From positions 124,001-188,000 of the forward strand of contig JALLLS010000061.1 of NCBI GenBank assembly GCA_025094145.1: a stretch of DNA of 64,000 nt, in the 5' to 3' direction. Positions 1 through 64,000 of this stretch are shown piece after piece; within the stretch, counting starts at the first letter, position 1, and each line of letters opens with the position of its first letter. The notes below the pieces were generated by a model. The model saw nothing but the letters and a program-made list of their open reading frames with translations, made no database searches and was not told the DNA's origin. A program made the position numbers and the translations under genes. The stretch comes from Spinellus fusiger. Lineage: Eukaryota; Mucoromycota; Mucoromycetes; Mucorales; Phycomycetaceae.

Positions 1-916
1 GAACACGTAGATCTTTCTCAAATTGATCTGGCAGATAGCCATTGACATATGACAGATAAAATTATAATATACAAAAAGTAACTCCAATCTTACAGTTTAT
101 CATCCTAATTTCACAGCTTATTCTATTAGAGTATATCAATAGCTATATTAACTCTTTCATGTATACTCATCATAGTTGTTTCTATAACTATAAAGACCTA
201 TTTATCTTATATCAAGTACATTTAGAATAACATGAACTTCAAATGTCACACTGCATAACCTTAATGATTTCTAAGGTCGCAATACAATTCTTTTTTAACC
301 AAGTAAGTCTCTATCATTGACAGGGTTTATACATAGAAATAATCAACTGTACATCAATGCTACTAGTACTATGGGGAAACTTCTTTTTTTTTTTTTAAAA
401 CAACGAACTGTCTTGAAGCAAAGGTCTAAAGTGGATGAGGTTTTTATTAGCAAGTTAAAGCCAAGACTAAATATCCTTTTTTGTATTATGTGAAACAAAT
501 TTATAGAACTGTAGTACTAAATATAGTGGCTATTCTTATACAGCCGAAATGTGTGATCTTTTAACATATAGTGCGTACGGTGCCAAATGGCGGTCTCGAA
601 AATCCCAACCAGCATCAATGCAATTCAAACAGAAGACTTTAATTGCCAAAAAGCTTTTTTTTTTCTTTTAATATATTTGAGATGAGAAATATACACACAT
701 ATTTAATAAGGGGTAGTCAAGTTAGAATAGCCACAAAAGACAAGGATGAAGCCATATATTATATGGATATAATATTCTTAATACTCTACTTGAAAATTAA
801 GGTGTTTCAGTAATGAGAATAAGTGAACGTGCTGGAATGGCTGAGTAAACTGCTCAGACGTGGGCAAAAAATGATTGAAACTGATCCTCAGCTGAATATT
901 TACGAAAAATAAACTA
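1..916. other. AT-rich stretch without recognisable gene
   Basis: No convincing open frame, RNA gene or repeat end is visible here. The DNA is AT-rich with homopolymer runs. It forms the left flank of the Tc1 relic that starts near 917. Confidence 0.5.
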
Positions 917-2775
917 CAGTATCCAGCAAAATAGATATAACTCTTTTCATTTTCCGACCTTTATTTTGCTCAAAAAAGTTTCTTTCTTTTTTTACTTATT
1001 CCTTATTTCTTTTTCCGCTATAACATCTATTATGTCTAACACCATCAAACAAAACACCAAGCCTATTGGAAACAAGAAAATATATGACTTCAATAATCAG
1101 CTCATTGTTCACTAGGCCACCGTAAATAGCACCAGATAAGTGGATATTGCAGCCATGTTTGGTGTCAGTAAACCCACTGTCAGCCTTATCATGAAGAGGT
1201 ACAGGGAAACTAGCTGTTTCAGAGCAGGGAAGAGATCTTAGCGCAAGTCTGTTATTAAGGAGAGGGACTAGAGAGAGGTTGAATGCAAGATGGAAAGGGA
1301 TTCATTGTCTGCAATAAATCAACTTCGCAGGCAATTGACTGCCCAAATGTGCAAATACACTTTCATAAGGATGAGGAAGAAGCTTGGCCTTTTTCTTTAA
1401 AGGGTAGTAATATGTGGTGATATTGTATGTGTAGCTTATACAGTCAGAAAAATAGAATAAAGATAGAAGAACAATAACAATAACTTAAACAAGTGGTCGA
1501 GTTAAATTTATAAGATAAGAACGAAAAAGGAATTAAAGATCAATAAGAAAGGGGAAAACAATCAGTAAGTTCGATATTTCACTGGGGACAATATACACTG
1601 AACACTGAACTCGACGACAGATATAGGTACGAGATGAAATAAGACAATTAAGGAATGAATTGATTTCAGTTAATTCGTAGGGATATTTATATGTTTTTCT
1701 TGGGCATTCAATAGATAAGAAAAACAGAAAAAGTAAAAATGTTAAAATGACAGTAGAGCTGTCAACGAAGATAATTGATAAATAATTAAAAAAGGAAAAG
1801 TATCTGAAAACTGAAATGAGTTTGACTGAGATAGAGAAAAGAAAATGAACAATAGGAAAGTAGTTTGTCTGAGCTAAATTACATAACAAATGGTAGAAAC
1901 TGTAAATAGAGTATACAAATACGAAGATGAGTTTTCAATGAAGTAACGAATAAAATTATAAAATGCTGAGTTGGTGTGTTTACTGGACAGAAGAAGACAT
2001 AAAGACAGCATCTGGTCTGACGAGTCAAAATACCAGTTGATGAGGGCTAGCAATCAAACCAGAGTGATACAAAGAGATTCAGAAGGAGCTTCTAAAGAAT
2101 ACCTGGTCAATAAACAAGCCTATAGGATGGGAAGAGGAGAAGGAGAAGAAGGGATAGTAGTGTCGGAAGAGTAGTGCCTTTGAAGTGCATTATTGACAGC
2201 AAAAGATACATCGAGAGTTTAAAAGAGAAATATTGATCGGAGCTATCTTGACTCAAGGCACTGAATCCATAGGTGGATTACGTTCTTCAAGAGGACATTG
2301 TTAGCTTCCATAAAAGCATAGAGTTCAATATGTGGAAGGGAAAGGAGGTCATTGTTTCTATGGAGGAGTGACCCTAACTAAACCTCGATTTGAACCCCAT
2401 AGAAAATTTATTGAACAAACTTGACAGATCTATAAGAAAGATAGTAACAATAGAAAGTAGCCTCTAAGATTTGGAGGCTGTCTTGTTGAAAGAATGGGAG
2501 AGAATTTCCGAGGATACCCACAAACAACCTTGGTTCGAGCATACATCGAATATTTAAGACTGTGGTAGATACATAAGGTAGAAATACCAAATAGTGAGGA
2601 TCTTTATTTAATGAACCAGTATCTATTATTTTATTGACCTTTATATATTTATATATTTATATTTCATATGATTCTGAGATCTCAACTGTATGTTTTATGA
2701 AAAAGAAAAGTATTTCCCAATGCAAGAGGCATATAGGAATGTAAAAAATCTCTCTAAGAATCTTTATTCTCATTA
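917..2775 (+). mobile_element. Degenerate Tc1-like transposon with an internal insertion
   Basis: A decayed copy of the Tc1-like family whose best copies lie at 11423-12783 and 31632-32983. The transposase begins at the ATG near 1031 (MSNTIKQNTKPIGNKK, close to MSTSSNTTEQ..PLGNRKK of the sister copies). It continues through the helix-turn-helix part to about 1400, where it is broken by about 550 bp of unrelated DNA. The catalytic half resumes near 1990 (SDESKYQLMRASNQTRV) and runs to about 2570. Many stops and indels are present. A diverged left terminal repeat (cagtatcc after TA) sits at 917. The right terminal repeat is not preserved; a LINE inserted just past this end. Confidence 0.75.
1405..1965. 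other. Insertion of about 550 bp inside the Tc1 relic
   Basis: Aligning the relic to its sister copies shows that the frame up to the 'CRVVKK' region ends near 1405 and the 'KTVIWSDES' region restarts near 1990, with this unrelated AT-rich DNA between. I see no terminal repeats or coding potential that identify it. The boundaries are approximate. Confidence 0.45.
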
Positions 2776-2787
2776 TACCCATATTTC
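2776..2787. repeat. Left target-site duplication of LINE copy 1
   Basis: The 12-mer tacccatatttc occurs here and again at 6036-6047, directly after the conserved LINE 3' end (…actttaaactg). This is a direct repeat bounding the insertion. The leading TA may belong to the LINE end, which would leave 10 bp of true duplication. Confidence 0.85.
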
Positions 2788-5700
2788 ATGTTTAAACAAA
2801 CAAACAGTCTGTGACCAGTACAAGCGATGTTTTGCAGCTCACCTGTGTTCTCTGCAAAGAGAGATCCAAAAAAATATTGGAAGACAAAACCCCGTTGTGC
2901 TCTGTTAAGATGGAGGAATTTGCTGAGAGACTCAATGAGTCAATCTACAAGGCCCTGGATGATAGCTTAGGGCGCGCACAATCCCATCCAAAAGCTTGGA
3001 AAAGCTACTGGAATGCTGATCTACAACAGTTAGCTGGCCGTCGTCAAGAACTTTATCGTTTTAGACGACGGGTAGGCAATGATATTGAACGCATTGAAGC
3101 CCACCGCTTGTATGAGGAAGCGTGTTTAGCTTTGAAAAAGGCTATAAAGCAAGCACAACAACAAACCTGGCATGTATTTTGTGATAAAGTCTGTAAGGGA
3201 TTAACAGAGATGACAAGTGCTGTAAAAGGAATGAAGCTGCGGAGACGTTCGCCAATTTCCCTGTCATCTCCAGAGGGCCCTCGGCATGCTGCCAATCGCA
3301 TGATTGACCACCTAGAGAGTGTGTTTGGCGGATCTACGGAAAGACAGGAGCGTCAGGAGTTTATTCTCCAAGACAATCCAGTCCCATGGGACGTAGACTT
3401 TATTCACTCTGCTATTCGAAAGATGCCAAATCGAAAAGCACCAGGCATTAATCATATTAGAGCAGAAATGCTCAAACCCCTAGTTCGATTGCTAGTGCCT
3501 CTGTTACATCAGATCCTCACATTGTGTTGGAGATGGTCGTGGACGCCTGTGGCCTGGAGAACAGCACAGGTGGTACCTATTTACAAAAACAAAGGAGAGC
3601 AGGATGACCCTAGTAACTATCGGCCTATTAGCTTGACATCGGTGTTTCGTAAGCTCTTAGAAAGATGTATAGCTGGGGAGCTCCTTTCAATCATGCCTGC
3701 ATTGGACATGGCTCAAGGTGGATTTCGCGCTCGTCGTGGAACTCTAGACCGAGCCCTCTGTCTCCACGAACTTATGGGGTTGTACGCTGCCCAAGGATCA
3801 GGAAGCAAGATCTAAAACCTCCAGTCGTCGTCTTCCTAGACATTAAAGCTGCATATGATAGTGTGGAACGCTCTGTCATATGGGAGTCGCTGATGCCCTT
3901 CGTGTCTCAGCCGTTGCTCTTGCTACTACAGAATTTGTTTGATGACATTGTGGTGAATGTGATTCTGAAAAATGTAGCATCCCGGGACATTGCACCTAAA
4001 CGAGGAGTCTTACAGGGTAGTATTCTTTCTCCATTCCTTTATTCTATTTTCATTGATACTCTTCCACGTTTCTTGAGGTTTGCTTTGGTATCCCCAATAC
4101 TGGTTGGTATGCACCCACCTACCATGGGACGGTCCATTAATCTCTGTGCTCGAAATCCTTTCTCTTTTGCTTCCCCACAGGCAACTGTTCACGCATTGCT
4201 TGACGAGTTACAGAATTCCCTTCACAATCCTTTTCCTACTTCTACAGTTTCGGATGACTCTTCTGAGTCGTCAGATTCCTCTTACAGTCGGTCTCATGTT
4301 ACTGTTACTTGGGCTCCTGTGAATTGTTTGTTGTATGCTGATGATGTGGCTCTTATGGGCTGCCCAGAAGATATACATCGAATGCTGGCACTTGCCGAAA
4401 TTCACTCGACCCTCCTTGGTTACAAATGGAGTCCCTCCAAATGTGAAGTACTCAATGCCCCGGCCAATGTGCCGTTTTACCTCTATGGCAACGAGCTTCC
4501 AACCTGTGATACTTTCAAGTACCTTGGTATCCCCTTTTCACGTCAAGGTATTAACCAAGACGCACTGTTCTCACACTCACAAGTCAAGGCAATTGCAGTA
4601 ATGCAAAAGCTGAGAGGAATGGGTGTAAACATGTATGGCTTTGGGATTACAGCAGCCCTAAGAGCGTATACTGTTTTTGTTCGGCCTATTCTTGAGTATG
4701 GGTTGGCTATTTGTAATGTCAATAGATAGGCATCCGCCCGCTACAAATCTGTCAGTCTGCTTGTCTGAGACTTTGTCTTGCTAGATCTGCTACTGCTAGG
4801 TTTGGAACGATCCAGGTTGCCCAATTAGCTGCCCTCCCTAACATATACTCTTGTTTTCTTTATCTGCAAGCCAAATTTGTTAAGCGCGCAGCTACCCTTC
4901 CTGAAGACACCCTCCTTTGGTGCCTTGTCCCGCAGCTTGAAGCACCCCAGAGTAAAGCCAGATGGATTAAGCTATGCGGCAATGTACTCTGGCAAAATGA
5001 TTAAAGAATAGGACGGGCTCACAACCCTCCTAAATATCCATTAAAAGTAGCTTATCTTGAACGTCTTCAAAGTGAAATTACTAGTCTAGTGTGTGGCAAG
5101 AATCCGCTGGTGAAGATAGCCCGTGGACTCTATAGATCTGTTTGGGATCCAATTCTTCCACTACTGTGCACGCGCAAAGAGAGACATTGTCTATTAAAAT
5201 GGAGGATTGCTTGGTTACCACCAACACCTTCAGTTCCTTGCCAATGTGGCCACCCATCTGCCAATCGGACCACTTTCTCACTTGCACATTCGTTGACCAT
5301 GAACGCTCCACGTTCTTGTTCTTTCTAGTTCCTGCACCACCACAAGATGTTCATCCAATTGACTATTGTCTAAATCTTCTGCCGCGCACGGTTAAGTCTT
5401 TTGTTAAATGGTGGGATCTCTGGCCCAGTTTGTTAATACTGCTGCAAGCCATTGATCAAGCCACGTCTACTCGAGACTTTAAGGTAGAGCCATCAGCTGG
5501 TAGCCTGCTCATTGAGGCTGCTGATGGTGTGTTGAGCGGGAACGCCAACGCCGCCATAAAGTGCAAAGACTCCTGCAGCAACAGACGCTGTATCCTCACT
5601 TCTCCTCCGATATCTCCTCTACCACCCATTCTTAACCCGTTTAGCAAAGCCAGAAGCTGCTAGTGTAGTTGCTACATATATTCTCAGGATTGTCCGAGTT

Positions 5701-6035
5701 GCTCTAAGTATCCCTCGTTGGATTTCGAATCACCACAGGATGACGGTTATCTTTTTGGTGTCCTGGTTTCCTTACTGACTTTATGGCCTTTTGGATGTTT
5801 ATTCATAATTCTCATTTTACCATCATTTCTCATTTCTCGCCATTTTCCCCTCATTTGAGGTTTTATATTCTCTCTTCTTTCCGTCTCCTCTCTCTTTGCA
5901 TCATTTTTTCACTTATGTATTTGAAGTGTTTCTATGTCTATTCTCATTTATTTTTCAAAAGTTCTCATAGGGTGGCTGATATGCCCAATGCGCGAATAGC
6001 AAACCACACCCAAAAAATAAAAATACTTTAAACTG
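2788..6035 (+). mobile_element. 5'-truncated non-LTR retrotransposon (LINE), copy 1
   Basis: A LINE copy of about 3.25 kb holding most of the reverse-transcriptase ORF2 and the 3' UTR. It shares its 3' part, with few differences, with 12795-14118, and its last part with 14130-15589 and 31150-31619. The 3' end carries 'gggtggct..atgcccaatgcgcgaatag' split by variable bases, then an A-rich tail ending 'ctttaaactg'. A direct repeat at both ends marks target-primed insertion. ORF1 and the ORF2 N-terminus are missing, the usual result of incomplete reverse transcription. Confidence 0.92.
2811..5637 (+). pseudogene. LINE ORF2 reverse transcriptase, frameshifted
   Basis: Encodes the reverse transcriptase that copies LINE RNA at the target site. 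The frame 2811-3815 holds the RT fingers (NRKAPGINHIRAEML; YRPISLTSVFRKLLER). A frameshift moves the reading to the frame ending at 4729, with the catalytic motifs FLDIKAAYDS and LLYADDVALM. The next break is near 4727: copy 2 reads aga-cta-ggc where this copy lacks one C, which creates a TAG. The C-terminal part (4735-5637) has a CQCGHPSANR-like Cys/His cluster typical of LINE ORF2 ends, but also an in-frame stop near 5001. No apurinic endonuclease domain is present, because the 5' end is truncated. The protein is dead. Confidence 0.88.
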
Positions 6036-6095
6036 TACCCATATTTCTAACACTTTTATGGGTGGCTATCAGGATCAATGCGCGAATAATATATA

Positions 6096-6193
6096 CCATT
6101 TCCGAAAAGTAATGTCGCATTCACTTGTCACATCTGCGTATATATTGTATTATAAATATTTATGAAACGCGACATTAATTTTTGGAAGTAGTG
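6096..6193. mobile_element. 98-bp MITE, copy 1, TA-flanked
   Basis: Begins ccatttccgaaaagtaatgt and ends ttttggaagtagtg, with TA on each side. The ends are imperfect inverted repeats that include GTCGC/GCGAC. A copy of the same length and almost the same sequence lies at 56141-56238. The ends resemble those of the larger elements at 7992, 9667 and 34484 (CACTAYTTCC..), so their transposases may have mobilised it. Confidence 0.85.
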
Positions 6194-6362
6194 TATACAA
6201 CACTCGAAAAAATCGAACTGTATAATAAGATTTTTTTTATTAAAACTATACATTTGAAAATTACTGTGTAGTATGTAGAGGCTCTTAACAGATAATTTTC
6301 CTTCTTATATCAAACGCATAAAAAACCAAACACCTCTTGACTGATTCATTGGTTGTCCAGGT

Positions 6363-7169
6363 CTACTCCTTGGGAGTGTAGGTGAGAGGAGTCTCGCAGT
6401 ACTTGAAAAAGTCAAAGAAAGTCTTGAAGTGAGGGGTGTCCATGATAGTTTCAAAATAGCGCAAAACATTCTTGAACTCCTCACGGGCACTCTTGTCGAA
6501 AACATAGGTGTAGCTTGGTACCAATGAAGTTACCACACATATATCGGCATAAGTGATCTCGTCGCCCACCAAGTAGGTTTTGTTTGCTACGATTTTATCC
6601 AGGGTAGTCAAAGCACGCTTGAGATTTTGTTGAGCTAATTCTTCGGCAGGCTTGTTGTAGGATCGGATACCAAGATAGGCATGAGCCATGCAATGGTATT
6701 GGCAGAAACCTCATTTTCGGTATACAGTGTGTATTGCATAATCAAAGCCTTTTCAGCGGGTGTGGTTCCCAAAAGACGTGAGTTGGGTTGAGAAGCAGCT
6801 AATAAACAATTACACTTGCATAAGTCTCTTTAAATTCACTTTCCCTTGTTTATTCTACGCTTACCGTAGAATCCAATAGCTGTAGACTCAAACAGGTTAA
6901 GGTCGCCATGTTCAAGCACAGGGAGCTTTCCAAAAGGGTGACGAGCATAAACTCGGCATCTCTATCAGTTTGAATATCCATGATCACGACATCGAAAGTA
7001 TGACCAGTATAGGCAGCCTAAACATGTAAATTTGAATTCAAGTGAGAGTATACTTACAGCAATTTGAGCTTTGGCTACACGGGGATTGTTGGGGTAAGTT
7101 TTGATGGTCTATGAAATATTAGATTTATTGTTTGTACAGAGAATAGATACTTACACCGAGGCTAGGCAT
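6363..7169 (-). pseudogene. eEF1B-gamma-like GST-domain protein, four exons, two frameshifts
   Basis: Resembles the N-terminal glutathione-S-transferase-like half of translation elongation factor 1B gamma. Exons on the minus strand: 7169-7155, 7108-7058, 7017-6865 and 6798-6363, all with GT-AG borders and matching phase. Recognisable parts are the start MPSLGTIKTYPNNPRVAKAQ, the block GKLPVLEHGDLNLFESTA, and the C-terminal helix bundle (LKRALTTLDK, YLVGDEITYADI). The protein stops at YTPKE, so the EF1G C-terminal domain is absent. Two one-base deletions break the frame: gagttt/atgct in exon 3 and ttgc/atgg in exon 4. Both lie beside short homopolymers, so assembly error is a real alternative. 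Restoring both bases would give about 218 aa. It could also be a free-standing fungal GST. Confidence 0.75.
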
Positions 7170-7686
7170 ATTGAAAAGAATAATAGAAATATGAATATTA
7201 TAGGATGAAGAAAACAAAGACTAGGCATTATATACTAATTTCTGGTACGCTCAAAATAGACTTCTTTGGATTGATCTGTACTCCAAATGCCAATAGGAAC
7301 TTTTGATCCTTATTTTAAGACCAGAGAAGGTTTAATTTGGTATCTCTATCTTTGAGATAGTCAAGTGACTTCATATGTATCGGATACAGAAACATGGGGA
7401 AAAGGAATCTATGAGACTCTACCACTTTAATCATAACTACTATAAACATACATACTATGGAAGTATGTAGACAGGTACCTTCTAAAAGTATTTTGATATA
7501 TATTATAGGCATTGACAGCTAGCACTAGCTATATTTTACAGTAGAGGTTTGATGACTAGCATAGTATTGTTGTGAATGATTTGTCAGCCATAGATTAATT
7601 GCTGGGAAGTTTTTAGTGAAAGCTGACAAATAAAGGCAGTGTTTTTGCGGGGAAATTCCATGGGTTAGTATTAAAACTAAATGAGT
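7170..7686. other. Intergenic, upstream of the GST-like gene
   Basis: AT-rich DNA without a supported gene. It should contain the promoter of the minus-strand GST-like gene. I see no clear TATA box at the usual distance. Confidence 0.4.
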
Positions 7687-7978
7687 TGTTGTAAGACTAC
7701 TTCCAAAAATGGATGTTTGTCTTTGTGTCTCTGAGCAATTAAAAGAGGATAACGAAAGGTATTAGTGAGGCGCGAGCAACACAGAATACTACAAAGCATT
7801 ATGTCACTGACACTCTCGCATCATATCAGCAAATGTATACCTGACATCATATCTTATAGCAGTAGAATAGTAGTAGAAAATAAGTATAAAAGAAGTGTAC
7901 ATTTGAATGAATAAAGAGCAGAGTTTAACCACACGTTAACTGGCCGGATTCCTTTGATACTCAAGATCAAAGACGACA
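7687..7978 (+). mobile_element. Solo LTR (TGTTGT…ACGACA), 292 bp
   Basis: Starts tgttgtaagactac and ends aaagacgaca, flanked on both sides by the 4-bp direct repeat gagt. It contains a TATA-like agtataaaag and an AATAAA signal 20-30 bp later, the usual order in an LTR promoter/polyadenylation unit. It is related along its 3' half to the LTRs at 17119-17373 and 25872-26125. No internal retrotransposon sequence follows, so it is a solo LTR. Right after it lies the element at 7992. Confidence 0.8.
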
Positions 7979-7991
7979 GAGTTTTACAATA

Positions 7992-9271
7992 CACTCTTTC
8001 CGGAAATTATTGGTGCACAAATAGTTGTGAAAATTGGTGCACTTTTATACTGAATTATTTATTAAACAACCATTCAACATTCAACATGGATCCATTTATT
8101 TATGAAGATGGAAGTAAAAATCTTTACAACGAAGAGGGGGGGTTCAGTTGCTGTTCTGGATATAGAAGTGGACAATAGGCAATATCTGCTTCACAAAATC
8201 ACAAACTTTAGACACTACATGGAACTGAAGCCTCCAGAAAAGCAGGTCAAGAACAATAAACTTGACAACTTAGATGATGGCATAATCAAAAATAAACAGG
8301 TTGCAAAAGCGAGCTATTTTTTATATAAAAAAGAGGATAAGGATAGTTTTTTTATTGGGTGTATGAGAAGCAACTTAGTGTTCGTGCTGCTTGCAAAAAG
8401 GTCAATATACCTCCTAGCACTGGCCAAAACTGGTTCAAAGAAGGAACAGAGAGTTTAAATAAGAATGAAGACTTACCTCACAGGAAAGATGGTAGCAGCT
8501 CCAATAGTAATTCGGCTGGAAGACCACCTAAACTTTGCAAAGAACACAAGGATTTTGTGGTTGACATAGTAGATGAAAAGCCAGATAGTGTCCTGGAGGA
8601 AATGATAGAGCAATTAAATGTCCAGTTTATGAGTCTTGAAATCAAGAAATATACCTTGCATGACTTCCTTACCAAGAAATGTCATTTTACACTCAAGAAA
8701 ACCAATTTATATTCAGTTGAGCGAAATAGTCCCAAAAAGATTGAACAAAGGTACAACTGAGTTATTCGTTGACAGGAAACTGACATGGATTTTTTTGAGC
8801 AACTGTGCTTTCATTGACGAAGCAGGTTTGAAGAAAAGAATAGCAATAGGTGGTCCCATCCAGAGTCAAAAAGGTAAGGGTGGGACTGTATTTGATCATG
8901 GACAATGCCTCCATCTATAAAAACAGTGACATCCAGCTTTGCATTGAGGGTGGAGGATATGGCTGCGTCTATCTTCCACCTTATTTGCCTGAGCTTAATT
9001 TTATTGAGCAGTTCTAGTCAGTTGTAAAAAGTAGACTCAAAAGAGAAGCTCTTTTGGATAAGGAAACATTGTCCTCAAGGATCTCAGACTCTTTGTAATA
9101 AAGTGCTGCTCAGTGTCTTTCAAGGATTCTGTAGATAGTCCCAGTCCATATTTGACGATTGTTTAGAAAGAAAATGTTTATAATAAATTCATTTCTTTGG
9201 TGCACTTGGTGCATTTCATTATTGCACCAAATTCATTTTTATTTTTGCATCAATAATTTCCGGAAAGAGTG
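7992..9271 (+). mobile_element. TA-flanked DNA transposon A (IS630/Tc1-like), decayed
   Basis: 1,280 bp with terminal inverted repeats starting CACTCTTTCCGGAAATTATT at both ends and TA target duplications at 7990-7991 and 9272-9273. It carries one degraded transposase on the plus strand. The transposase is related to those of the elements at 9667, 32986 and 34484, and the ends are most like those of 9667 and 34484. Confidence 0.9.
8086..9183 (+). pseudogene. Transposase of element A, DDE type, broken
   Basis: Cut-and-paste transposase remnant. The start MDPFIYEDGSKNLYNEEG matches the family N-terminus. A frameshift at about 8140 leads into a region with LELKPPEKQ-like sequence and a helix-turn-helix (QLSVRAACKKVNIPPSTGQN). 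The first catalytic Asp is in CAFIDEA (about 8818), the second in LIMDNAS (about 8900), and the Glu in LNFIEQF (about 9003), which is followed at once by a stop. About 260 bp between the first two catalytic parts are lost compared with element B. Multiple stops and shifts make it inactive. Confidence 0.8.
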
Positions 9272-9371
9272 TATCAGGATCAATTAACGAGGGTGATAAT
9301 TATATAGCATTTGATTTAACAAATCTATCCTATAAAGTAGCTAAAATATGTTAACTGTTCTCTATTATATA

Positions 9372-9620
9372 CTATTTTTGGAAATTATTCATGCTTTTTT
9401 TCAGAAAAGATCATACACATAAAGACAGCACAGTCAATATAGAGAATCTTCAAGGATTTTACTGATATTTATATTCTAAACTGCATAATGGATCAAATAA
9501 AGAGTCTTTATGAAAGAACTTATAATTTTTCAGTCAGAACTTAGAAGACTTTAAAATATTTCTTTGTTTTATGTATATGATTATTCTTTCTGAAAAAGTG
9601 TGGTGTTTCCGGAAATGGTG
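9372..9620. mobile_element. Short non-autonomous element of the same TIR type
   Basis: 249 bp between TA dinucleotides (9370-9371, 9621-9622). The left end ctatttttggaaattatt pairs imperfectly with the inverted right end ccatttccggaaac. Similarity of the two arms continues through CTTTTTyAGAAA and ACATAAA. No coding capacity. It looks like a MITE relative of its neighbours A and B. Confidence 0.65.
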
Positions 9621-9666
9621 TATGACAATTGTCGTAAAGTCATTGTCCATAAAGAGTAAGCGGATA

Positions 9667-11289
9667 CACTATTTTCACTTATTATTGTCGCACTTTTGGA
9701 AAAAAAATTGTCGCATTAATAAATTAAAAGATGGCGTATAAGTTGGATGCGACAAATGGGACATAAATGTTTTATTGTTAAAGAAGCTTCTCTTGTAAGT
9801 AATCCTCAAATCTATCGACAGAGTATTTGCAAAATCCTCTGAGATCACCGAGAAGAACTTGGTTAGATGCATCGGCGATTATAGATGATAGCGTTTCTTC
9901 TTCCAAGAGTCTTTCTCTTTTCAATTTGCTTTTGCAAACAGACCAGAATTGCTCGATAGGATTCAACTCTGGTGAGTAAGGGGGGAGATAGACACACTTG
10001 TACCCATGGCCTTCAATGAAGCTTTTAATGTCTTCATTCATGTGGATAGGAGCGTTGTCCATAATCAAGTAATTGTCCTTGAAAACATCTGGATAATTGT
10101 CCATGACATCCATTGTATCGCTCAAGAAATTGATATAATGACCAGTAACAGTGCCTTTGCTTTGTTTTTGAGAAGGACCACTAGATCCAGCAGCTCTTCT
10201 CTTCTTTGAAGCAGGCAACATTCGAGGCCGTCTTACTTTTATGTTGACAAGGCCCTGAGCAGATGTTGCTCCCATGATAGTTGTTGTTTTGGCCCTCGTT
10301 CTTGGTACTTTTACTACTGCACGAGTACCTACTTTTGACCAAGAAAAAGTACGCTTCATGTTGATGTGAAATGCCGCCTCATCTATGAAGACACAGTTGC
10401 TCATGTAGTCCACATCCATCTCCATCTATTTTTATACCCACTCCTTTCGATTCTTGATCTTTTCAGGACTATTGCGGTCAACTGAATGAAAATGGGCTCT
10501 TCTTAGACTGATCTTACAATTTTTGGTGACAAAATTGTAGAGAGCTGTTTTCGATATCTCTAAATCAATAAAAGACGTTCTCAAACTCTCCATCATCTGA
10601 TCCAGGACTAAAGAGGGCTGATCGTCTAATAAATCGACCAAAAATCTTTTGTGGCTATCGTCAAGTAGTGCTGGTCTACCAACTGGCCTTCCACTACCTT
10701 CTTTTCTGGCAATGAATGTCTGAGGATTCTGCTGATCGTTTGAGTACCATCACTGAACAGTGTGTGGGTTGATTTGAAGTTTCAGTGCAGCAGCTCTGAC
10801 GCTCATACCCCTTTCATAAATCAACACAAGCAACTGCTCTTTCTCAGAATCTTTGTAATGCCAGTGGATGTCAGGAGCTCTGTTATCCTCTTCCGTATTG
10901 AAATCTCTGTCTACGGATTGTTGTACAGTTATTCTTTCTGGCTTCTTAGGTGGTCTGAGGTCAAGGTACATCCCGAAATTTGTAACCGTCTCAATGGGGT
11001 ACGTCTCCTCGTCTACCTCCATCTCCACTACTGTAACGGCTATTCCCTCATCATTATAGAGATTTAATTGGCCGTCTTCGTGCACAATGTTATTCATTTT
11101 ATTATTATTAAGAAAAGTAAAATATAAGAAAGCCTCAATTACTTAGAATACGCCAGTTTTAAATCTTTTACTATGCCAAATTTTAATTAATTAATGTGAC
11201 GTATTTTATTCTATTAGTACGCCAAGTTTTAATTTATTAATGCGACATATTTTTCTCTAAAAGTGCGACAATAATAAATGAAAATAGTG
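9667..11289 (-). mobile_element. TA-flanked DNA transposon B (IS630/Tc1-like), almost intact
   Basis: 1,623 bp flanked by TA at 9665-9666 and 11290-11291. The terminal inverted repeats read CACTATTTTCAYTTATTATT then GTCGCACTTTT. It carries one long transposase reading frame on the minus strand. It inserted into an older Tc1 relic, of which about 130 bp remain at 11292-11420. Confidence 0.92.
9778..11097 (-). pseudogene. Transposase of element B, DD34E, three in-frame stops
   Basis: One continuous 440-codon frame from ATG 11097 to the stop at 9778, broken only by TGA at 10750-10752 and by TAA 10432-10434 plus TAG 10426-10428. Order: N-terminal acidic domain (EDGQLNLYNDEG, then LDLRPPKKP), helix-turn-helix (GMSVRAAALKLQINPHTVQ), then the DDE domain. 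The catalytic residues are Asp in CVFIDEA, Asp in LIMDNAPIH and Glu in LNPIEQFW, with 34 residues between the last two. The C-terminal Lys/Arg-rich stretch (KSKLKRERLLEEE) is kept. Substituting three codons would give a full protein, so this copy decayed recently. DDE_3-type endonuclease is inferred from motif order. Confidence 0.88.
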
Positions 11290-11291
11290 TA

Positions 11292-11420
11292 TAAGGCCTT
11301 GCATTGTCCTTCTGTAGGCAGTAACTTTGAGTTTAAAAGAGAAGCATTCAAGTTCGGGGCAGTAGATCTTTCCCAAGACATCAATGCACTTGTCGAAGTT
11401 TATCTTATCCTTCCCTAAGA
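11292..11420 (-). pseudogene. Fragment of Tc1 family 'H' transposase
   Basis: Read on the minus strand this matches 38100-38270, part of another Tc1 relic (shared DKINFDKCIDVLGK-like reading, then RTMQGL against KTML). It is cut on the left by element B and on the right by the Tc1 at 11423. It is the remains of the DNA into which both elements jumped. Confidence 0.65.
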
Positions 11421-11422
11421 TA

Positions 11423-12783
11423 CAGTGGCTCCTAACAAAACAATGGTATTTTTTCATACCCCGGTATAATTCTGCAATAGGAAATACTTATTCTTTGTAA
11501 TAAAAACATACATTAAACACACAGTAGAGACTTTTAAATTGGATGAAGTATAAAGAAGGTTAACATAATAATAAATAAAAGTTTATTGAGTGGAAACCCT
11601 TAATATTTGGTGCTTCCACCCTTGGCCTCAATGACAGCCCTACATCTCCGCCCCATGCTGGCAATGAGGGAGTCTGTGGTGTCCTTAGGAATATTCTCCC
11701 ATTCTTCCAACAGAAGCACCTCCAAATCTTGTAGAGTACTTCTTGGGGTCATCCTCTTTCTAATGACCCTGTCAAGTTCCTCCTATAAATGTTCTATAGG
11801 GTTGAGGTCGGGGCTTTGTGAGGGCCACCCCTCCATAGTGGCAATGCTCTTATTTGCCTTCCACAACCTGGACTCTCTACTCTTGTGGCAGCTGGCATTG
11901 TCCTCTTGAAGAACATAATCCACCTCTGGATTCAGTGCCTTGAGTCGAGCCAGCTCAGGGCAGTAATTCTCCTTCAAGCTATCAATGTATCTTCTACTGT
12001 CTATACTGCCCTTCACAGGCGCCAATCTTCCAACACCTTCACCAGAGAAAGATCCCCACACCATCACGCTGCCACCTCCAAACTTCATAGTGGGCTTGAC
12101 GTTCTTTGGGAGCAGTCCCTCATTAACTTTTTGCACCACCCTGGTACGTTTGTTGGTGGTGACCAACTGGTATCTGGACTCATCAGACCAGATGACTGTC
12201 TTCCAGTCGTTTTCAGTCCAGTGGAGATGGGCCTTAGCCCAGGCAAGCCTCAACTTCTTGTGCTTGATGCTGAGAGAAGGTTTCTTGACCACCCTGCAAG
12301 AAAACAGGCCAAGCTTCTTCATCAATTTTCTAAAAGTGTTCATGGACACTTGGGTGGTCATCTGCTTGCGAAGCTGATTCATTGTCTGGAATGAATCCCT
12401 TCCCACTTCGCGAGTAACTTCTCTCTCGTCCCTCTCCTTCAGAATGGGCTTGCGCCCAGTGCTCTTCTTGGCCTTGAAACAGCCAGTTTCCTTATATCTC
12501 TTTACGATGAGGGAAACAGACTGTTGACTAACTCCAAACCTAGCAGAAATGGCAGCCTGGCTGGTCCCATTTACGGTGGCCTCGTGAGCAATGAGACATC
12601 GGGTGAAGTCATCGATATTCTTCTTTCTGTTCCCAAGAGGTCTCATGGGTTGTTCGGTGGTGTTATATGAGGTAGACATTAGAGTGGAAAAGCAATAAAT
12701 GAAGAATGTATAATAATAAAAAAATTCAAGGGTAAAATTATGGTCTGATTTTGAAAATACCATTGTTTTGTTAGGAGCCACTG
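11423..12783 (-). mobile_element. Tc1-like transposon, best-preserved copy
   Basis: 1,361 bp with perfect 30-bp terminal inverted repeats (11423-11452 and 12754-12783, starting CAGTGGCTCCTAACAAAACA) and TA target duplication at 11421-11422 and 12784-12785. Its transposase frame has a single nonsense codon. Sister copies lie at 917-2775 and 31632-32983. The right TA is also the first two bases of the LINE target site at 12784-12794. Confidence 0.95.
11600..12679 (-). pseudogene. Tc1-like transposase with one amber codon
   Basis: Cuts and pastes the element at TA sites. The start is taken at 12679 (MSTSYNTTEQ) because the sister copy at 31735 starts at the same place; the upstream in-frame ATG lies inside the terminal repeat. 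Order: basic N-terminus, paired helix-turn-helix (AISARFGVSQQSVSLIVKRY), a second DNA-binding part (TGRKPILKERDER), then DDE: Asp in WSDESRYQL, Asp in LQEDNASCH, Glu in SPDLNPIEHL, 35 residues between the last two. Immediately after IEHL a TAG replaces the Trp expected in the family; the frame then goes on (EELDRVIRKRM) to TAA at 11600. Without that codon it would be 359 aa, normal Tc1 size. Confidence 0.9.
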
Positions 12784-12794
12784 TAGTCTTTACA
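12784..12794. repeat. Target-site copy 1 of 3 (tagtctttaca)
   Basis: The 11-mer tagtctttaca occurs here, at 14119-14129 and at 15590-15600, each time at a LINE boundary. See the two LINE pieces between them. Confidence 0.85.
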
Positions 12795-14118
12795 AAAATG
12801 TCAATAGACTAGGCATTCGCCCGCTACAAATCTGTCAGTCTGCTTGTCTGAGACTTTGTCTTGCTAGATCTGCTACTGCTAGGTTTGGAACGATCCAGGT
12901 TGCCCAATTAGCTGTCCTCCCTAACATATACTCTCGTTTTCTTTATCTGCAAGCCAAATTTGTTGAGCGCGCAGCTACCCTTCCTGAAGACACCCTCCTC
13001 TGGTGCCTTGTCCCGCAGCTTGAAGCACCCCAGAGTAAAGCCAGATGGATTAAGCTACGTGGCAATGTACTCTGGCAAAATGCTCAAAGAATAGGACGGG
13101 CTCACAACCCTCCTAAATATCCATTAAAAGTAGCTTATCTTGAACGTCTTCAAAGTGAAATTACTAGTCTAGTACGTGGCAAGAATCCGCTGGTGACGGT
13201 AGCCCGTGGACTATGTAGACCTGTTTGGGATCCAATTCTTCTACTACCGTGCACGCGCAAAGAAAGACATCGTCTACTAAAATGGAGGATTGCTTGGTTA
13301 CCACCAACACCTTCAGTTCCTTGCCAATGTGGCCACCCATCTGCCAATCGGGACCACTTTCTCACTTGCACATTCGTTGACCATGAACGCTCCACGTTCT
13401 TGTTCTTTCTAGTTCCTGCACCACCACAAGATGTTCATCCAATTGACTATTGTCTAAATCTTCTGCCGCGCACGGTTAAGTCTTTTGTTAAATGGCGAGA
13501 TCTTTGGCCCAGTTTGTTAATACTGCTGCAAGCCATTGATCGAGCCACGTCTACTCGAGACTTTAAGGTAGAGCCATCAGCTGGTAGCCTGCTCATTGAG
13601 GCTGCTGATGGGTGTGTTGAGCGGGAACGCCAACGCCGCCATAAAGTGCAAAGACTCCTGCAGCAACAGACGCTGTATCCTCACTTCTCCGATATCTCCT
13701 CTACCACCCATTCTTAACCCGTTTAGCAAAGCCAGAAGCTGTTAGTGTAGTTGCTGTATTTGTGTCCTCAGGATTGTCCGAGTTGCTCTAAGTATCCCTC
13801 GTTGGATTTCGAATCGCCACAGGATGACGGTTATCTTTTTGGTGTCCTGGTTTCCTTGCTGACTTTATGGCCTTTTGGATGTCTATTCATAATTCTCATT
13901 TTACCATCATTTCCACTCATTTTCCATCATTTTTCCCTCATTGAGGTTTTATATTCTCTTTTCTTTCCGTCTCTTCTCTCTTTGCATTATTTTTTTCACT
14001 TATGTATTTGAAGTGTTTCAATGTTTATTCTTTTTTTTCAAACGATCTCATAGGGTGGCTAAAATGCCCAATGCGCGAATAGCAACCAACACCCCAAAAA
14101 TAAAAATACTTTGAACTG
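12795..14118 (+). mobile_element. LINE copy 2, 5'-truncated
   Basis: Begins inside ORF2 (aatgtcaatagactagg, equal to copy 1 near 4713) and runs to the usual 3' end (ctttgaactg). It is bounded by tagtctttaca on both sides. Better preserved than copy 1: the ORF2 tail stays open over more than 300 codons. Confidence 0.9.
12797..13717 (+). pseudogene. C-terminal part of LINE ORF2, open frame
   Basis: An uninterrupted frame from the truncation point to TAA at 13715-13717. It corresponds to the part of ORF2 after the polymerase core: a conserved block (GIRPLQICQSACLRLCLARS), then ERAATLPEDTLLWCLVPQLE, then WRIAWLPPTP followed by the Cys/His cluster (CQCGHPSANRDHFLTC), then a C-terminal basic tail. 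The track of breaks seen in copy 1 (loss of a C at the VNRLGIR site, and others) is absent. It has no promoter or start of its own, so it is a dead fragment, but it is the reference for this part of the protein. Confidence 0.8.
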
Positions 14119-14129
14119 TAGTCTTTACA
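14119..14129. repeat. Target-site copy 2 of 3 (tagtctttaca)
   Basis: Lies exactly between the 3' end of LINE copy 2 and the 5' end of LINE copy 3. Confidence 0.85.
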
Positions 14130-15589
14130 AGAAAGATATCCATCCATCAGCAACAATCCCCATCCACCCACATAGTACACAGTACACATTGGATACACCA
14201 ACTATGGATCCTGGCCAACCACCAACCATCAAGCAACCTCCTGTACCAGCACCTGTCAGACCCTTTGTGTCTGAGGCCACCACTGCTACCACCATTCCTA
14301 ACTCAGACAGCAGAAAACCCAGACTACTTACCAAACGCACTCATACAAATACTTACGAGTATCAAATGACTGAGGTAGAAAAGTCTGATACCTTCACCCA
14401 GCAGATGATGGCATTTCTGTCAGATATTCAGAGACAAATGGCAACAATTGGACTCCGCATCCAGGAATTGGAAGCACAAGTCAAGGTCAAGGATGACCTT
14501 ATTACATCTCTCCAGGCTCAGATCAATGCCAAGAGTGCAGATAATGCACCCAAATCACCTCCCGCCCCTACTCCCACACCCATCCCCACAGTGAAACCCA
14601 CAGATGCCATAGAAAAGGCTACTGTCACTTATGCCAACATGGCTAAAAAGAACGCCTCCCCACCAAAGAAGACAGCAAAGGCCAGAGCAGTGCTTAGAGC
14701 ACAAACAGTTCGGGCCTTACAAGAGCCTACTGGGCCCTCAGTATACGACTTTGTATACTTGCCCTGTCGCCGCTACCTCAAGTACGGCCAGATCCGCAAG
14801 ATGTTGGGATCACTGAAGATCCAACAGTCACGGATCATAGACATCCACTTCCCAGCAAGGGGTACACTTGCACTGCTTGTACACGGTAGCTTCAAGCAAG
14901 AACTCGAGGAGAAACTCGAGAAATCAAAGATCAAGCCACAGGCAAGCTTTGATCCAGTAGCTGCAACGGTGATTGCAGACCCTAAGCTCCAGTAGGAGTC
15001 AGATAGCACCAAGGCTGTAATGGCCCAAAAACTCTTTGAGCAACGAGTGTCCAACACCTGTCTTCGTGCCCCCATTCATTTAGGGTACAGCATTGCTCGC
15101 CACTTTGGCTCAAGCATTGCCACACCCCGTCTATCCACCATTGCCTTTGAGAAGCTCTTGGCTGACCTCAAGGCCAAGGCCACAGTCACCAGCCCTCCCG
15201 CCACCCTTGAAAAAGAAGCCCTCCAGGCATTTGGGTCTGACTCAGCCATGGAAGGAGTCAAGGGAAACAATCAACACACCCAACAAGACTTGTAAATAGA
15301 CCAATCTTTGGTCTATTGAAAGCTTGTGGGATTAGGCTCAAACTAATGTCTATGTCTGCATTGTCATTTTCTCTCATTTCTCATATTTCTCTTCATTTTT
15401 TCCCTCATTTCGAGGTTTTATATACTCTCATCTTTCTGTTTCTTTTTTTCCTTGCATTTATTTTTTCCACTTTTGTATTTGGAAGTGTTTATATGTATAT
15501 CTTAATTGTTCAAAAGTTCTCATAGGGTGGCTAACATGCCCAATGCGCGAATAGCAACCAACACCCAAAAATAAAAATACTTTGAACTG
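14130..15589 (+). mobile_element. LINE copy 3: 5' region and ORF1 joined directly to the 3' UTR
   Basis: Starts with a 5' leader, carries ORF1, then passes near 15300-15360 straight into the common 3' UTR (gaggttttata…, gcccaatgcgcgaatagc) and ends ctttgaactg. ORF2 is missing altogether. It is flanked by tagtctttaca. This may be an internally deleted or spliced RNA that was copied by another element's reverse transcriptase. Confidence 0.82.
14204..15295 (+). pseudogene. LINE ORF1 protein with one in-frame amber
   Basis: Probable nucleic-acid-binding ORF1 protein of the LINE. The start is taken at 14204 (MDPGQPPTIKQP); the upstream ATG at 14111 lies before the target-site repeat and cannot belong to the element. 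A TAG at 14993-14995 stops the frame after 263 codons. The same frame then continues without break for 100 more codons (MAQKLFEQRVSNTCLRAP…), so an original length of about 363 aa is likely. Visible parts: Pro/Thr-rich N-terminus, an amphipathic coiled-coil candidate (MAFLSDIQRQMATIGLRIQE), a Pro-rich linker, a Lys-rich patch (MAKKNASPPKKTAKARA), then a compact C-terminal domain. No zinc knuckle is visible. Confidence 0.75.
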
Positions 15590-15600
15590 TAGTCTTTACA
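15590..15600. repeat. Target-site copy 3 of 3 (tagtctttaca)
   Basis: Follows the 3' end of LINE copy 3. Its last bases are the first bases of the TIR of the element at 15599. Confidence 0.85.
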
Positions 15601-17593
15601 CACCCAAAAATTATTGGGATATATAAGGAAATATACTGAGAATAAAATTGCAATATTCTTATGATTGGCTAATGTGTTTAAAGATACCTTTTCGCTGTCT
15701 AAATGATCAATGTGTATGTTCGGGCAACGGGGTTCGTCTTGAGACACGCAGGACCTCGGGGAAAGGCTAGCTGCTCTTGTATATGTAGGGGTTGGGTGAG
15801 ATCTTGTGTGGTGTGTAGGGGGAACTTGGTTCTTATGGCTGCGGGGACTATGGTTGTAGCGGTCTGGAGGGGACACTCTGGGAGCAGATCTGGGGAGGAA
15901 CGAAAGAACAGGTAACGGAGACTTCTTCTATGCACGGACAACCGAAACGAACAAACAAGAGAACAAACAGGAACCAGAGCAAGAACCAACAACTTAACTT
16001 ATCCTTGGGCCTAAACTAACCTACTTATGGATTCCAGGTATTTGTATTGACTTCTATTTTTATTTCAATTGTAGAGTTTGCTATTATATAGACTTTCTAT
16101 CTGAAACCTTTCTTCCTTCTAGCTATTTTAGCAACTTCACTATTTTCCTCCTTCGTCACAGCCATCCATGCGAATAGGTGACGTCTATCCACCTATTCTA
16201 CAAATGTCAAACTCTACTTGCCTGTTTGAGCAGTGACGATTGACTTTGCAATTTAAAAGTATAGAATTGGCTGTAAAGATAAGAAATAGAACAAGAATCA
16301 CCCCAAAACTACAACTCAGTCACGGCATTTATTGTTTAACATAATGTGTTATACTTAAGCCCACAGTATTTGCAGTATGACACTGCTTAAGAAAGATTTA
16401 TTACAGAACCTATAGAGTTAATTCTAGTGGTCATTGTCCAGATAATAGAACCAAACTCACTTACATTGAGAACAGTGTATTCATTTATTGACTCAGTATT
16501 CATAATCACCTCAATTATCTCATTGTAATTGGTATTAACAACAGTACTTAGTGATAACAAAGTATTGTTTCTAATACTGGACTTTAGGCCCAAGGCAAAT
16601 AGAGTGTGAATTGTTTGACTTGTAAATCTAACTTATAAATTTTGAATTAATTATTAGAAAGTGAAGGCTAAAGTGATACCTCACCAGAATGAAAATATTT
16701 TTTATTCTCTGGTCTGTTATTATTCTGTTATTTCTCACAGAAACTATTAACTTGATACTTGAGTGTTCGTCAATATGAGCATAAATAAGTAAGGTAATGT
16801 GCCATTATTGACAAAGAGAAATAATAGAAGGAGGTGATAGACACCACCAAAGGTTATTCTAGTGATAAAAAGGTAAGCAGTGTCTCCATCTGGTCTTGAG
16901 CTCATTGTATTCCACAAGACACTCATTGTATTGTTATTAGGCAAGTAAAGACTACTCTCAAGTCAGTCTTAGGTGGTCTTCTATACTATCTAGGCTGTCT
17001 AGGGTATACTCCTGAGCATATTTATCTATCTCCCAAGGATAAAGCACAAAGCTTTTAGGGTATAGATTATATTGCTATGAGGGAATGCACTTAGGCAGTA
17101 GCTATAGTCATAATATAGTGTCGTAAAGACTTTTCACCATAATGAGAAGGATCACTCTCTTGAGAATTAGAACTCATTTATTACCAAACTAAGAAGAGGA
17201 CTCTATTGAATATCAATGTGTCGATAGTTCATAGTATTTTGATAGAATACCCCTGAAGCTAAAGCCATTAGAAAAAGTATAAAAAACGTAGTAATTCCAT
17301 TCAATAAACAACAGAGTTTAACTAAATGTTCTACTGTTCCGTATACTTTTGGCCTAAGAGCCCAAAGACGACAATAGTATTATCTATACTATTACAATAA
17401 ACAATTTTATTCGTAAACAATATATTTTACTGATAATACAATTTGATATTGAGGTATACTACAAGAAGAAACAATAATTTGGACACATGCAAACCTTTTG
17501 ATTTTAAACACAGTTCCATATAAGGTGAGTTTTTTCTTTTACATAAAAGGAAGAAGATATTACCGCTTAAGAGTCAAAATATCTTTGGGTGTG
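15599..17593. mobile_element. Long non-autonomous TIR element R, copy 1
   Basis: About 2 kb between TA dinucleotides (15597-15598, 17594-17595), with short inverted ends cacacccaaa..at. It shares long stretches with 56355-57722 (same orientation) and 25159-26289 (opposite), notably 16260-16960 and the turn at 16930-17080. No coding frame of note. A solo LTR sits inside (17119-17373). The part 15700-16020 is GC-richer and has no counterpart in the other copies, so it may be a further insertion. Confidence 0.7.
17119..17373 (+). mobile_element. Solo LTR (TGTCGT…ACGACA), 255 bp, inside element R copy 1
   Basis: Starts tgtcgtaaagac and ends aaagacgaca, so the six terminal bases are perfect inverted repeats. 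It is flanked by the 4-bp repeat atag. TATA-like agtataaaaa and AATAAA are present. Element R copy 3 lacks it at the matching site near 57455-57490 and so serves as an empty site. Confidence 0.85.
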
Positions 17594-19144
17594 TAACAAA
17601 AGCCAGAGTTATGTCATTCACTCCGCTTGGAGAAATCTGACTAAAATCTATTGTAAAAAAAACACATACACACAAAGTTAGGAAAATTGTATAAGTATTA
17701 ATAAATTTGCAAATGATTTAAGCAAATCTCAAAATAGGAATGGAATCAGATTATTTAGTAAGACCTCAGTATAATACGAAAGTTTTCCACAATTGCTTAA
17801 CAATTGAGTATCAGACTTGTGTATTTGAGTACAAGACTCCATATTACCAAAGAGATCCTTGGTGAGAGATTGACAGGAATGGATTATTTATAAAGAATGC
17901 TTTGTTATGTACAATTGATATACACTATCTTCACAAATATCTGTCTAGAACCTATAAACTTTATTTCATCATTAGAATGAAATGTGTTTTATATTTACAA
18001 CAAATGCAATAAATATTGAAAATGCCGACCTCTCTTTTAGTGTAAAGTTAACTAAAGATGTTTATTAAATAGACTTTTGATCAAGACAATATTAAAATCA
18101 CAGGTTAATTCTATTAGTAAAATGCATTTCTCAAGTTTAGTATTATTCTCAAGATGTCTTATAATAACTGAATGCCGAGTCAATACATTTCATTCTTCTT
18201 CTGAAACAAGAAGATAATCCGAACACCAAGAACTACGGAAAATAAATCATGCGACATAAAAAAGAGTGAGATGGGGCAGTCCGACTACCTTACCTGTCTG
18301 GATGTCCTAGAAGATGTCTGTTTATTAGCAGCAACTAGTAATTTGGCAATGTTACTTAAGTGGAACTAGCAGACAAGACTATAACTTGTAGACAACTACA
18401 AGAATAAGAATATTAATAATAAAAAGGTTATGTTCCCAGTAAAATAGTATACTACGACCGGGCAATGAAGACTTCAAATGGAAGGTAACGACTAGTGCTT
18501 TTGTTTGTCCTGTCTTGTTTATGTGTTCTCCGTCGTATCATTATCCTCTCAATACTCTGTACACTCCACATGCTCTCTGATTTTTGGTGGAATTACACAC
18601 CATGTTCATTACGCTATGTTTTGCACCAATCAAGACATCCCCTGTATGTACGACACTGAGTCAATAGCTAACCCTTACAAGGCCTTACGAGTCTGTAAAA
18701 GGTCATTCAGTGCCCAACTCTATATTTCTTTAATGTCACAAAACGTGTGGATGTGTATTGTAGTTTTTCTTTTCGAATTGGTCGAGACAATGTGATAAAC
18801 TTCTACAATTTTATATTAATACGAGTCTTTTTAGTATTTTTTGTCTTTTTTAACAAACACTTGTTTTGTTTTTAAACGAGAAATAAGCTTGGTAATTAAT
18901 GTCTTTAATATCATAAACATCACTAACCATAATTATTCTTTTATATTACACTTACTGCCTGTGTTCTAAAGATATAGACTATCTATCCCCGTCTAACTCA
19001 CTGGGTACAGCTGGTGTTATGAGTACCTCTGGCTTTTTGACGTCTGTAGATCGTATAATATCTGTCAATTCTTCCATTGATTGGATCAATTGACAAGGTG
19101 GATATAAATATATTTTAGAGCAGCTAGTTATTACAGTCAGTACC
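17594..19144. other. Gene-free AT-rich stretch left of the Fanzor relic
   Basis: No supported gene. A frame at 18505-18795 has no recognisable content. A patch near 18270-18300 resembles 55875-55915 (gggcag..cc..tctg.ttggatgtyct), which hints at an old repeat. I found no terminal repeats that pair across the Fanzor relic. Confidence 0.4.
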
Positions 19145-20873
19145 ATGAAAAATCATATTCTTTCTCTAAACTTATCTTTCCTGCACGAACTTCATGCTGA
19201 TATAAACTTTGAAATCGATTCTTATCTTAACATGGACTTTTTCTCTGAAATATGACTTTCTCTTACAGACTACAGCATATAAAGATCTCGAGCTCCAATA
19301 ACGGTGTTATTTAGACAATTGATTGATCGTTGCAAAAAGAAGACTACTTAAATATTGCTCAATATTGGCCGCCTACATTTAAATATGGTCAACAAACAGC
19401 TCTTTATGAAGGTTAAAAATATTCAAATGAGATTTGGGAATCATTTACGACTGGCTATTGATGTATTAATTAATATTCGGCAGAGAGAGGCAGAGGTTCG
19501 AAGAAAACTGGCTACTCAAGGAACCGATGAAAATGAAATAAGAAACTAAGTATATCACAGAATAACCAATCTATCAAGGAAATTCGAGATATTGTTATCT
19601 CGCAGACATATCGTCCCAGATTTTTTCATAACTGTGCTCGTACCAAACAGCCCCCAATGAATACATATTCATTGCAGCAGCCGATTATATGCCAAAACAT
19701 CCTGGATCGACGATGACAATAATATTGACAAGTTGGATTATTGAATAGAAGTAGTAAATTTAGATTCTGAACCTTTTAAATCACAAAAATGGTATCCTTG
19801 CTTTTAGAGGCAATGTTTAGACTAACGGTGTTGGCTTATCTATAACAAAAAAGCGTATGGACAAACCTATAAGACATTATAGTTCACTTAAATCTATTCC
19901 AGAAAACATACAAGACATGCATCAGCTTGAGCCTGAAGATCATCAAAATCTTGTCAATAGATGTGTTGCAATAGATCATGGAAGACGAGATATCTTATAC
20001 TATGTTCACTAGTTCTCTATAACTACAACACTTCAGAAATTTCACTTTACCAAGCCTCAGTAGGATCTATGGACAAAGGCAGAAAGTTTTTTTTTAAAAA
20101 AAAAAAAAGTTAGAAGCTGCTGAAACCAAAGATATTCAAACTGTAAAGCAAGCACTAGTTAATTCATCAAGTTTAGATACTAATCATTATACACAATTTT
20201 TACATACTATATATGATCTTTCCGAATTTCTTTCCAATCTTTATACCAACACAAATACAAGAAACCAAATGAGATATTTTCAGATAATAAAATTCGTTCA
20301 ATTCGATATTTACAGCAACAAAAATTAAATATAAAGTTGATCAGATACTTAAAAGATAAATTCTCTAATGCTGTAGTAATGATGGGAGGCTAGTCATTTC
20401 CCAATACGAAGTATCATGAACCAATGCACAGTGTAAGCTTGTGGAAACTACTAACAAAATCCGGATCTCATGTCTTTTTGATTGATGAATTTAAGACCAG
20501 GAAATATTGCCCCACACGTGGAGATGAAAGTTTGAGAGTTACTAAGCGTTAATCCATGCCCATATAGAATAAATTGAACACCAGCTGTTCCTTGTCATGG
20601 TCTTTAAAGATATAATGATGGATTGTAATATTATATCGACGTACATTTTCTTTTAGATACACCAATCAACAATACCCACAGACTAATAACACAGGAACAA
20701 ACACCACTAGACACCGTTTATGGAATCGTGATATGACTGTTTGTTTGAACATGATTCATATTATACACAATCTTCGTGATCATAGTGCCATACAAGCTAG
20801 ATTCATGCGCCCTATTACTATTACTATTACTATTACTATTACTATTACTATTAACAATACCATACCAAACTGA
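19145..20873 (+). pseudogene. Fanzor (eukaryotic TnpB-like RNA-guided nuclease), decayed
   Basis: Remnant of an OMEGA-type nuclease with a split RuvC domain. The N-terminal region is in one frame (19355-19549: NHLRLAIDVLINIRQREAEV). From about 19790 to the stop at 20871-20873 the rest is in another single frame with several stops: TNGVGLSITKK, then RuvC-I (CVAIDHGRRDI, catalytic Asp codon at 19974), RuvC-II (VFLIDEFKTRKYCP, Glu codon at 20487), and RuvC-III (WNRDMTVCLNM, Asp codon at 20730). All three catalytic codons survive and share a frame. The zinc ribbon is damaged: CPTR stands where CPxC is expected. The reading frame ends in an ATTACT repeat. The start is a guess. About 1.7 kb agrees with Fanzor size. 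The family call rests on motif order and spacing, not on a search. Confidence 0.78.
20814..20853. repeat. (TTACTA)n microsatellite
   Basis: Roughly six and a half copies of a six-base unit. In the Fanzor frame it codes alternating Ile-Thr just after the RFMRP sequence. Confidence 0.9.
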
Positions 20874-21799
20874 AGAGAAAGATAAGCCAACAAAGAAGAA
20901 ACACGCCAAACCCGCCAAAGATTGTAAATTTTCCTGTACAGTTATTGCTGTACCATTCATAGTACTTTTATAGGCCATAATACATTACTCTATAAAATAT
21001 ACTAGCTTTGTTTTTTTCTTTTAATTTTCTCTCTTACTCTTACTTTATTTAAATGTAAGTTAAATAACAAATATCCATTGCTTTTTATTATTAATAATTT
21101 TTCCATGTGCCATTTCTAAACCTATTTGTCTGTCAGTTTTTACTTCATTTATTGGTCAATTTCTTTTTTATATATGTGCCAATTTTTTTGCTAATAATAC
21201 GCTAATAATTTATGAATAAAGTAGACAAGAAAACTTTAACTTCACTACCAAAAGAATCTGGTAACATTTTGGCTTTTAAAAAGGCTTTCTGTGATATATA
21301 AGACGGTTAATTATTTAACGCTAAACAGTGTTATAGCTGTCTGAGAATAAAATGTGTCATTAATGTATATTTGGACAAGACAGCTCTCCCAAATAGGTAT
21401 TTACGCTGTTTTCGTAGTCATACAAGATGCACCAAACAGACAATAGAGTAAAATCCAAGTAGTAGAATAAAATACAGAAAAGCGCCTTGTCTTTCTCAAC
21501 AATATCTATAAGAATGACTTCTATAATTAATTGATTTCTCATATTTAAGGATCTTATAGAATATAGGCTAATACATGACTAAAGTATATCAAGGAAGTAT
21601 ATTCAGAGTTGAGATTTGATGTGGAAATTATTCCACTAACATCACCACTATAATCTGCTTGCCCAATCTCGTAAACCCAGCAATAGACAAAGACAATTCC
21701 ACCATCTATAGGCTATTTCCACCAAAAATAATACAAAATAATACAAGCAAAAGAATAATGAGTTATCGGAGTCATATTGGGCAGAAAGTAACATTGGTT
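20874..21799. other. AT-rich intergenic stretch
   Basis: Between the Fanzor relic and the transporter gene. No gene is supported. If the relic had a guide RNA it would be expected just downstream of 20873, but I cannot recognise a conserved fold here. Confidence 0.4.
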
Positions 21800-21829
21800 C
21801 CAATCCAGAAAATAGTTTAGTATAAAAAG
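21800..21829 (+). promoter_or_regulatory. CCAAT box and TATA box of the transporter gene
   Basis: CCAAT at 21800-21804 (and an inverted ATTGG just before, at 21793-21797) and TATAAAAAG at 21821-21829, about 65-70 bp upstream of the ATG. A CT-rich tract follows up to the start codon, as is common at fungal transcription starts. Confidence 0.6.
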
Positions 21830-21891
21830 ACGTTTTCTAATTTTATGATTTTCTTATTCCTTTTTTATTTTCTTTCCTCCCCCTTCTGAAT

Positions 21892-23728
21892 ATGGACTCA
21901 AAATCAGAAGTAGGCCTTAATGGCACAATATTATCTGGATCATCAATATATACTGTGAAAGAAAATAGCCAGAATCAAGATGTTCCTACTTCTATACACA
22001 AAGCTGATCCAACCTTAGAAAAGGTCGAATCAAATTATGATGGCCATAGGCTTGAGAAGTCCGATACCAGACATACACGTGGGTTCATCTTGTTTAGATA
22101 AATGTATATCTGTTTTCATATATCTGACTTTTCAATGAAATAGGTGTTGATATGGCAAGCATTATTGAGCCTGTAGGTGATGAAGATTTTTATAATTCTA
22201 TACCTGATGGTGGCTACGGATGGTAAACTATCTATACACCGAAGAAATCAATTATTTATGTAGTGTATCTAGGGTGATCACATTTGTAGGGTTTCTTGGT
22301 AACTTTGTCATGTTTGGCTTAGTTACAATATGGGGTAATATATAGAATTAAAAAAGTTGAAGAACTGTTCACTCAATTGTATTTTTCTTTAGGTATATTA
22401 TCCAACGAACTCTTGAATAATCAGTACAAAGGCCAGACTACCATGCTAGAGCTTATGGGCATTGGAACTGTTACGCTTGCAGGGATCAACGGGTTTACTT
22501 TTCTTAATGTATACCTTGACAGGCTTGGTGCTCGTTGGGTCATGTTTATTGGTTCTCTTTTAATTTCCCTTGGAATGATTATCTCTGGATCAACCAACAA
22601 AGTTTGGCAGCTTTACTTGACTCAAGGCCTCATGCTTGGTTTGGGAGATTCTATTGTTTACATGGTATACAAATGGAATTATTTTTATATTAAAATTTAC
22701 AACTTACTAATCATGTCCTATAGTGTATTGTTGGTGTTGTTCCTCAATGGTAAGAAACGGTTAAATATTTTTGCATATCACCATATTGAACTTAAAATAT
22801 ACCAGGTTTACTACTAAACGTGCACTTGCTATGGGAATTTGTTCTGCTGGTACTGGTATTGGCGGTCTTGCTCTGAGTCCTTTAGTAAGCGATTATTGCG
22901 TTATTGATGCATATAACTTATGCTGTATAACAGGCCAATGTATTATTGGAAAAGTATGGCATTGCATGGACCTACCGTATCCTTGGTTTAATGGCCTTTG
23001 GTATCTCTACTATTTCTATCTGCTTAATACGTACTCGCCTTCCACCCGGTTACTCTAAAAGACCTATCAAAAGTCCTATTGATCCAAAGATGTTCAGAGA
23101 TGTGAATCTTATCATATGGTCTGCAGGTGCCTCTATTTCTCTTATTGGCTATTATACACCTCTATTCTATATTCCAAGTAAGCGAAAAGACATATATAAG
23201 CGAAAAGACATTAACACCGCACACATCATAGGATATGCAAACGCTATCGGAATTGACCGAGCTGATGCTTCTAACATTCTAGGTGTGTGTGCAGCTCTGA
23301 ATGCAATAGGCCGTATTGTTCTAGGCTTCATTGCTGACAAGGTTGGACGAGTCAATACATACATCGTGTCTGCGATCATCTCTGGTGTTTTATGTATGGC
23401 TTTCTGGCCTAACGCCACTACCTATGGTGGTTTAATTGCCTTTGCGTGTCTTTTTGGATTCTTTGGCGGAATGTACTTTGCATTAGCAGCACCTATCACT
23501 GCTACTATCACTGGTTTCGAAAAGATATCTTCAGGATTGGCAATCCTATTTTTGATTTCTACATTTTCAGCAGTTGGTCCACCCATTGCATCTGCTATTC
23601 AGGCATCAACCCCAAATGAATCATTCATCGGTATTCAGATGTTCTGTGGTGCTGTCTTTTTTGTAGGGGCGATCTCCTCTATGATTGTTAAACTTAGAGT
23701 CACTAAATCACTATTTTCTATATATTAG
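21892..23728 (+). CDS. Monocarboxylate-transporter-like MFS permease, eight exons
   Basis: Probable plasma-membrane or organelle carrier of the MFS monocarboxylate porter family (fungal MCH type); the substrate cannot be told. Exons: 21892-22078, 22144-22222, 22273-22334, 22393-22664, 22724-22749, 22806-22884, 22934-23177 and 23232-23728. All have GT-AG borders and phases that fit, giving 481 aa. After a hydrophilic N-terminus comes the family signature PDGGYGWVITFVGFLGNF split by intron 2. Then come membrane helices in the usual 6+6 arrangement, with the loop RLGARWVMFIG, and the second-half signature (ALNAIGRIVLGFIADKVGR). Intron 7 (23178-23231) removes an odd KRKDIYKRKDI stretch and gives a typical YIPRYANAIGI, so that stretch is not coding. 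No damage seen. Confidence 0.92.
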
Positions 23729-23997
23729 TTCAAGCATCATAACTCTTAATCTCATCCAATTTGTTCATATCAACAGTATTATCCAAACTAAAAGACTAAT
23801 ATCATTTATTTTAGACTCATTATTCCCTTTTATTTTAGTTTTATTTTTCTGCAAGTTTTTGCTTTCTAGAGAAAAAAAACATGCTTCACGAATATAAACA
23901 TTACAACCTCAAAACACATACTAATGACCTCAAATTCAACACAAAGATAGTTTAACCTATTTTTTATGTTAATATATATATATATAAAGGCTTTTAT

Positions 23998-25099
23998 TTA
24001 ATATTTTGTTAGGCCACCTTTGGCATCAATAACTGCCTGGCAGCGATCCTTCATTGAGCCAACTAAACGTTCGGCAAGATCAACGTGGATATTTCCCCAA
24101 GCTTCTTCTAAAGCTATCTTGAGCCCATCGATATTATTAATACCGGCCCTCTTGTCATTGATAAGCTTATCAAGACAGCTCCGGAGATGTTCAATGGGGT
24201 TGAGATCAGGACTTTGGGCAGGCCAGTAATCAAAACGCCTGATTGCATGTGTGTTTTTCCACCATGTTGTATAGCCACCTGTATGGCAGCTATCACCCTC
24301 TTCTTGTAACAGAAACTCTATTTCCTCTTTATGGTGCAGGTCAATGAACCATGGAAGAAAGTTCTCTGCCAAAATATTGACATATATGTCCTGATTTACA
24401 GTGGCATCAATAAAGACCAAAGGCCCAAATCCACCCGCCCAGAAACAGCTCCAAATCACTATGCTACCTTTCCCCCATTTGGTTGTAGGTATGATATGAG
24501 CAGCTTTATACCTCTCTCCTATCTTTCGAATCACTCTGGCTCCTCTGGTAACTCTCTACTTCAAACCGTGACTCATCAGACCATACAACGCGTCTCCAGT
24601 CCTCAGTCCAATTGAACCATTCCTTCATCCTACGAAGTCTTTTCTTCAGATAACCTTGGCTTGTGTGCTGCGAAGTAGGAACCAAACCCAATCTAATGTA
24701 TATATCTGATGAATATTGCTCTACAGATGATTATCTCATGTGCCTTAAGTTCCAAATTTATGTAGTTATTGGAGGCAAATGGGTTGCCTCTTAGAATGGC
24801 CTCAAGTCATCTGAGGTCTCTCTCGTTAAGTTTTTTTGGTGTACCAGAACTAGTTCTTGGTAGAGGTGTATCAGTAGTCATGATTCTACTAATTATCTTT
24901 TGGACAGTAGACTTGCTAATGCCAACGACCTTTGAAATGGCACCCATCTAGTATTTTTCTTTTTCAAGCCAATAAATACTCCAGTACTCTCTTTCTTTAA
25001 TCTTATCATAAACTCTATAGTTTCTAGTTGAGGATTCTTCCTTTTACATTTGAGATTGCTTAATGGAATGTGATTCAGTGGTAAAAACAAGAAGAAGAA
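23998..25099 (-). pseudogene. Tc1-like transposase, frameshifted, active-site Asp lost
   Basis: Fragments on the minus strand in order: N-terminal helix-turn-helix (about 25040-24880, IEFMIRLKKESTGVFIGLKK and KVVGISKSTVQKII in another frame); a second half with RLRRMKEWFNWTEDW and the first catalytic Asp in VVWSDESRF (24600-24570); a frameshift near 24530; then GKGSIVIWSCFWAGG, and SPDLNPIEHL with the catalytic Glu. Where the second Asp is expected the protein reads LLQEEGDSCH against LFQEDGAPCH in the related element at 29114, so the active site is altered. The C-terminus DAKGGLTKY is complete. It is inactive for several reasons. Confidence 0.8.
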
Positions 25100-25156
25100 T
25101 CATGTTTAAAAATGTATAAATTAGGGGGTCGTACCCTTTCTAATGTTGTGTGACTG
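23998..25156 (-). mobile_element. Tc1-like transposon E, decayed
   Basis: Carries a broken transposase on the minus strand. The right end (cagtcacacaacattagaaa read inward from 25156) is followed by TA and then element R copy 2, so E inserted into that element. I could not find the matching left terminal repeat beyond 23998; the left side appears truncated or deleted together with the rest of element R. Confidence 0.65.
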
Positions 25157-25158
25157 TA

Positions 25159-26289
25159 GAAGACCACCTGAGACTGACTTGAGAAGAGTCTTTACTTGCC
25201 TAATAGCAATACATTGAGTGTCTTGTGGATTACAATGAGCTCAAGCCCAGATGAAGACACTGCTTACCTTTTTATCACTAGAATAGCCTTTGGTAGTGTA
25301 TATCACCTCCTTCTATTATTTCTCTTTGTTGATGATAGTACATTACCTTGCTCAGCTATGCTCATCTTGACAAGTACTTAGGCGTTAAGCTGTATGTGCA
25401 GTGTAAGAAATAAAAAAAGAGGGAGATATAGTAACAAATAATCTTTCATCTATTATTCTGGTGATGTATACGCTAGCCTCCACATAAAATTCACAAGTCA
25501 AACAATTTACACTCTCCCTGCCTTGGACCTAAAGGACAGTATTAGAAGCAATTACCTTGTTATCGTTGAGTACTATCATTGAAAACTATCATTGAGAACA
25601 GTTACAATGAGTTGGTTGTTTGATTAATTAAGTAAATTCAGTCAATGAATGGTTATAATTTTCTCAATTTAAGTGAACCTTGTTCTATTTTTTGGAAAAT
25701 GATTAGAGCTAACTTTATAGGTTCTATAATAAACCTTTCTCAAGCCGTACTATACTGTAAATACTGGGGACTTAAGGATAACACATTATGTTAAACAATA
25801 AATCCAGTGACTGAGTTGTAATATTGGGGTGATTCTTGTTCTATTTCTTCCTTCTATATCCAACTTTATAGTGTCGTCTTTGGGTTTTTAGGCCAAAGGT
25901 ATACGGAACAGTAGAACGTGTAGTTAAACTGTGTTGTTTATTAAATGGAATTACTACGTCTTTTATACTTTTCTAATCGTATAGATTCAGGGGCTAACTA
26001 TCGAAATGCTATGAACTATCGACATCCCTTGATATTCAATAGGGTCTCCTTCTTAGTTTGGTAATAAATGAGTGCTCATTCCAAAAGAAGTGATCCATCC
26101 AAATATGGAAAATGTCTTCACGACAATAGCGTATAATTGCAGTCAATAGCCATTGCTAAAATAAGCAAGTAGAGTTTAAAGTGGTTTATTTAGACAGCGA
26201 GAAAGGCTTTTCAAACACGTTAGCCAATCATAATAATATTGCGATTTCATTCTTAAGGTATCTTAATATTCCAAAAATCTCCTGGTGTG
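25159..26289. mobile_element. Element R, copy 2 (inverted, truncated)
   Basis: Reverse-complement relative of 15599-17593 and 56355-57722. The outer end ccaaaaatctcctggtgtg at 26271-26289 matches the R terminus (CACACCAGGAGATTTTTGG inward). The inner end is cut at the TA where transposon E sits. A solo LTR interrupts it at 25872-26125. Confidence 0.72.
25872..26125 (-). mobile_element. Solo LTR (TGTCGT…ACGACA), 254 bp, inside element R copy 2
   Basis: Minus-strand copy of the LTR at 17119-17373 (length differs by one base). On the plus strand it is flanked by atag on both sides. Element R copy 3 has the uninterrupted site near 56500 (aaacactataaagttgg), which proves insertion. It lies at a different place in R than the LTR of copy 1, so the two insertions were independent. 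Confidence 0.85.
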
Positions 26290-28983
26290 AACATAGGACT
26301 GTACATTAATTAGTTAATAAAATGAGTGGAACTACTTTATACTAAACATATTGGATTACTATGGCAAGAAGTATAGCCTGTCCAGTAGAAAAAAAATAGA
26401 TAATAAGGCTATTATTCTCGTCTGTTTTTCTCATAGCCTATACCTAATAGAGAGACTTTTTATTTATTTATAATATCAGTTATTGAAGTGCATTTTAATA
26501 TATCTCAATTGATGAAAAAAGCCGTACCGTAGCCAATGTGTAGGTTAATGATTACATTCAGCAGATAGGAATAATTGTTTTCATACTATCAGGATAATGC
26601 TTAGCAAATATATATGCCTTTGGTTATTAAATTATCCTAGGTGTAATAATAAACTAAATTTGTTTATTCTATCATTTTTAGCTGATTCTTTAATCTTAAT
26701 GTCTATATTTACGTTCGTGGTAAAAGAAAAACATGAAAATGGTTATAATAATAATACAATAACCACAACGCCAAATGGTTGTTTTCGTTGTACAATTGTA
26801 TTAGAAAACTACCCTTTGGCATTGCGACTACTGTCTATGCTATCTTTCCAGCTAGTGATTTATTTTTATTTATTTTCCAAGAGTCAAGTGATGTGTTATG
26901 TATTCAATGTTTGTATTCGTATATAAACTCAATAAATAATTGATATTTTTAGTAAAGTTTTCCAGTCATATGAAGACATTCACGATATTAATAGCACACC
27001 TGTATCAATATCTTTTGTAGAGTTCAAAGACATAAAACTTATCTGCATGCTCAGCCTATTAGAAAGTTAGAGATTGACGAAAAGAAAATGGTAAAAATAA
27101 ATATCCGATCTTATTACAATGAAAGTAATGATGGGAGGCTGATAAAAAAAGATAAAATTTTATCCGATCTAACTATGACATAGGCATTGATAAGAAACCG
27201 AGAAGAGAGTGCATTTATACTACTTCTAAAATTTAAACTGAACATCAGACTTATTAGCAAATAACCTTAATGTTAACATATCTCCATATATTTTTTCAGT
27301 GATTGAGCTTTTAAAATTAAAATAAAAAACTATTGAAAAAATACAAGTATTTTTGTGACCTTATTAGCTCATTTTTTGGTTAATTAAGGTGGGATAAAGG
27401 TTCTCCCAGTTAGTTAGAACATTAAAAAAAAGGCATATAACTTCTCTGAATCACAAAAATACTCTAGTGTACCTCATTTTGGTCATACGACAAATACTCG
27501 TGCCAATTTTGTAGTTAAGGGTAGTTTCATGCACAATGAGCAAACATATATTTAAAATGATGTATTTTGTCTTAATATCGAGAGTATTAGTAAATAATTT
27601 GTTTTTATTAGAAAAACTGGCAGTAAACACTACATATTCACATTTCTTAATTTTTAAAAAAAAAAAAACAGTGAGTTTTGAAGCACTTTATTTTCTCTTT
27701 CTATTTAGCGAATTAATAAAAGTTAAAATTAGATAACACACTCTAGCCTTTATATAAATCTCTAGATCTACAATAAAATTGGCTATCTTTATTTGATGTG
27801 GTCATGGATTAAAAAGAAAGAAAGAATAATATGTAGACAATAGTTATGTAAATTTCAAACTATTGTAAAAATAGTCAGTACCTCTTAAAAGAGTTGTAAT
27901 TTTGGGCAATGCAAGATCTTATGAGGCTAGTAGGTTTCAGAGTGAGGTTGCTACGGACGCAGGTTTCAGAGTGAGGTTGCTACGGACGCAGGTTTCTTAG
28001 GACAGATAGTACGCTTGGGGATGTACTGCGGTAGTCCTGATTCAGAGGTAGCTGAACAATAGAGATACTTGGCGGGAGTGGAATGCGGCCAAGTGAGGTA
28101 GTGTGGTTGTAATAGATAGGACCAAGCAGGAAAACAGGACAACCGTAGCGGATAACAAAATAAATAGAAAGAGTATCTAAGTCAACAAAATCAGACTTGC
28201 ACGATGTCTAGACAGCCCTTGCTTCTACGAATGTTACACAGTTACTGTTTGGAAACTTCGATGATTTATTCAAGTTAAAATGATACTGTTTACATAGCTA
28301 TGAGTATCAAGGAGTTGTGACTATTTGTCCTGAACGCTAGACTTTAACGTTCAGGGAGGTATTGTTTGTCTTTTTCATCTGCCTCAAAGTACTGTCAGGA
28401 GCGGCGGACACTACTCACAGGGTCCAATAGACAGATTACTTATTTGAGCTAGAATAGATTGGTGACAATATTCTTACACATTTAGATAAACAAAGAAAAT
28501 CTAATTTCCCATGACTATTAGGTCATATTTCTATATCATAGATTTGTCTTACTCTATTTCCAAAATACATTTTCGCTAAATACATATTATATTTTGAAGA
28601 GGATTTTATCCTTACCTAGTGGGCATGATAAAACATGAATAATGTTGGATTTCTGTCAAAAAGTATTTAAGAAAGTAAAGTCAGATTTCTCAACTTAAAC
28701 ATTAAATAATACTAAATAGTTATACCGTGGGATCAATATAGGCTATTTTAAACCATTATCAATAACTAAAAAATACTGTGCAGTTTTAATTAATACAATA
28801 AAAGTGTTGGGATGTTTTGATTGAAATCTTTAAAAATATAACCCTATAGGTAATACTATGAATGCATTCAAACAACAGTCTATTCAATATGACGAAATGT
28901 ATTGCATTAATTTCTACATTATGCTGATTTCATTTTCATACTTTACTCTTCAATGACTATAGCCTTATATTAGTTTTTTTTCT
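26290..28983. other. Gene-free stretch with a small GC-richer island
   Basis: No supported gene. The 109-codon frame at 26597-26926 has no recognisable content and AT-driven composition. A GC-richer island lies at about 27900-28460 with a 29-bp tandem duplication; I do not recognise it. It may be a decayed repeat. Confidence 0.4.
27932..27989. repeat. 29-bp perfect tandem duplication
   Basis: The unit starting aggtttcagagtgaggttgc is repeated twice without mismatch, and the next seven bases (aggtttc) begin a third copy. Confidence 0.9.
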
Positions 28984-29084
28984 AAACGATTTGCGCATCT
29001 GATATATTATTTTGCGTATAGTAAAAATCTTTTATTTTATTTTATACTATACGCAAAATAATATATCAGATGCGTAAATCGTTT
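28984..29084. repeat. 101-bp near-perfect hairpin
   Basis: Arms of about 42 bp (starting aaacgatttgcgcatctgat) pair with only one or two mismatches around a short T-rich loop. It lies 30 bp left of transposon F but outside its terminal repeat and TA. Confidence 0.88.
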
Positions 29085-29113
29085 GGAAGAAATGAATAAA
29101 TTCATTAGAGATA

Positions 29114-30489
29114 CACTCCCACGTAATAAGTGACTGGAAAAAATATTAATTTCCTTTTTTTATTCTTCAAAAATAAAATAGACCTCTTTTCTTTTCTTTT
29201 ATAACTTATTCAAAAAATGTCTTCAAGCAATGAAAACCAGCCAACTCTTAGCCAAGAACATGAAGATACTTTTATTAAAAGAAGGGAGCATGATATGTTT
29301 ATTAGAGGTCAAATCATTGGACAATGGAAAAGATATGCTACTTATCAAGAGATTTCTGACGATCTTGACATCCCAGTGAGCACAGTGGGCAGGATTATCC
29401 AATTGTATAAGAACGAAGGCATAAATCGACCTAAAGTGCGTACAAGAAGACCTGAAAAGGCTTCATCTACTTCAAAACTGGAAATTGTTTTATCTATTCG
29501 CAGAAACCCTATGAAAACAATTGCATATCATTTGAAGAATATCAATGATGCAGGCGTGGATATTTGTCGTAGCACATTTGTAAAATACACAAATGAACTC
29601 GGGTTTTTTCATGCTCACCATCAAGGAAACCTGGTATGACACTTACTCATAAGCAAAGGCGATTGGAATGGTGTAGAAACAAGGTTGATTGGCCAGTGGA
29701 TAGGTGGAGTAACGTCGTTTGGTCTGATGAGTCTCGTTTCACAGTTGTGGGCAACGATAAAGGAACTAGGGTGATCAGAAAAATGGGTGAGAGGTATGAA
29801 GAGCGTCATACGCAAAGGACATACAATTATGGCAAAGGTTCAGTCATGGTTTGGGGTTGCTTTTGGCGTGGAGGTGTAGGACCTCTTGTACTCTTGGAGG
29901 GGTCAGTTGATCAAGACAAGTATGTCAATGTACTTGCCAAATACTTTCTTCCCTGGTTCCAGAAATTGCAAAAGAACCTCAATGAGACCATGCTCTTCCA
30001 AGAAGACGGTGCTCCTTGCCATACTGGAGGATATAGCAGATGGTACAAACAGGAGAGATGTATGATCGAAGGTTTTGATTTTTGGCCTGCACAAAGTCCA
30101 GATCTTAACCCAATTGAGCATGTCTGTGCTTATCTTGAGAAGAAGATCAATCTTCATTGAAAAAGTATAACCAATGCAAAACAGCTTGAACGATGCTTGT
30201 GTGATGAATGGGAAAAGATATCAAATGAATTTTTGGAAAATTTAGTTGATAGCATGCCAAGGAGGTGCTCTGCTGTGATAAAGAATAAAGGCTTTGCTAC
30301 AAAGTACTGAGAAATATTTATATAATGAAAATGTAGATAATCATCTAAAGAACAACTGTTCCAAATCTTGTGTTATTCCATGAACTTTTCATTATGAACA
30401 TCTTGGACTGATAGAAATACCTTTATTTTTCAAAAAAATAAAATTCAAAAAAATTAATATTTTTTCCAGTCACTTATTACGTGGGACTG
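29114..30489 (+). mobile_element. Tc1-like transposon F, nearly intact
   Basis: 1,376 bp flanked by TA (29112-29113, 30490-30491). The terminal inverted repeats of about 38 bp begin CACTCCCACGTAATAAGTGA on the left and CAGTCCCACGTAATAAGTGA on the right. It encodes one transposase on the plus strand, broken by one frameshift and one nonsense codon. The element at 39742-40442 is an internally deleted relative. Confidence 0.94.
29217..30310 (+). pseudogene. Tc1-like transposase of F, one frameshift and one stop
   Basis: The start MSSSNENQPTLSQEHED is at 29217. A helix-turn-helix follows (YQEISDDLDIPVSTVGRIIQ). The frame is lost near 29620, where the expected RKPGMT lies in another frame, consistent with loss of a single base. 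The next frame (29636 on) holds Asp in VVWSDESRF, the block GKGSVMVWGCFWRGGVGPLV, Asp in LFQEDGAPCH and Glu in SPDLNPIEH, 36 residues between the last two by my count. A TGA at 30158-30160 stands where the relative at 40100 has CGA (Arg). The frame then runs to the natural end (VIKNKGFATKY, stop 30308-30310). Only these two lesions separate it from a full protein of about 364 aa. Confidence 0.9.
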
Positions 30490-30559
30490 TATAATTGGAG
30501 CCTTCAATAGATATAAAAAAATGACTATTTAATAACAAAAAATGAGGTTTTACTTACCA

Positions 30560-31110
30560 CTTGATCTAGTACTTGACGAGTTTATCCGAGGCATCCCTAA
30601 CTTATTAGCGATCGGACTGTCTCTATAATTATTAGTAATCATCCTCTATTCTAGCAGTAGAGCCTCAATCAATTGATTATTAATCATAATGCATACTCTT
30701 TTCTCTCAAAACTTTTTCCGAGCTACCACCGAGGTTCTTGATCTGGTTTAGGCCAAAAGCTTGAGCTGGTCAGTAAAGAATTGTCTTCAGGATTCTTTCT
30801 GCTTTCTAAAACTTAGACATGTTGCCATTATAGAATTTAACTGTCTTTTTACATCTTGTAATTTACACCAGAGTTCAAGGATGAAAGACGGTTAAGCTCA
30901 GAGTATTATTTATCCTCTAAGACTTTGGCATAGTCTTAGGAATTCATATTGCTCAATACTCTATATATTTCTCCATCGCTGTCATACAACTTGAATCTCG
31001 ACTCGTCCAACCAAACAGTAGAGCCTCATTACCCATTAACTCACCTTGATAAGTGCTGATTGGTGATTGCTTAGTGTGGAGACTCAGACAAAACATTAAT
31101 TTAACAATAA
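30560..31110 (-). pseudogene. Tc1-like transposase relic, heavily decayed
   Basis: On the minus strand, TVWLDESRFKLYDSDGE at about 31015-30960 matches the first catalytic block (VVWSDESRF…), and PAQAFGLNQIKNLGG at about 30770-30725 matches the block PAQSPDLNPIENLW with the Glu mutated. No terminal repeats found. It is a separate, older family member than F. Confidence 0.55.
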
Positions 31111-31149
31111 AGAATGATCGTTAGATAAAAAATAAAGAAACAGGGTAAG

Positions 31150-31619
31150 GTAAGTACAGTTCAAAGTATTTTTTATTTTTTTGAGTGTGGTTTGCTATTC
31201 GCGCATTGGGCATATTAGCCACCCTGTGAGATCGTTTGGAAAAATGGGATAGACATAGAAACACTTCAAATACAAAAGTAAAAAATAAATAAATGCAAAG
31301 AGGGAGCAAACAGAAGGACAGAGAAACACAAAACCTCAATGAGGGAAGAATAAGGAAAAAAATGAAAAAAAATAATATTGTAAATGAGAATTATGAATAG
31401 ACATCCAAAAGGCCATAAAGTCAGCAAGGAAACCAGGACACCAAAAAAGATAACCGTCATCCTGTAGTGATTCGAAATCCAACGAGGGATACTTAGAGCA
31501 ACTCGGACAATCCTGAAAATAAATACAGCAACTACACTAGCAGCTTCTGGCTTTGCTAAACGAGCTAAGAATGGGTGGTAGAAGAGAGATCGGAGGAAAA
31601 GTGAGGATATAGCGTCTGT
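31150..31619 (-). mobile_element. LINE copy 4, 3' end only
   Basis: Reverse-complement 3' UTR and last codons of the LINE ORF2 (gctattcgcgcattgggcat at 31192-31211, then gaaatccaacgagggatact). It is strongly 5'-truncated near 31619, just before the Tc1 at 31632. I could not fix its target-site repeat. Confidence 0.88.
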
Positions 31620-31631
31620 AACTTGAAAGTA

Positions 31632-32983
31632 CAGTAGAGGTCAATAAAACAAGGATAGTTTCAAATTCAGACCATAATTTTACCCTTGAAATTTTTTTTA
31701 TTAAATATTCTTCATCTATCGCTTTTCCACTCTAATGTCTACCTCATCTAACACCACCGAACAAACCAAAAAACCTCTTGGAAACAGGAAGAAAAATATT
31801 GACGACTTTACTCGTTGTCTCATCGCTCACGAGGCCACTGTCAATGGGACCAGCCAGGTTGCCATTTCTGCTAGGTTTGGAGTTTGTCAGCAGTCTGTTT
31901 CCCGTATCGTAAAGAGATACAAAGAAACTGGATGCTTCAAGGCCAAGAAGAGCACTGGGCGCAAGCCCATTCTTAATGAGAGGGACGAGATACAAGTCAG
32001 TCGCGAAGTGGCAAAGGATTCATTCCAGACAATGAATCAGCTTCGCAAGCAGATGACCACCCAAGTGTCCATGAACACTTTTAGAAAATTGATGAAGAAG
32101 CTTGGCTTATTTTCTTGCAGAGTGGTTAAGAAATCTTCCCTCACCAACAAGCACAAGAAGTTGAGACTTGCTTGGGCTAAGGCCCACCTCCACTGGACTG
32201 AGGAAGACTGGAAGACAGTCATCTGGTCCAATGAGTCCATGTACCAGTTGATGAGGACCAACAACTACAACAGAGTGGTGTAAAAAAAGGAGTGGCTGAT
32301 CCCAAAGAATTTCAAGTCCACCATAAAGTTTAATGGCGTCAACGTGATAGTGTGGGGTTCTTTCTCTGGTGAAGGTGTTGAAAGGTTGGTGCCTGTGAAG
32401 AGCAGTATAGACAGTAAAAGATACATCAGGATCTTAAAGGAGAATTACTGACCTGAGCTGGATAGAGTCAAGGCACTGAATCCAGAAGTGGGTTATGTTC
32501 TTCAAGAAGACAATGCTAGCTGTCACAAGAGTAGAGAGTCCAGGTTGTTGAAGGCACAGGAGAGCATTGCCACTATAGAGAGGTGGCCCTTATAAAGCCT
32601 CGACCTGAACCTCATAGAACATTTATGGGAGGAACTTGACAGGACTATCAGAAAGAGAATGACCCCAAGAATTACTCTACAGGATTTGGAAGTGCTCTTG
32701 TTGGAAGAATGGGAGAATATTCCTAAGGACACCACAGACACCCTCATTGCCAGCATGGCGCGGAGATATAGAGCTGTGATAAAGGCCAAGGATAGAAACA
32801 CCAAATACTAAGGGTTTCCACCCAATAAACTTGTATATAATATCCTGTTTACCTTTAGACTCCATCCAATTATCGAGTCTACTGTGTGTTTAATGTATGT
32901 TTTTATGACAAAGAATAAGTATTTCTTATTACAGAAGCATATCGGAATGTAAAAGGTTATCCTTATTATTTTGACACCCACTG
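31632..32983 (+). mobile_element. Tc1-like transposon, sister of 11423-12783
   Basis: 1,352 bp between TA dinucleotides (31630-31631, 32984-32985). The terminal repeats are diverged (CAGTAGAGGTCAATAAAACA left; CAGTGGGTGTCAAAATAATA right, inward). The right TA is at the same time the left TA of the element at 32986, so the two are back to back. Confidence 0.88.
31735..32811 (+). pseudogene. Tc1-like transposase, several stops
   Basis: Same protein as at 11600-12679, starting MSTSSNTTEQTKKPLG. The first 182 codons are open up to a TAA at 32281-32283, just after the first catalytic block (TVIWSNESMYQL, where the catalytic Asp has become Asn). The rest stays in net frame with further stops (for example TGA near 32451) and keeps LQEDNASCH and EHLWEELDRTIRKRM, ending at TAA 32809-32811. 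It shows that the residue after EHL is Trp in this family. Inactive. Confidence 0.88.
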
Positions 32984-32985
32984 TA

Positions 32986-34402
32986 ATTGGCGGTTTGCTA
33001 TCAAATAATTGTCATTTTCGAATTTTTATTTTCTCAAAAAAATAACATTAGTTTCATTGTATGATTGTCAAATACTAAATATAGTTGAAAATTGAAATTT
33101 TTATTAGAGAAGTTAACTAGAAGCTTGTCTTGTGATAGCAGTTGATGATTTGGTGCTTGGAGTGTCTACAGAATCCCTGGAGATTGCTGAAGCGCACATT
33201 GTTATATGCATCTGCAATTCTTTGCAATAGATTTTCTTCATTCATCAACCTATGGTACTTCATTTTTCCTTTTACAAGCGTCCAATTGCTCAATTGAGTT
33301 TATTTCTGGTGATTAAGGAGGCAAGCACATTACTTTATAACCTCTACTCTCATTTTTTCTTATCATTGGATAAGACTTGTGAATTGTTCAATTATCCATT
33401 ACAAGATAACTGCCCATAGGACTCTGATCCATGCCCATGATATCAAAAATTTCATTCATAAACTTCACAAAATGAGCAGTAGTTGTATCCTTTGCTACTG
33501 GTGTGTTATTCTCAACAGACGTACTCTCCTCAACATCAACGTACTCTATTGTAGACTCTTCGATGATAATATCACCCGCTCTTTGCTCTTCGCCTCCTGC
33601 AAGCTTTCTTTTCTTATTTTTGGCTGTCTTTAGTGTTTGATTTTTTGGGCCTTTTTGTTTTTTGGGTGGCGGTTTCTTCATAACGATATGAATAACACTA
33701 ATACAGTGTATAGCACCGATAATAGTGTGGGATGGAGAACGAACCCTTTCAATTTCCACTTGGGCAGGTGTCCCTACAGCCGACCTAGCCCAATTGTTTC
33801 TCATGCTGAATGTGCTGCTCATGCTCAAGAGTAAAGGAATTGGGTCGACCTGGATTTCTTTGTGACTTTTTATAAGCTATTTCCCTGGTTTCCTCGTAGT
33901 GCTTCCACCAACGCATAGCAGTACGAGGACTTATTCCAAGATCCTTTGCATGCAGAGTCACTTTTCTTCTCTTCATAGACCATTCGATCATTCGATCAAT
34001 GAATATCTCTCTGGTCTGGTCATTGTAGTCTTTGTAGGCGCTATTGTCAATTGGTTTGGCAACTTCTACAGATTTCTGTAGTGTGTCTTCTGGTGTAGTC
34101 TCTTTCTCTCCTGGCTTGAGACTCAAGTAGGACTTTTGACTTATTATAGTTTCAAGTACTACGTTTGGGTCAATGATTTCAGTCAAGATGCCTTCCATTG
34201 AATCGAAAACTCTTTCTCCATCTTCATAAAAAAATGTGTTATTCATCATACTGTTCATAAAAGACTAGGAACAAGAGTTGTGTTTCTCACTATAGACTAC
34301 AACAATTACAACTACTTATATACTTTTCAGACTATACTAGATTAATTTAATTATGAGAAAAAAAATTCGAAAATGACAATTATTTGATAGCAAACCATGA
34401 GT
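32986..34402 (-). mobile_element. TA-flanked DNA transposon D, decayed
   Basis: About 1.4 kb. The inner terminal repeat GGTTTGCTATCAAATAATTG is perfect over about 35 bp on both sides (32992 on, and 34396 back). The outermost six bases differ. TA stands at 32984-32985 and 34403-34404. It encodes a transposase related to those of elements A and B on the minus strand. Confidence 0.82.
33110..34258 (-). pseudogene. Transposase of element D, frameshifted
   Basis: The N-terminal half (34258-33785, 157 codons) has the family opening (FFYEDGERVFDSMEG, then YLSLKPGEKE) and a helix-turn-helix (AKDLGISPRTAMRWWKHYEE). A frameshift near 33810 leads to MRNNWARSAVGTPAQVEIER and a Lys-rich linker (KKPPPKKQKGPKNQTLKTAK), then the second catalytic Asp in SYLVMDN at 33391. 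Past a stop, remnants of LPPYSPEINSIEQ supply the Glu near 33290. The first Asp motif is not preserved. It is longer in the linker than element B. Inactive. Confidence 0.75.
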
Positions 34403-34483
34403 TACCTTCGAGTTTCTGCCATTTGTTTTTTTAATAAATAAAAAAACGGACAAGATTTACCAGCCGCACCGTATCCCATAATA

Positions 34484-35259
34484 CACTATTTTCGGAAAGT
34501 ATTCGCACAATCTCAGAAGAAAATTGCACACTTTTTTTTTCTTTCACTTTTTACACAGTTTATATTTTACTTTTTGCACAATTTCATAAATATTTTTTGA
34601 ACACTATTCGAAGTATTATTTCTATAACAATGAGATTACAAATTTACTATGATGGACAGGGAAATGCTATTGAAAAAATTGAGCAATGAACTTATCTTGA
34701 TGGATATAGATAAAGAATGTTTCCCCTTTCAAACTATCATAGATTACAGTACCTACTTGGACTTAAAACCACCTTAGAAGCCTCAGTCAAAACCCAAGGC
34801 CACCAAAGAAGCTATAACTTCATAACAGAAAAGTGTGACTTATCATTTAAGAAAGCACACTTTCATTAAGAGAATTAGTAGACTTATTGTAAGTCATAGC
34901 TATGGATATTTATTTCCTCCACCATACTTTCTTGAGCTTAATCCCATCGAGCACTTTTGGTCTGTTGTGAAGAGTAAGCTTAAAATAGAAAAGATATTGG
35001 AAAGTAAGACATTAGACATGAGGGTCACTGAAGCATGTATCAATGTTCTCATCAGTGATCTCAAGGGATTTTATTACTACTCTTTGAAATATAAAACATG
35101 TTTAAGTAAAAATACCCTTTAATAAATTTCGCACACTTTGTGCAAAAAAATATTTATGAAATTGTGCAAAAAGTAAAATATAAACTGTGTAAAAAGTGAA
35201 AGAAAAAAAAAGTGTGCAATTTTCTTCTGAGGTTGTGCGAATACTTTCCGAAAATAGTG
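34484..35259. mobile_element. Internally deleted element C with ~114-bp terminal inverted repeats
   Basis: 776 bp between TA at 34482-34483 and 35260-35261. The terminal inverted repeats extend about 114 bp (34484-34598 and 35145-35259) with one mismatch and one indel, beginning CACTATTTTCGGAAAGTATT. The inside keeps scraps of an A/B-type transposase: the N-terminal opening (YYDGQGNAIEKIEQ) and the C-terminus (LELNPIEHFWSVVKSKLKIE), with the catalytic core removed. This is a transitional form between a full transposon and a MITE. Confidence 0.92.
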
Positions 35260-35261
35260 TA

Positions 35262-35789
35262 TTTATTTTGTAGGAAGGCGAGATAGGCCTTGAAGGTTAA
35301 TTTATTCAGGAGAAAATATGTAAAAATAAAAATAAATTCAAGCAGGGAAAATCACCCACTATCAAGATGAATGGATGACCCCAGGCAACTAATACAAAAA
35401 AGATCGAAAATAGGGAAAATTAAAAGTAAAACCTTAGGTAAGATCAGCTTCGTCAATAAATATAGAAACAAGAGAGTGAACAGTACAGTCGACAGAAGCA
35501 GAAGCAAGTAGTACCTCATCAAATACACACCTCCAATGGGCTCTCCAACACGCCAACAAACAATATTTGACCCCCTGGTAGGATTCAACGGATGTTCCGC
35601 TAGATGCAGCAGAAAACTTGAACTCATAAATAGCAGCCATTCTATCTGACAATTGAGGCTTACACCCAAAACTCCAAAATCTTTAGGTGTGTAAAGTGTT
35701 ACATCACGAAAGTCATAGTATAAACTAACAGTTCAAACATTTATTGGTATATTCTTCAAACAAATATAGTTATGAATATACAAAAGGAT
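35262..35789. other. Short intergenic stretch
   Basis: No supported gene; the overlapping minus-strand frames at 35352-35669 have no recognisable content. A 31-bp inverted pair (35661-35691, cacccaaaa…aggtgtg between TAs) looks like the ends of an R-type element with nothing between. Confidence 0.4.
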
Positions 35790-37051
35790 TTAAAATTTCG
35801 ATTTCTGTGAGGCCTTGGTACATACTTCACTTGCACCAACACAAGCACTAATAGCGTCTGCACATGCACGAATGGCCTCAAATATTTTTTTTGCTTCTAC
35901 AGGATCTTCGCATTCTTGGACCTGATTTGTCATCTTGCTTAACTTTGAAGAAAGTGTGTTGATGATACTGTTACTATTAAAGAAAACTGTATCCAGCTTT
36001 GTAGATGCTGTTTCAACTGATGTAGGCGAATTTACTGCCACCGTCTTTGTTTGTTCAGTAGCTGCTACTCTAGTAGGTATCTTTTCTTCAGCATCGTCAA
36101 AGCAGGATTCATATGATTTGTTGGCCTAAGGAATAAATAACAGAGTTTATAAGATTTAAATAGAGCTAGCTAGATAGATATGAATAATCACAGGATGTTT
36201 ATCAAAAGATAAAAGTATCAACCTTTTGCTTTTTATGTGGATTCTTTTTTTTTATAATAATATTGAGAAAGTGAATATTGAAATGAAATATCTTCTACCA
36301 ATTTTCTTACCTCGGGTGTAATATGTTCTCTCTTGTGGTTCACTTGGGTTGCTTTCATAGTATCTGACTTTTCAGCCACTGAAGAGTTTACGGTAGAAAG
36401 ACTGTCCTCTGTGATGTATGTCTGCTCACAGATAACACACAACATATGCTTGTTTGCTGGATTTCTCATCAATGGAACCTATTGAATTTTTACTGGTTTA
36501 GTAATATTTAAATAAATAAGAAACACTATTCCACTCACAGCATAGCACTGCTCATTTGGGCATATGTCATTTAACAGAGTCCAACGCTGTAAAAGCTTTT
36601 GGCCAATCAACTGAGAGGCCTTGGAGGATTGTTCTCTTCGGTGTGTCTGAAGTGCACTGTTGCTAGATTTCATTCCAACCCATTCATCATCAAGTTCAAG
36701 TTCACTATCAGTATCAGCCTCCTTATTCTTGGATGTATTGGTGTCATGAAGAGATTTTGAATTAGAGTGAACTTCTGCAATGGTAGCAGAGGTATTGATA
36801 GGCTTCTTCTGTCCAGCTGAACCAGTTGGTAAAGGATCATGTATAACACAGAATTTTACAGATCTATCTTTTGAACACATGATTGGAACAACACATTCAG
36901 GTGTCTGACATTGCTCATCTGTCATGATCTACATATATTTTATTTATCAATAGTGAGCAGTGGTAAATTAAATTATTATTACCCATCCTTGCAGGAGGTA
37001 CGTGCCTAATAAAGACGTAGCAGTAGCAGTGGCAGATGAGGGGCTTGACAT
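35790..37051 (-). CDS. p27/ZNRD2-like (Sjogren/scleroderma autoantigen 1 family) protein, four exons
   Basis: Exons on the minus strand: 37051-36983, 36928-36539, 36478-36311 and 36125-35790, all GT-AG and all phase 0, giving 320 aa. Two copies of the zinc-binding p27 fold are visible. The first is at the N-terminus: LLGTYLLQGWIMTDEQC, CVVPIMCSKD, then KFCVIHD. The second is near residues 120-165: LIGQKLLQRWTLLNDICP, VPLMRNP, then CVICEQTY, split by intron 2. An acidic linker (DTDSELELDDEW) lies between, and the C-terminus is Ala/Ser-rich and likely helical (EAIRACADAISACVGAS). The family is poorly understood; the human member is linked to mitosis and tankyrase binding. The start at 37051 is chosen because it opens the first zinc domain. 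No damage seen. Confidence 0.85.
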
Positions 37052-37499
37052 TACGAAGCCAATGAGTATTTGTAACGTAACGAGTTATAAACAAAATTCG
37101 GTTTTGATAGAAAATCAAACCCCGAAATGATACACAGTTCCATGAAACAGGATTCTAACCTTAAATTAGGCGATTGGAAACTGGGAACTGAACTATTTAT
37201 TTATTTATTTTATTACTGGATGTATGCACACATTCAAGTTAGACACATGGTTTTACTGGTTGTAATGTTTTGTGTGGAGGCTATAAAGAAAATCAGTCTG
37301 TATCTCTCTTCTTTGGGTGATAAGATTCAATGATATTACAATGGACTACATCGATGATAAACCTACATTTGAAGATTATCCTGAAGATTATAAAGTAACC
37401 AACAGAATATAATCGATGGTTTCAATTCCCAACCTTTTTTTCTTTTAACAAAAATAACATACACTATTCTTTTCTCTGTTCATAAAACTACTATTTTTT
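37052..37499. other. Upstream region of the p27-like gene
   Basis: Promoter side of the minus-strand p27-like gene. No clear TATA or second gene. A short open stretch at 37340-37410 (MDYIDDKPTFEDYPEDYK) is too short to call. Confidence 0.35.
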
Positions 37500-38560
37500 A
37501 AATAGTAATAATAATAATAACAATAATATCTCACTCATCCGACACTGAAAACATCTTCACCAGAAACCCCCGAGATATATGGGAAATATACCAGCCTTGA
37601 GACTCGTTCAGCCATTTTGCATGAGGTACTGAACCTAAGATCTACTCAGGTCGAGGCATCTCGTATGTTCAACCTGTCTACTTCTGTTGTAGGATACATC
37701 GTGAAGCATCTCAAGGAAACTGGACTCTCCGATGGTTGAGAAGAATAGTAATGAGCAACTCCCACTAGACCAAAGTAGCCATCATGGCAGACATGGCCAT
37801 CAAAGTCACAGACAGGACTTTGAAGAAACACCTTGATGAGATGGAGTTCAGTTCATTTAATCTGGTAGTCAAGCCTGTTCTTACCAAGAAGAGCATGGAG
37901 CAAGACTTCAGTAGACCCATGGGCACGTTGATTGTATCCATGAGTAGTGGCAGGAGGTCGTCTTGTCTGATGAGTCCAGAGTGGAGCTCATGAGCCTTAA
38001 CATTGTCGTCGATTTTATTAGACAATATGGTACGACCATTGATCTTAGGAATGTCCTTGATAATAAGAAGTTTGGAGGTGGTGAAATGATAGTTGGGTTA
38101 ATTTAACAATGAGGGTGTTGGGAGCTAGATCATAGTGAAGGGTAAGATAAACTTCAACAAGTACATCAATGTCTTGGGAGATGTCTAATGCCCTGAACTC
38201 AAGTAATTCTCTCTCATATAAACCCTGAAGTCAGTTACCGCCTACAAGAAAACAATGCTAGACCTTATACAAGCAAGGCAACTCAATTAGAGAGTAGTTA
38301 ACAGTATAGTAATGACTCTTTAATGGTCCTTACAATATCAATATCAATTCAATGGAGCATCTATGGGCCCACCTCAAGAAAATCATTAGAAAGGGCATAA
38401 AATTATATTCTACCAAATAATAGTTAGGTACTGCCCTGATGCTGAGATGGGGTAAAATATTAAAGGCAATAGACACCCTTATTGCCAGCATAAGGCGGAG
38501 ATGCCAGGCCGTGATAAATGTCATTAACTGATAGTGGCTACTAAGCAACCTAACAATAAA
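37500..38560 (+). pseudogene. Tc1 family 'H' transposase relic
   Basis: Helix-turn-helix part RSAILHEVLNLRSTQVEASR at 37600-37660, then pieces in changing frames: PVLTKKSMEQ, WQEVVWSDESRVEL (first Asp, about 37955-37990), a Gly-rich GGGEMIVG block near 38075, DKLQQVHQCLG, and a much-decayed C-terminus up to about 38525 (LIASI-RRRCQAVINVIN-like). No clear terminal repeats. A fragment of the same family is at 11292-11420. Confidence 0.7.
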
Positions 38561-38599
38561 ACCACTGTTATTTCTCATCAACACTACCATTTTTATGTA

Positions 38600-39741
38600 T
38601 TGAAAGTTTTTTGTTTCTATCTTATAGATTCATAAAGTCATTACACTATAAGATAAACTACAAAACTAAAAAAGATGGACTGAATTTGAAATGATCCTAT
38701 TACTTTTGTCAGGTCAATTTAGAATCATAAGGGAAACCAGTCGAATCACATGATATTGTTTATTACGCGCTCATTCTTTCTCAGCCACAAAGAATCCCTC
38801 CAGTCTAAGCATCCCAAATCACTCTCTTCTGCCTTTATGCTAATGCAGATGCTTAATAGAATTGACCAAGGACTACACAAGCCATCCTTGTATATTAGCG
38901 GCGATCAAGGGTTAAGAGTAGCTACTTTTCTCTCCACAACACTTTAATAAACAGACCCAGGATAAACATCTTGTATGAAACTCACAAGAGGGCATATTAA
39001 GACTGTTGCTTACCCAAAACCTATTTGATATTAATGAATCTTGATAATATTTGATGCTTCCAATTAAGCTATCTTCTTTTTATGACTTTTGTACCTATGC
39101 TATTGAGCATTTAAATATTAAAAGCAAAGTATTATTATTTTCCCAAGTTCTGAAGTATATTGGACATGGATCTATCAAGCTAGAAGTAGCTGGACACGCT
39201 GCTTGATGAGAAATCTAATGCAATAATCCATAAAATAGTCAAAGATTCAAGTACACCACTTGCCAGATTGGAAATAAAGAACAATAGAGTGGCTAAAACT
39301 ATTGGAAACTCAATGGTAGGGTCAGTAGTGACATTCTTTTCCATCAAATCGATGCTGCTATTTGTTTGATTGTATGTTTAGAGTAAATGTTTGACGTGAG
39401 AAATAAAATAGTATTTAAGAATAAGGCCAAGCATAGTTGATTCAATACAAACAATCCTTTTATTCACTAGAGCCACATAAGCTTATAATGCTGTCTTAAA
39501 TGCCACCTCGAAGCCTTTGATCAGTACTCAGTAAACACCTTTGAGAGATGTTTGATTAATGATCATTGTTCCTAGTCTTTAATAAAGTAACTAAGAAAAT
39601 TTAATCGTATCTTCCAAACTCCATGCTATTTCTACACTAAAAATAACATACATGCTGAATTCAAAGAATTCATCAGACTCAAAAACGAGATGATTTTATT
39701 AAAAAAAAACTTGACAAGTCTGTTTATAATAAATAAATATA
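38600..39741. other. Gene-free AT-rich stretch
   Basis: No open frame, RNA gene or repeat end that I can support. Confidence 0.4.
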
Positions 39742-40442
39742 CAATCCCATGCAATAAATGAGTGAAAGACGAACCAAGCTTTCATTTTCTTATTCTTCAA
39801 TAATAAAATAAAGGTCTTTTTCTTTTCTTTTCTTTTCTGTTCTTTTATAGCTTATTCAAAAGATAGTCCTATCAAAAGAAGAGAATATGCTATTTTTATT
39901 AGAAGTCAAATCACAGGACAACAGAAAATACATGCTACTTATCAAGAGATTGCTGACGATCTTGACATCCCAAAGAGCACAGGAACATATAGTAGATGGT
40001 ACAAACAAGAGAGGTGTATGATTCAATGGTTTGATTTTTGGCCTGCACAAAGTCCAGATCTTAACCCAATTGAGCATGTCTGGGCTTATCTTGAGAAGAA
40101 GATCGAGCCGCGTCGAACAAGCATAACCAATACAAAACAGCTTGAACGATGGTTGCGTAGTGAATGAGAGAAGATTCCAAACGGATTTCTGGAAAATTTA
40201 GTGGATAGCATGTCAAAGAGGTGCTCCGCTGTGATGAAGAATAAAGGCTTTGCTAGAAAATACTGATCAATATATTTATAATAAAAATATAGACAATCAT
40301 CTAAAGAACAACTATTATAAATATTGTGTTATTCCATGACCCTTTTATTATGAACATCTTAGACTGATAGATATGCCTTTATTTTTCAAAAAAAAAATCA
40401 ATTTTTTGATTTTTTTGTTTAGTCACTTATTACTTGGGAGTG
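39742..40442 (+). mobile_element. Internally deleted relative of transposon F
   Basis: 701 bp between TA dinucleotides, with ends caatcccatg (left) and CACTCCCAAGTAATAAGTGA (right, inward), as in F at 29114. It keeps the transposase N-terminus (YQEIADDLDIPKST near 39950) fused directly to the last third (YSRWYKQERCMIQWFDFWPA near 40000), with the region holding both catalytic Asp codons deleted (about 675 bp relative to F). The end (CSAVMKNKGFARKY) is present. Confidence 0.9.
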
Positions 40443-40444
40443 TA

Positions 40445-41803
40445 TACCTTACCATTAAGTATCTTTTTGTTCTGTAGGTTCCTTTTAATAAGAATAAACA
40501 CAAAATTCAAAATTATGAAACTTATATTGGAAAGAAATAATAAATAGTTGTTAATTAATAAATTTATCAGATACAGACACCTTATCTTTATATAAAAAAA
40601 CATTTTTTCAGCTTAATAAAACTTAGTAACTTTTTTATTTGTGCTTTACCTCTACTTTTTATGTGTACATAGTATTTTTACTTGTAATTCCTTATTATTC
40701 TATATTTCATGGTATCATACATTATGTTAACATTTAATTTTGCTTCAGGCTTGTAACTTTCGATTAGTCGATAGGACTGTCATCTATAAACATTACTTTT
40801 TTCTTGTCGTAAAGTCACTCTTAAAACGGCATTCCAAGTAGCTATTCATACAGGCTCAGGTTTTACCACAACAGAATGTAAAACTAGGAGAAGGCTTTAT
40901 CACCTGGGAGATATTCTATATAGCCTTAACATATACAATAACAGAGCACAGAAAACGATAGAAGATCATATAATGGTTCTAACACATTTTAATAAAATAA
41001 TTCATAAACTACCTGTGATCTGGACGAATTTATTTATACTAAAATAACAATGGATGACAGCTATAATATAACATAGCATGTTTTAGGAGTTCTTTTAGCA
41101 AACCATCGTCTTTATCAGCTTTGCAGCTAAACATCATCCAAATTAAGAACCGGACTTTTATATTGTTTGATTTTACACACCGGTAGTCTTCAATATGGTG
41201 ATAGTCATAGAAAAAGCTTGTAACCCTATATCTTAACACTTTATATATATATATATATATATATAAAACAACAACAACAAATTTTTTATTCATTTATTAT
41301 TCATTTATTTATCCTTTTAAAAATTCATATCATTTTACTCTTTACAAAGGATATCTATCTATCAAACAATGAGATACCAACATTTAAGGGTTTTTCTTTG
41401 TCAGCGATCAATTGTCATACAGAGTTATAAGCATGTCGGAGGCGCCTAATCAATTGTCTGCAATATCAAGTACTGCTTCCACATATCTCACAACATCAAA
41501 TTACCTCAATATGTCCTTGATTATAAAGATCAATATGTATAATGACTTTAAACTATTATTAATAATAAAGGATCTATAGAAATTTTATACTTGTTTTAAT
41601 ATATATCATTATTCATAGTTTAATGTATAGCTTAAATATAAAACTTTCAAGACGATGGTTATAGAGCAGCTCTATCAAATATTTTTAGATGTAGTGTGCA
41701 GTCTGTATTATAAATGAATAAAATTAAGAATGGATTATGGATCTCAAGTGTTATTTAGCGTCATTTTCTTTCATCGATGCTTCTCATTAGAATATGCTAC
41801 CCA

Positions 41804-41841
<38 letters not shown>

Positions 41842-43026
41842 AAATAATAGAGAGAAGTTAGGTTAATACTCATACAACGTCTGATTGTTATTATTTTTGT
41901 TGGAGGTATTTGACATGGCGGCAGCTTGTCCTGCAGCTGATTGACTGTCAGATTAACTGAAATGTAAAACTATTAACTTTTTATTTTTTGAAAGTTATTT
42001 GAATCGATCAAATGATTTTCTGTTTTGATGGTTGTAAAAGTGCAGACAGTAATAATCATTATGTCAGTTTAAAGAATAAAGCATAGTTTTATCTAATCAG
42101 CTACTAGAGTATCTTTGCTATGGCATGAGCTGTTTTTTAGTTCTACCAAAAATGGATGAATTATCCTATTATAAAGTGATTGATTGAAATAATTGTAACA
42201 TTTAAGATGGCTAATAGCTTTATCTAATTGCCTTCTATGTCTGGATCTTTGTGATTTCTGTAGATAAAGACCAAAATCATTCGATCGAAGAAAAGAATAT
42301 TCTCCAAAAAAAATTAGCTTTATCAACAAACTAATCAGTACTTTGTATGTCCATTTTTATGCACATTGGATCTCAAGCAGCTGAAATTTGAAATATTACA
42401 ATTGTTCTTGCCAGTCGTTTTGGAAGCCAGTGAAGAATTGTGAAGAATAATAAATTATTTAATGTTGCTAAGCTTCAGGGGTCAGCGTTAGTAGGAGGAT
42501 CAAGAAATTGATGCTGGCTAGACAAGGCAAAGGTTGTCTGTGGATTACTATACATAAACTCCTTGTATTGAATGGATTCTATGAGAACAAAAACAATAGT
42601 CATAGTTAAGTATAGATACAATTTCTGACAGCCTTTAAACTATTATTTCCTTGTTGCCTACATATTAGTTGCAATGACTTTTTTTTCCAAGCATGTCTAC
42701 TGACTGTCTCCTGTTTCACCATCCATTGTTATCTTGGAGAGAAATGTCAAAATGGGATGATGGAAAAGCAGAACAGGAAATAAGTAAGTATCTGAGTGTA
42801 CAGGTATTACTTTGTAATTTTAAAAGTAGACATATTTTTTCATTAGTAATCAAAAGCCATAACATTTCTATATGTGAATGTTTAAGGTTTGAAAATAGGC
42901 ACCTACATACTGTTAAATGATCAGAAAGTGAAGAGCAGACACTTGATATCAAAGAACAGCAAGCAAAACCAGTTTTACGGGTCGATAACTAGCGGAAAAT
43001 CCCAAGAATGGAAAGAAGCAGTGTTA
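40445..43026. other. Gene-free AT-rich stretch with microsatellites
   Basis: No supported gene. It contains a (TA)n run at 41242-41265 and an (AAT)n run at 41804-41840. Short frames such as 42693-42920 lack recognisable content. Confidence 0.4.
41804..41840. repeat. (AAT)n microsatellite
   Basis: About twelve AAT units in a row. Confidence 0.9.
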
Positions 43027-43504
43027 CACACCAGGAGATCTTTAGGATATAAAAAGAAATGGTCGAAATACAATTGTTTAAAAATGACATCGATTTGAAA
43101 AGGAGCAAAAAAAGTGAAATGTATTCATGTTAGTTCTTAAATAAAGATTATTATGTAGATTTACCTGTAAATATCTAAATCCCGAAGGAAACCACTTTCG
43201 ATGTGGCGATATATGATATGAATGCATCAAAGAATATCTATACAATTGCAGAAGAGTGTTTAAAGGGTCGCCGCCAAATAGCTCTATTCTTCTCTACAAA
43301 ATAGATATTTGTATTCATATTATATATCACCACATCGAAAGTGGTTTCCTATGGGATTCAGATATTTACAGGTAAATCTACATAATAATCTTTAAAATCT
43401 AACATAAATACATAATTTATTTTTGCTCCTTTTCAAATCGATGTCATTTCTAAACAATTGTATTTCGACTATTTCCTTTTATATCCTAAAGACCTCCTGG
43501 TGTG
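43027..43504. mobile_element. Foldback MITE, 478 bp, arms ~205-225 bp
   Basis: TA-flanked (43025-43026, 43505-43506). Nearly the whole element is one inverted repeat: the left arm to about 43250 and the right arm from about 43300, with a short central loop. The ends CACACCAGGAGATCTTTAGG and CACACCAGGAGGTCTTTAGG match the termini of the larger R elements. No coding capacity. A second, truncated copy in the opposite orientation lies at 54371-54666. Confidence 0.92.
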
Positions 43505-43766
43505 TATATGATACATGTTATAAACACACTAGTACAAACATTTCAGGTGGCTTTAATTTCAAGTGGCTTTATAGTTATTAATGTGTATTTGTAGGATGTT
43601 TATTTTGTGTATTCAAATTTCTCTAACTATAGAATGGTGTATCGTAGCATTTAGAGAAGTGTATGGCAAATAAATGCCAAGAGAAAATGGAAATATAGAC
43701 AGACAAAGCTTAATCTATTGCTGGTGGTTTTTGTATTGTCTCATCATTAGGTGGTTAGATTTATCC

Positions 43767-43947
43767 TGTTGAGAATTTTGAGGAAATCAACCCTCTCATT
43801 CCAAGAGATATTGCTATTGCAGAATTAGATTAAATTAACATTGTCTGAAAAGTATATAAGTAGTTGTAATTGTTGTAGTATAGAGCTTTGAGAAATACAA
43901 CTCTTTTATTACCAAACACACCTCTTGTCCCTGGTCGTTTCTGAACA
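43767..43947 (+). mobile_element. Solo LTR of a second family (TGTTGAGA…GAACA), 181 bp
   Basis: Starts tgttgagaattttgagg and ends ggtcgtttctgaaca. The 4-bp repeat atcc stands on both sides. A TATA-like agtatataag lies at its centre, with a conserved 3' part (agaaatacaactcttttatt). It is unrelated in sequence to the TGTCGT family, but has the same target-site length. Confidence 0.65.
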
Positions 43948-43951
43948 ATCC

Positions 43952-44829
43952 TAATAGTCAGTTTCTACTAGACATTATAATATCTTTTTGCATGACAAAA
44001 TCGAATAAGATACACTTCATTATCACTTTTTAGGTAGTTTGCCTGTATCATGGGTTTCCGTCATTAGTCAACCGAGGCTCCAGTGATCAATAGGTAAGGA
44101 GAAGGATGGAAATGAACCAGAAGGCTTGGATCTTTTATTGGTTAAGAGGAAATAGATCGCCTTTAATAGCATTGAATAGTATTAGTTACTATTTATCATA
44201 CGTTAATAAGGTTATGCTGTATGAAATCCAAGTGACCTTGCTTAACGTTAGCCTATACTCTATACTGATAAAGAGGGCTTTCCGATTAAATACAAGTGAA
44301 TTACTTTTCTGTACATTAGTCTGAAGCAGTAGTATTTTATTGTGCTTATCATGACATTTTGGTCACTGACTGAACGTGTATTAATATTCCAACCTAACTG
44401 TCCAGTAGGAAGAAAGAAGTACATAGCTCATGGAATCATACAACTATTTCATTTCACTCACTCTTTACAGTAAGCTTCCATCTCTTGGTCATATTACAAT
44501 GTCTCTACTTTCTGTCTGGTATCTATTATTATTTGGACAATTGTAATGACTTTTGCGCAAATAGCTATACTTAGAACAGCTTATATCTATTTTGAAGATG
44601 GTTCACTCAAAGAATGCTATTGGGTATATAATAAGGATAAACATACTTGTTCAAGAAAGTGTGAATATAACCACACTCAACTGAATTGAATACCTTTGAA
44701 AATAAATATCAGGACGAGATAGATAGAACATGTTCAATATTAAATAAAACACTTTACATTTGATCTATAAGCTCTAAAATTAAGCATATCAAGTCTCAAT
44801 ATCTTTAATTATAGAAAATAGAATAATAA
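43952..44829. other. Gene-free AT-rich stretch
   Basis: Nothing supportable; the 72-codon frame at 44106-44324 has no recognisable content. Confidence 0.4.
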
Positions 44830-45020
44830 TACAGCTAATACTTTGTATGGCCTTCTTTGGCATCAATGACAGCCTGGCATTTGTCTATCATACTCTGAAC
44901 TCATCATTGTGTAAGTTCAATACCAACTTTCTACATTGATAATAGATACCCTTCTTTCTTCAATTCATGTTTCCAAGGCGTATCAGACATGTTCAATTGG
45001 GTTCAAGTCAGTTTCTATAT
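44830..45020 (-). pseudogene. C-terminal Tc1 transposase relic
   Basis: On the minus strand, DLNPIEHV (catalytic Glu) at about 45010-44985 is followed by a decayed C-terminal helix and RQMPGCH-QRRPYKVL at the end, in two frames. This matches the ending RCQAVIDAKGG..KY of Tc1 transposases. No other part of the element is visible. Confidence 0.6.
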
Positions 45021-48000
45021 AAAAAAAAATAAGAGTCAAATCAAAAAGAAGGATGATAAAGGAAGTGTGTACGACAAAGCTAACTTACTCAAGCTGAGTC
45101 CACTTAAAAATGCAATTTAGAAATAGAATGGCAAATCGCCCAAAGTTACACGTAATGACGATGAATGCCATCTCCATAAAACTTGATATAATCAGAGAGC
45201 TCAGTCTTCTCACTTGACTCTTTATTATGAAGCAGTAATAAAGCTAAACATAAAAGTAAAGTTAGAAAAGGAGTCATTGTTCCTGTAAACAGTTCACTAC
45301 TATTCCTGTGATTGTACTTCAGACTGCCTACTTTCTTTAGTAACAGTAAAGTAATTTCATTTTACCTCATTTTTGAAGGGCTGAACAAAAAAGGAATATA
45401 TATTTGCAGTTAAAAAATCAATGCAGATGTCAAAAACTCAAGAAAGTCAAACGAGATTGCGACTTTTGACTGTTACAAGAGCAGCGACCGAACAAAATGT
45501 TACACATGATACATATTTAAACCCGATAAACCTTAATTTTGATGAACCCAACGCTGGATTTTGAAGATAATTAAAGAACTGCTGTTTCATAATGTAAGTA
45601 TTTCTCAATGTATTCAACTACAACCTAATTACTGATGTGTTTTATAGGCACCACTAAAACATTAACATTATTTATTATCCCTAGTGACAATAGATATTAC
45701 CATGTGGGATCATACAAGTGTTAACTGGGGTGTAGTCTATATTTATTTATGGAAGCAACAAACAGCAACAAAATGAGAGAAGAAATATCCACATTTTTGT
45801 TTGACACTATTGTGAATGTTTTTTTTTATATTTCTATTTCCAATAGAAAAATACCGTGTCTAAACTCCTGCGAATGAGGTTGGTTATTCAAGGTTGTTAA
45901 TTGGTGGTTTCATGGCTATACCTTACAGTACTATAGGCAGCTCTCATGACCCTTCTACAATATCAGGAGGTCCAGAAAAATTAATGTAAAATATAAGGAA
46001 AAAAGGCCAGGTTAAATATACCAATTGAAGGATTTATTTTTATCTCTAAAAGCTCATCTTCCTTACAGCACCAATTCCTGTCGAGCCAGGTTATTACGCC
46101 TTATGGAAAAAGTCTATATCTTAGCAAAGCACTTTCTATCATTTGTTATTGTTCCAAGGGTCTATTTTCTATATTTAGTTTTCAAGTTTGTATATTATAC
46201 AAAGGCATGGTTTACTACATAATCTCAATTTGTTGGAAGAAGGAGAGATTGAAGATCCCAGAAGTGTAGTCATGCAAGGGCCCTTTGTGTCATAAAATAC
46301 ATTTTTGCACCTCTTTTTAGAAAATAGCAATTGAAGAATGCCTGTCATTATAGTTAAATTCAGGCCTGGGAATGCCTAAATTATTTTTATATTCTCAAAA
46401 GTGATTGAGCTAAATACACATTCTGAAACCACGCTGCCTTTCTCTCTCTACACGTGTAATAAATCTAAGCTTACCTGTGTGCTAAATTCCATATTCCACC
46501 TTTGCTTTCCTCTGTCGGCGTAATTAGCTAAAGATCGATCTTATTTTCTCTCTCTTTTTTTCCATCTTTCTAAAAGGGTTCTCCAACCTAACTACTTGAT
46601 GTTTTGCAGGGTTCATCAACCGTCCTTATGGTTTGCCTGGACTAGGATCGCCCAGTTACTGGATGATCGATAATTCCTACTCCGTACCGGATTCCAAATG
46701 AGATCTTTAAGCATTAGCATAGCCATCGACATATCCATGCATATTTTTAGTATGTGATATCTATGCTATCTTGATCTCGATTGCTTACATTATCATATTC
46801 AAGGGATCCAGTGTCCCCATTTCTCCTCATCAACACAAGTGGCCTATTGGATCTCACGTGATGTCTATTTGAAGTCTCGGCCTATGAGTATACCTTTTGT
46901 TCACCTGGTGCTGAGTTCTCAATGTTTGTACTATCGTATTTTAGCTAGACTATTTATTTGAGTATGAGTTTTAGCTGGACAAGATTGATGCTGCAGCAAA
47001 AAAAAAGACTGTCTATTCTTTTGGATCTAAGGAATTATCTTAGACAGGTGTCTTATCTTTCTAGTATCCCATGAAAAATCGTACGATATTCAACCGACAA
47101 GGGTCGTCCATTGACTTCAAGGTGTAACCTACCTTCATTGTTAACCAAGCTTTGACAGTTTATTATATTCCTATTTAATTTAAGGGTTTCTACTTGTAAA
47201 AGGGTCTTTTTTTTTACAATGACTGTAAATAAGTCAGGGTGGCAAAAGCCAACACTAGTTTATCAGTAGTAAAACGATACAGGACCCTTTCTACCAAAAT
47301 AAAGTATAGCTCTGAAATGTAAAATTAGTTTAATAAAGAAAAAGTGGATTGAATACAATAAACTCGCTTGCTACTGTAGCCTAGTAAGCTATAGGCTGTC
47401 TATACGTTATTGATGTAATGTAGTAATATATTCATGTAATAATGAATAAATTACAGATATTTTATTTATTATGTATTGTCTATAATAGAGTACAGCTTCA
47501 TAACACTACTGCTCAATGATGTGATGCATGCGTGACTCAGTAAAGTGTCAACCTATAGCTCATTCTCGGTCTTATGCCTTGGTCTTCTTGTTCGTATTGA
47601 TTTCGTATTGTATATTGAACACATACTATCCCACTGAGATTTATTTCAATAAGAACAAGTCAAGGAGTAGCTATGATGAAAGGACATCTGTCAATAAGTG
47701 AGCTATAAGAAATCGATTTGCGTGGCTGGTAAAAATTCATTTCATAAATGATGGTTTCAGACATAGGCCTGATCAGTTCAAGTGCCTTTTTTCACTGCTT
47801 AGCTCCAAATTTGTGATGTATGGAATAAAGATATCATAGCTCATAGTGTCATTACAAAATTCAGAAGAAATTTAAATGTTACTCTTGCACATGACTCATG
47901 AGAGTATTTAGCCTCTCATGAAGTTACCAATTTACAATGAATAAATTCAATTTAAGTAATAAGCAAGCATTTGTACTTACTTATATTTGATAATAAATGA

Positions 48001-48240
48001 TAATAAAGCTCAGCCTTAAAATACAGGAAAAATGACTGATTCCTTCAGTTACACGGATCAGTATAATCGGAGGAGTGAATTGTTATACGTGTAAAGATTG
48101 AAATACGTCCCACCGATCGATGAACCTTGAATAGTTATATGAGAGATCAAAATTAAGAAGCAGATCATCGGTAGCACTGGCGTTGGGCTCTACAAGCACT
48201 ATCTGTGGAACTAAAATATGTTTTGCTTCCCAAATATCAT
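45021..48240. other. Long gene-free AT-rich stretch
   Basis: About 3.2 kb with frequent stops in all frames. I see no tRNA, repeat end or conserved motif. Short frames (for example 46025-46222) look like chance. Confidence 0.45.
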
Positions 48241-48276
48241 ACTTATTTGTAGATTAAAATGAGAATCGAAACACAC

Positions 48277-48286
48277 ATATATAAAG
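48277..48286 (+). promoter_or_regulatory. TATA box of the small orphan gene
   Basis: A TATATAAAG run about 60-70 bp before the ATG at 48348, followed by a CT-rich tract (tttccctttttttttttctt split at 20) that runs to a C-rich leader. Confidence 0.55.
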
Positions 48287-48347
48287 CCCTCATTTCCCTT
48301 TTTTTTTTCTTTCTACATTACAACTGAACACTTCTTCCATCTTCACC

Positions 48348-48737
48348 ATGCAACTCTTCCTTACTGAAAAATGCATTACTTTGCAACGTCACTTTTGCCA
48401 AGGCCAATCTCACAATAACAAGAAAGGCTTAAAAACAACTCGTACTGGAAGACTCTATCAATCTATTGCCATTGCTCGTCTTAACAAATGCATTCGCAAC
48501 ATTACCTCCATCACACACAAATCCAATGTTAATCAAAAGTCTTTTCCTGACAAAAAACGCAACTCAACTTATTCATTCATGTCCTCATTTTCGAGTTACA
48601 CTTGCCAATCAACACATTCGGGAAATGCCTCTATTTCCTCAACAATGTCTGCCAAATCAATGGAGTTGGAGTCTCTTATCTTTGATACACCTACTGTGAC
48701 TCTCTATATCAGTCCTCCTCCAAGCCGCCACTACTGA
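48348..48737 (+). CDS. Small orphan protein, 129 aa
   Basis: Not recognised. The reading is supported by promoter layout (TATA box, CT-rich tract), a good start context (cttcaccATGc) and a compositional change from the AT-rich flanks. The protein is basic in its first half (residues about 1-70, with KKGLKTTRTGRLYQSIAIAR) and Ser/Thr-rich in the second (SSFSSYTCQSTHSGNASISS), ending in PPPSRHY. No signal peptide, membrane helix or known motif. No intron is needed. It could be a lineage-specific protein or a chance frame in a noncoding transcript. Confidence 0.5.
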   Translation: MQLFLTEKCITLQRHFCQGQSHNNKKGLKTTRTGRLYQSIAIARLNKCIRNITSITHKSNVNQKSFPDKKRNSTYSFMSSFSSYTCQSTHSGNASISSTMSAKSMELESLIFDTPTVTLYISPPPSRHY

Positions 48738-49461
48738 ATGCTCTCTACTGGTGCCTGAATTTCCCACTTTCTTTTTTAAAAAAGAAAAACAAACCCGCTG
48801 TAATTTATACCCCAAACTTGATTATCTTTAGTATGCCCATCACCTTAATTTGTACATAAACCTACTACCATTAATTTCTAAGCTCTTTATAACTCGTAAA
48901 TGAAGAAATAAATATAAATACCTGTCAATCTATTTGTGTACATTGCCAACTATAGACTTTGTGATTTGTTTAATTTTGTGTTCATCTTCAACGGGTGTGT
49001 CTAAACAATGATATAGTATACCGTAGTGTGATATAGGCATTACAAACTCATTATTAATCATAGGTCTATAAGTGATTGATTTGTCACTTTTTGCTCTATA
49101 GCTTGACAGGGCTCATTCTCATAAATCAAATTGCAAGATATTTGTGATCCGTGCTACACTACACGAATCATTCCCCCACAACAAGCTTAGTCATAAGAGA
49201 ATTCCGAAGATTAGAAGATTTTTTGTCTATTGAATAGACTGTACTTTTATTATTAATGATGAGTGGGTAGGATGGTCTGTGTCCATCTATTGAATAAACA
49301 AGTGTATAAAATGTAGTTCATTTAATACTCTTATTCTATACATATTTCATTGACTTGGCAATAGAAATGAAAATAAAGTTTAGTAATAAAGTTTAATAAT
49401 AAATTTGGAGTTCAAATACTACTACCTTTCTTTATTACAAATATTATTCCAAGTAAATAAT
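48738..49461. other. Intergenic region with tail-to-tail gene ends
   Basis: Lies between the 3' ends of the orphan gene (plus) and the SRR1-like gene (minus). AATAAA at about 48908 could serve the former. No other gene is supported. Confidence 0.4.
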
Positions 49462-50543
49462 CTAAGCTTTCTTATCAGATTCTATTGGGAGTTCATATTG
49501 GGTCTCTTCCCAGAATTTAGTGTCTACTACAGACATCTTAGCATCTGTAAATTGTTGTATAGATAGATCATTAAAGATCTGGTTGTTGTCGAATTCCTTG
49601 GGGAAAGAGACAGTATCAATCATCTCAACAGCTGGAATAAGGTAAGGACACTCTTTTCTCAAGTCTTTATCCAGTTGACTAGATATTAAGCATTGAATAA
49701 CAAGGATAGAATTGGAGTCGACTCTTGTTAGTTTTGTTACCTTCCAACATACATGTCGAATCGATTCCCTATCAGTGTGACATTTGCTAGTTTCTCTTGA
49801 CTCCAATTTGCACTGAGAGTATTACTGTACAATCCCCTTCCACAATGAGGCATATAAAAGAGTGTGGAGTGGGTCACTGTCCGTTTGCCTTGCTGCTCAT
49901 GGTTTTAATCTCTATTCCACACTCTTTTACCTACCTCATTCTCCTTGATGATCTCCATAGCATGTAGTTCACATGTTTCCTTATCAAGATCAGTCATAAC
50001 AGGATCAAAAATATACATCTTTCCTGGAATCTAATGGACAATGAAGGATTACTTGTGCATTCTCATTTCACTCTATTACTTTTAAAAGATCATAAATCAT
50101 GAGCACCAATACAAACTGGTACTGAGCAATCTTTGACTTTTGCATGGATCCGATTCCATAGCATACAATGTCTTCGTATTTCTTATTGATAAGATGTTCA
50201 TTGAATAGCTCTAATTACAACCTGCCAAGTTATAATGTTGGTAGTTGATACATTATTCTACCTAATAGGTCCTTGTAAAATCTACTCTCAACTAATGTCT
50301 CCCTAGCAACATATCAGTTTCTCTCTCTCTCTATAAAAAACTATGTCTTTTTTCCCCAGTATGATTTTACTTTCTCTGAGCAAGAGTTGTTTTCATATCC
50401 TCCAGTGTCCAGTCGTCACAGTCTTTAAAAACATGCTTGTTCTCATGACGTTTGCCCCTTTTCTTTTTACTGGCGACTGTCTTATATTTAAAGCTCTTTT
50501 GAACGGTAACAAACCCGTCTTGGTCAGGTTCAGGTTCAGGCAT
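49462..50543 (-). CDS. SRR1/Ber1-like protein, six exons
   Basis: Member of the SRR1 family (plant clock-input SRR1, yeast Ber1); the molecular activity is unknown. Exons on the minus strand: 50543-50371, 50302-50262, 50210-50080, 50030-49931, 49876-49753 and 49723-49462, giving 276 aa. Start MPEPEPDQDGFVTVQKSFK (an upstream ATG at 50693 would add a poly-Leu run coded by a microsatellite, so it is rejected). A basic patch (KYKTVASKKKRGKRHE) leads to the SRR1 core: YEDIVCYGIGSMQKSKIAQY, MYIFDPVMTDLDKETCELHA, TLFYMPHCGRGLYSNTLSAN, then the C-terminal FNDLSIQQF. Introns 1-4 are 49-68 nt. Intron 5 (49752-49724) would be only 29 nt yet is needed to keep frame; otherwise the gene carries a frameshift there. 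Confidence 0.85.
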
Positions 50544-51072
50544 AATAACAAGAATAGATAGAGATAGAGACAGAGGTAGAAAATACAGGCCAATAGATAA
50601 GTGAATAAATAATAATAATAGTAATAGTAATGATAATAATAATAATAATAATGAAGCAGTACAGTCCAATGGATGTGACAAAGTTTCCTTCATTGAAAGC
50701 CACGTCTTTTACAAGAAGATTAAGACCCAGACATCGATCAGAAATCATAGTGTTGAAGATAGGTATCCATTCAGAATACAACCAAAAAAAGAAAAAAAAA
50801 GAAAAAAGAGAAAAAAGCACAAGTTAAGCTTGACGCTGTGGGTATTTCACCCATGACTGGCTCTGTCTCTTTCCATGTCTCTCTCATTGCACAGATATTC
50901 CCTGTTCTCCTATGGACCGGGCATTTAAAGCAAGATCGACGTCACTTATTACGTAGGCTGTATTTATTTTATTGTGAACAAAGCGTGTCCATACTTGTCT
51001 CATTGAAAGCCCTTTTTTTTACTTCTTTAGCGGAGTCCCATTCCTAGTTGATTTGTTCAATTCTTCTTTACC
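50544..51072. promoter_or_regulatory. Divergent intergenic region
   Basis: 529 bp between the start codons of the SRR1-like gene (minus) and the bromodomain-like gene (plus), probably holding both promoters. It contains an (AAT)n-like microsatellite (about 50606-50652) and an A-rich run near 50785-50815, nucleosome-disfavouring features common in fungal promoters. No TATA box is obvious on either side. Confidence 0.45.
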
Positions 51073-52936
51073 ATGCCATCTACGCGTTCAACAAGACCAG
51101 GAAGAACACCACCACCAAACTATTCAAACAGCAGCGAACAAAGCGGTTACCAGGACAGTGACTCTTCTTCTGTTGATACTATGGAACCACCACGCGCACA
51201 TTCCAGCAGCCCCGATACAGCACAGCCCCAGATACCAGTATTGGCACGATGCTTTATGGAAGTCCTCATGTGCGAATAAATAAGAATAATAGCAAAACAC
51301 CCTATGCTTATTAACATGCTGCTTTATTGCTTTTTTATGCTGAATAGAAGCGACACACGGGGTCGACTGTTGAGTAGTGGCTTGAGTTCAGAGACGAATG
51401 TTTATCTTGAGCTGATTCAAGACAAGCTCACTACAGATGCCTATGTCCATGTCCATGAGTTCAAGGTGATTCTTAAATCCACTGCTGATTTTATAAAACT
51501 GAGGTAGAAAGTCCTTTATTAGCATGATGTGGACCAGTTATTTCATGCTGCGTTGAAGACAATAGCACACAACCGAGCTGACAGTGAAGCATTGATGAAA
51601 CTGTATTTCTCTTCTATGAATACACTTCGCCTGGAAACACAAAGAATAAAAAGGAAACTCGGCAAAAAAGACACAGAAAAAGACACAGAAAAAGACATGG
51701 AGAATGCTGTCTTTCTACAGACGGCCTTGTTTCGACCCACACTGGATGGATTTGTATTCACAGACATAGCCTTCCAAACAGCAACCGATGAAAAAATGCG
51801 TAGGTTCTGTCTGCTGGAGACGACAGTGTAGGTTGGACTGATGCCATTCACTTTATGTTGTAGCCACCTCTATTCAAGAACTTGCCGTTCATCCAACTTC
51901 TTCTGATGTATTTGATATTCCTCACTTGAAATCGACTGTCCCTCCACCCCCTCGTTTTCCTCCAAAGATATTCCGTCATGAGGACAAGCATCTTGTGCCT
52001 AGTATGTACTTTGATAGTGAGAATGTATCTTGTTGGATGACTCATGTGTTGTTGTCTCTAGTTCAATGGCTGGATTATGGTGCCTTTTCAAGTTTTGCTC
52101 CTGCTTGTGATTCTAACAATGCCAATGTGTCTTATGAAAACACTTACATGGGGAGAGCAGCCAAGAGATTCAGAAAATGGGAGAAGAAATATAGAAGCCT
52201 TCAGACCTTGGGGAAACAGCCAAGCCATTTAAAGCAAGCTCAGCGTAAACAGGATGCAGAAGTATTGCCCAATACACAGTCTGGAACCAGTGGAGGATCT
52301 TCTGAGAGTAAAATAGATACCTCTTGGCTGGAGAAGCATGGATTTGATGTGGAGGCTATTATGAGTGCATCACAGAGCGGAAAGTTCAGTGTAGACGACA
52401 TCATCACAGCAAACACTAGTAGCACTGAGACCACATTAGAAAGAAATGGACAGCTTCTAGAACAGCTTATTGAGTGCCAAGAGTACCGGTTTGGATTGGG
52501 AGATGCACGGTGGGGAAGTATTGATGAAAAAGAAAAGGAGATTGGTAAGTGCTATTGTTGTTATTGTTGTTATTTTAATAAAGAGAATACTTGTCCATGC
52601 ATCTCATCTATTGTATTCATCTATATTTTAGCAAATACACTACAAACTCATCTTCACAAACTAATGAATCAATTGCCACCCAAGGCTATTGTAAAGACTG
52701 ATGATGTGGATTACGCTATGGAAGTATTGCCGTTGTTTGAATCTGCTTACCGCGGCACTCTGTCACTCAGCAAGCCATTTGCATTTCCAACTACAGACAA
52801 AGCTGAGCCTTTGCCACCCTATGCAAACATTACGCCTACTTATGCAAAGGAGCGATGGAGAATTATTGACGTTGCGCTTATACATCAGAAGCAAACCAAC
52901 AATAACAATATTAGTAGTAGTAGTAGTAGCAGTAGC

Positions 52937-52970
<34 letters not shown>

Positions 52971-53218
52971 GTAGTAACAACACCAACACCAACACCAACA
53001 CCAACACCAACACTAATAACAGTCCATCTTCAGCCCAATATCCACAGCAACAACAAACAAATCACTCTCCTGGAAATCATACAGTCTATGATAAACCCCA
53101 AATAAACCAAGGATGGTCACAGCAATCCCATCTCTTCCAGCAACAAAACAGACACATCTCTAATACAGGATCACAAATAGCATCTCCTAGTCCGCTCGGA
53201 TTAGCGCCACTCCCATAA
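51073..53218 (+). CDS. Bromodomain-like, Asn/Thr-rich protein, five exons
   Basis: Possibly a chromatin-associated protein; not firmly recognised. Exons: 51073-51269, 51348-51465, 51538-51799, 51864-52544 and 52632-53218, with GT-AG borders and matching phase, 614 aa. Start context is taccATGcc. The N-terminus is Ser/Pro-rich. About residues 85-145, spanning exons 2-3, read LELIQDKLTTDAYVHVHEFK then LFHAALKTIAHNRADSEALM. This is like the ZA-loop/BC part of a bromodomain (Y..eF..D….N), but the conserved first helix is weak. Two later blocks look conserved: RFPPKIFRHEDKHLVPSMYF and SAYRGTLSLSKPFAFP..PYANITPTYAKERW. The tail has poly-Ser/Asn and (Asn-Thr)n runs from microsatellites, then a Gln-rich end. 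A role in an RSC/SWI-SNF-type complex is only a guess. Confidence 0.7.
52912..53022. repeat. Compound coding microsatellite
   Basis: (AGT/AGC)n, then (AAT)n, then (AACACC)n in the last exon of the gene at 51073. They code Ser, Asn and Asn-Thr runs and are likely length-polymorphic. Confidence 0.9.
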
Positions 53219-54370
53219 TTATGAAAATAAATTAGATTGTGTTAATTGCAGTAAAACAGCTATTATTATTGTTATTATTATTGGCCAAAATATTATATCT
53301 ACAGCAGAACTAGTAACTAGGCCAGAATGGAAGAAAGAATAGGCAATTAGTTTCTTTAGAATTGCATTAGAAGTAAGGTCCCAATTTGAGTCACAAGCAT
53401 AATTAAGATGATACTATAGAAACAGAGCATAGCCGTGCTTAGATACTATTCTTATTTATTATAAAATAAGATTGTTAGTAGAAGCAAATATAAGAAAATA
53501 AATAGTGCATCATTGATCAGTCAACAATAAACAGTAAATGAAGAATAACCAGTGCACCACAGTACTCTCTTTTAATTATGCATTCTAGTAGTGCTACGCT
53601 TCCAACATTGTTTTTTTATGCCCGATCTTTCATGATTTTATATATAAAAGTATACTCTACAAAAGAACGAGGATTCCAGCCTTTTGTGATCATTGAATGG
53701 GTCATCTTATTCCCTTTTATCGACTGTTCATAGCACTTTTTATACAAGAGTGCTTTGTTTCCTATTTTATAGGTGCCTCAATCTATGCAATAATAATAAT
53801 AAATTACAATCTTGTTATTTATTATCTATTTATTATAATAATTGGTGTACATATCTTGCCATTAGCAGGTAATAATAATAAGATGGATCTTCGTTGGACC
53901 GAATGTCAAAAGAGAGCCCGCTTCAAAGCCTCGTGGAAGAGGTCCCTTGCCCTGTATGGCTAATTCTATAGAGAGAGAGAGATGAGCCTATTAAGGAATC
54001 TTAAGTCAGCCAGTTGCCTCTATCCCAAGATTAAACTACTCTTAATGATCCACAGAAAGTAGCAGAACAAAACAACTTGATATATAAATATATTTATATT
54101 TATATTTATATATATATATGTGTGTGTGTGTACATTATCACTGGAATACAAATCACATATAGTGTATACATTCTAACAAGTAAGTTTATTATAAGTAATG
54201 TCACTCTATTTCTTATGATTTCACTAAAGAGTATTTATCCTGAAAAGACAGAAAAAAATCATCAATGTTGATTCATAATGCTAATAACTATTAAAATATA
54301 CACTAATATTAACATGTATAGTTCAATAATTATTCATATACATGGATTGTCTTGGTCGTCTACATCATTA
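53219..54370. other. Intergenic, with a doubtful small frame
   Basis: A TATATAAAAG near 53640 precedes an 88-codon frame (53697-53963) with a hydrophobic middle; I cannot support it as a gene. A (TA)/(TG)n run lies at about 54080-54131. Confidence 0.4.
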
Positions 54371-54666
54371 CACATCAGGAGGTCTTTAGGATATAAAAGG
54401 AAATAGTCGAAATACAATTGTTTAAAAATGACCGATTTGAAAAGGAGCAAAAATAAATTATGTATTTATGTTAGATTTTAAATAAAAACTATGTTGATTT
54501 ACCTGTAAATATCTGAATCCCGGAGGAAACCACTTTCGATGTGGCGACATATGATATGAATGCATCAAAAAATATCTATGCTTCTCTACAGAATAGAACT
54601 GGTCGGTGGAGACCCTTTAAACACTCTTCTGCAATTGTATAGATATTCTTTAATGCATTCATATCC
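54371..54666. mobile_element. Foldback MITE, truncated second copy
   Basis: Starts after TA with cacatcaggaggtctttagg and follows the element at 43027-43504 read in the opposite orientation (its arm is closer to the right arm of that copy, and the central loop is reversed accordingly). It ends abruptly at gcattcatatc, so the other arm is missing. Confidence 0.85.
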
Positions 54667-54699
54667 TTGCTCTAAACCATTCCATAACTTTAGCAAGCG

Positions 54700-55228
54700 T
54701 GGATACTGTTGAAATTCATGAATACCTCAGTGAGGATATTTGTGATATAAGTGTGGCAGATCTTGAAAAGAAAAATAAAACAAAGTAACTGTTAGAAGAG
54801 CTTTTTATATTGGGTGAGAGGTCAATAATGCTTACCCTCTATGTTCGAAATTTATCAACATCAACCATAAGAAGATATCCACCCTTTTGTCTCTTTTTCA
54901 ATGATTGATATAAAACTCTCGTCAAACCAACACAATAGCCTTTAAATTTGGTAGTATCTTTTCCTTTCATTCTTGTACCATAAGCAATGACTGGCAGCTT
55001 GGTAGGATCACACTCCAATCCTTTTAGGTGCCAATACCCCCTTTTAATAATAAAACAGTAAAAGCAATTAGTTCGAGATGTATTAATGTACTCTATGTGT
55101 GTCGTATTACCCTTGCACTGGCACCTTCCTCTTGCCTTTGTCTTTGTAACGGATTCACTGGGTTTATTAAAATAAAAGAATATAAAATAGAAACCAACTA
55201 ACATATCAGACACAATAAACATACACAA
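54700..55228 (-). pseudogene. TnpB-like/Fanzor-like C-terminal relic
   Basis: Minus-strand remnant of an RNA-guided-nuclease-like protein of a type different from the one at 19145. One part (about 55190-55110) reads SESVTKTKARGRCQCK. After an intron-like gap (GTAATA…AAAAG, about 55108-55038) comes YWHLKGLECDPTKLPVIAYG, then CVGLTRVLYQSLKKRQKGGY, then LLMVDVDKFRT, followed by a stop. Past a second intron-like gap (GTAAGC…TTCAAG) lies ICHTYITNILTE. The order '…KKRQ.GG…hhVDEFRTS..C..C' is that of the RuvC-II strand and zinc ribbon in fungal TnpB-like proteins; here the Glu position reads Asp and the second Cys is Tyr. The N-terminus and RuvC-III are not seen. The family call is from memory of the motif pattern. 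Confidence 0.42.
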
Positions 55229-56140
55229 ACACTCACCAGATCACAACTGTTGGTTTATATGCCAGACACAGGAAAACAAAATAAAAAGGATAGAAGTTAT
55301 AAAGAACAACAGACAGTGTGTTTGGCAGGTTTTTATATCCGAACAGAAAAGAACAAAACGAATTTTCACAAGTCATTTGCTTAATCAGAACTACCAAAGT
55401 AATGCAGACTACAACAACATTTTAGAAAGAAAAAGAATTGCTTAAAGAACAGTTGCCTAGTTACCAGTTGTGATCAAGTCGTGTGTTGTGTTCCTGTTCA
55501 TGTACCCTCTTTGATTTCCCTAGACCAGCCTTTGTATCCAATACTCCATTTTGTAATCCCTGCTAGAGACTCAATATCTATACATTTATCTCTCTAGTGG
55601 TCCTATTGATAACCACAGTGCCCTTTACTACAGAATAAAGGATATATTTTACAAAGTTACATAGTATAGATCTTGAGGCTAATTTTATATATTTTTAAGC
55701 TATAAGGACCAAAACTATACGATAATAACATCTCAGTGAATTCAGAGATGGATTTCCTCCTCTTGTTCTATGTATGTTTTAAGGGAAGAGATAAACTTTA
55801 TTTACAATAAAATCACTTTATTGAATTCTATGGACTTGAAATACAGGACCAAGATTATACACACTGTAGGATAGGGCAGCCACCTTTCCCAGTCTGCTTG
55901 GATGTTCTATGAAATCGATAGCTATTGCTTGAGAATAGCAAAATAGTCAAATTCATAGTCAAATTCATAGTAAAAGAAATGCCAAACTAATATAAAAAGT
56001 GTAATTGTCTACATTCTTAATAAAATAGACTTTAATACAAACAGCTTCCTAGAGTATAAACAAGATAAGCTTTAAGGACTTGGATAGCTGACTGTTTCTT
56101 GTTCTCGACTTTTTTTCTTTCTGTATTCCCATAGGGTATA
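55229..56140. other. Gene-free AT-rich stretch
   Basis: No supported gene or repeat end, apart from the weak similarity of 55875-55915 to 18270-18300. Confidence 0.4.
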
Positions 56141-56238
56141 CCATTTCCGAGAAGTAATGTCACATTCACTTGTCACATCTGCGTAAATATTGTATTATAA
56201 ATATTTATGAAACGCGACATTAATTTCTGGAAGTAGTG
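56141..56238. mobile_element. 98-bp MITE, copy 2, TA-flanked
   Basis: Same length and only a few substitutions from 6096-6193; TA at 56139-56140 and 56239-56240. Such close identity between sites 50 kb apart points to fairly recent movement. Confidence 0.9.
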
Positions 56239-56354
56239 TACCATTATTATTACAACTACCAGTCTGCCTTCTGTCACTCCATACCCTTCTCTTTTCTGTC
56301 AATTTCCGTATGAGTGACCAGCCTTACGACGTCCTGTGTGTCTCCTGTCTCATA

Positions 56355-57722
56355 GCAACAGAATATTTTTGGGATATAAAAGGAAATACATGAACAATGA
56401 AATTATGTTATTTCTTTGGTTGGCTAATGTGTTTGAAAAGAGCCTTCTCACTGTCTGTCTGTCTTGGCATTGACTATAGACTGTGTAATTAAACACTATA
56501 AAGTTGGATAAAAGGAAGAAGTAAACCTGACATTGCAACTCAATCACTGCATTTAATGTTTAACATGTGTTAACTATAAGCCCATAGTATTTGCAACATA
56601 ACACTGCTTAAGAAAGATGTATTACAGAGCTTATAGAGTTAACTCTAGTGATTATTATCCAGAAAATAGAACCAAATTCACTTAAATTGAGAACACTATA
56701 GCCATTCATTGACTCAATATTCATAATAACTTCAACTATCTGATTGTAACTGGTATTAACAATAGTACTTAGTGGAAACAAGGTATTGTTTCTAATACTG
56801 GACTTTAGGCTCAAGGTAAATAGAGTGTGAATTGTTTGACTTGTAAATTTGACTTGTAAATTGTTTGACTTATGAATTTTATGAGTGGAGGCTAGTGTAT
56901 ACATCACCAGAATAGAGAAAGAAAGATTATTATTTGTTTTGATACTTCCCTCTTTTTTTTATTTCTTACACTGCACATACAACTTAACACCCAAGTACTC
57001 GTCAAGATGAGCATAAATAAGCAAGGTAATGTGCCATTATTAACAAAGCGAAACAATAGAAAGAAGTTTTAGATACCACCAAGGACTATTCTGAAAGTAA
57101 AAAGGTAAGCAGTGTCTTCCTCTGGGCTTGAGCTCATTGTAATCCATAAGGCATAGTATTGACTCTTCTTCCAATAGATAATACATAGCCATTATTCTCA
57201 AGACAAGTATTAAGCACAAGGTAAGCATATTATCTCTCTTATTGAATTATTACTAATACACTCTTCTGTTATTAGATAAGTTAAGACTGTTCTCAAGTCA
57301 GTCTCGGGTGGTCTATTCTTCCTTCTATACTGTCTAAGGTGTCTATACTGTCTAGGGTATACTCTTGAGCATAGTTATCTATCTCCCAAGGATAAAGTAT
57401 AAGGCTTTTAAGGTGTAAATTCTATTGCTATGAAGTAATACGCCTAGAACAGCAGTAGCTATAGTAATAGTATATTATTAGCTACAGTATTACTCGCTAT
57501 ATTATTACAATAAACAATTTTATCCATCAACAATTTTATTCATCAACACTATATTCTATTGATAATACAATTTGATATTGAGTTATCCTACAAAAGGAAA
57601 CAATTATTTATATACTTGCAAACCTTTGATTTTTAAACACGGTCCCATAAAAGGCAAGAAATTTTATGTCTAGAAAGGAAGGAGATATCCCCGCCTAAAA
57701 GCCAGAAAAATCTCCTGGTGTG
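56355..57722. mobile_element. Element R, copy 3
   Basis: 1,368 bp relative of 15599-17593 and 25159-26289, without the solo LTRs that interrupt those copies. The right end aaaaatctcctggtgtg followed by TA (57723-57724) is well kept. The left end (gcaacagaatatttttggga after TA) is decayed. No coding capacity. It is the empty-site reference for both LTR insertions. Confidence 0.75.
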
Positions 57723-58357
57723 TAGTAGTGTTGTGCCTAGAAGTATGGATACACACACTTATCATCACTGCTTTCAAGACAGACAGATGGATACTTTTAT
57801 AAGTGGGTATCTTTTACAGATAGTGTTACTATGGATGTTCTTTACTGTACATTACTAATGCTCTCTTGTCCATAGATTCCATCGATATTGGTGTCTCTTA
57901 TTTGTTATTAAATCCAGATAGACGATAGCATTGTGTATTCAATATATATATCTCTTTAAACTGAAATAAACTTGTCTGTTCTAGTGTACTATTTCCATAC
58001 AACAAATGATTCTATCAACACGCAAAGTCTATAGTCAATAGCCCTCCTCCTTCACTCTTCTTTGACTTTGCCGACTGTTTCAAATAGCAGATACCTTATG
58101 AATCAAACAACAACCACCTACCACCTCTATTGAACAGATCAGGACATCTATTCGTCTATATGCATCAATCAAATAGAGTTCAATAACTCTATACATACTT
58201 ATTGATGTGCAGTTGAAAAGGGAAAACATTTTAATTGAATAAAAACTTGAAAAGATTCAAGGAAAGATGCATAATGAATAAAGAAAGAAAGAAAGAATAG
58301 ATGAGCAGAAAGCGGTAGAGCCATTAATGATGATCACTCTCTAACAGTGATCACTTA
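57723..58357. other. 3' flank of the DEAD-box gene
   Basis: AT-rich DNA with a short AAAG run near 58283. It should hold the polyadenylation site of the minus-strand helicase gene. No gene seen. Confidence 0.4.
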
Positions 58358-60287
58358 TTAGCGACTGCGGAAACCTCCTTCGCGAGAACGGAACCCACCG
58401 TCTCTTGAACCACCGTCACTGCCACGGAACCCACCGTCTCTTGAGCCACTGTCACGGCCACGGAACCCACCGTCTCTTGAGCCACTGTCACGGCCACGGA
58501 ACCCACCGTCTCTTGAGCCACTGTCACGGCCACGGAACCCACCACCTCCACCACCTCTGCTTGAGCCACCTCTGCTGATGCCAAGCTGTTTGAGGAAGGA
58601 GTCAGAGAGATGAGGAAGCTGTTTAACACCAAAACCAGTCATGAAATCACCGGCAAATCGAAGGGCCTCGTTACGGCTGTGACCAAGAGTGGTAACACGG
58701 TTGCAGTAGAAACCAAGGAAACCAGTGTAGACTTCTCTCATCATCTCGTCATCCACAGAGCGAACGGCCAGCTGTGTCAAGCTCTCTGTGGTGGCCATGT
58801 CCTCAGTCGTCATGGCAGGAGCCACCAGCTTCTCGATAGGCATGTCCTTGACTTCGCGTGTCAAAAAGTCCTTTTCAAAGGGAGCAAGAACAATGATACC
58901 CTCACCGTCACGACCTGCACGACCTGTACGGCCAAGACGATGAATGTACTGTTCGCGTGTGGAAGGAACACCGATCTGGAGCACCAGAGTAACACCAGGG
59001 TAGTCTACACCACGGGCAGACACATCAGAGGTGAACAAGATACCGTCGTTGGTTCTTCTGAAGCGATCGGCAATGCGGGTACGCTGATCCTGTGTCTTCT
59101 TGGAGTGGATCTCATAGACAATGCGGCCAGGAAGAAGCATTTTGAAGAGGTGGGAGTAGATGATGGTGGACTTTGTGGTGGGCAAGAAGACAATGACTTT
59201 GCCCTTGTTGGCAGCATCGTAGTTGGTCAACAAGTTGCGGATTAAAGCCAACTGCTCGTCATAGGGAGCTACAAGAGCAGACTGCTTGATGTGCATGTGG
59301 GTGTTGACTTCATCCTTGCCTACAGTATCAATGAGTTCGTAGTTGGAAGACAGGGCGAATTTTCCGAGATTGTCACGGATGTCTCTTGACATGGTGGCAG
59401 AGAAAAGCATGGTCTGGCGCTTTGCAGGGATCAAGTTGAAGATTCTCTGCAGCTCCTGCTTGAAGCCCATGTCCAACAGTTGATCGGCTTCGTCCAATAC
59501 AAGCACCTTGATGCCTTCACACATGTTCTTAAAATCTCTGACAGAGTTGAGCATGTCGTGGAGACGGCCGGGAGTACCAACGACAATGTCGCAGCGTCTG
59601 CGTTCCAAGTCCATGATCTGGCGACGCTTGGAATCACCTCCCACCATGCAGTGGACCTTGAAGGGGTGGCCAGAGCACAATTTCTCGGCTTCCACAGCAA
59701 TTTGGTTGGCCAGCTCACGGGTAGGGGAAATGATCATGATGGAGGTGCCCTGGAAGTATTTGAGGTCTTGCACAGAGCGTCCATCCATGGCTGTCTGAAT
59801 GGCAGCAATCAAAAAGGCAAGTGTCTTTCCGGTACCTGTCTTGGCCTTGACAAACATATCTCTTTCGTTGGGCAATTTGGAGAGCACAGCCTCCTGCACA
59901 ATGGACATCTCCTCGTATCGGAAGTTTCTTTTCAATGTGTTTTGGATAACAGGCTCAATGGCTGTTATCTGGTCAAATCTCATGTTTTTCTTTTCACCGT
60001 TCTCTCCTAATGCAGCGAGATCTTCACCATCTACACTGAGAGTTTTCAGAACAGCCTCACTGTGCATAAAAGCAGAGGGCATGACTCTGAGATCACTAAA
60101 GGCATGACCCAGACGCAAGTTTCTAAAGATAGATTGGGCTGTTCCAATATGAGGACCTCTGTTTTTCTGTCTTTTTCTTCTTACCTTGCGAGACACGGCT
60201 GGCAGACACAACAGGTCTTGTGAGCTGAGTGAAGGCTCTTTGGCCTGAAAGACGTGCTACAGCGGGCAAGAAAACTTTACTCAACAT
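58358..60287 (-). CDS. MSS116: Mitochondrial DEAD-box RNA helicase, Mss116/CYT-19 type
   Basis: ATP-dependent RNA chaperone that helps splicing and translation of mitochondrial RNAs in related fungi. Exon 1 is 60287-60185, exon 2 is 60138-58358, intron 46 nt; 627 aa. Exon 1 starts MLSKVFLPAVARLSGQRAFT, an Arg-rich, acid-free leader typical of mitochondrial import. The frame starting at 60211 would lose it, so I chose 60287. Motifs in order: Q region, I AKTGTGKT (133-140), Ia PTRELANQ (173-180), Ib TPGRL (223-227), II DEAD (250-253), III SAT (281-283), V ARGVDYPGV (409-417), VI HRLGRTGRAG (434-443). The C-terminus is a basic RGG/FRGRDSGSRDGG tail, as in Mss116-like proteins. Complete and intact. 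Divergent neighbour: Pin4-like gene. Confidence 0.93.
58390..58533 (-). repeat. Four 36-bp tandem repeats coding FRGRDSGSRDGG
   Basis: Four units of 36 bp in the 3' end of the helicase gene, three of them identical or nearly so. Each adds one RGG-type, RNA-binding 12-residue unit. Confidence 0.92.
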
Positions 60288-61339
60288 TGGAAGTAGCAGT
60301 AAAGAAAGAAAAAAAAATTCTCTTTTTTCCTCTCAAGTGTCAATATTGTAAAAATTTGCCATTCACTTTTGCTTGTCACAAATGGCGGAATAGCTTACCC
60401 CTTTGATTTCTCTCTTTTTTTTTATCTTATTTTTCCCTCTTTTTATTAGTGTTGATATTATCTTTATTATCTTTATTATCTACTGTTTATTATCTACTGT
60501 TTATTATCTACTGTTTATTATCTTTATCATCTCTTTTCTAAAAGTAATTTGCTCTTTCTCTTTTATATTCCTTATCCAACAGCAATAAAGTCGTCTACAA
60601 ATACAGAACCCATAGAAATGTCTTATTCACGACATGTCCTTCTTATTGGGTGGATTCTATTGAAAGTGAGAAATGGCTATGTAGTCTGCGCCGGGAATTG
60701 CCTAGTATTACCTGAGAAATGAGTCAATTCGTTTCTCTTTTTTTTTTCTCTTTTAGGGGATAAAATCTCAGCCAATCCTATTGACATAAGGTGAAGAGCA
60801 GATTTCATATTTAGTTATTGCTTTTTTGTTTTTGTTTTTGTTTTATTGGTTGATAAAGTAGCTTTGTTATGGATCTATTGTCAGCCCATGCATTCTACCG
60901 TAGTTTCTTTTTAGTATAGACAATCCCATCTCTTCTACGAGGGACAGTCACTAGGGACAGTCATTTTATCCTTTCCAACCCACACATACACATACATGCA
61001 TCTATCTATTAAAAGTGGAAAAGAGAGGAAAACTCTTCTCTTCTCCTGTATCTGCTCCAATGCTATTTTCATGGCAAAATAATAAAAAAGACAAAACACT
61101 TTTCTCACTTTTGATCTCTGGGTGTGTAGTCACACGGAATGTTTGTGAATGCCATCAAACAAGTCACACTTCTGTTCCTGAATGCTATTGCCAACCCGTT
61201 GCTTGAATTCATTCTCGCTTGTCTTTTACATTTCCAGAGTAGAGTGTCTATTCTCGGTGGATACTGTGGTTTAACATGAATGTGTATAGCTTATCCTCCA
61301 TTCTCTTATAGACACCCCCTTGTCATAGTATTTCGTGTC
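60288..61339. promoter_or_regulatory. Divergent intergenic region between helicase and Pin4-like genes
   Basis: About 1 kb between the two start codons. It includes a T/A-rich repeat patch (tttattatctactg units near 60485-60520). No gene is supported; frames at 60403 and 61015 look like chance. Probably holds both promoters. Confidence 0.4.
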
Positions 61340-62574
61340 ATGGCAAAAGGAAAACAAGAAGGGACCAAGAAGAAGGCACCTGCTGAAGGTAAAGGGCGAC
61401 CCTCACCTACTCACCAGCAAACACAGTCACTTATTCTCTATAGAGGGAGCCAAGAAGGAGGGAGCCAAGAAAGGAGCCAATGACAAGCTGAAGCCAGCTA
61501 CTGCTGTAAAAGTGAGTTGTTCTCTCTATGCATTTCTTTATTGTTTTGTTTCTTTGTTTCTTTGTTTCTTTGTTTCTTTGTTTCTTTGTTTCTTTATTGG
61601 ACATGGACCACTACTAGGCAGAGGGACTGACAATAGCCATGTCATTGACTAGGTTCGACATATCTTGTGTGAGAAGCATGGAAGGGTGAGTGCCAGTGCT
61701 TGATGAAAAAGAGAAGAAAAGAGAGAGAGAATGGGTGTGTGACTGGGAATCCCTAGATTATGGAGGCCATGGCTAAAATTAAAGAAGAGAACATGCGATT
61801 TGACAAGGTAAGATAAGGTGGCAGTCGCTGTAGTCCACACTCTACAGTCGATCTCCGAGGCTGATCTGTGCATTCTTCAGGTGGCCGAGGTTTACAGTGA
61901 GGACAAGGCAAAGGCAGGAGGTAGATCCCCCCTCCCCTTTTCTTTTTGAGTAAAAATAAAGAGAGAGAGATTAGAGAGAGATTAGAGAGGACAATGAACT
62001 GAAGATCACTCACATCATCGGGTGGTCATGGTTCTACAAGGTGCTTTGGGCTGGCTTGTTCGAGGTGCCATGGTGGGTACATTTCAGGATGCAGGTAAAA
62101 CAACATGTGTCCTACTATTCACGTGCATCCTCTCATCTTATTATCTGTTGACACCACAGCCTTTGCTCTCCCACCCAGTTCTTGTGGTAATGACAGCACT
62201 CGGCAGCTGCTATAGAGATACAAAAGACAGTCCCACCTGCACTTTCTAACTTTCTTTTTATTTTTTATTTTTATATTGCTGGATGTCCCTTCTTTTTCTT
62301 GCATTACAGACAAACCTGTATTTACAGACCCACCAGTGAGTGTATTGGAGTGTATTGGAGTGTATTGGAGTGTATTGGAGTTCATTGGAGGATAGACAGA
62401 CAGGAATGGTAATCAGCATCTCTCTTATTTCTCCCCTTCTATTCTAGGTAAAAACCAAGTTTGGATATCATCTTATTATGGTTGTAAGTAACACTTATAT
62501 TAAGTGATATTTTCATGAATGCTATTCTTAATTTTCTTTCCTTCTTTCAATTACTTTAGGAAGATCGCAAGTAG
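61340..62574 (+). CDS. PIN4: Parvulin-type peptidyl-prolyl isomerase, Pin4/Par14-like, ten exons
   Basis: Catalyses cis-trans isomerisation of prolyl bonds; Par14 relatives act in ribosome biogenesis and chromatin. Exons: 61340-61388, 61444-61511, 61653-61685, 61757-61807, 61881-61920, 62041-62094, 62160-62186, 62310-62335, 62448-62483 and 62560-62574. All have GT-AG borders and phases that fit, 132 aa, matching the family length. N-terminal basic tail (MAKGKQEGTKKKAPAE, EGAKKEGAKKGANDKLKP) as in Par14, then the parvulin fold: [83 protein letters not shown], ending VEDRK. Nine introns in 400 coding bases is unusually dense, and the last exon has only 15 coding bases. No damage. Confidence 0.93.
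61548..61590. repeat. (GTTTCTTT)n microsatellite in Pin4-like intron 2
   Basis: About five units of an eight-base repeat inside the intron 61512-61652. Confidence 0.85.
62341..62390. repeat. 10-bp tandem repeat in Pin4-like intron 8
   Basis: Four perfect tgtattggag units and a fifth changed one (ttcattggag), starting five bases after the splice donor at 62336. Confidence 0.9.
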
Positions 62575-63340
62575 GCCAGGTAATCTCCTTAATGGTATGC
62601 TGATCGTGGACACATGCGCCATGTGGCATGGAGAGGCCACACCCAAGTCCTTTTTATTATTCAATAATAATAATAAAAATAATAAAATAAAAATAAAAAT
62701 AAAAATAAAAGTTACATCTTTGCAATACCATGAGGAAGAAAGTTTATCACCCATTCCCATGGATGTCTGTTGTGGCGTGGGGGAATGAGCCCAGAGACAG
62801 TCTCTTCTGTGGTGTAGAATGGCTCCAGCACCATTCGCACTGGCTCTGTTCCTCCATAAGACCAGAAACAGAAAAGAAGGAGTGCTCAAGAAGCCATTGC
62901 TTATTCCATGGTAAAGAGTTGACAAGCCATCGGAGTGACGGAGTAGCAATCCACCCTGCAGAGCATAGTTATGGCTCGAGTGCAGTGTGCCTGAATTAGC
63001 TGTGCATCCAATAGATACTGGGAATGGGTGTGCGCATTGACGAGGATTGGTAAGTCACACGTGGGTCACCTTCCTTATCCATCCTGCACTCAACAAGGTC
63101 TGCTTCCATAGGACTGGGAAAGACAATAAGACAAGAGCATCTTACCTGCTTAGTTTGAAATGCGGATTCTTTAACAAGCAGGTAAGATGAACACATAATT
63201 AATACAATATAATAGCCTCTACGCATGGCCACACTGCTTCTTTTTTTTTTCTTCTTCTTATTTTCCTCTTCTTCTTCTGCCTTGACTGTCGATTAATTCT
63301 ACCTCTTCACTCTAGAACAGATTCTTCTTGTGCCATCTCC
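62575..63340. other. Intergenic region with (AAATA)n tract
   Basis: An (AAT/AAAATA)n tract at about 62660-62708, then a GC-richer part (62730-63000) with overlapping frames on both strands but no recognisable protein. It may hold a noncoding transcript or the promoter of the gene at 63341; I cannot decide. Confidence 0.35.
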
Positions 63341-64000
63341 ATGACACCCCATCAGCAGCAGCAACAACAACGCAATGGGACGAGTCCATCTCCCAAAAGA
63401 CCCATCAGCTACAGCAGCTCACATCATCGCAATTTGCCTTCGCTTTCATCGTCCGTCTCGAGTGGTTCTTCTGTGAGCTTTACTTTTCCTTCACCAGTGA
63501 CTCCGAAATCTACACCCTGTCCCTACTATCATTACTCCGCCGCATCCACTCCACCGGTACGGCAGCACCCACAACTACAACAGCACCCACTTCCTCTCTC
63601 TTCCCCGCGTGTAGTAGAATCACAATGGCCAGGCTACTCAGCCCCCACCCGACTCAGAAGAGAACAGTCGCCTCTCTCGCAGAAATACGTGTCTACAGAG
63701 TCCATTCGTACGCAATGGAATGAAGAACCAAAAAAAGACCACAGCAGAAAGGAGCCTCAGAAGCGGATCCATACCAGACGTAACAGTAACGCAAGTGCAC
63801 GACGCGTATCGTTCAATGATCATGTCACTGTCTTTTCCCCGGAGCCCATAGTAGCTACACCCCACCCCCTATCGCAGCACCAGCACCAGCACCAGCACCA
63901 GCGTCATGCTTCTAAACAGTCTTTATCAGCAGAATCACTGTCTTCTTCCACAACTGAGGTTTCTGACAGTGAAAGATACCAAGCCATTCTCCGTCAATGC
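63341..64000 (+). CDS. Ser/Gln/His-rich protein with RVSF motif, 5' part only
   Basis: Open from ATG at 63341 to the window edge (220 codons without a stop), so the gene continues beyond 64000. Start context ctccATGac follows a CT-rich leader. Largely disordered: poly-Gln (residues 5-10), Ser-rich segments (YSSSHHRNLPSLSSSVSSGS), a Pro/Gln stretch, basic patches (KKDHSRKEPQKRIHTRR), then RRVSFNDHVTVF at residues 154-165 with a canonical protein-phosphatase-1 docking sequence R-V-S-F (155-158), and a (Gln-His)n run. The GC content is well above the intergenic DNA. The function is unknown; a PP1 regulatory or targeting subunit is one guess from the motif alone. Confidence 0.75.
   Translation, partial: MTPHQQQQQQRNGTSPSPKRPISYSSSHHRNLPSLSSSVSSGSSVSFTFPSPVTPKSTPCPYYHYSAASTPPVRQHPQLQQHPLPLSSPRVVESQWPGYSAPTRLRREQSPLSQKYVSTESIRTQWNEEPKKDHSRKEPQKRIHTRRNSNASARRVSFNDHVTVFSPEPIVATPHPLSQHQHQHQHQRHASKQSLSAESLSSSTTEVSDSERYQAILRQC

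Follow-up and report, generated by a model that had tools for sequence, protein, structure and literature searches.

The window, the 64-kb stretch of Spinellus fusiger DNA analysed here, holds what sequence comparison identifies as a genuine Fanzor1 relic of the Parasitella parasitica Fanzor1 (PpFz1) kind, together with a ghost-like family of short copies elsewhere in the genome. Our overall reading, to which we assign a probability of about 0.93, is of a dead PpFz1-kind gene in an element that likely lacks its own transposase, descended from an RNA-guided ancestor and leaving gene-less ghosts at 33 places. The element holding the relic measures ~3.3 kb and spans about 17.9 to 21.22 kb of the window, so the extent of 19145–20873 proposed in an earlier note on this DNA is too small. 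Its parts are as follows.

17915–18492, plus strand: 5′ terminal region of the element, with 75–82% DNA matches to four short elements at other sites of the genome.
19175–19606, plus strand: Fanzor1 N-terminal (REC-side) remnant in the frame of 19145, a separate match to PpFz1 chain 556–708 (E = 8.7e-4).
19797–20063, plus strand: Fanzor1 WED/RuvC-I remnant with the TNG block and catalytic Asp codon 19974 (PpFz1 chain 833–924).
20107–20316, plus strand: RuvC connecting part, readable by eye in the next frame.
20325–20519, plus strand: Fanzor1 RuvC-II remnant with catalytic Glu codon 20487 and a broken first zinc knuckle (PpFz1 chain 1110–1175).
20697–20777, plus strand: Fanzor1 RuvC-III remnant with catalytic Asp codon 20730 (PpFz1 chain 1217–1243).
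20932–21222, plus strand: 3′ end of the element, with DNA matches at 33 other places; a guide RNA scaffold would be expected here.

The translation of 19145–20780, with stops written as X, was compared with 177,635 distinct PDB sequences. Up to E = 10 this returned two matches only, both Fanzor1 proteins: PpFz1 as the best (E = 2.4e-19) and Spizellomyces punctatus SpuFz1 as the second (E = 0.0028). These matches bear out the earlier note's decayed Fanzor, and the N-terminal part that it placed upstream is recovered independently by the separate match at 19175–19606; where that note looked out for no match at all, or a better match to a RuvC-fold family without TnpB ancestry, the PDB gave Fanzor1 proteins alone. 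In the same alignment each acid of the split RuvC triad D-E-D lies opposite its PpFz1 counterpart (D/D, E/E, D/D). The catalytic codons named beforehand read as GAT (D) at 19974, within CVAIDHGRRDI, GAA (E) at 20487, within VFLIDEFKTRKYCP, and GAT (D) at 20730, within WNRDMTVCLNM; taken by itself, the RuvC-III stretch gives a weak PpFz1 alignment of 2.1 bits.

Fanzor1 signatures, as set out in sections of a 2023 paper (PMC10711439), are DPG in RuvC-I and a TDG motif in WED. The relic has TNG where WED has TDG and DHG where RuvC-I has DPG, one substitution each, with T, D and G kept; the TNGVGLSITKK block, previously singled out as conserved, aligns as TNGVGLS with TDGVGVS of PpFz1. PpFz1 (PDB 9cf0–9cf3) is alike as the closest match over the N-terminal, WED and RuvC-I, II and III parts, and unlike in that the relic is broken and carries these two substitutions. 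The first and second catalytic residues are 171 apart in the relic, against 270 in PpFz1 and 158 in SpuFz1. In PpFz1 a RuvC insertion, FRI, binds cyclophilin, and according to the part of the paper describing it the authors found FRI only in Parasitella and Rhizopus (PMC11423790); the shorter D-to-E spacing indicates that the insertion is absent or deleted in the relic. The connecting stretch 20107–20313 matched nothing in the PDB up to E = 10, the three forward frames of 19145–20900 gave a single Pfam match short of the cut-off (E = 0.15), and a comparison of the relic with 5.8 billion predicted proteins yielded 1,891 candidates, none at E ≤ 0.01.

To judge from its sequence, the Fanzor1 gene at 19145–20780 is dead: stops interrupt it, its frame shifts and its zinc ribbon is ruined. 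Three stops fall in 19797–20063, one in 20325–20519 and none in 20697–20777, and these four across the three aligned stretches agree with the broken codons reported earlier. The N-terminal remnant (frame of 19145) and the RuvC stretches (frame of 19146) differ in frame. The earlier statement that the three RuvC motifs lie in one net frame holds for the motifs, codons 19974, 20487 and 20730 all sharing the frame of 19146, but the frame is only a net one: by eye, the protein-like reading of 20107–20316 belongs to the next frame, preceded by a T/A homopolymer. The first zinc knuckle is CPTR for the CPKC of PpFz1, with loss of a cysteine in a ribbon that the same note had called broken, and the presumed second knuckle holds a stop by eye. 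The ribbon keeps its position and has lost its ligands, as expected of a relic. One apparent frame change sits at the homopolymer, as it might if the lesions were sequencing or assembly artefacts in a gene that is really intact; we consider this reading very improbable, as the first zinc knuckle was altered by a substitution and not an indel, and the homologous copy on contig C142 (73% DNA identity) has 13 stops in two matched pieces too. A CTATTA microsatellite occupies 20812–20859, roughly where the chain length of PpFz1 would put the end of the Fanzor C-terminus.

Comparison with other copies places the left end of the element near 17915–17923, with TACACT at 17921. An end near 21222 is supported because the flank used as a control (21260–22220) has two other genome matches, none of them in its first 549 bases. 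A Tc1/mariner-type element would have terminal inverted repeats, a TA target duplication and its own transposase. Inverted repeats starting TACACT occur at the ends of several copies, and TA at several ends; in three of seven copies the terminal inverted repeats beat at least 1,997 of 2,000 random pairs, the window copy falling below that. The sole open reading frame of 90 or more residues within the element encodes 96 (18505–18795). A Pfam search of six frames of 17915–21222, with X at stops, returned nothing at E ≤ 1, and there is therefore no recognisable transposase of its own. The element around the gene is likely a transposable one without a transposase of its own.

In a survey of 10 of the 57 open reading frames listed for the window, pieces of reverse transcriptase and Tc1/mariner-type transposase were recognised at 2811–4729, 9778–10425, 11783–12781, 29217–29639 and 31735–32283, in keeping with the transposon bed described earlier. 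Ordinary genes of the window include a major facilitator transporter piece (22946–23728) and a 617-aa frame for a DEAD-box helicase (58358–60211).

We searched the window's own genome (38.1 Mb) at the DNA level, where counts of places are lower bounds. With 20300–21260 as query at least 35 places were found (all 35 candidates scored), namely the window, C142 and 33 others. At these 33 the match starts no earlier than query position 627 (window 20926) and the coding DNA is unmatched; counted by hand, the match starts at 627–635 in 25 of the 33 and ends at 917–924 in 20. The query 18150–18600 found at least 24 places, window and C142 included, and when the two lists were compared by hand a 5′ piece lay within about 1 kb of the 3′ end in 11 of the 33. 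Ends of a Fanzor locus without a Fanzor gene are accordingly counted at 33 places by the 3′ end, 11 of them with the 5′ piece too. The short elements measured are about 0.36 to 1.4 kb long and carry about 150–200 bases without a window match between their 5′ and 3′ pieces; a match on C24 carries one short copy on to 18849. Among four short copies matching both regions, identity to the window is higher in the 3′ end than in the 5′ region in two and lower in the other two.

Only one other of the 35 places, C142:45909–46797, has the catalytic coding part (55–58% protein identity, and 73% DNA identity over 45962–46797). This copy is broken, with nine and four stops in its two pieces, and has part of the 5′ region, the coding part and the 3′ end arranged as in the window. 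The interior (18600–20300) has five other partial genome matches, and further partial coding copies exist, since two places on C117 match 18801–19326 and so reach the N-terminal coding part. The earlier note held that the element had been active in this lineage, for which the 33 places with the 3′ end and the one further copy with the catalytic part provide support.

Spizellomyces punctatus offers the closest parallel for such an arrangement: the relevant portion of a Nature 2023 paper counts 134 ghosts, in which the ends stand without the gene, beside 42 loci where an Fz gene is present in whole or in part (PMC10432273). SpuFz1 and its Spu-1 element with ghosts resemble our case in being a Fanzor1 element with ends that are also met in copies lacking the gene. 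As far as that portion describes them, the S. punctatus ghosts are about 550 nt long, whereas the short elements here range from about 0.36 to 1.4 kb, and the present family comprises two dead catalytic-part copies and 33 places without that part. By anatomy the 33 gene-less places likely correspond to such ghosts, the 11 two-ended ones most fully. Alternatively, the short elements would be no Fanzor ghosts, and the gene would have been inserted into, or captured by, an independent MITE-like family. The presence of the catalytic coding part in only two of the 35 places (window and C142) and the middle ~150–200 bases unlike the window both speak for capture; against it, C142 keeps the window's succession of partial 5′ region, coding part and 3′ end. 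Because that order is kept, these parts moved together on at least one occasion, which is still compatible with a capture before that, and we regard capture as unlikely, at perhaps one chance in a handful, relative to the ghost reading that we retain.

Fanzor families were surveyed in 2013, reportedly by Bao and Jurka. Parts of that survey describe Fanzor1 families from Mucor, Rhizopus and Phycomyces, several of which sit in elements that have no matching transposase, as well as a Fanzor family of about 150 copies in a red alga (PMC3627910). The Mucor, Rhizopus and Phycomyces families (MCi, ROr and PBl) are alike by description only, as Fanzor1 in Mucorales transposable elements (PMC3627910, same parts), and Fanzor elements at hundreds of copies are mentioned in a passage of the 2023 paper (PMC10711439). 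On the evidence of these excerpts, Fanzor genes in broken or partial form, Fanzor elements in high copy number and ghosts have all been published before. What is new, on sequence comparison, is that the relic sits in a ~3.3-kb element with a 3′ end found again at 33 gene-less places; among openly licensed PMC papers we found no published description of this relic-bearing element.

Other Fanzor-like loci are numerous in the same genome. Another dead gene resembling PpFz1 occupies C142:37501–38709 (PpFz1, E = 1.1e-10), with a near-duplicate on the minus strand of the same contig (C142:111352–112562; 96% and 90% identity in two pieces). As a genome query the former returned 79 matches, a figure that counts the query and split pieces too; 14 of the 79 fall within frames that run for at least 300 codons free of stops. 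Stop-free frames with Fanzor1-like matches reach 663 codons at C110:854652–855071, 641 at C2:337163–337579 and 550 at C121:237273–237674, and because of these the genome likely has intact Fanzor1-like paralogs, a check that the earlier note had proposed. A 66-residue query from PpFz1 RuvC-II gave at least 150 genome matches (150 scored of 209 candidates), window and C142 included, and 117 of the 150 scored are stop-free inside the matched stretch (counted by hand). The relic is apparently one casualty amid many Fanzor1-type loci that look open in their DNA.

A separate high-copy element was considered as a source of paralogs of the relic and rejected, having other ends and elements without DNA match to 17915–21222. 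Three matches of 17915–21222 do fall in flanks of such elements, one of them a short copy adjoining an element on C30. The window has its own copy on the minus strand (54369–57725); the element reaches about 3 kb and its ends are CTACACACCAGGAGAT and ATCTCCTGGTGTGTA. Its TnpB-type zinc ribbon (PF07282) has at least 150 genome matches (150 scored of 457 candidates), and its Fanzor nature is based on this ribbon and a RuvC-II-like motif seen by eye; an apparent intron, also by eye, precedes the ribbon. One copy (L030) gave no Fanzor match in the PDB, its best being LaTranC (E = 0.028). The family set comprised 31 copies (L006–L035 and the window copy), two of them gapped and one not alignable. 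At the presumed RuvC-II glutamate codon, 18 of the 28 readable copies have Glu and 10 have Lys. A nuclease-dead subfamily of this element may have spread, because the Lys copies occupy several places of the tree, over which they are scattered and which is weakly supported. Two further stretches of the window, 11421–12679 and 31735–32985, match (90% and 86%) a repeat adjoining the high-copy element in locus L023.

A conserved structured RNA had been anticipated near 20700–21300, and here Rfam, RNAalifold, shuffle and helix tests gave no support. We aligned 30 3′ ends, those of the window, of C142 and of 28 short copies out of the 33. Before folding we removed five whose 3′ tail was missing or unrelated, five with different starts, gaps or insertions, and two (L060 and L076) that nearly duplicated rows still in the set. 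On the remaining 18 RNAalifold predicted no pairs, and the window's 3′ stretch folds no better than its shuffles (z = +0.43). Of two helix sets named by hand, P1+H2 scored under its shuffles, and the covariation score of P1+P2 was equalled or passed by 11 of 500, too weak to claim; for P1+P2, 39 of 500 shuffles equalled or exceeded the cells changed on both sides and 146 of 500 reached the number of pairs so changed. Rfam at gathering thresholds had no match in the whole 64-kb window. A guide-RNA role for 20932–21222 would therefore draw on knowledge of the family, since fold, Rfam and conservation comparisons gave it no support.

On the reading we prefer, the gene's ancestor, while intact, would have encoded a DNA-cutting enzyme directed to its targets by a guide RNA, probably transcribed from the element's 3′ terminus and the DNA beside it. 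A transposase acting from elsewhere would have moved the element, and cutting likely helped it to persist on such moves, as published TnpB and Fanzor work suggests. The gene would then have decayed through stops and frame changes, and short gene-less copies would remain at 33 places, all retaining the 3′ end and at least 11 also the 5′ region. A different possibility is that the gene, though nuclease-dead, still supplies from its 3′ end a guide RNA for an intact Fanzor elsewhere, the locus itself acting as a ghost. Retention of the 3′ end at 33 places without coding match would fit this, as would the Fanzor1-like open frames elsewhere (14 of 79 and 117 of 150 matches) and the finding, in the portion of PMC10432273 that treats it, that S. 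punctatus ghost guide RNAs work with SpuFz1. Yet the 3′ end shows no conserved fold, occurs together with coding DNA only in two dead copies and may have been retained merely as a transposition end, and we hold a working guide RNA at this locus to be improbable, at odds of about one in eight.

The dead Fanzor is here tied to apparent gene-less relatives within one genome, a genome very rich in Fanzor1-like loci, many of them stop-free in the matched stretch. The less ordinary part is that both known catalytic-part copies are dead, 33 places keep the 3′ end and other Fanzor-like loci are abundant. Conceivably, though with slightly less chance than a working guide RNA from the relic, this is an orphaned ghost family, a lineage that has lost all its working nucleases but retains the guide-RNA end in 33 gene-less copies, which unrelated intact Fanzors of the same genome would serve in trans; RNA-guided mobility would then be a shared and parasitised resource. 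Fanzor action in trans on other elements is raised as a possibility in a passage of the Nature 2023 paper (PMC10432273), and a genome in which ghosts coexist with dead enzymes and with others that look live would be a good place to ask about it.
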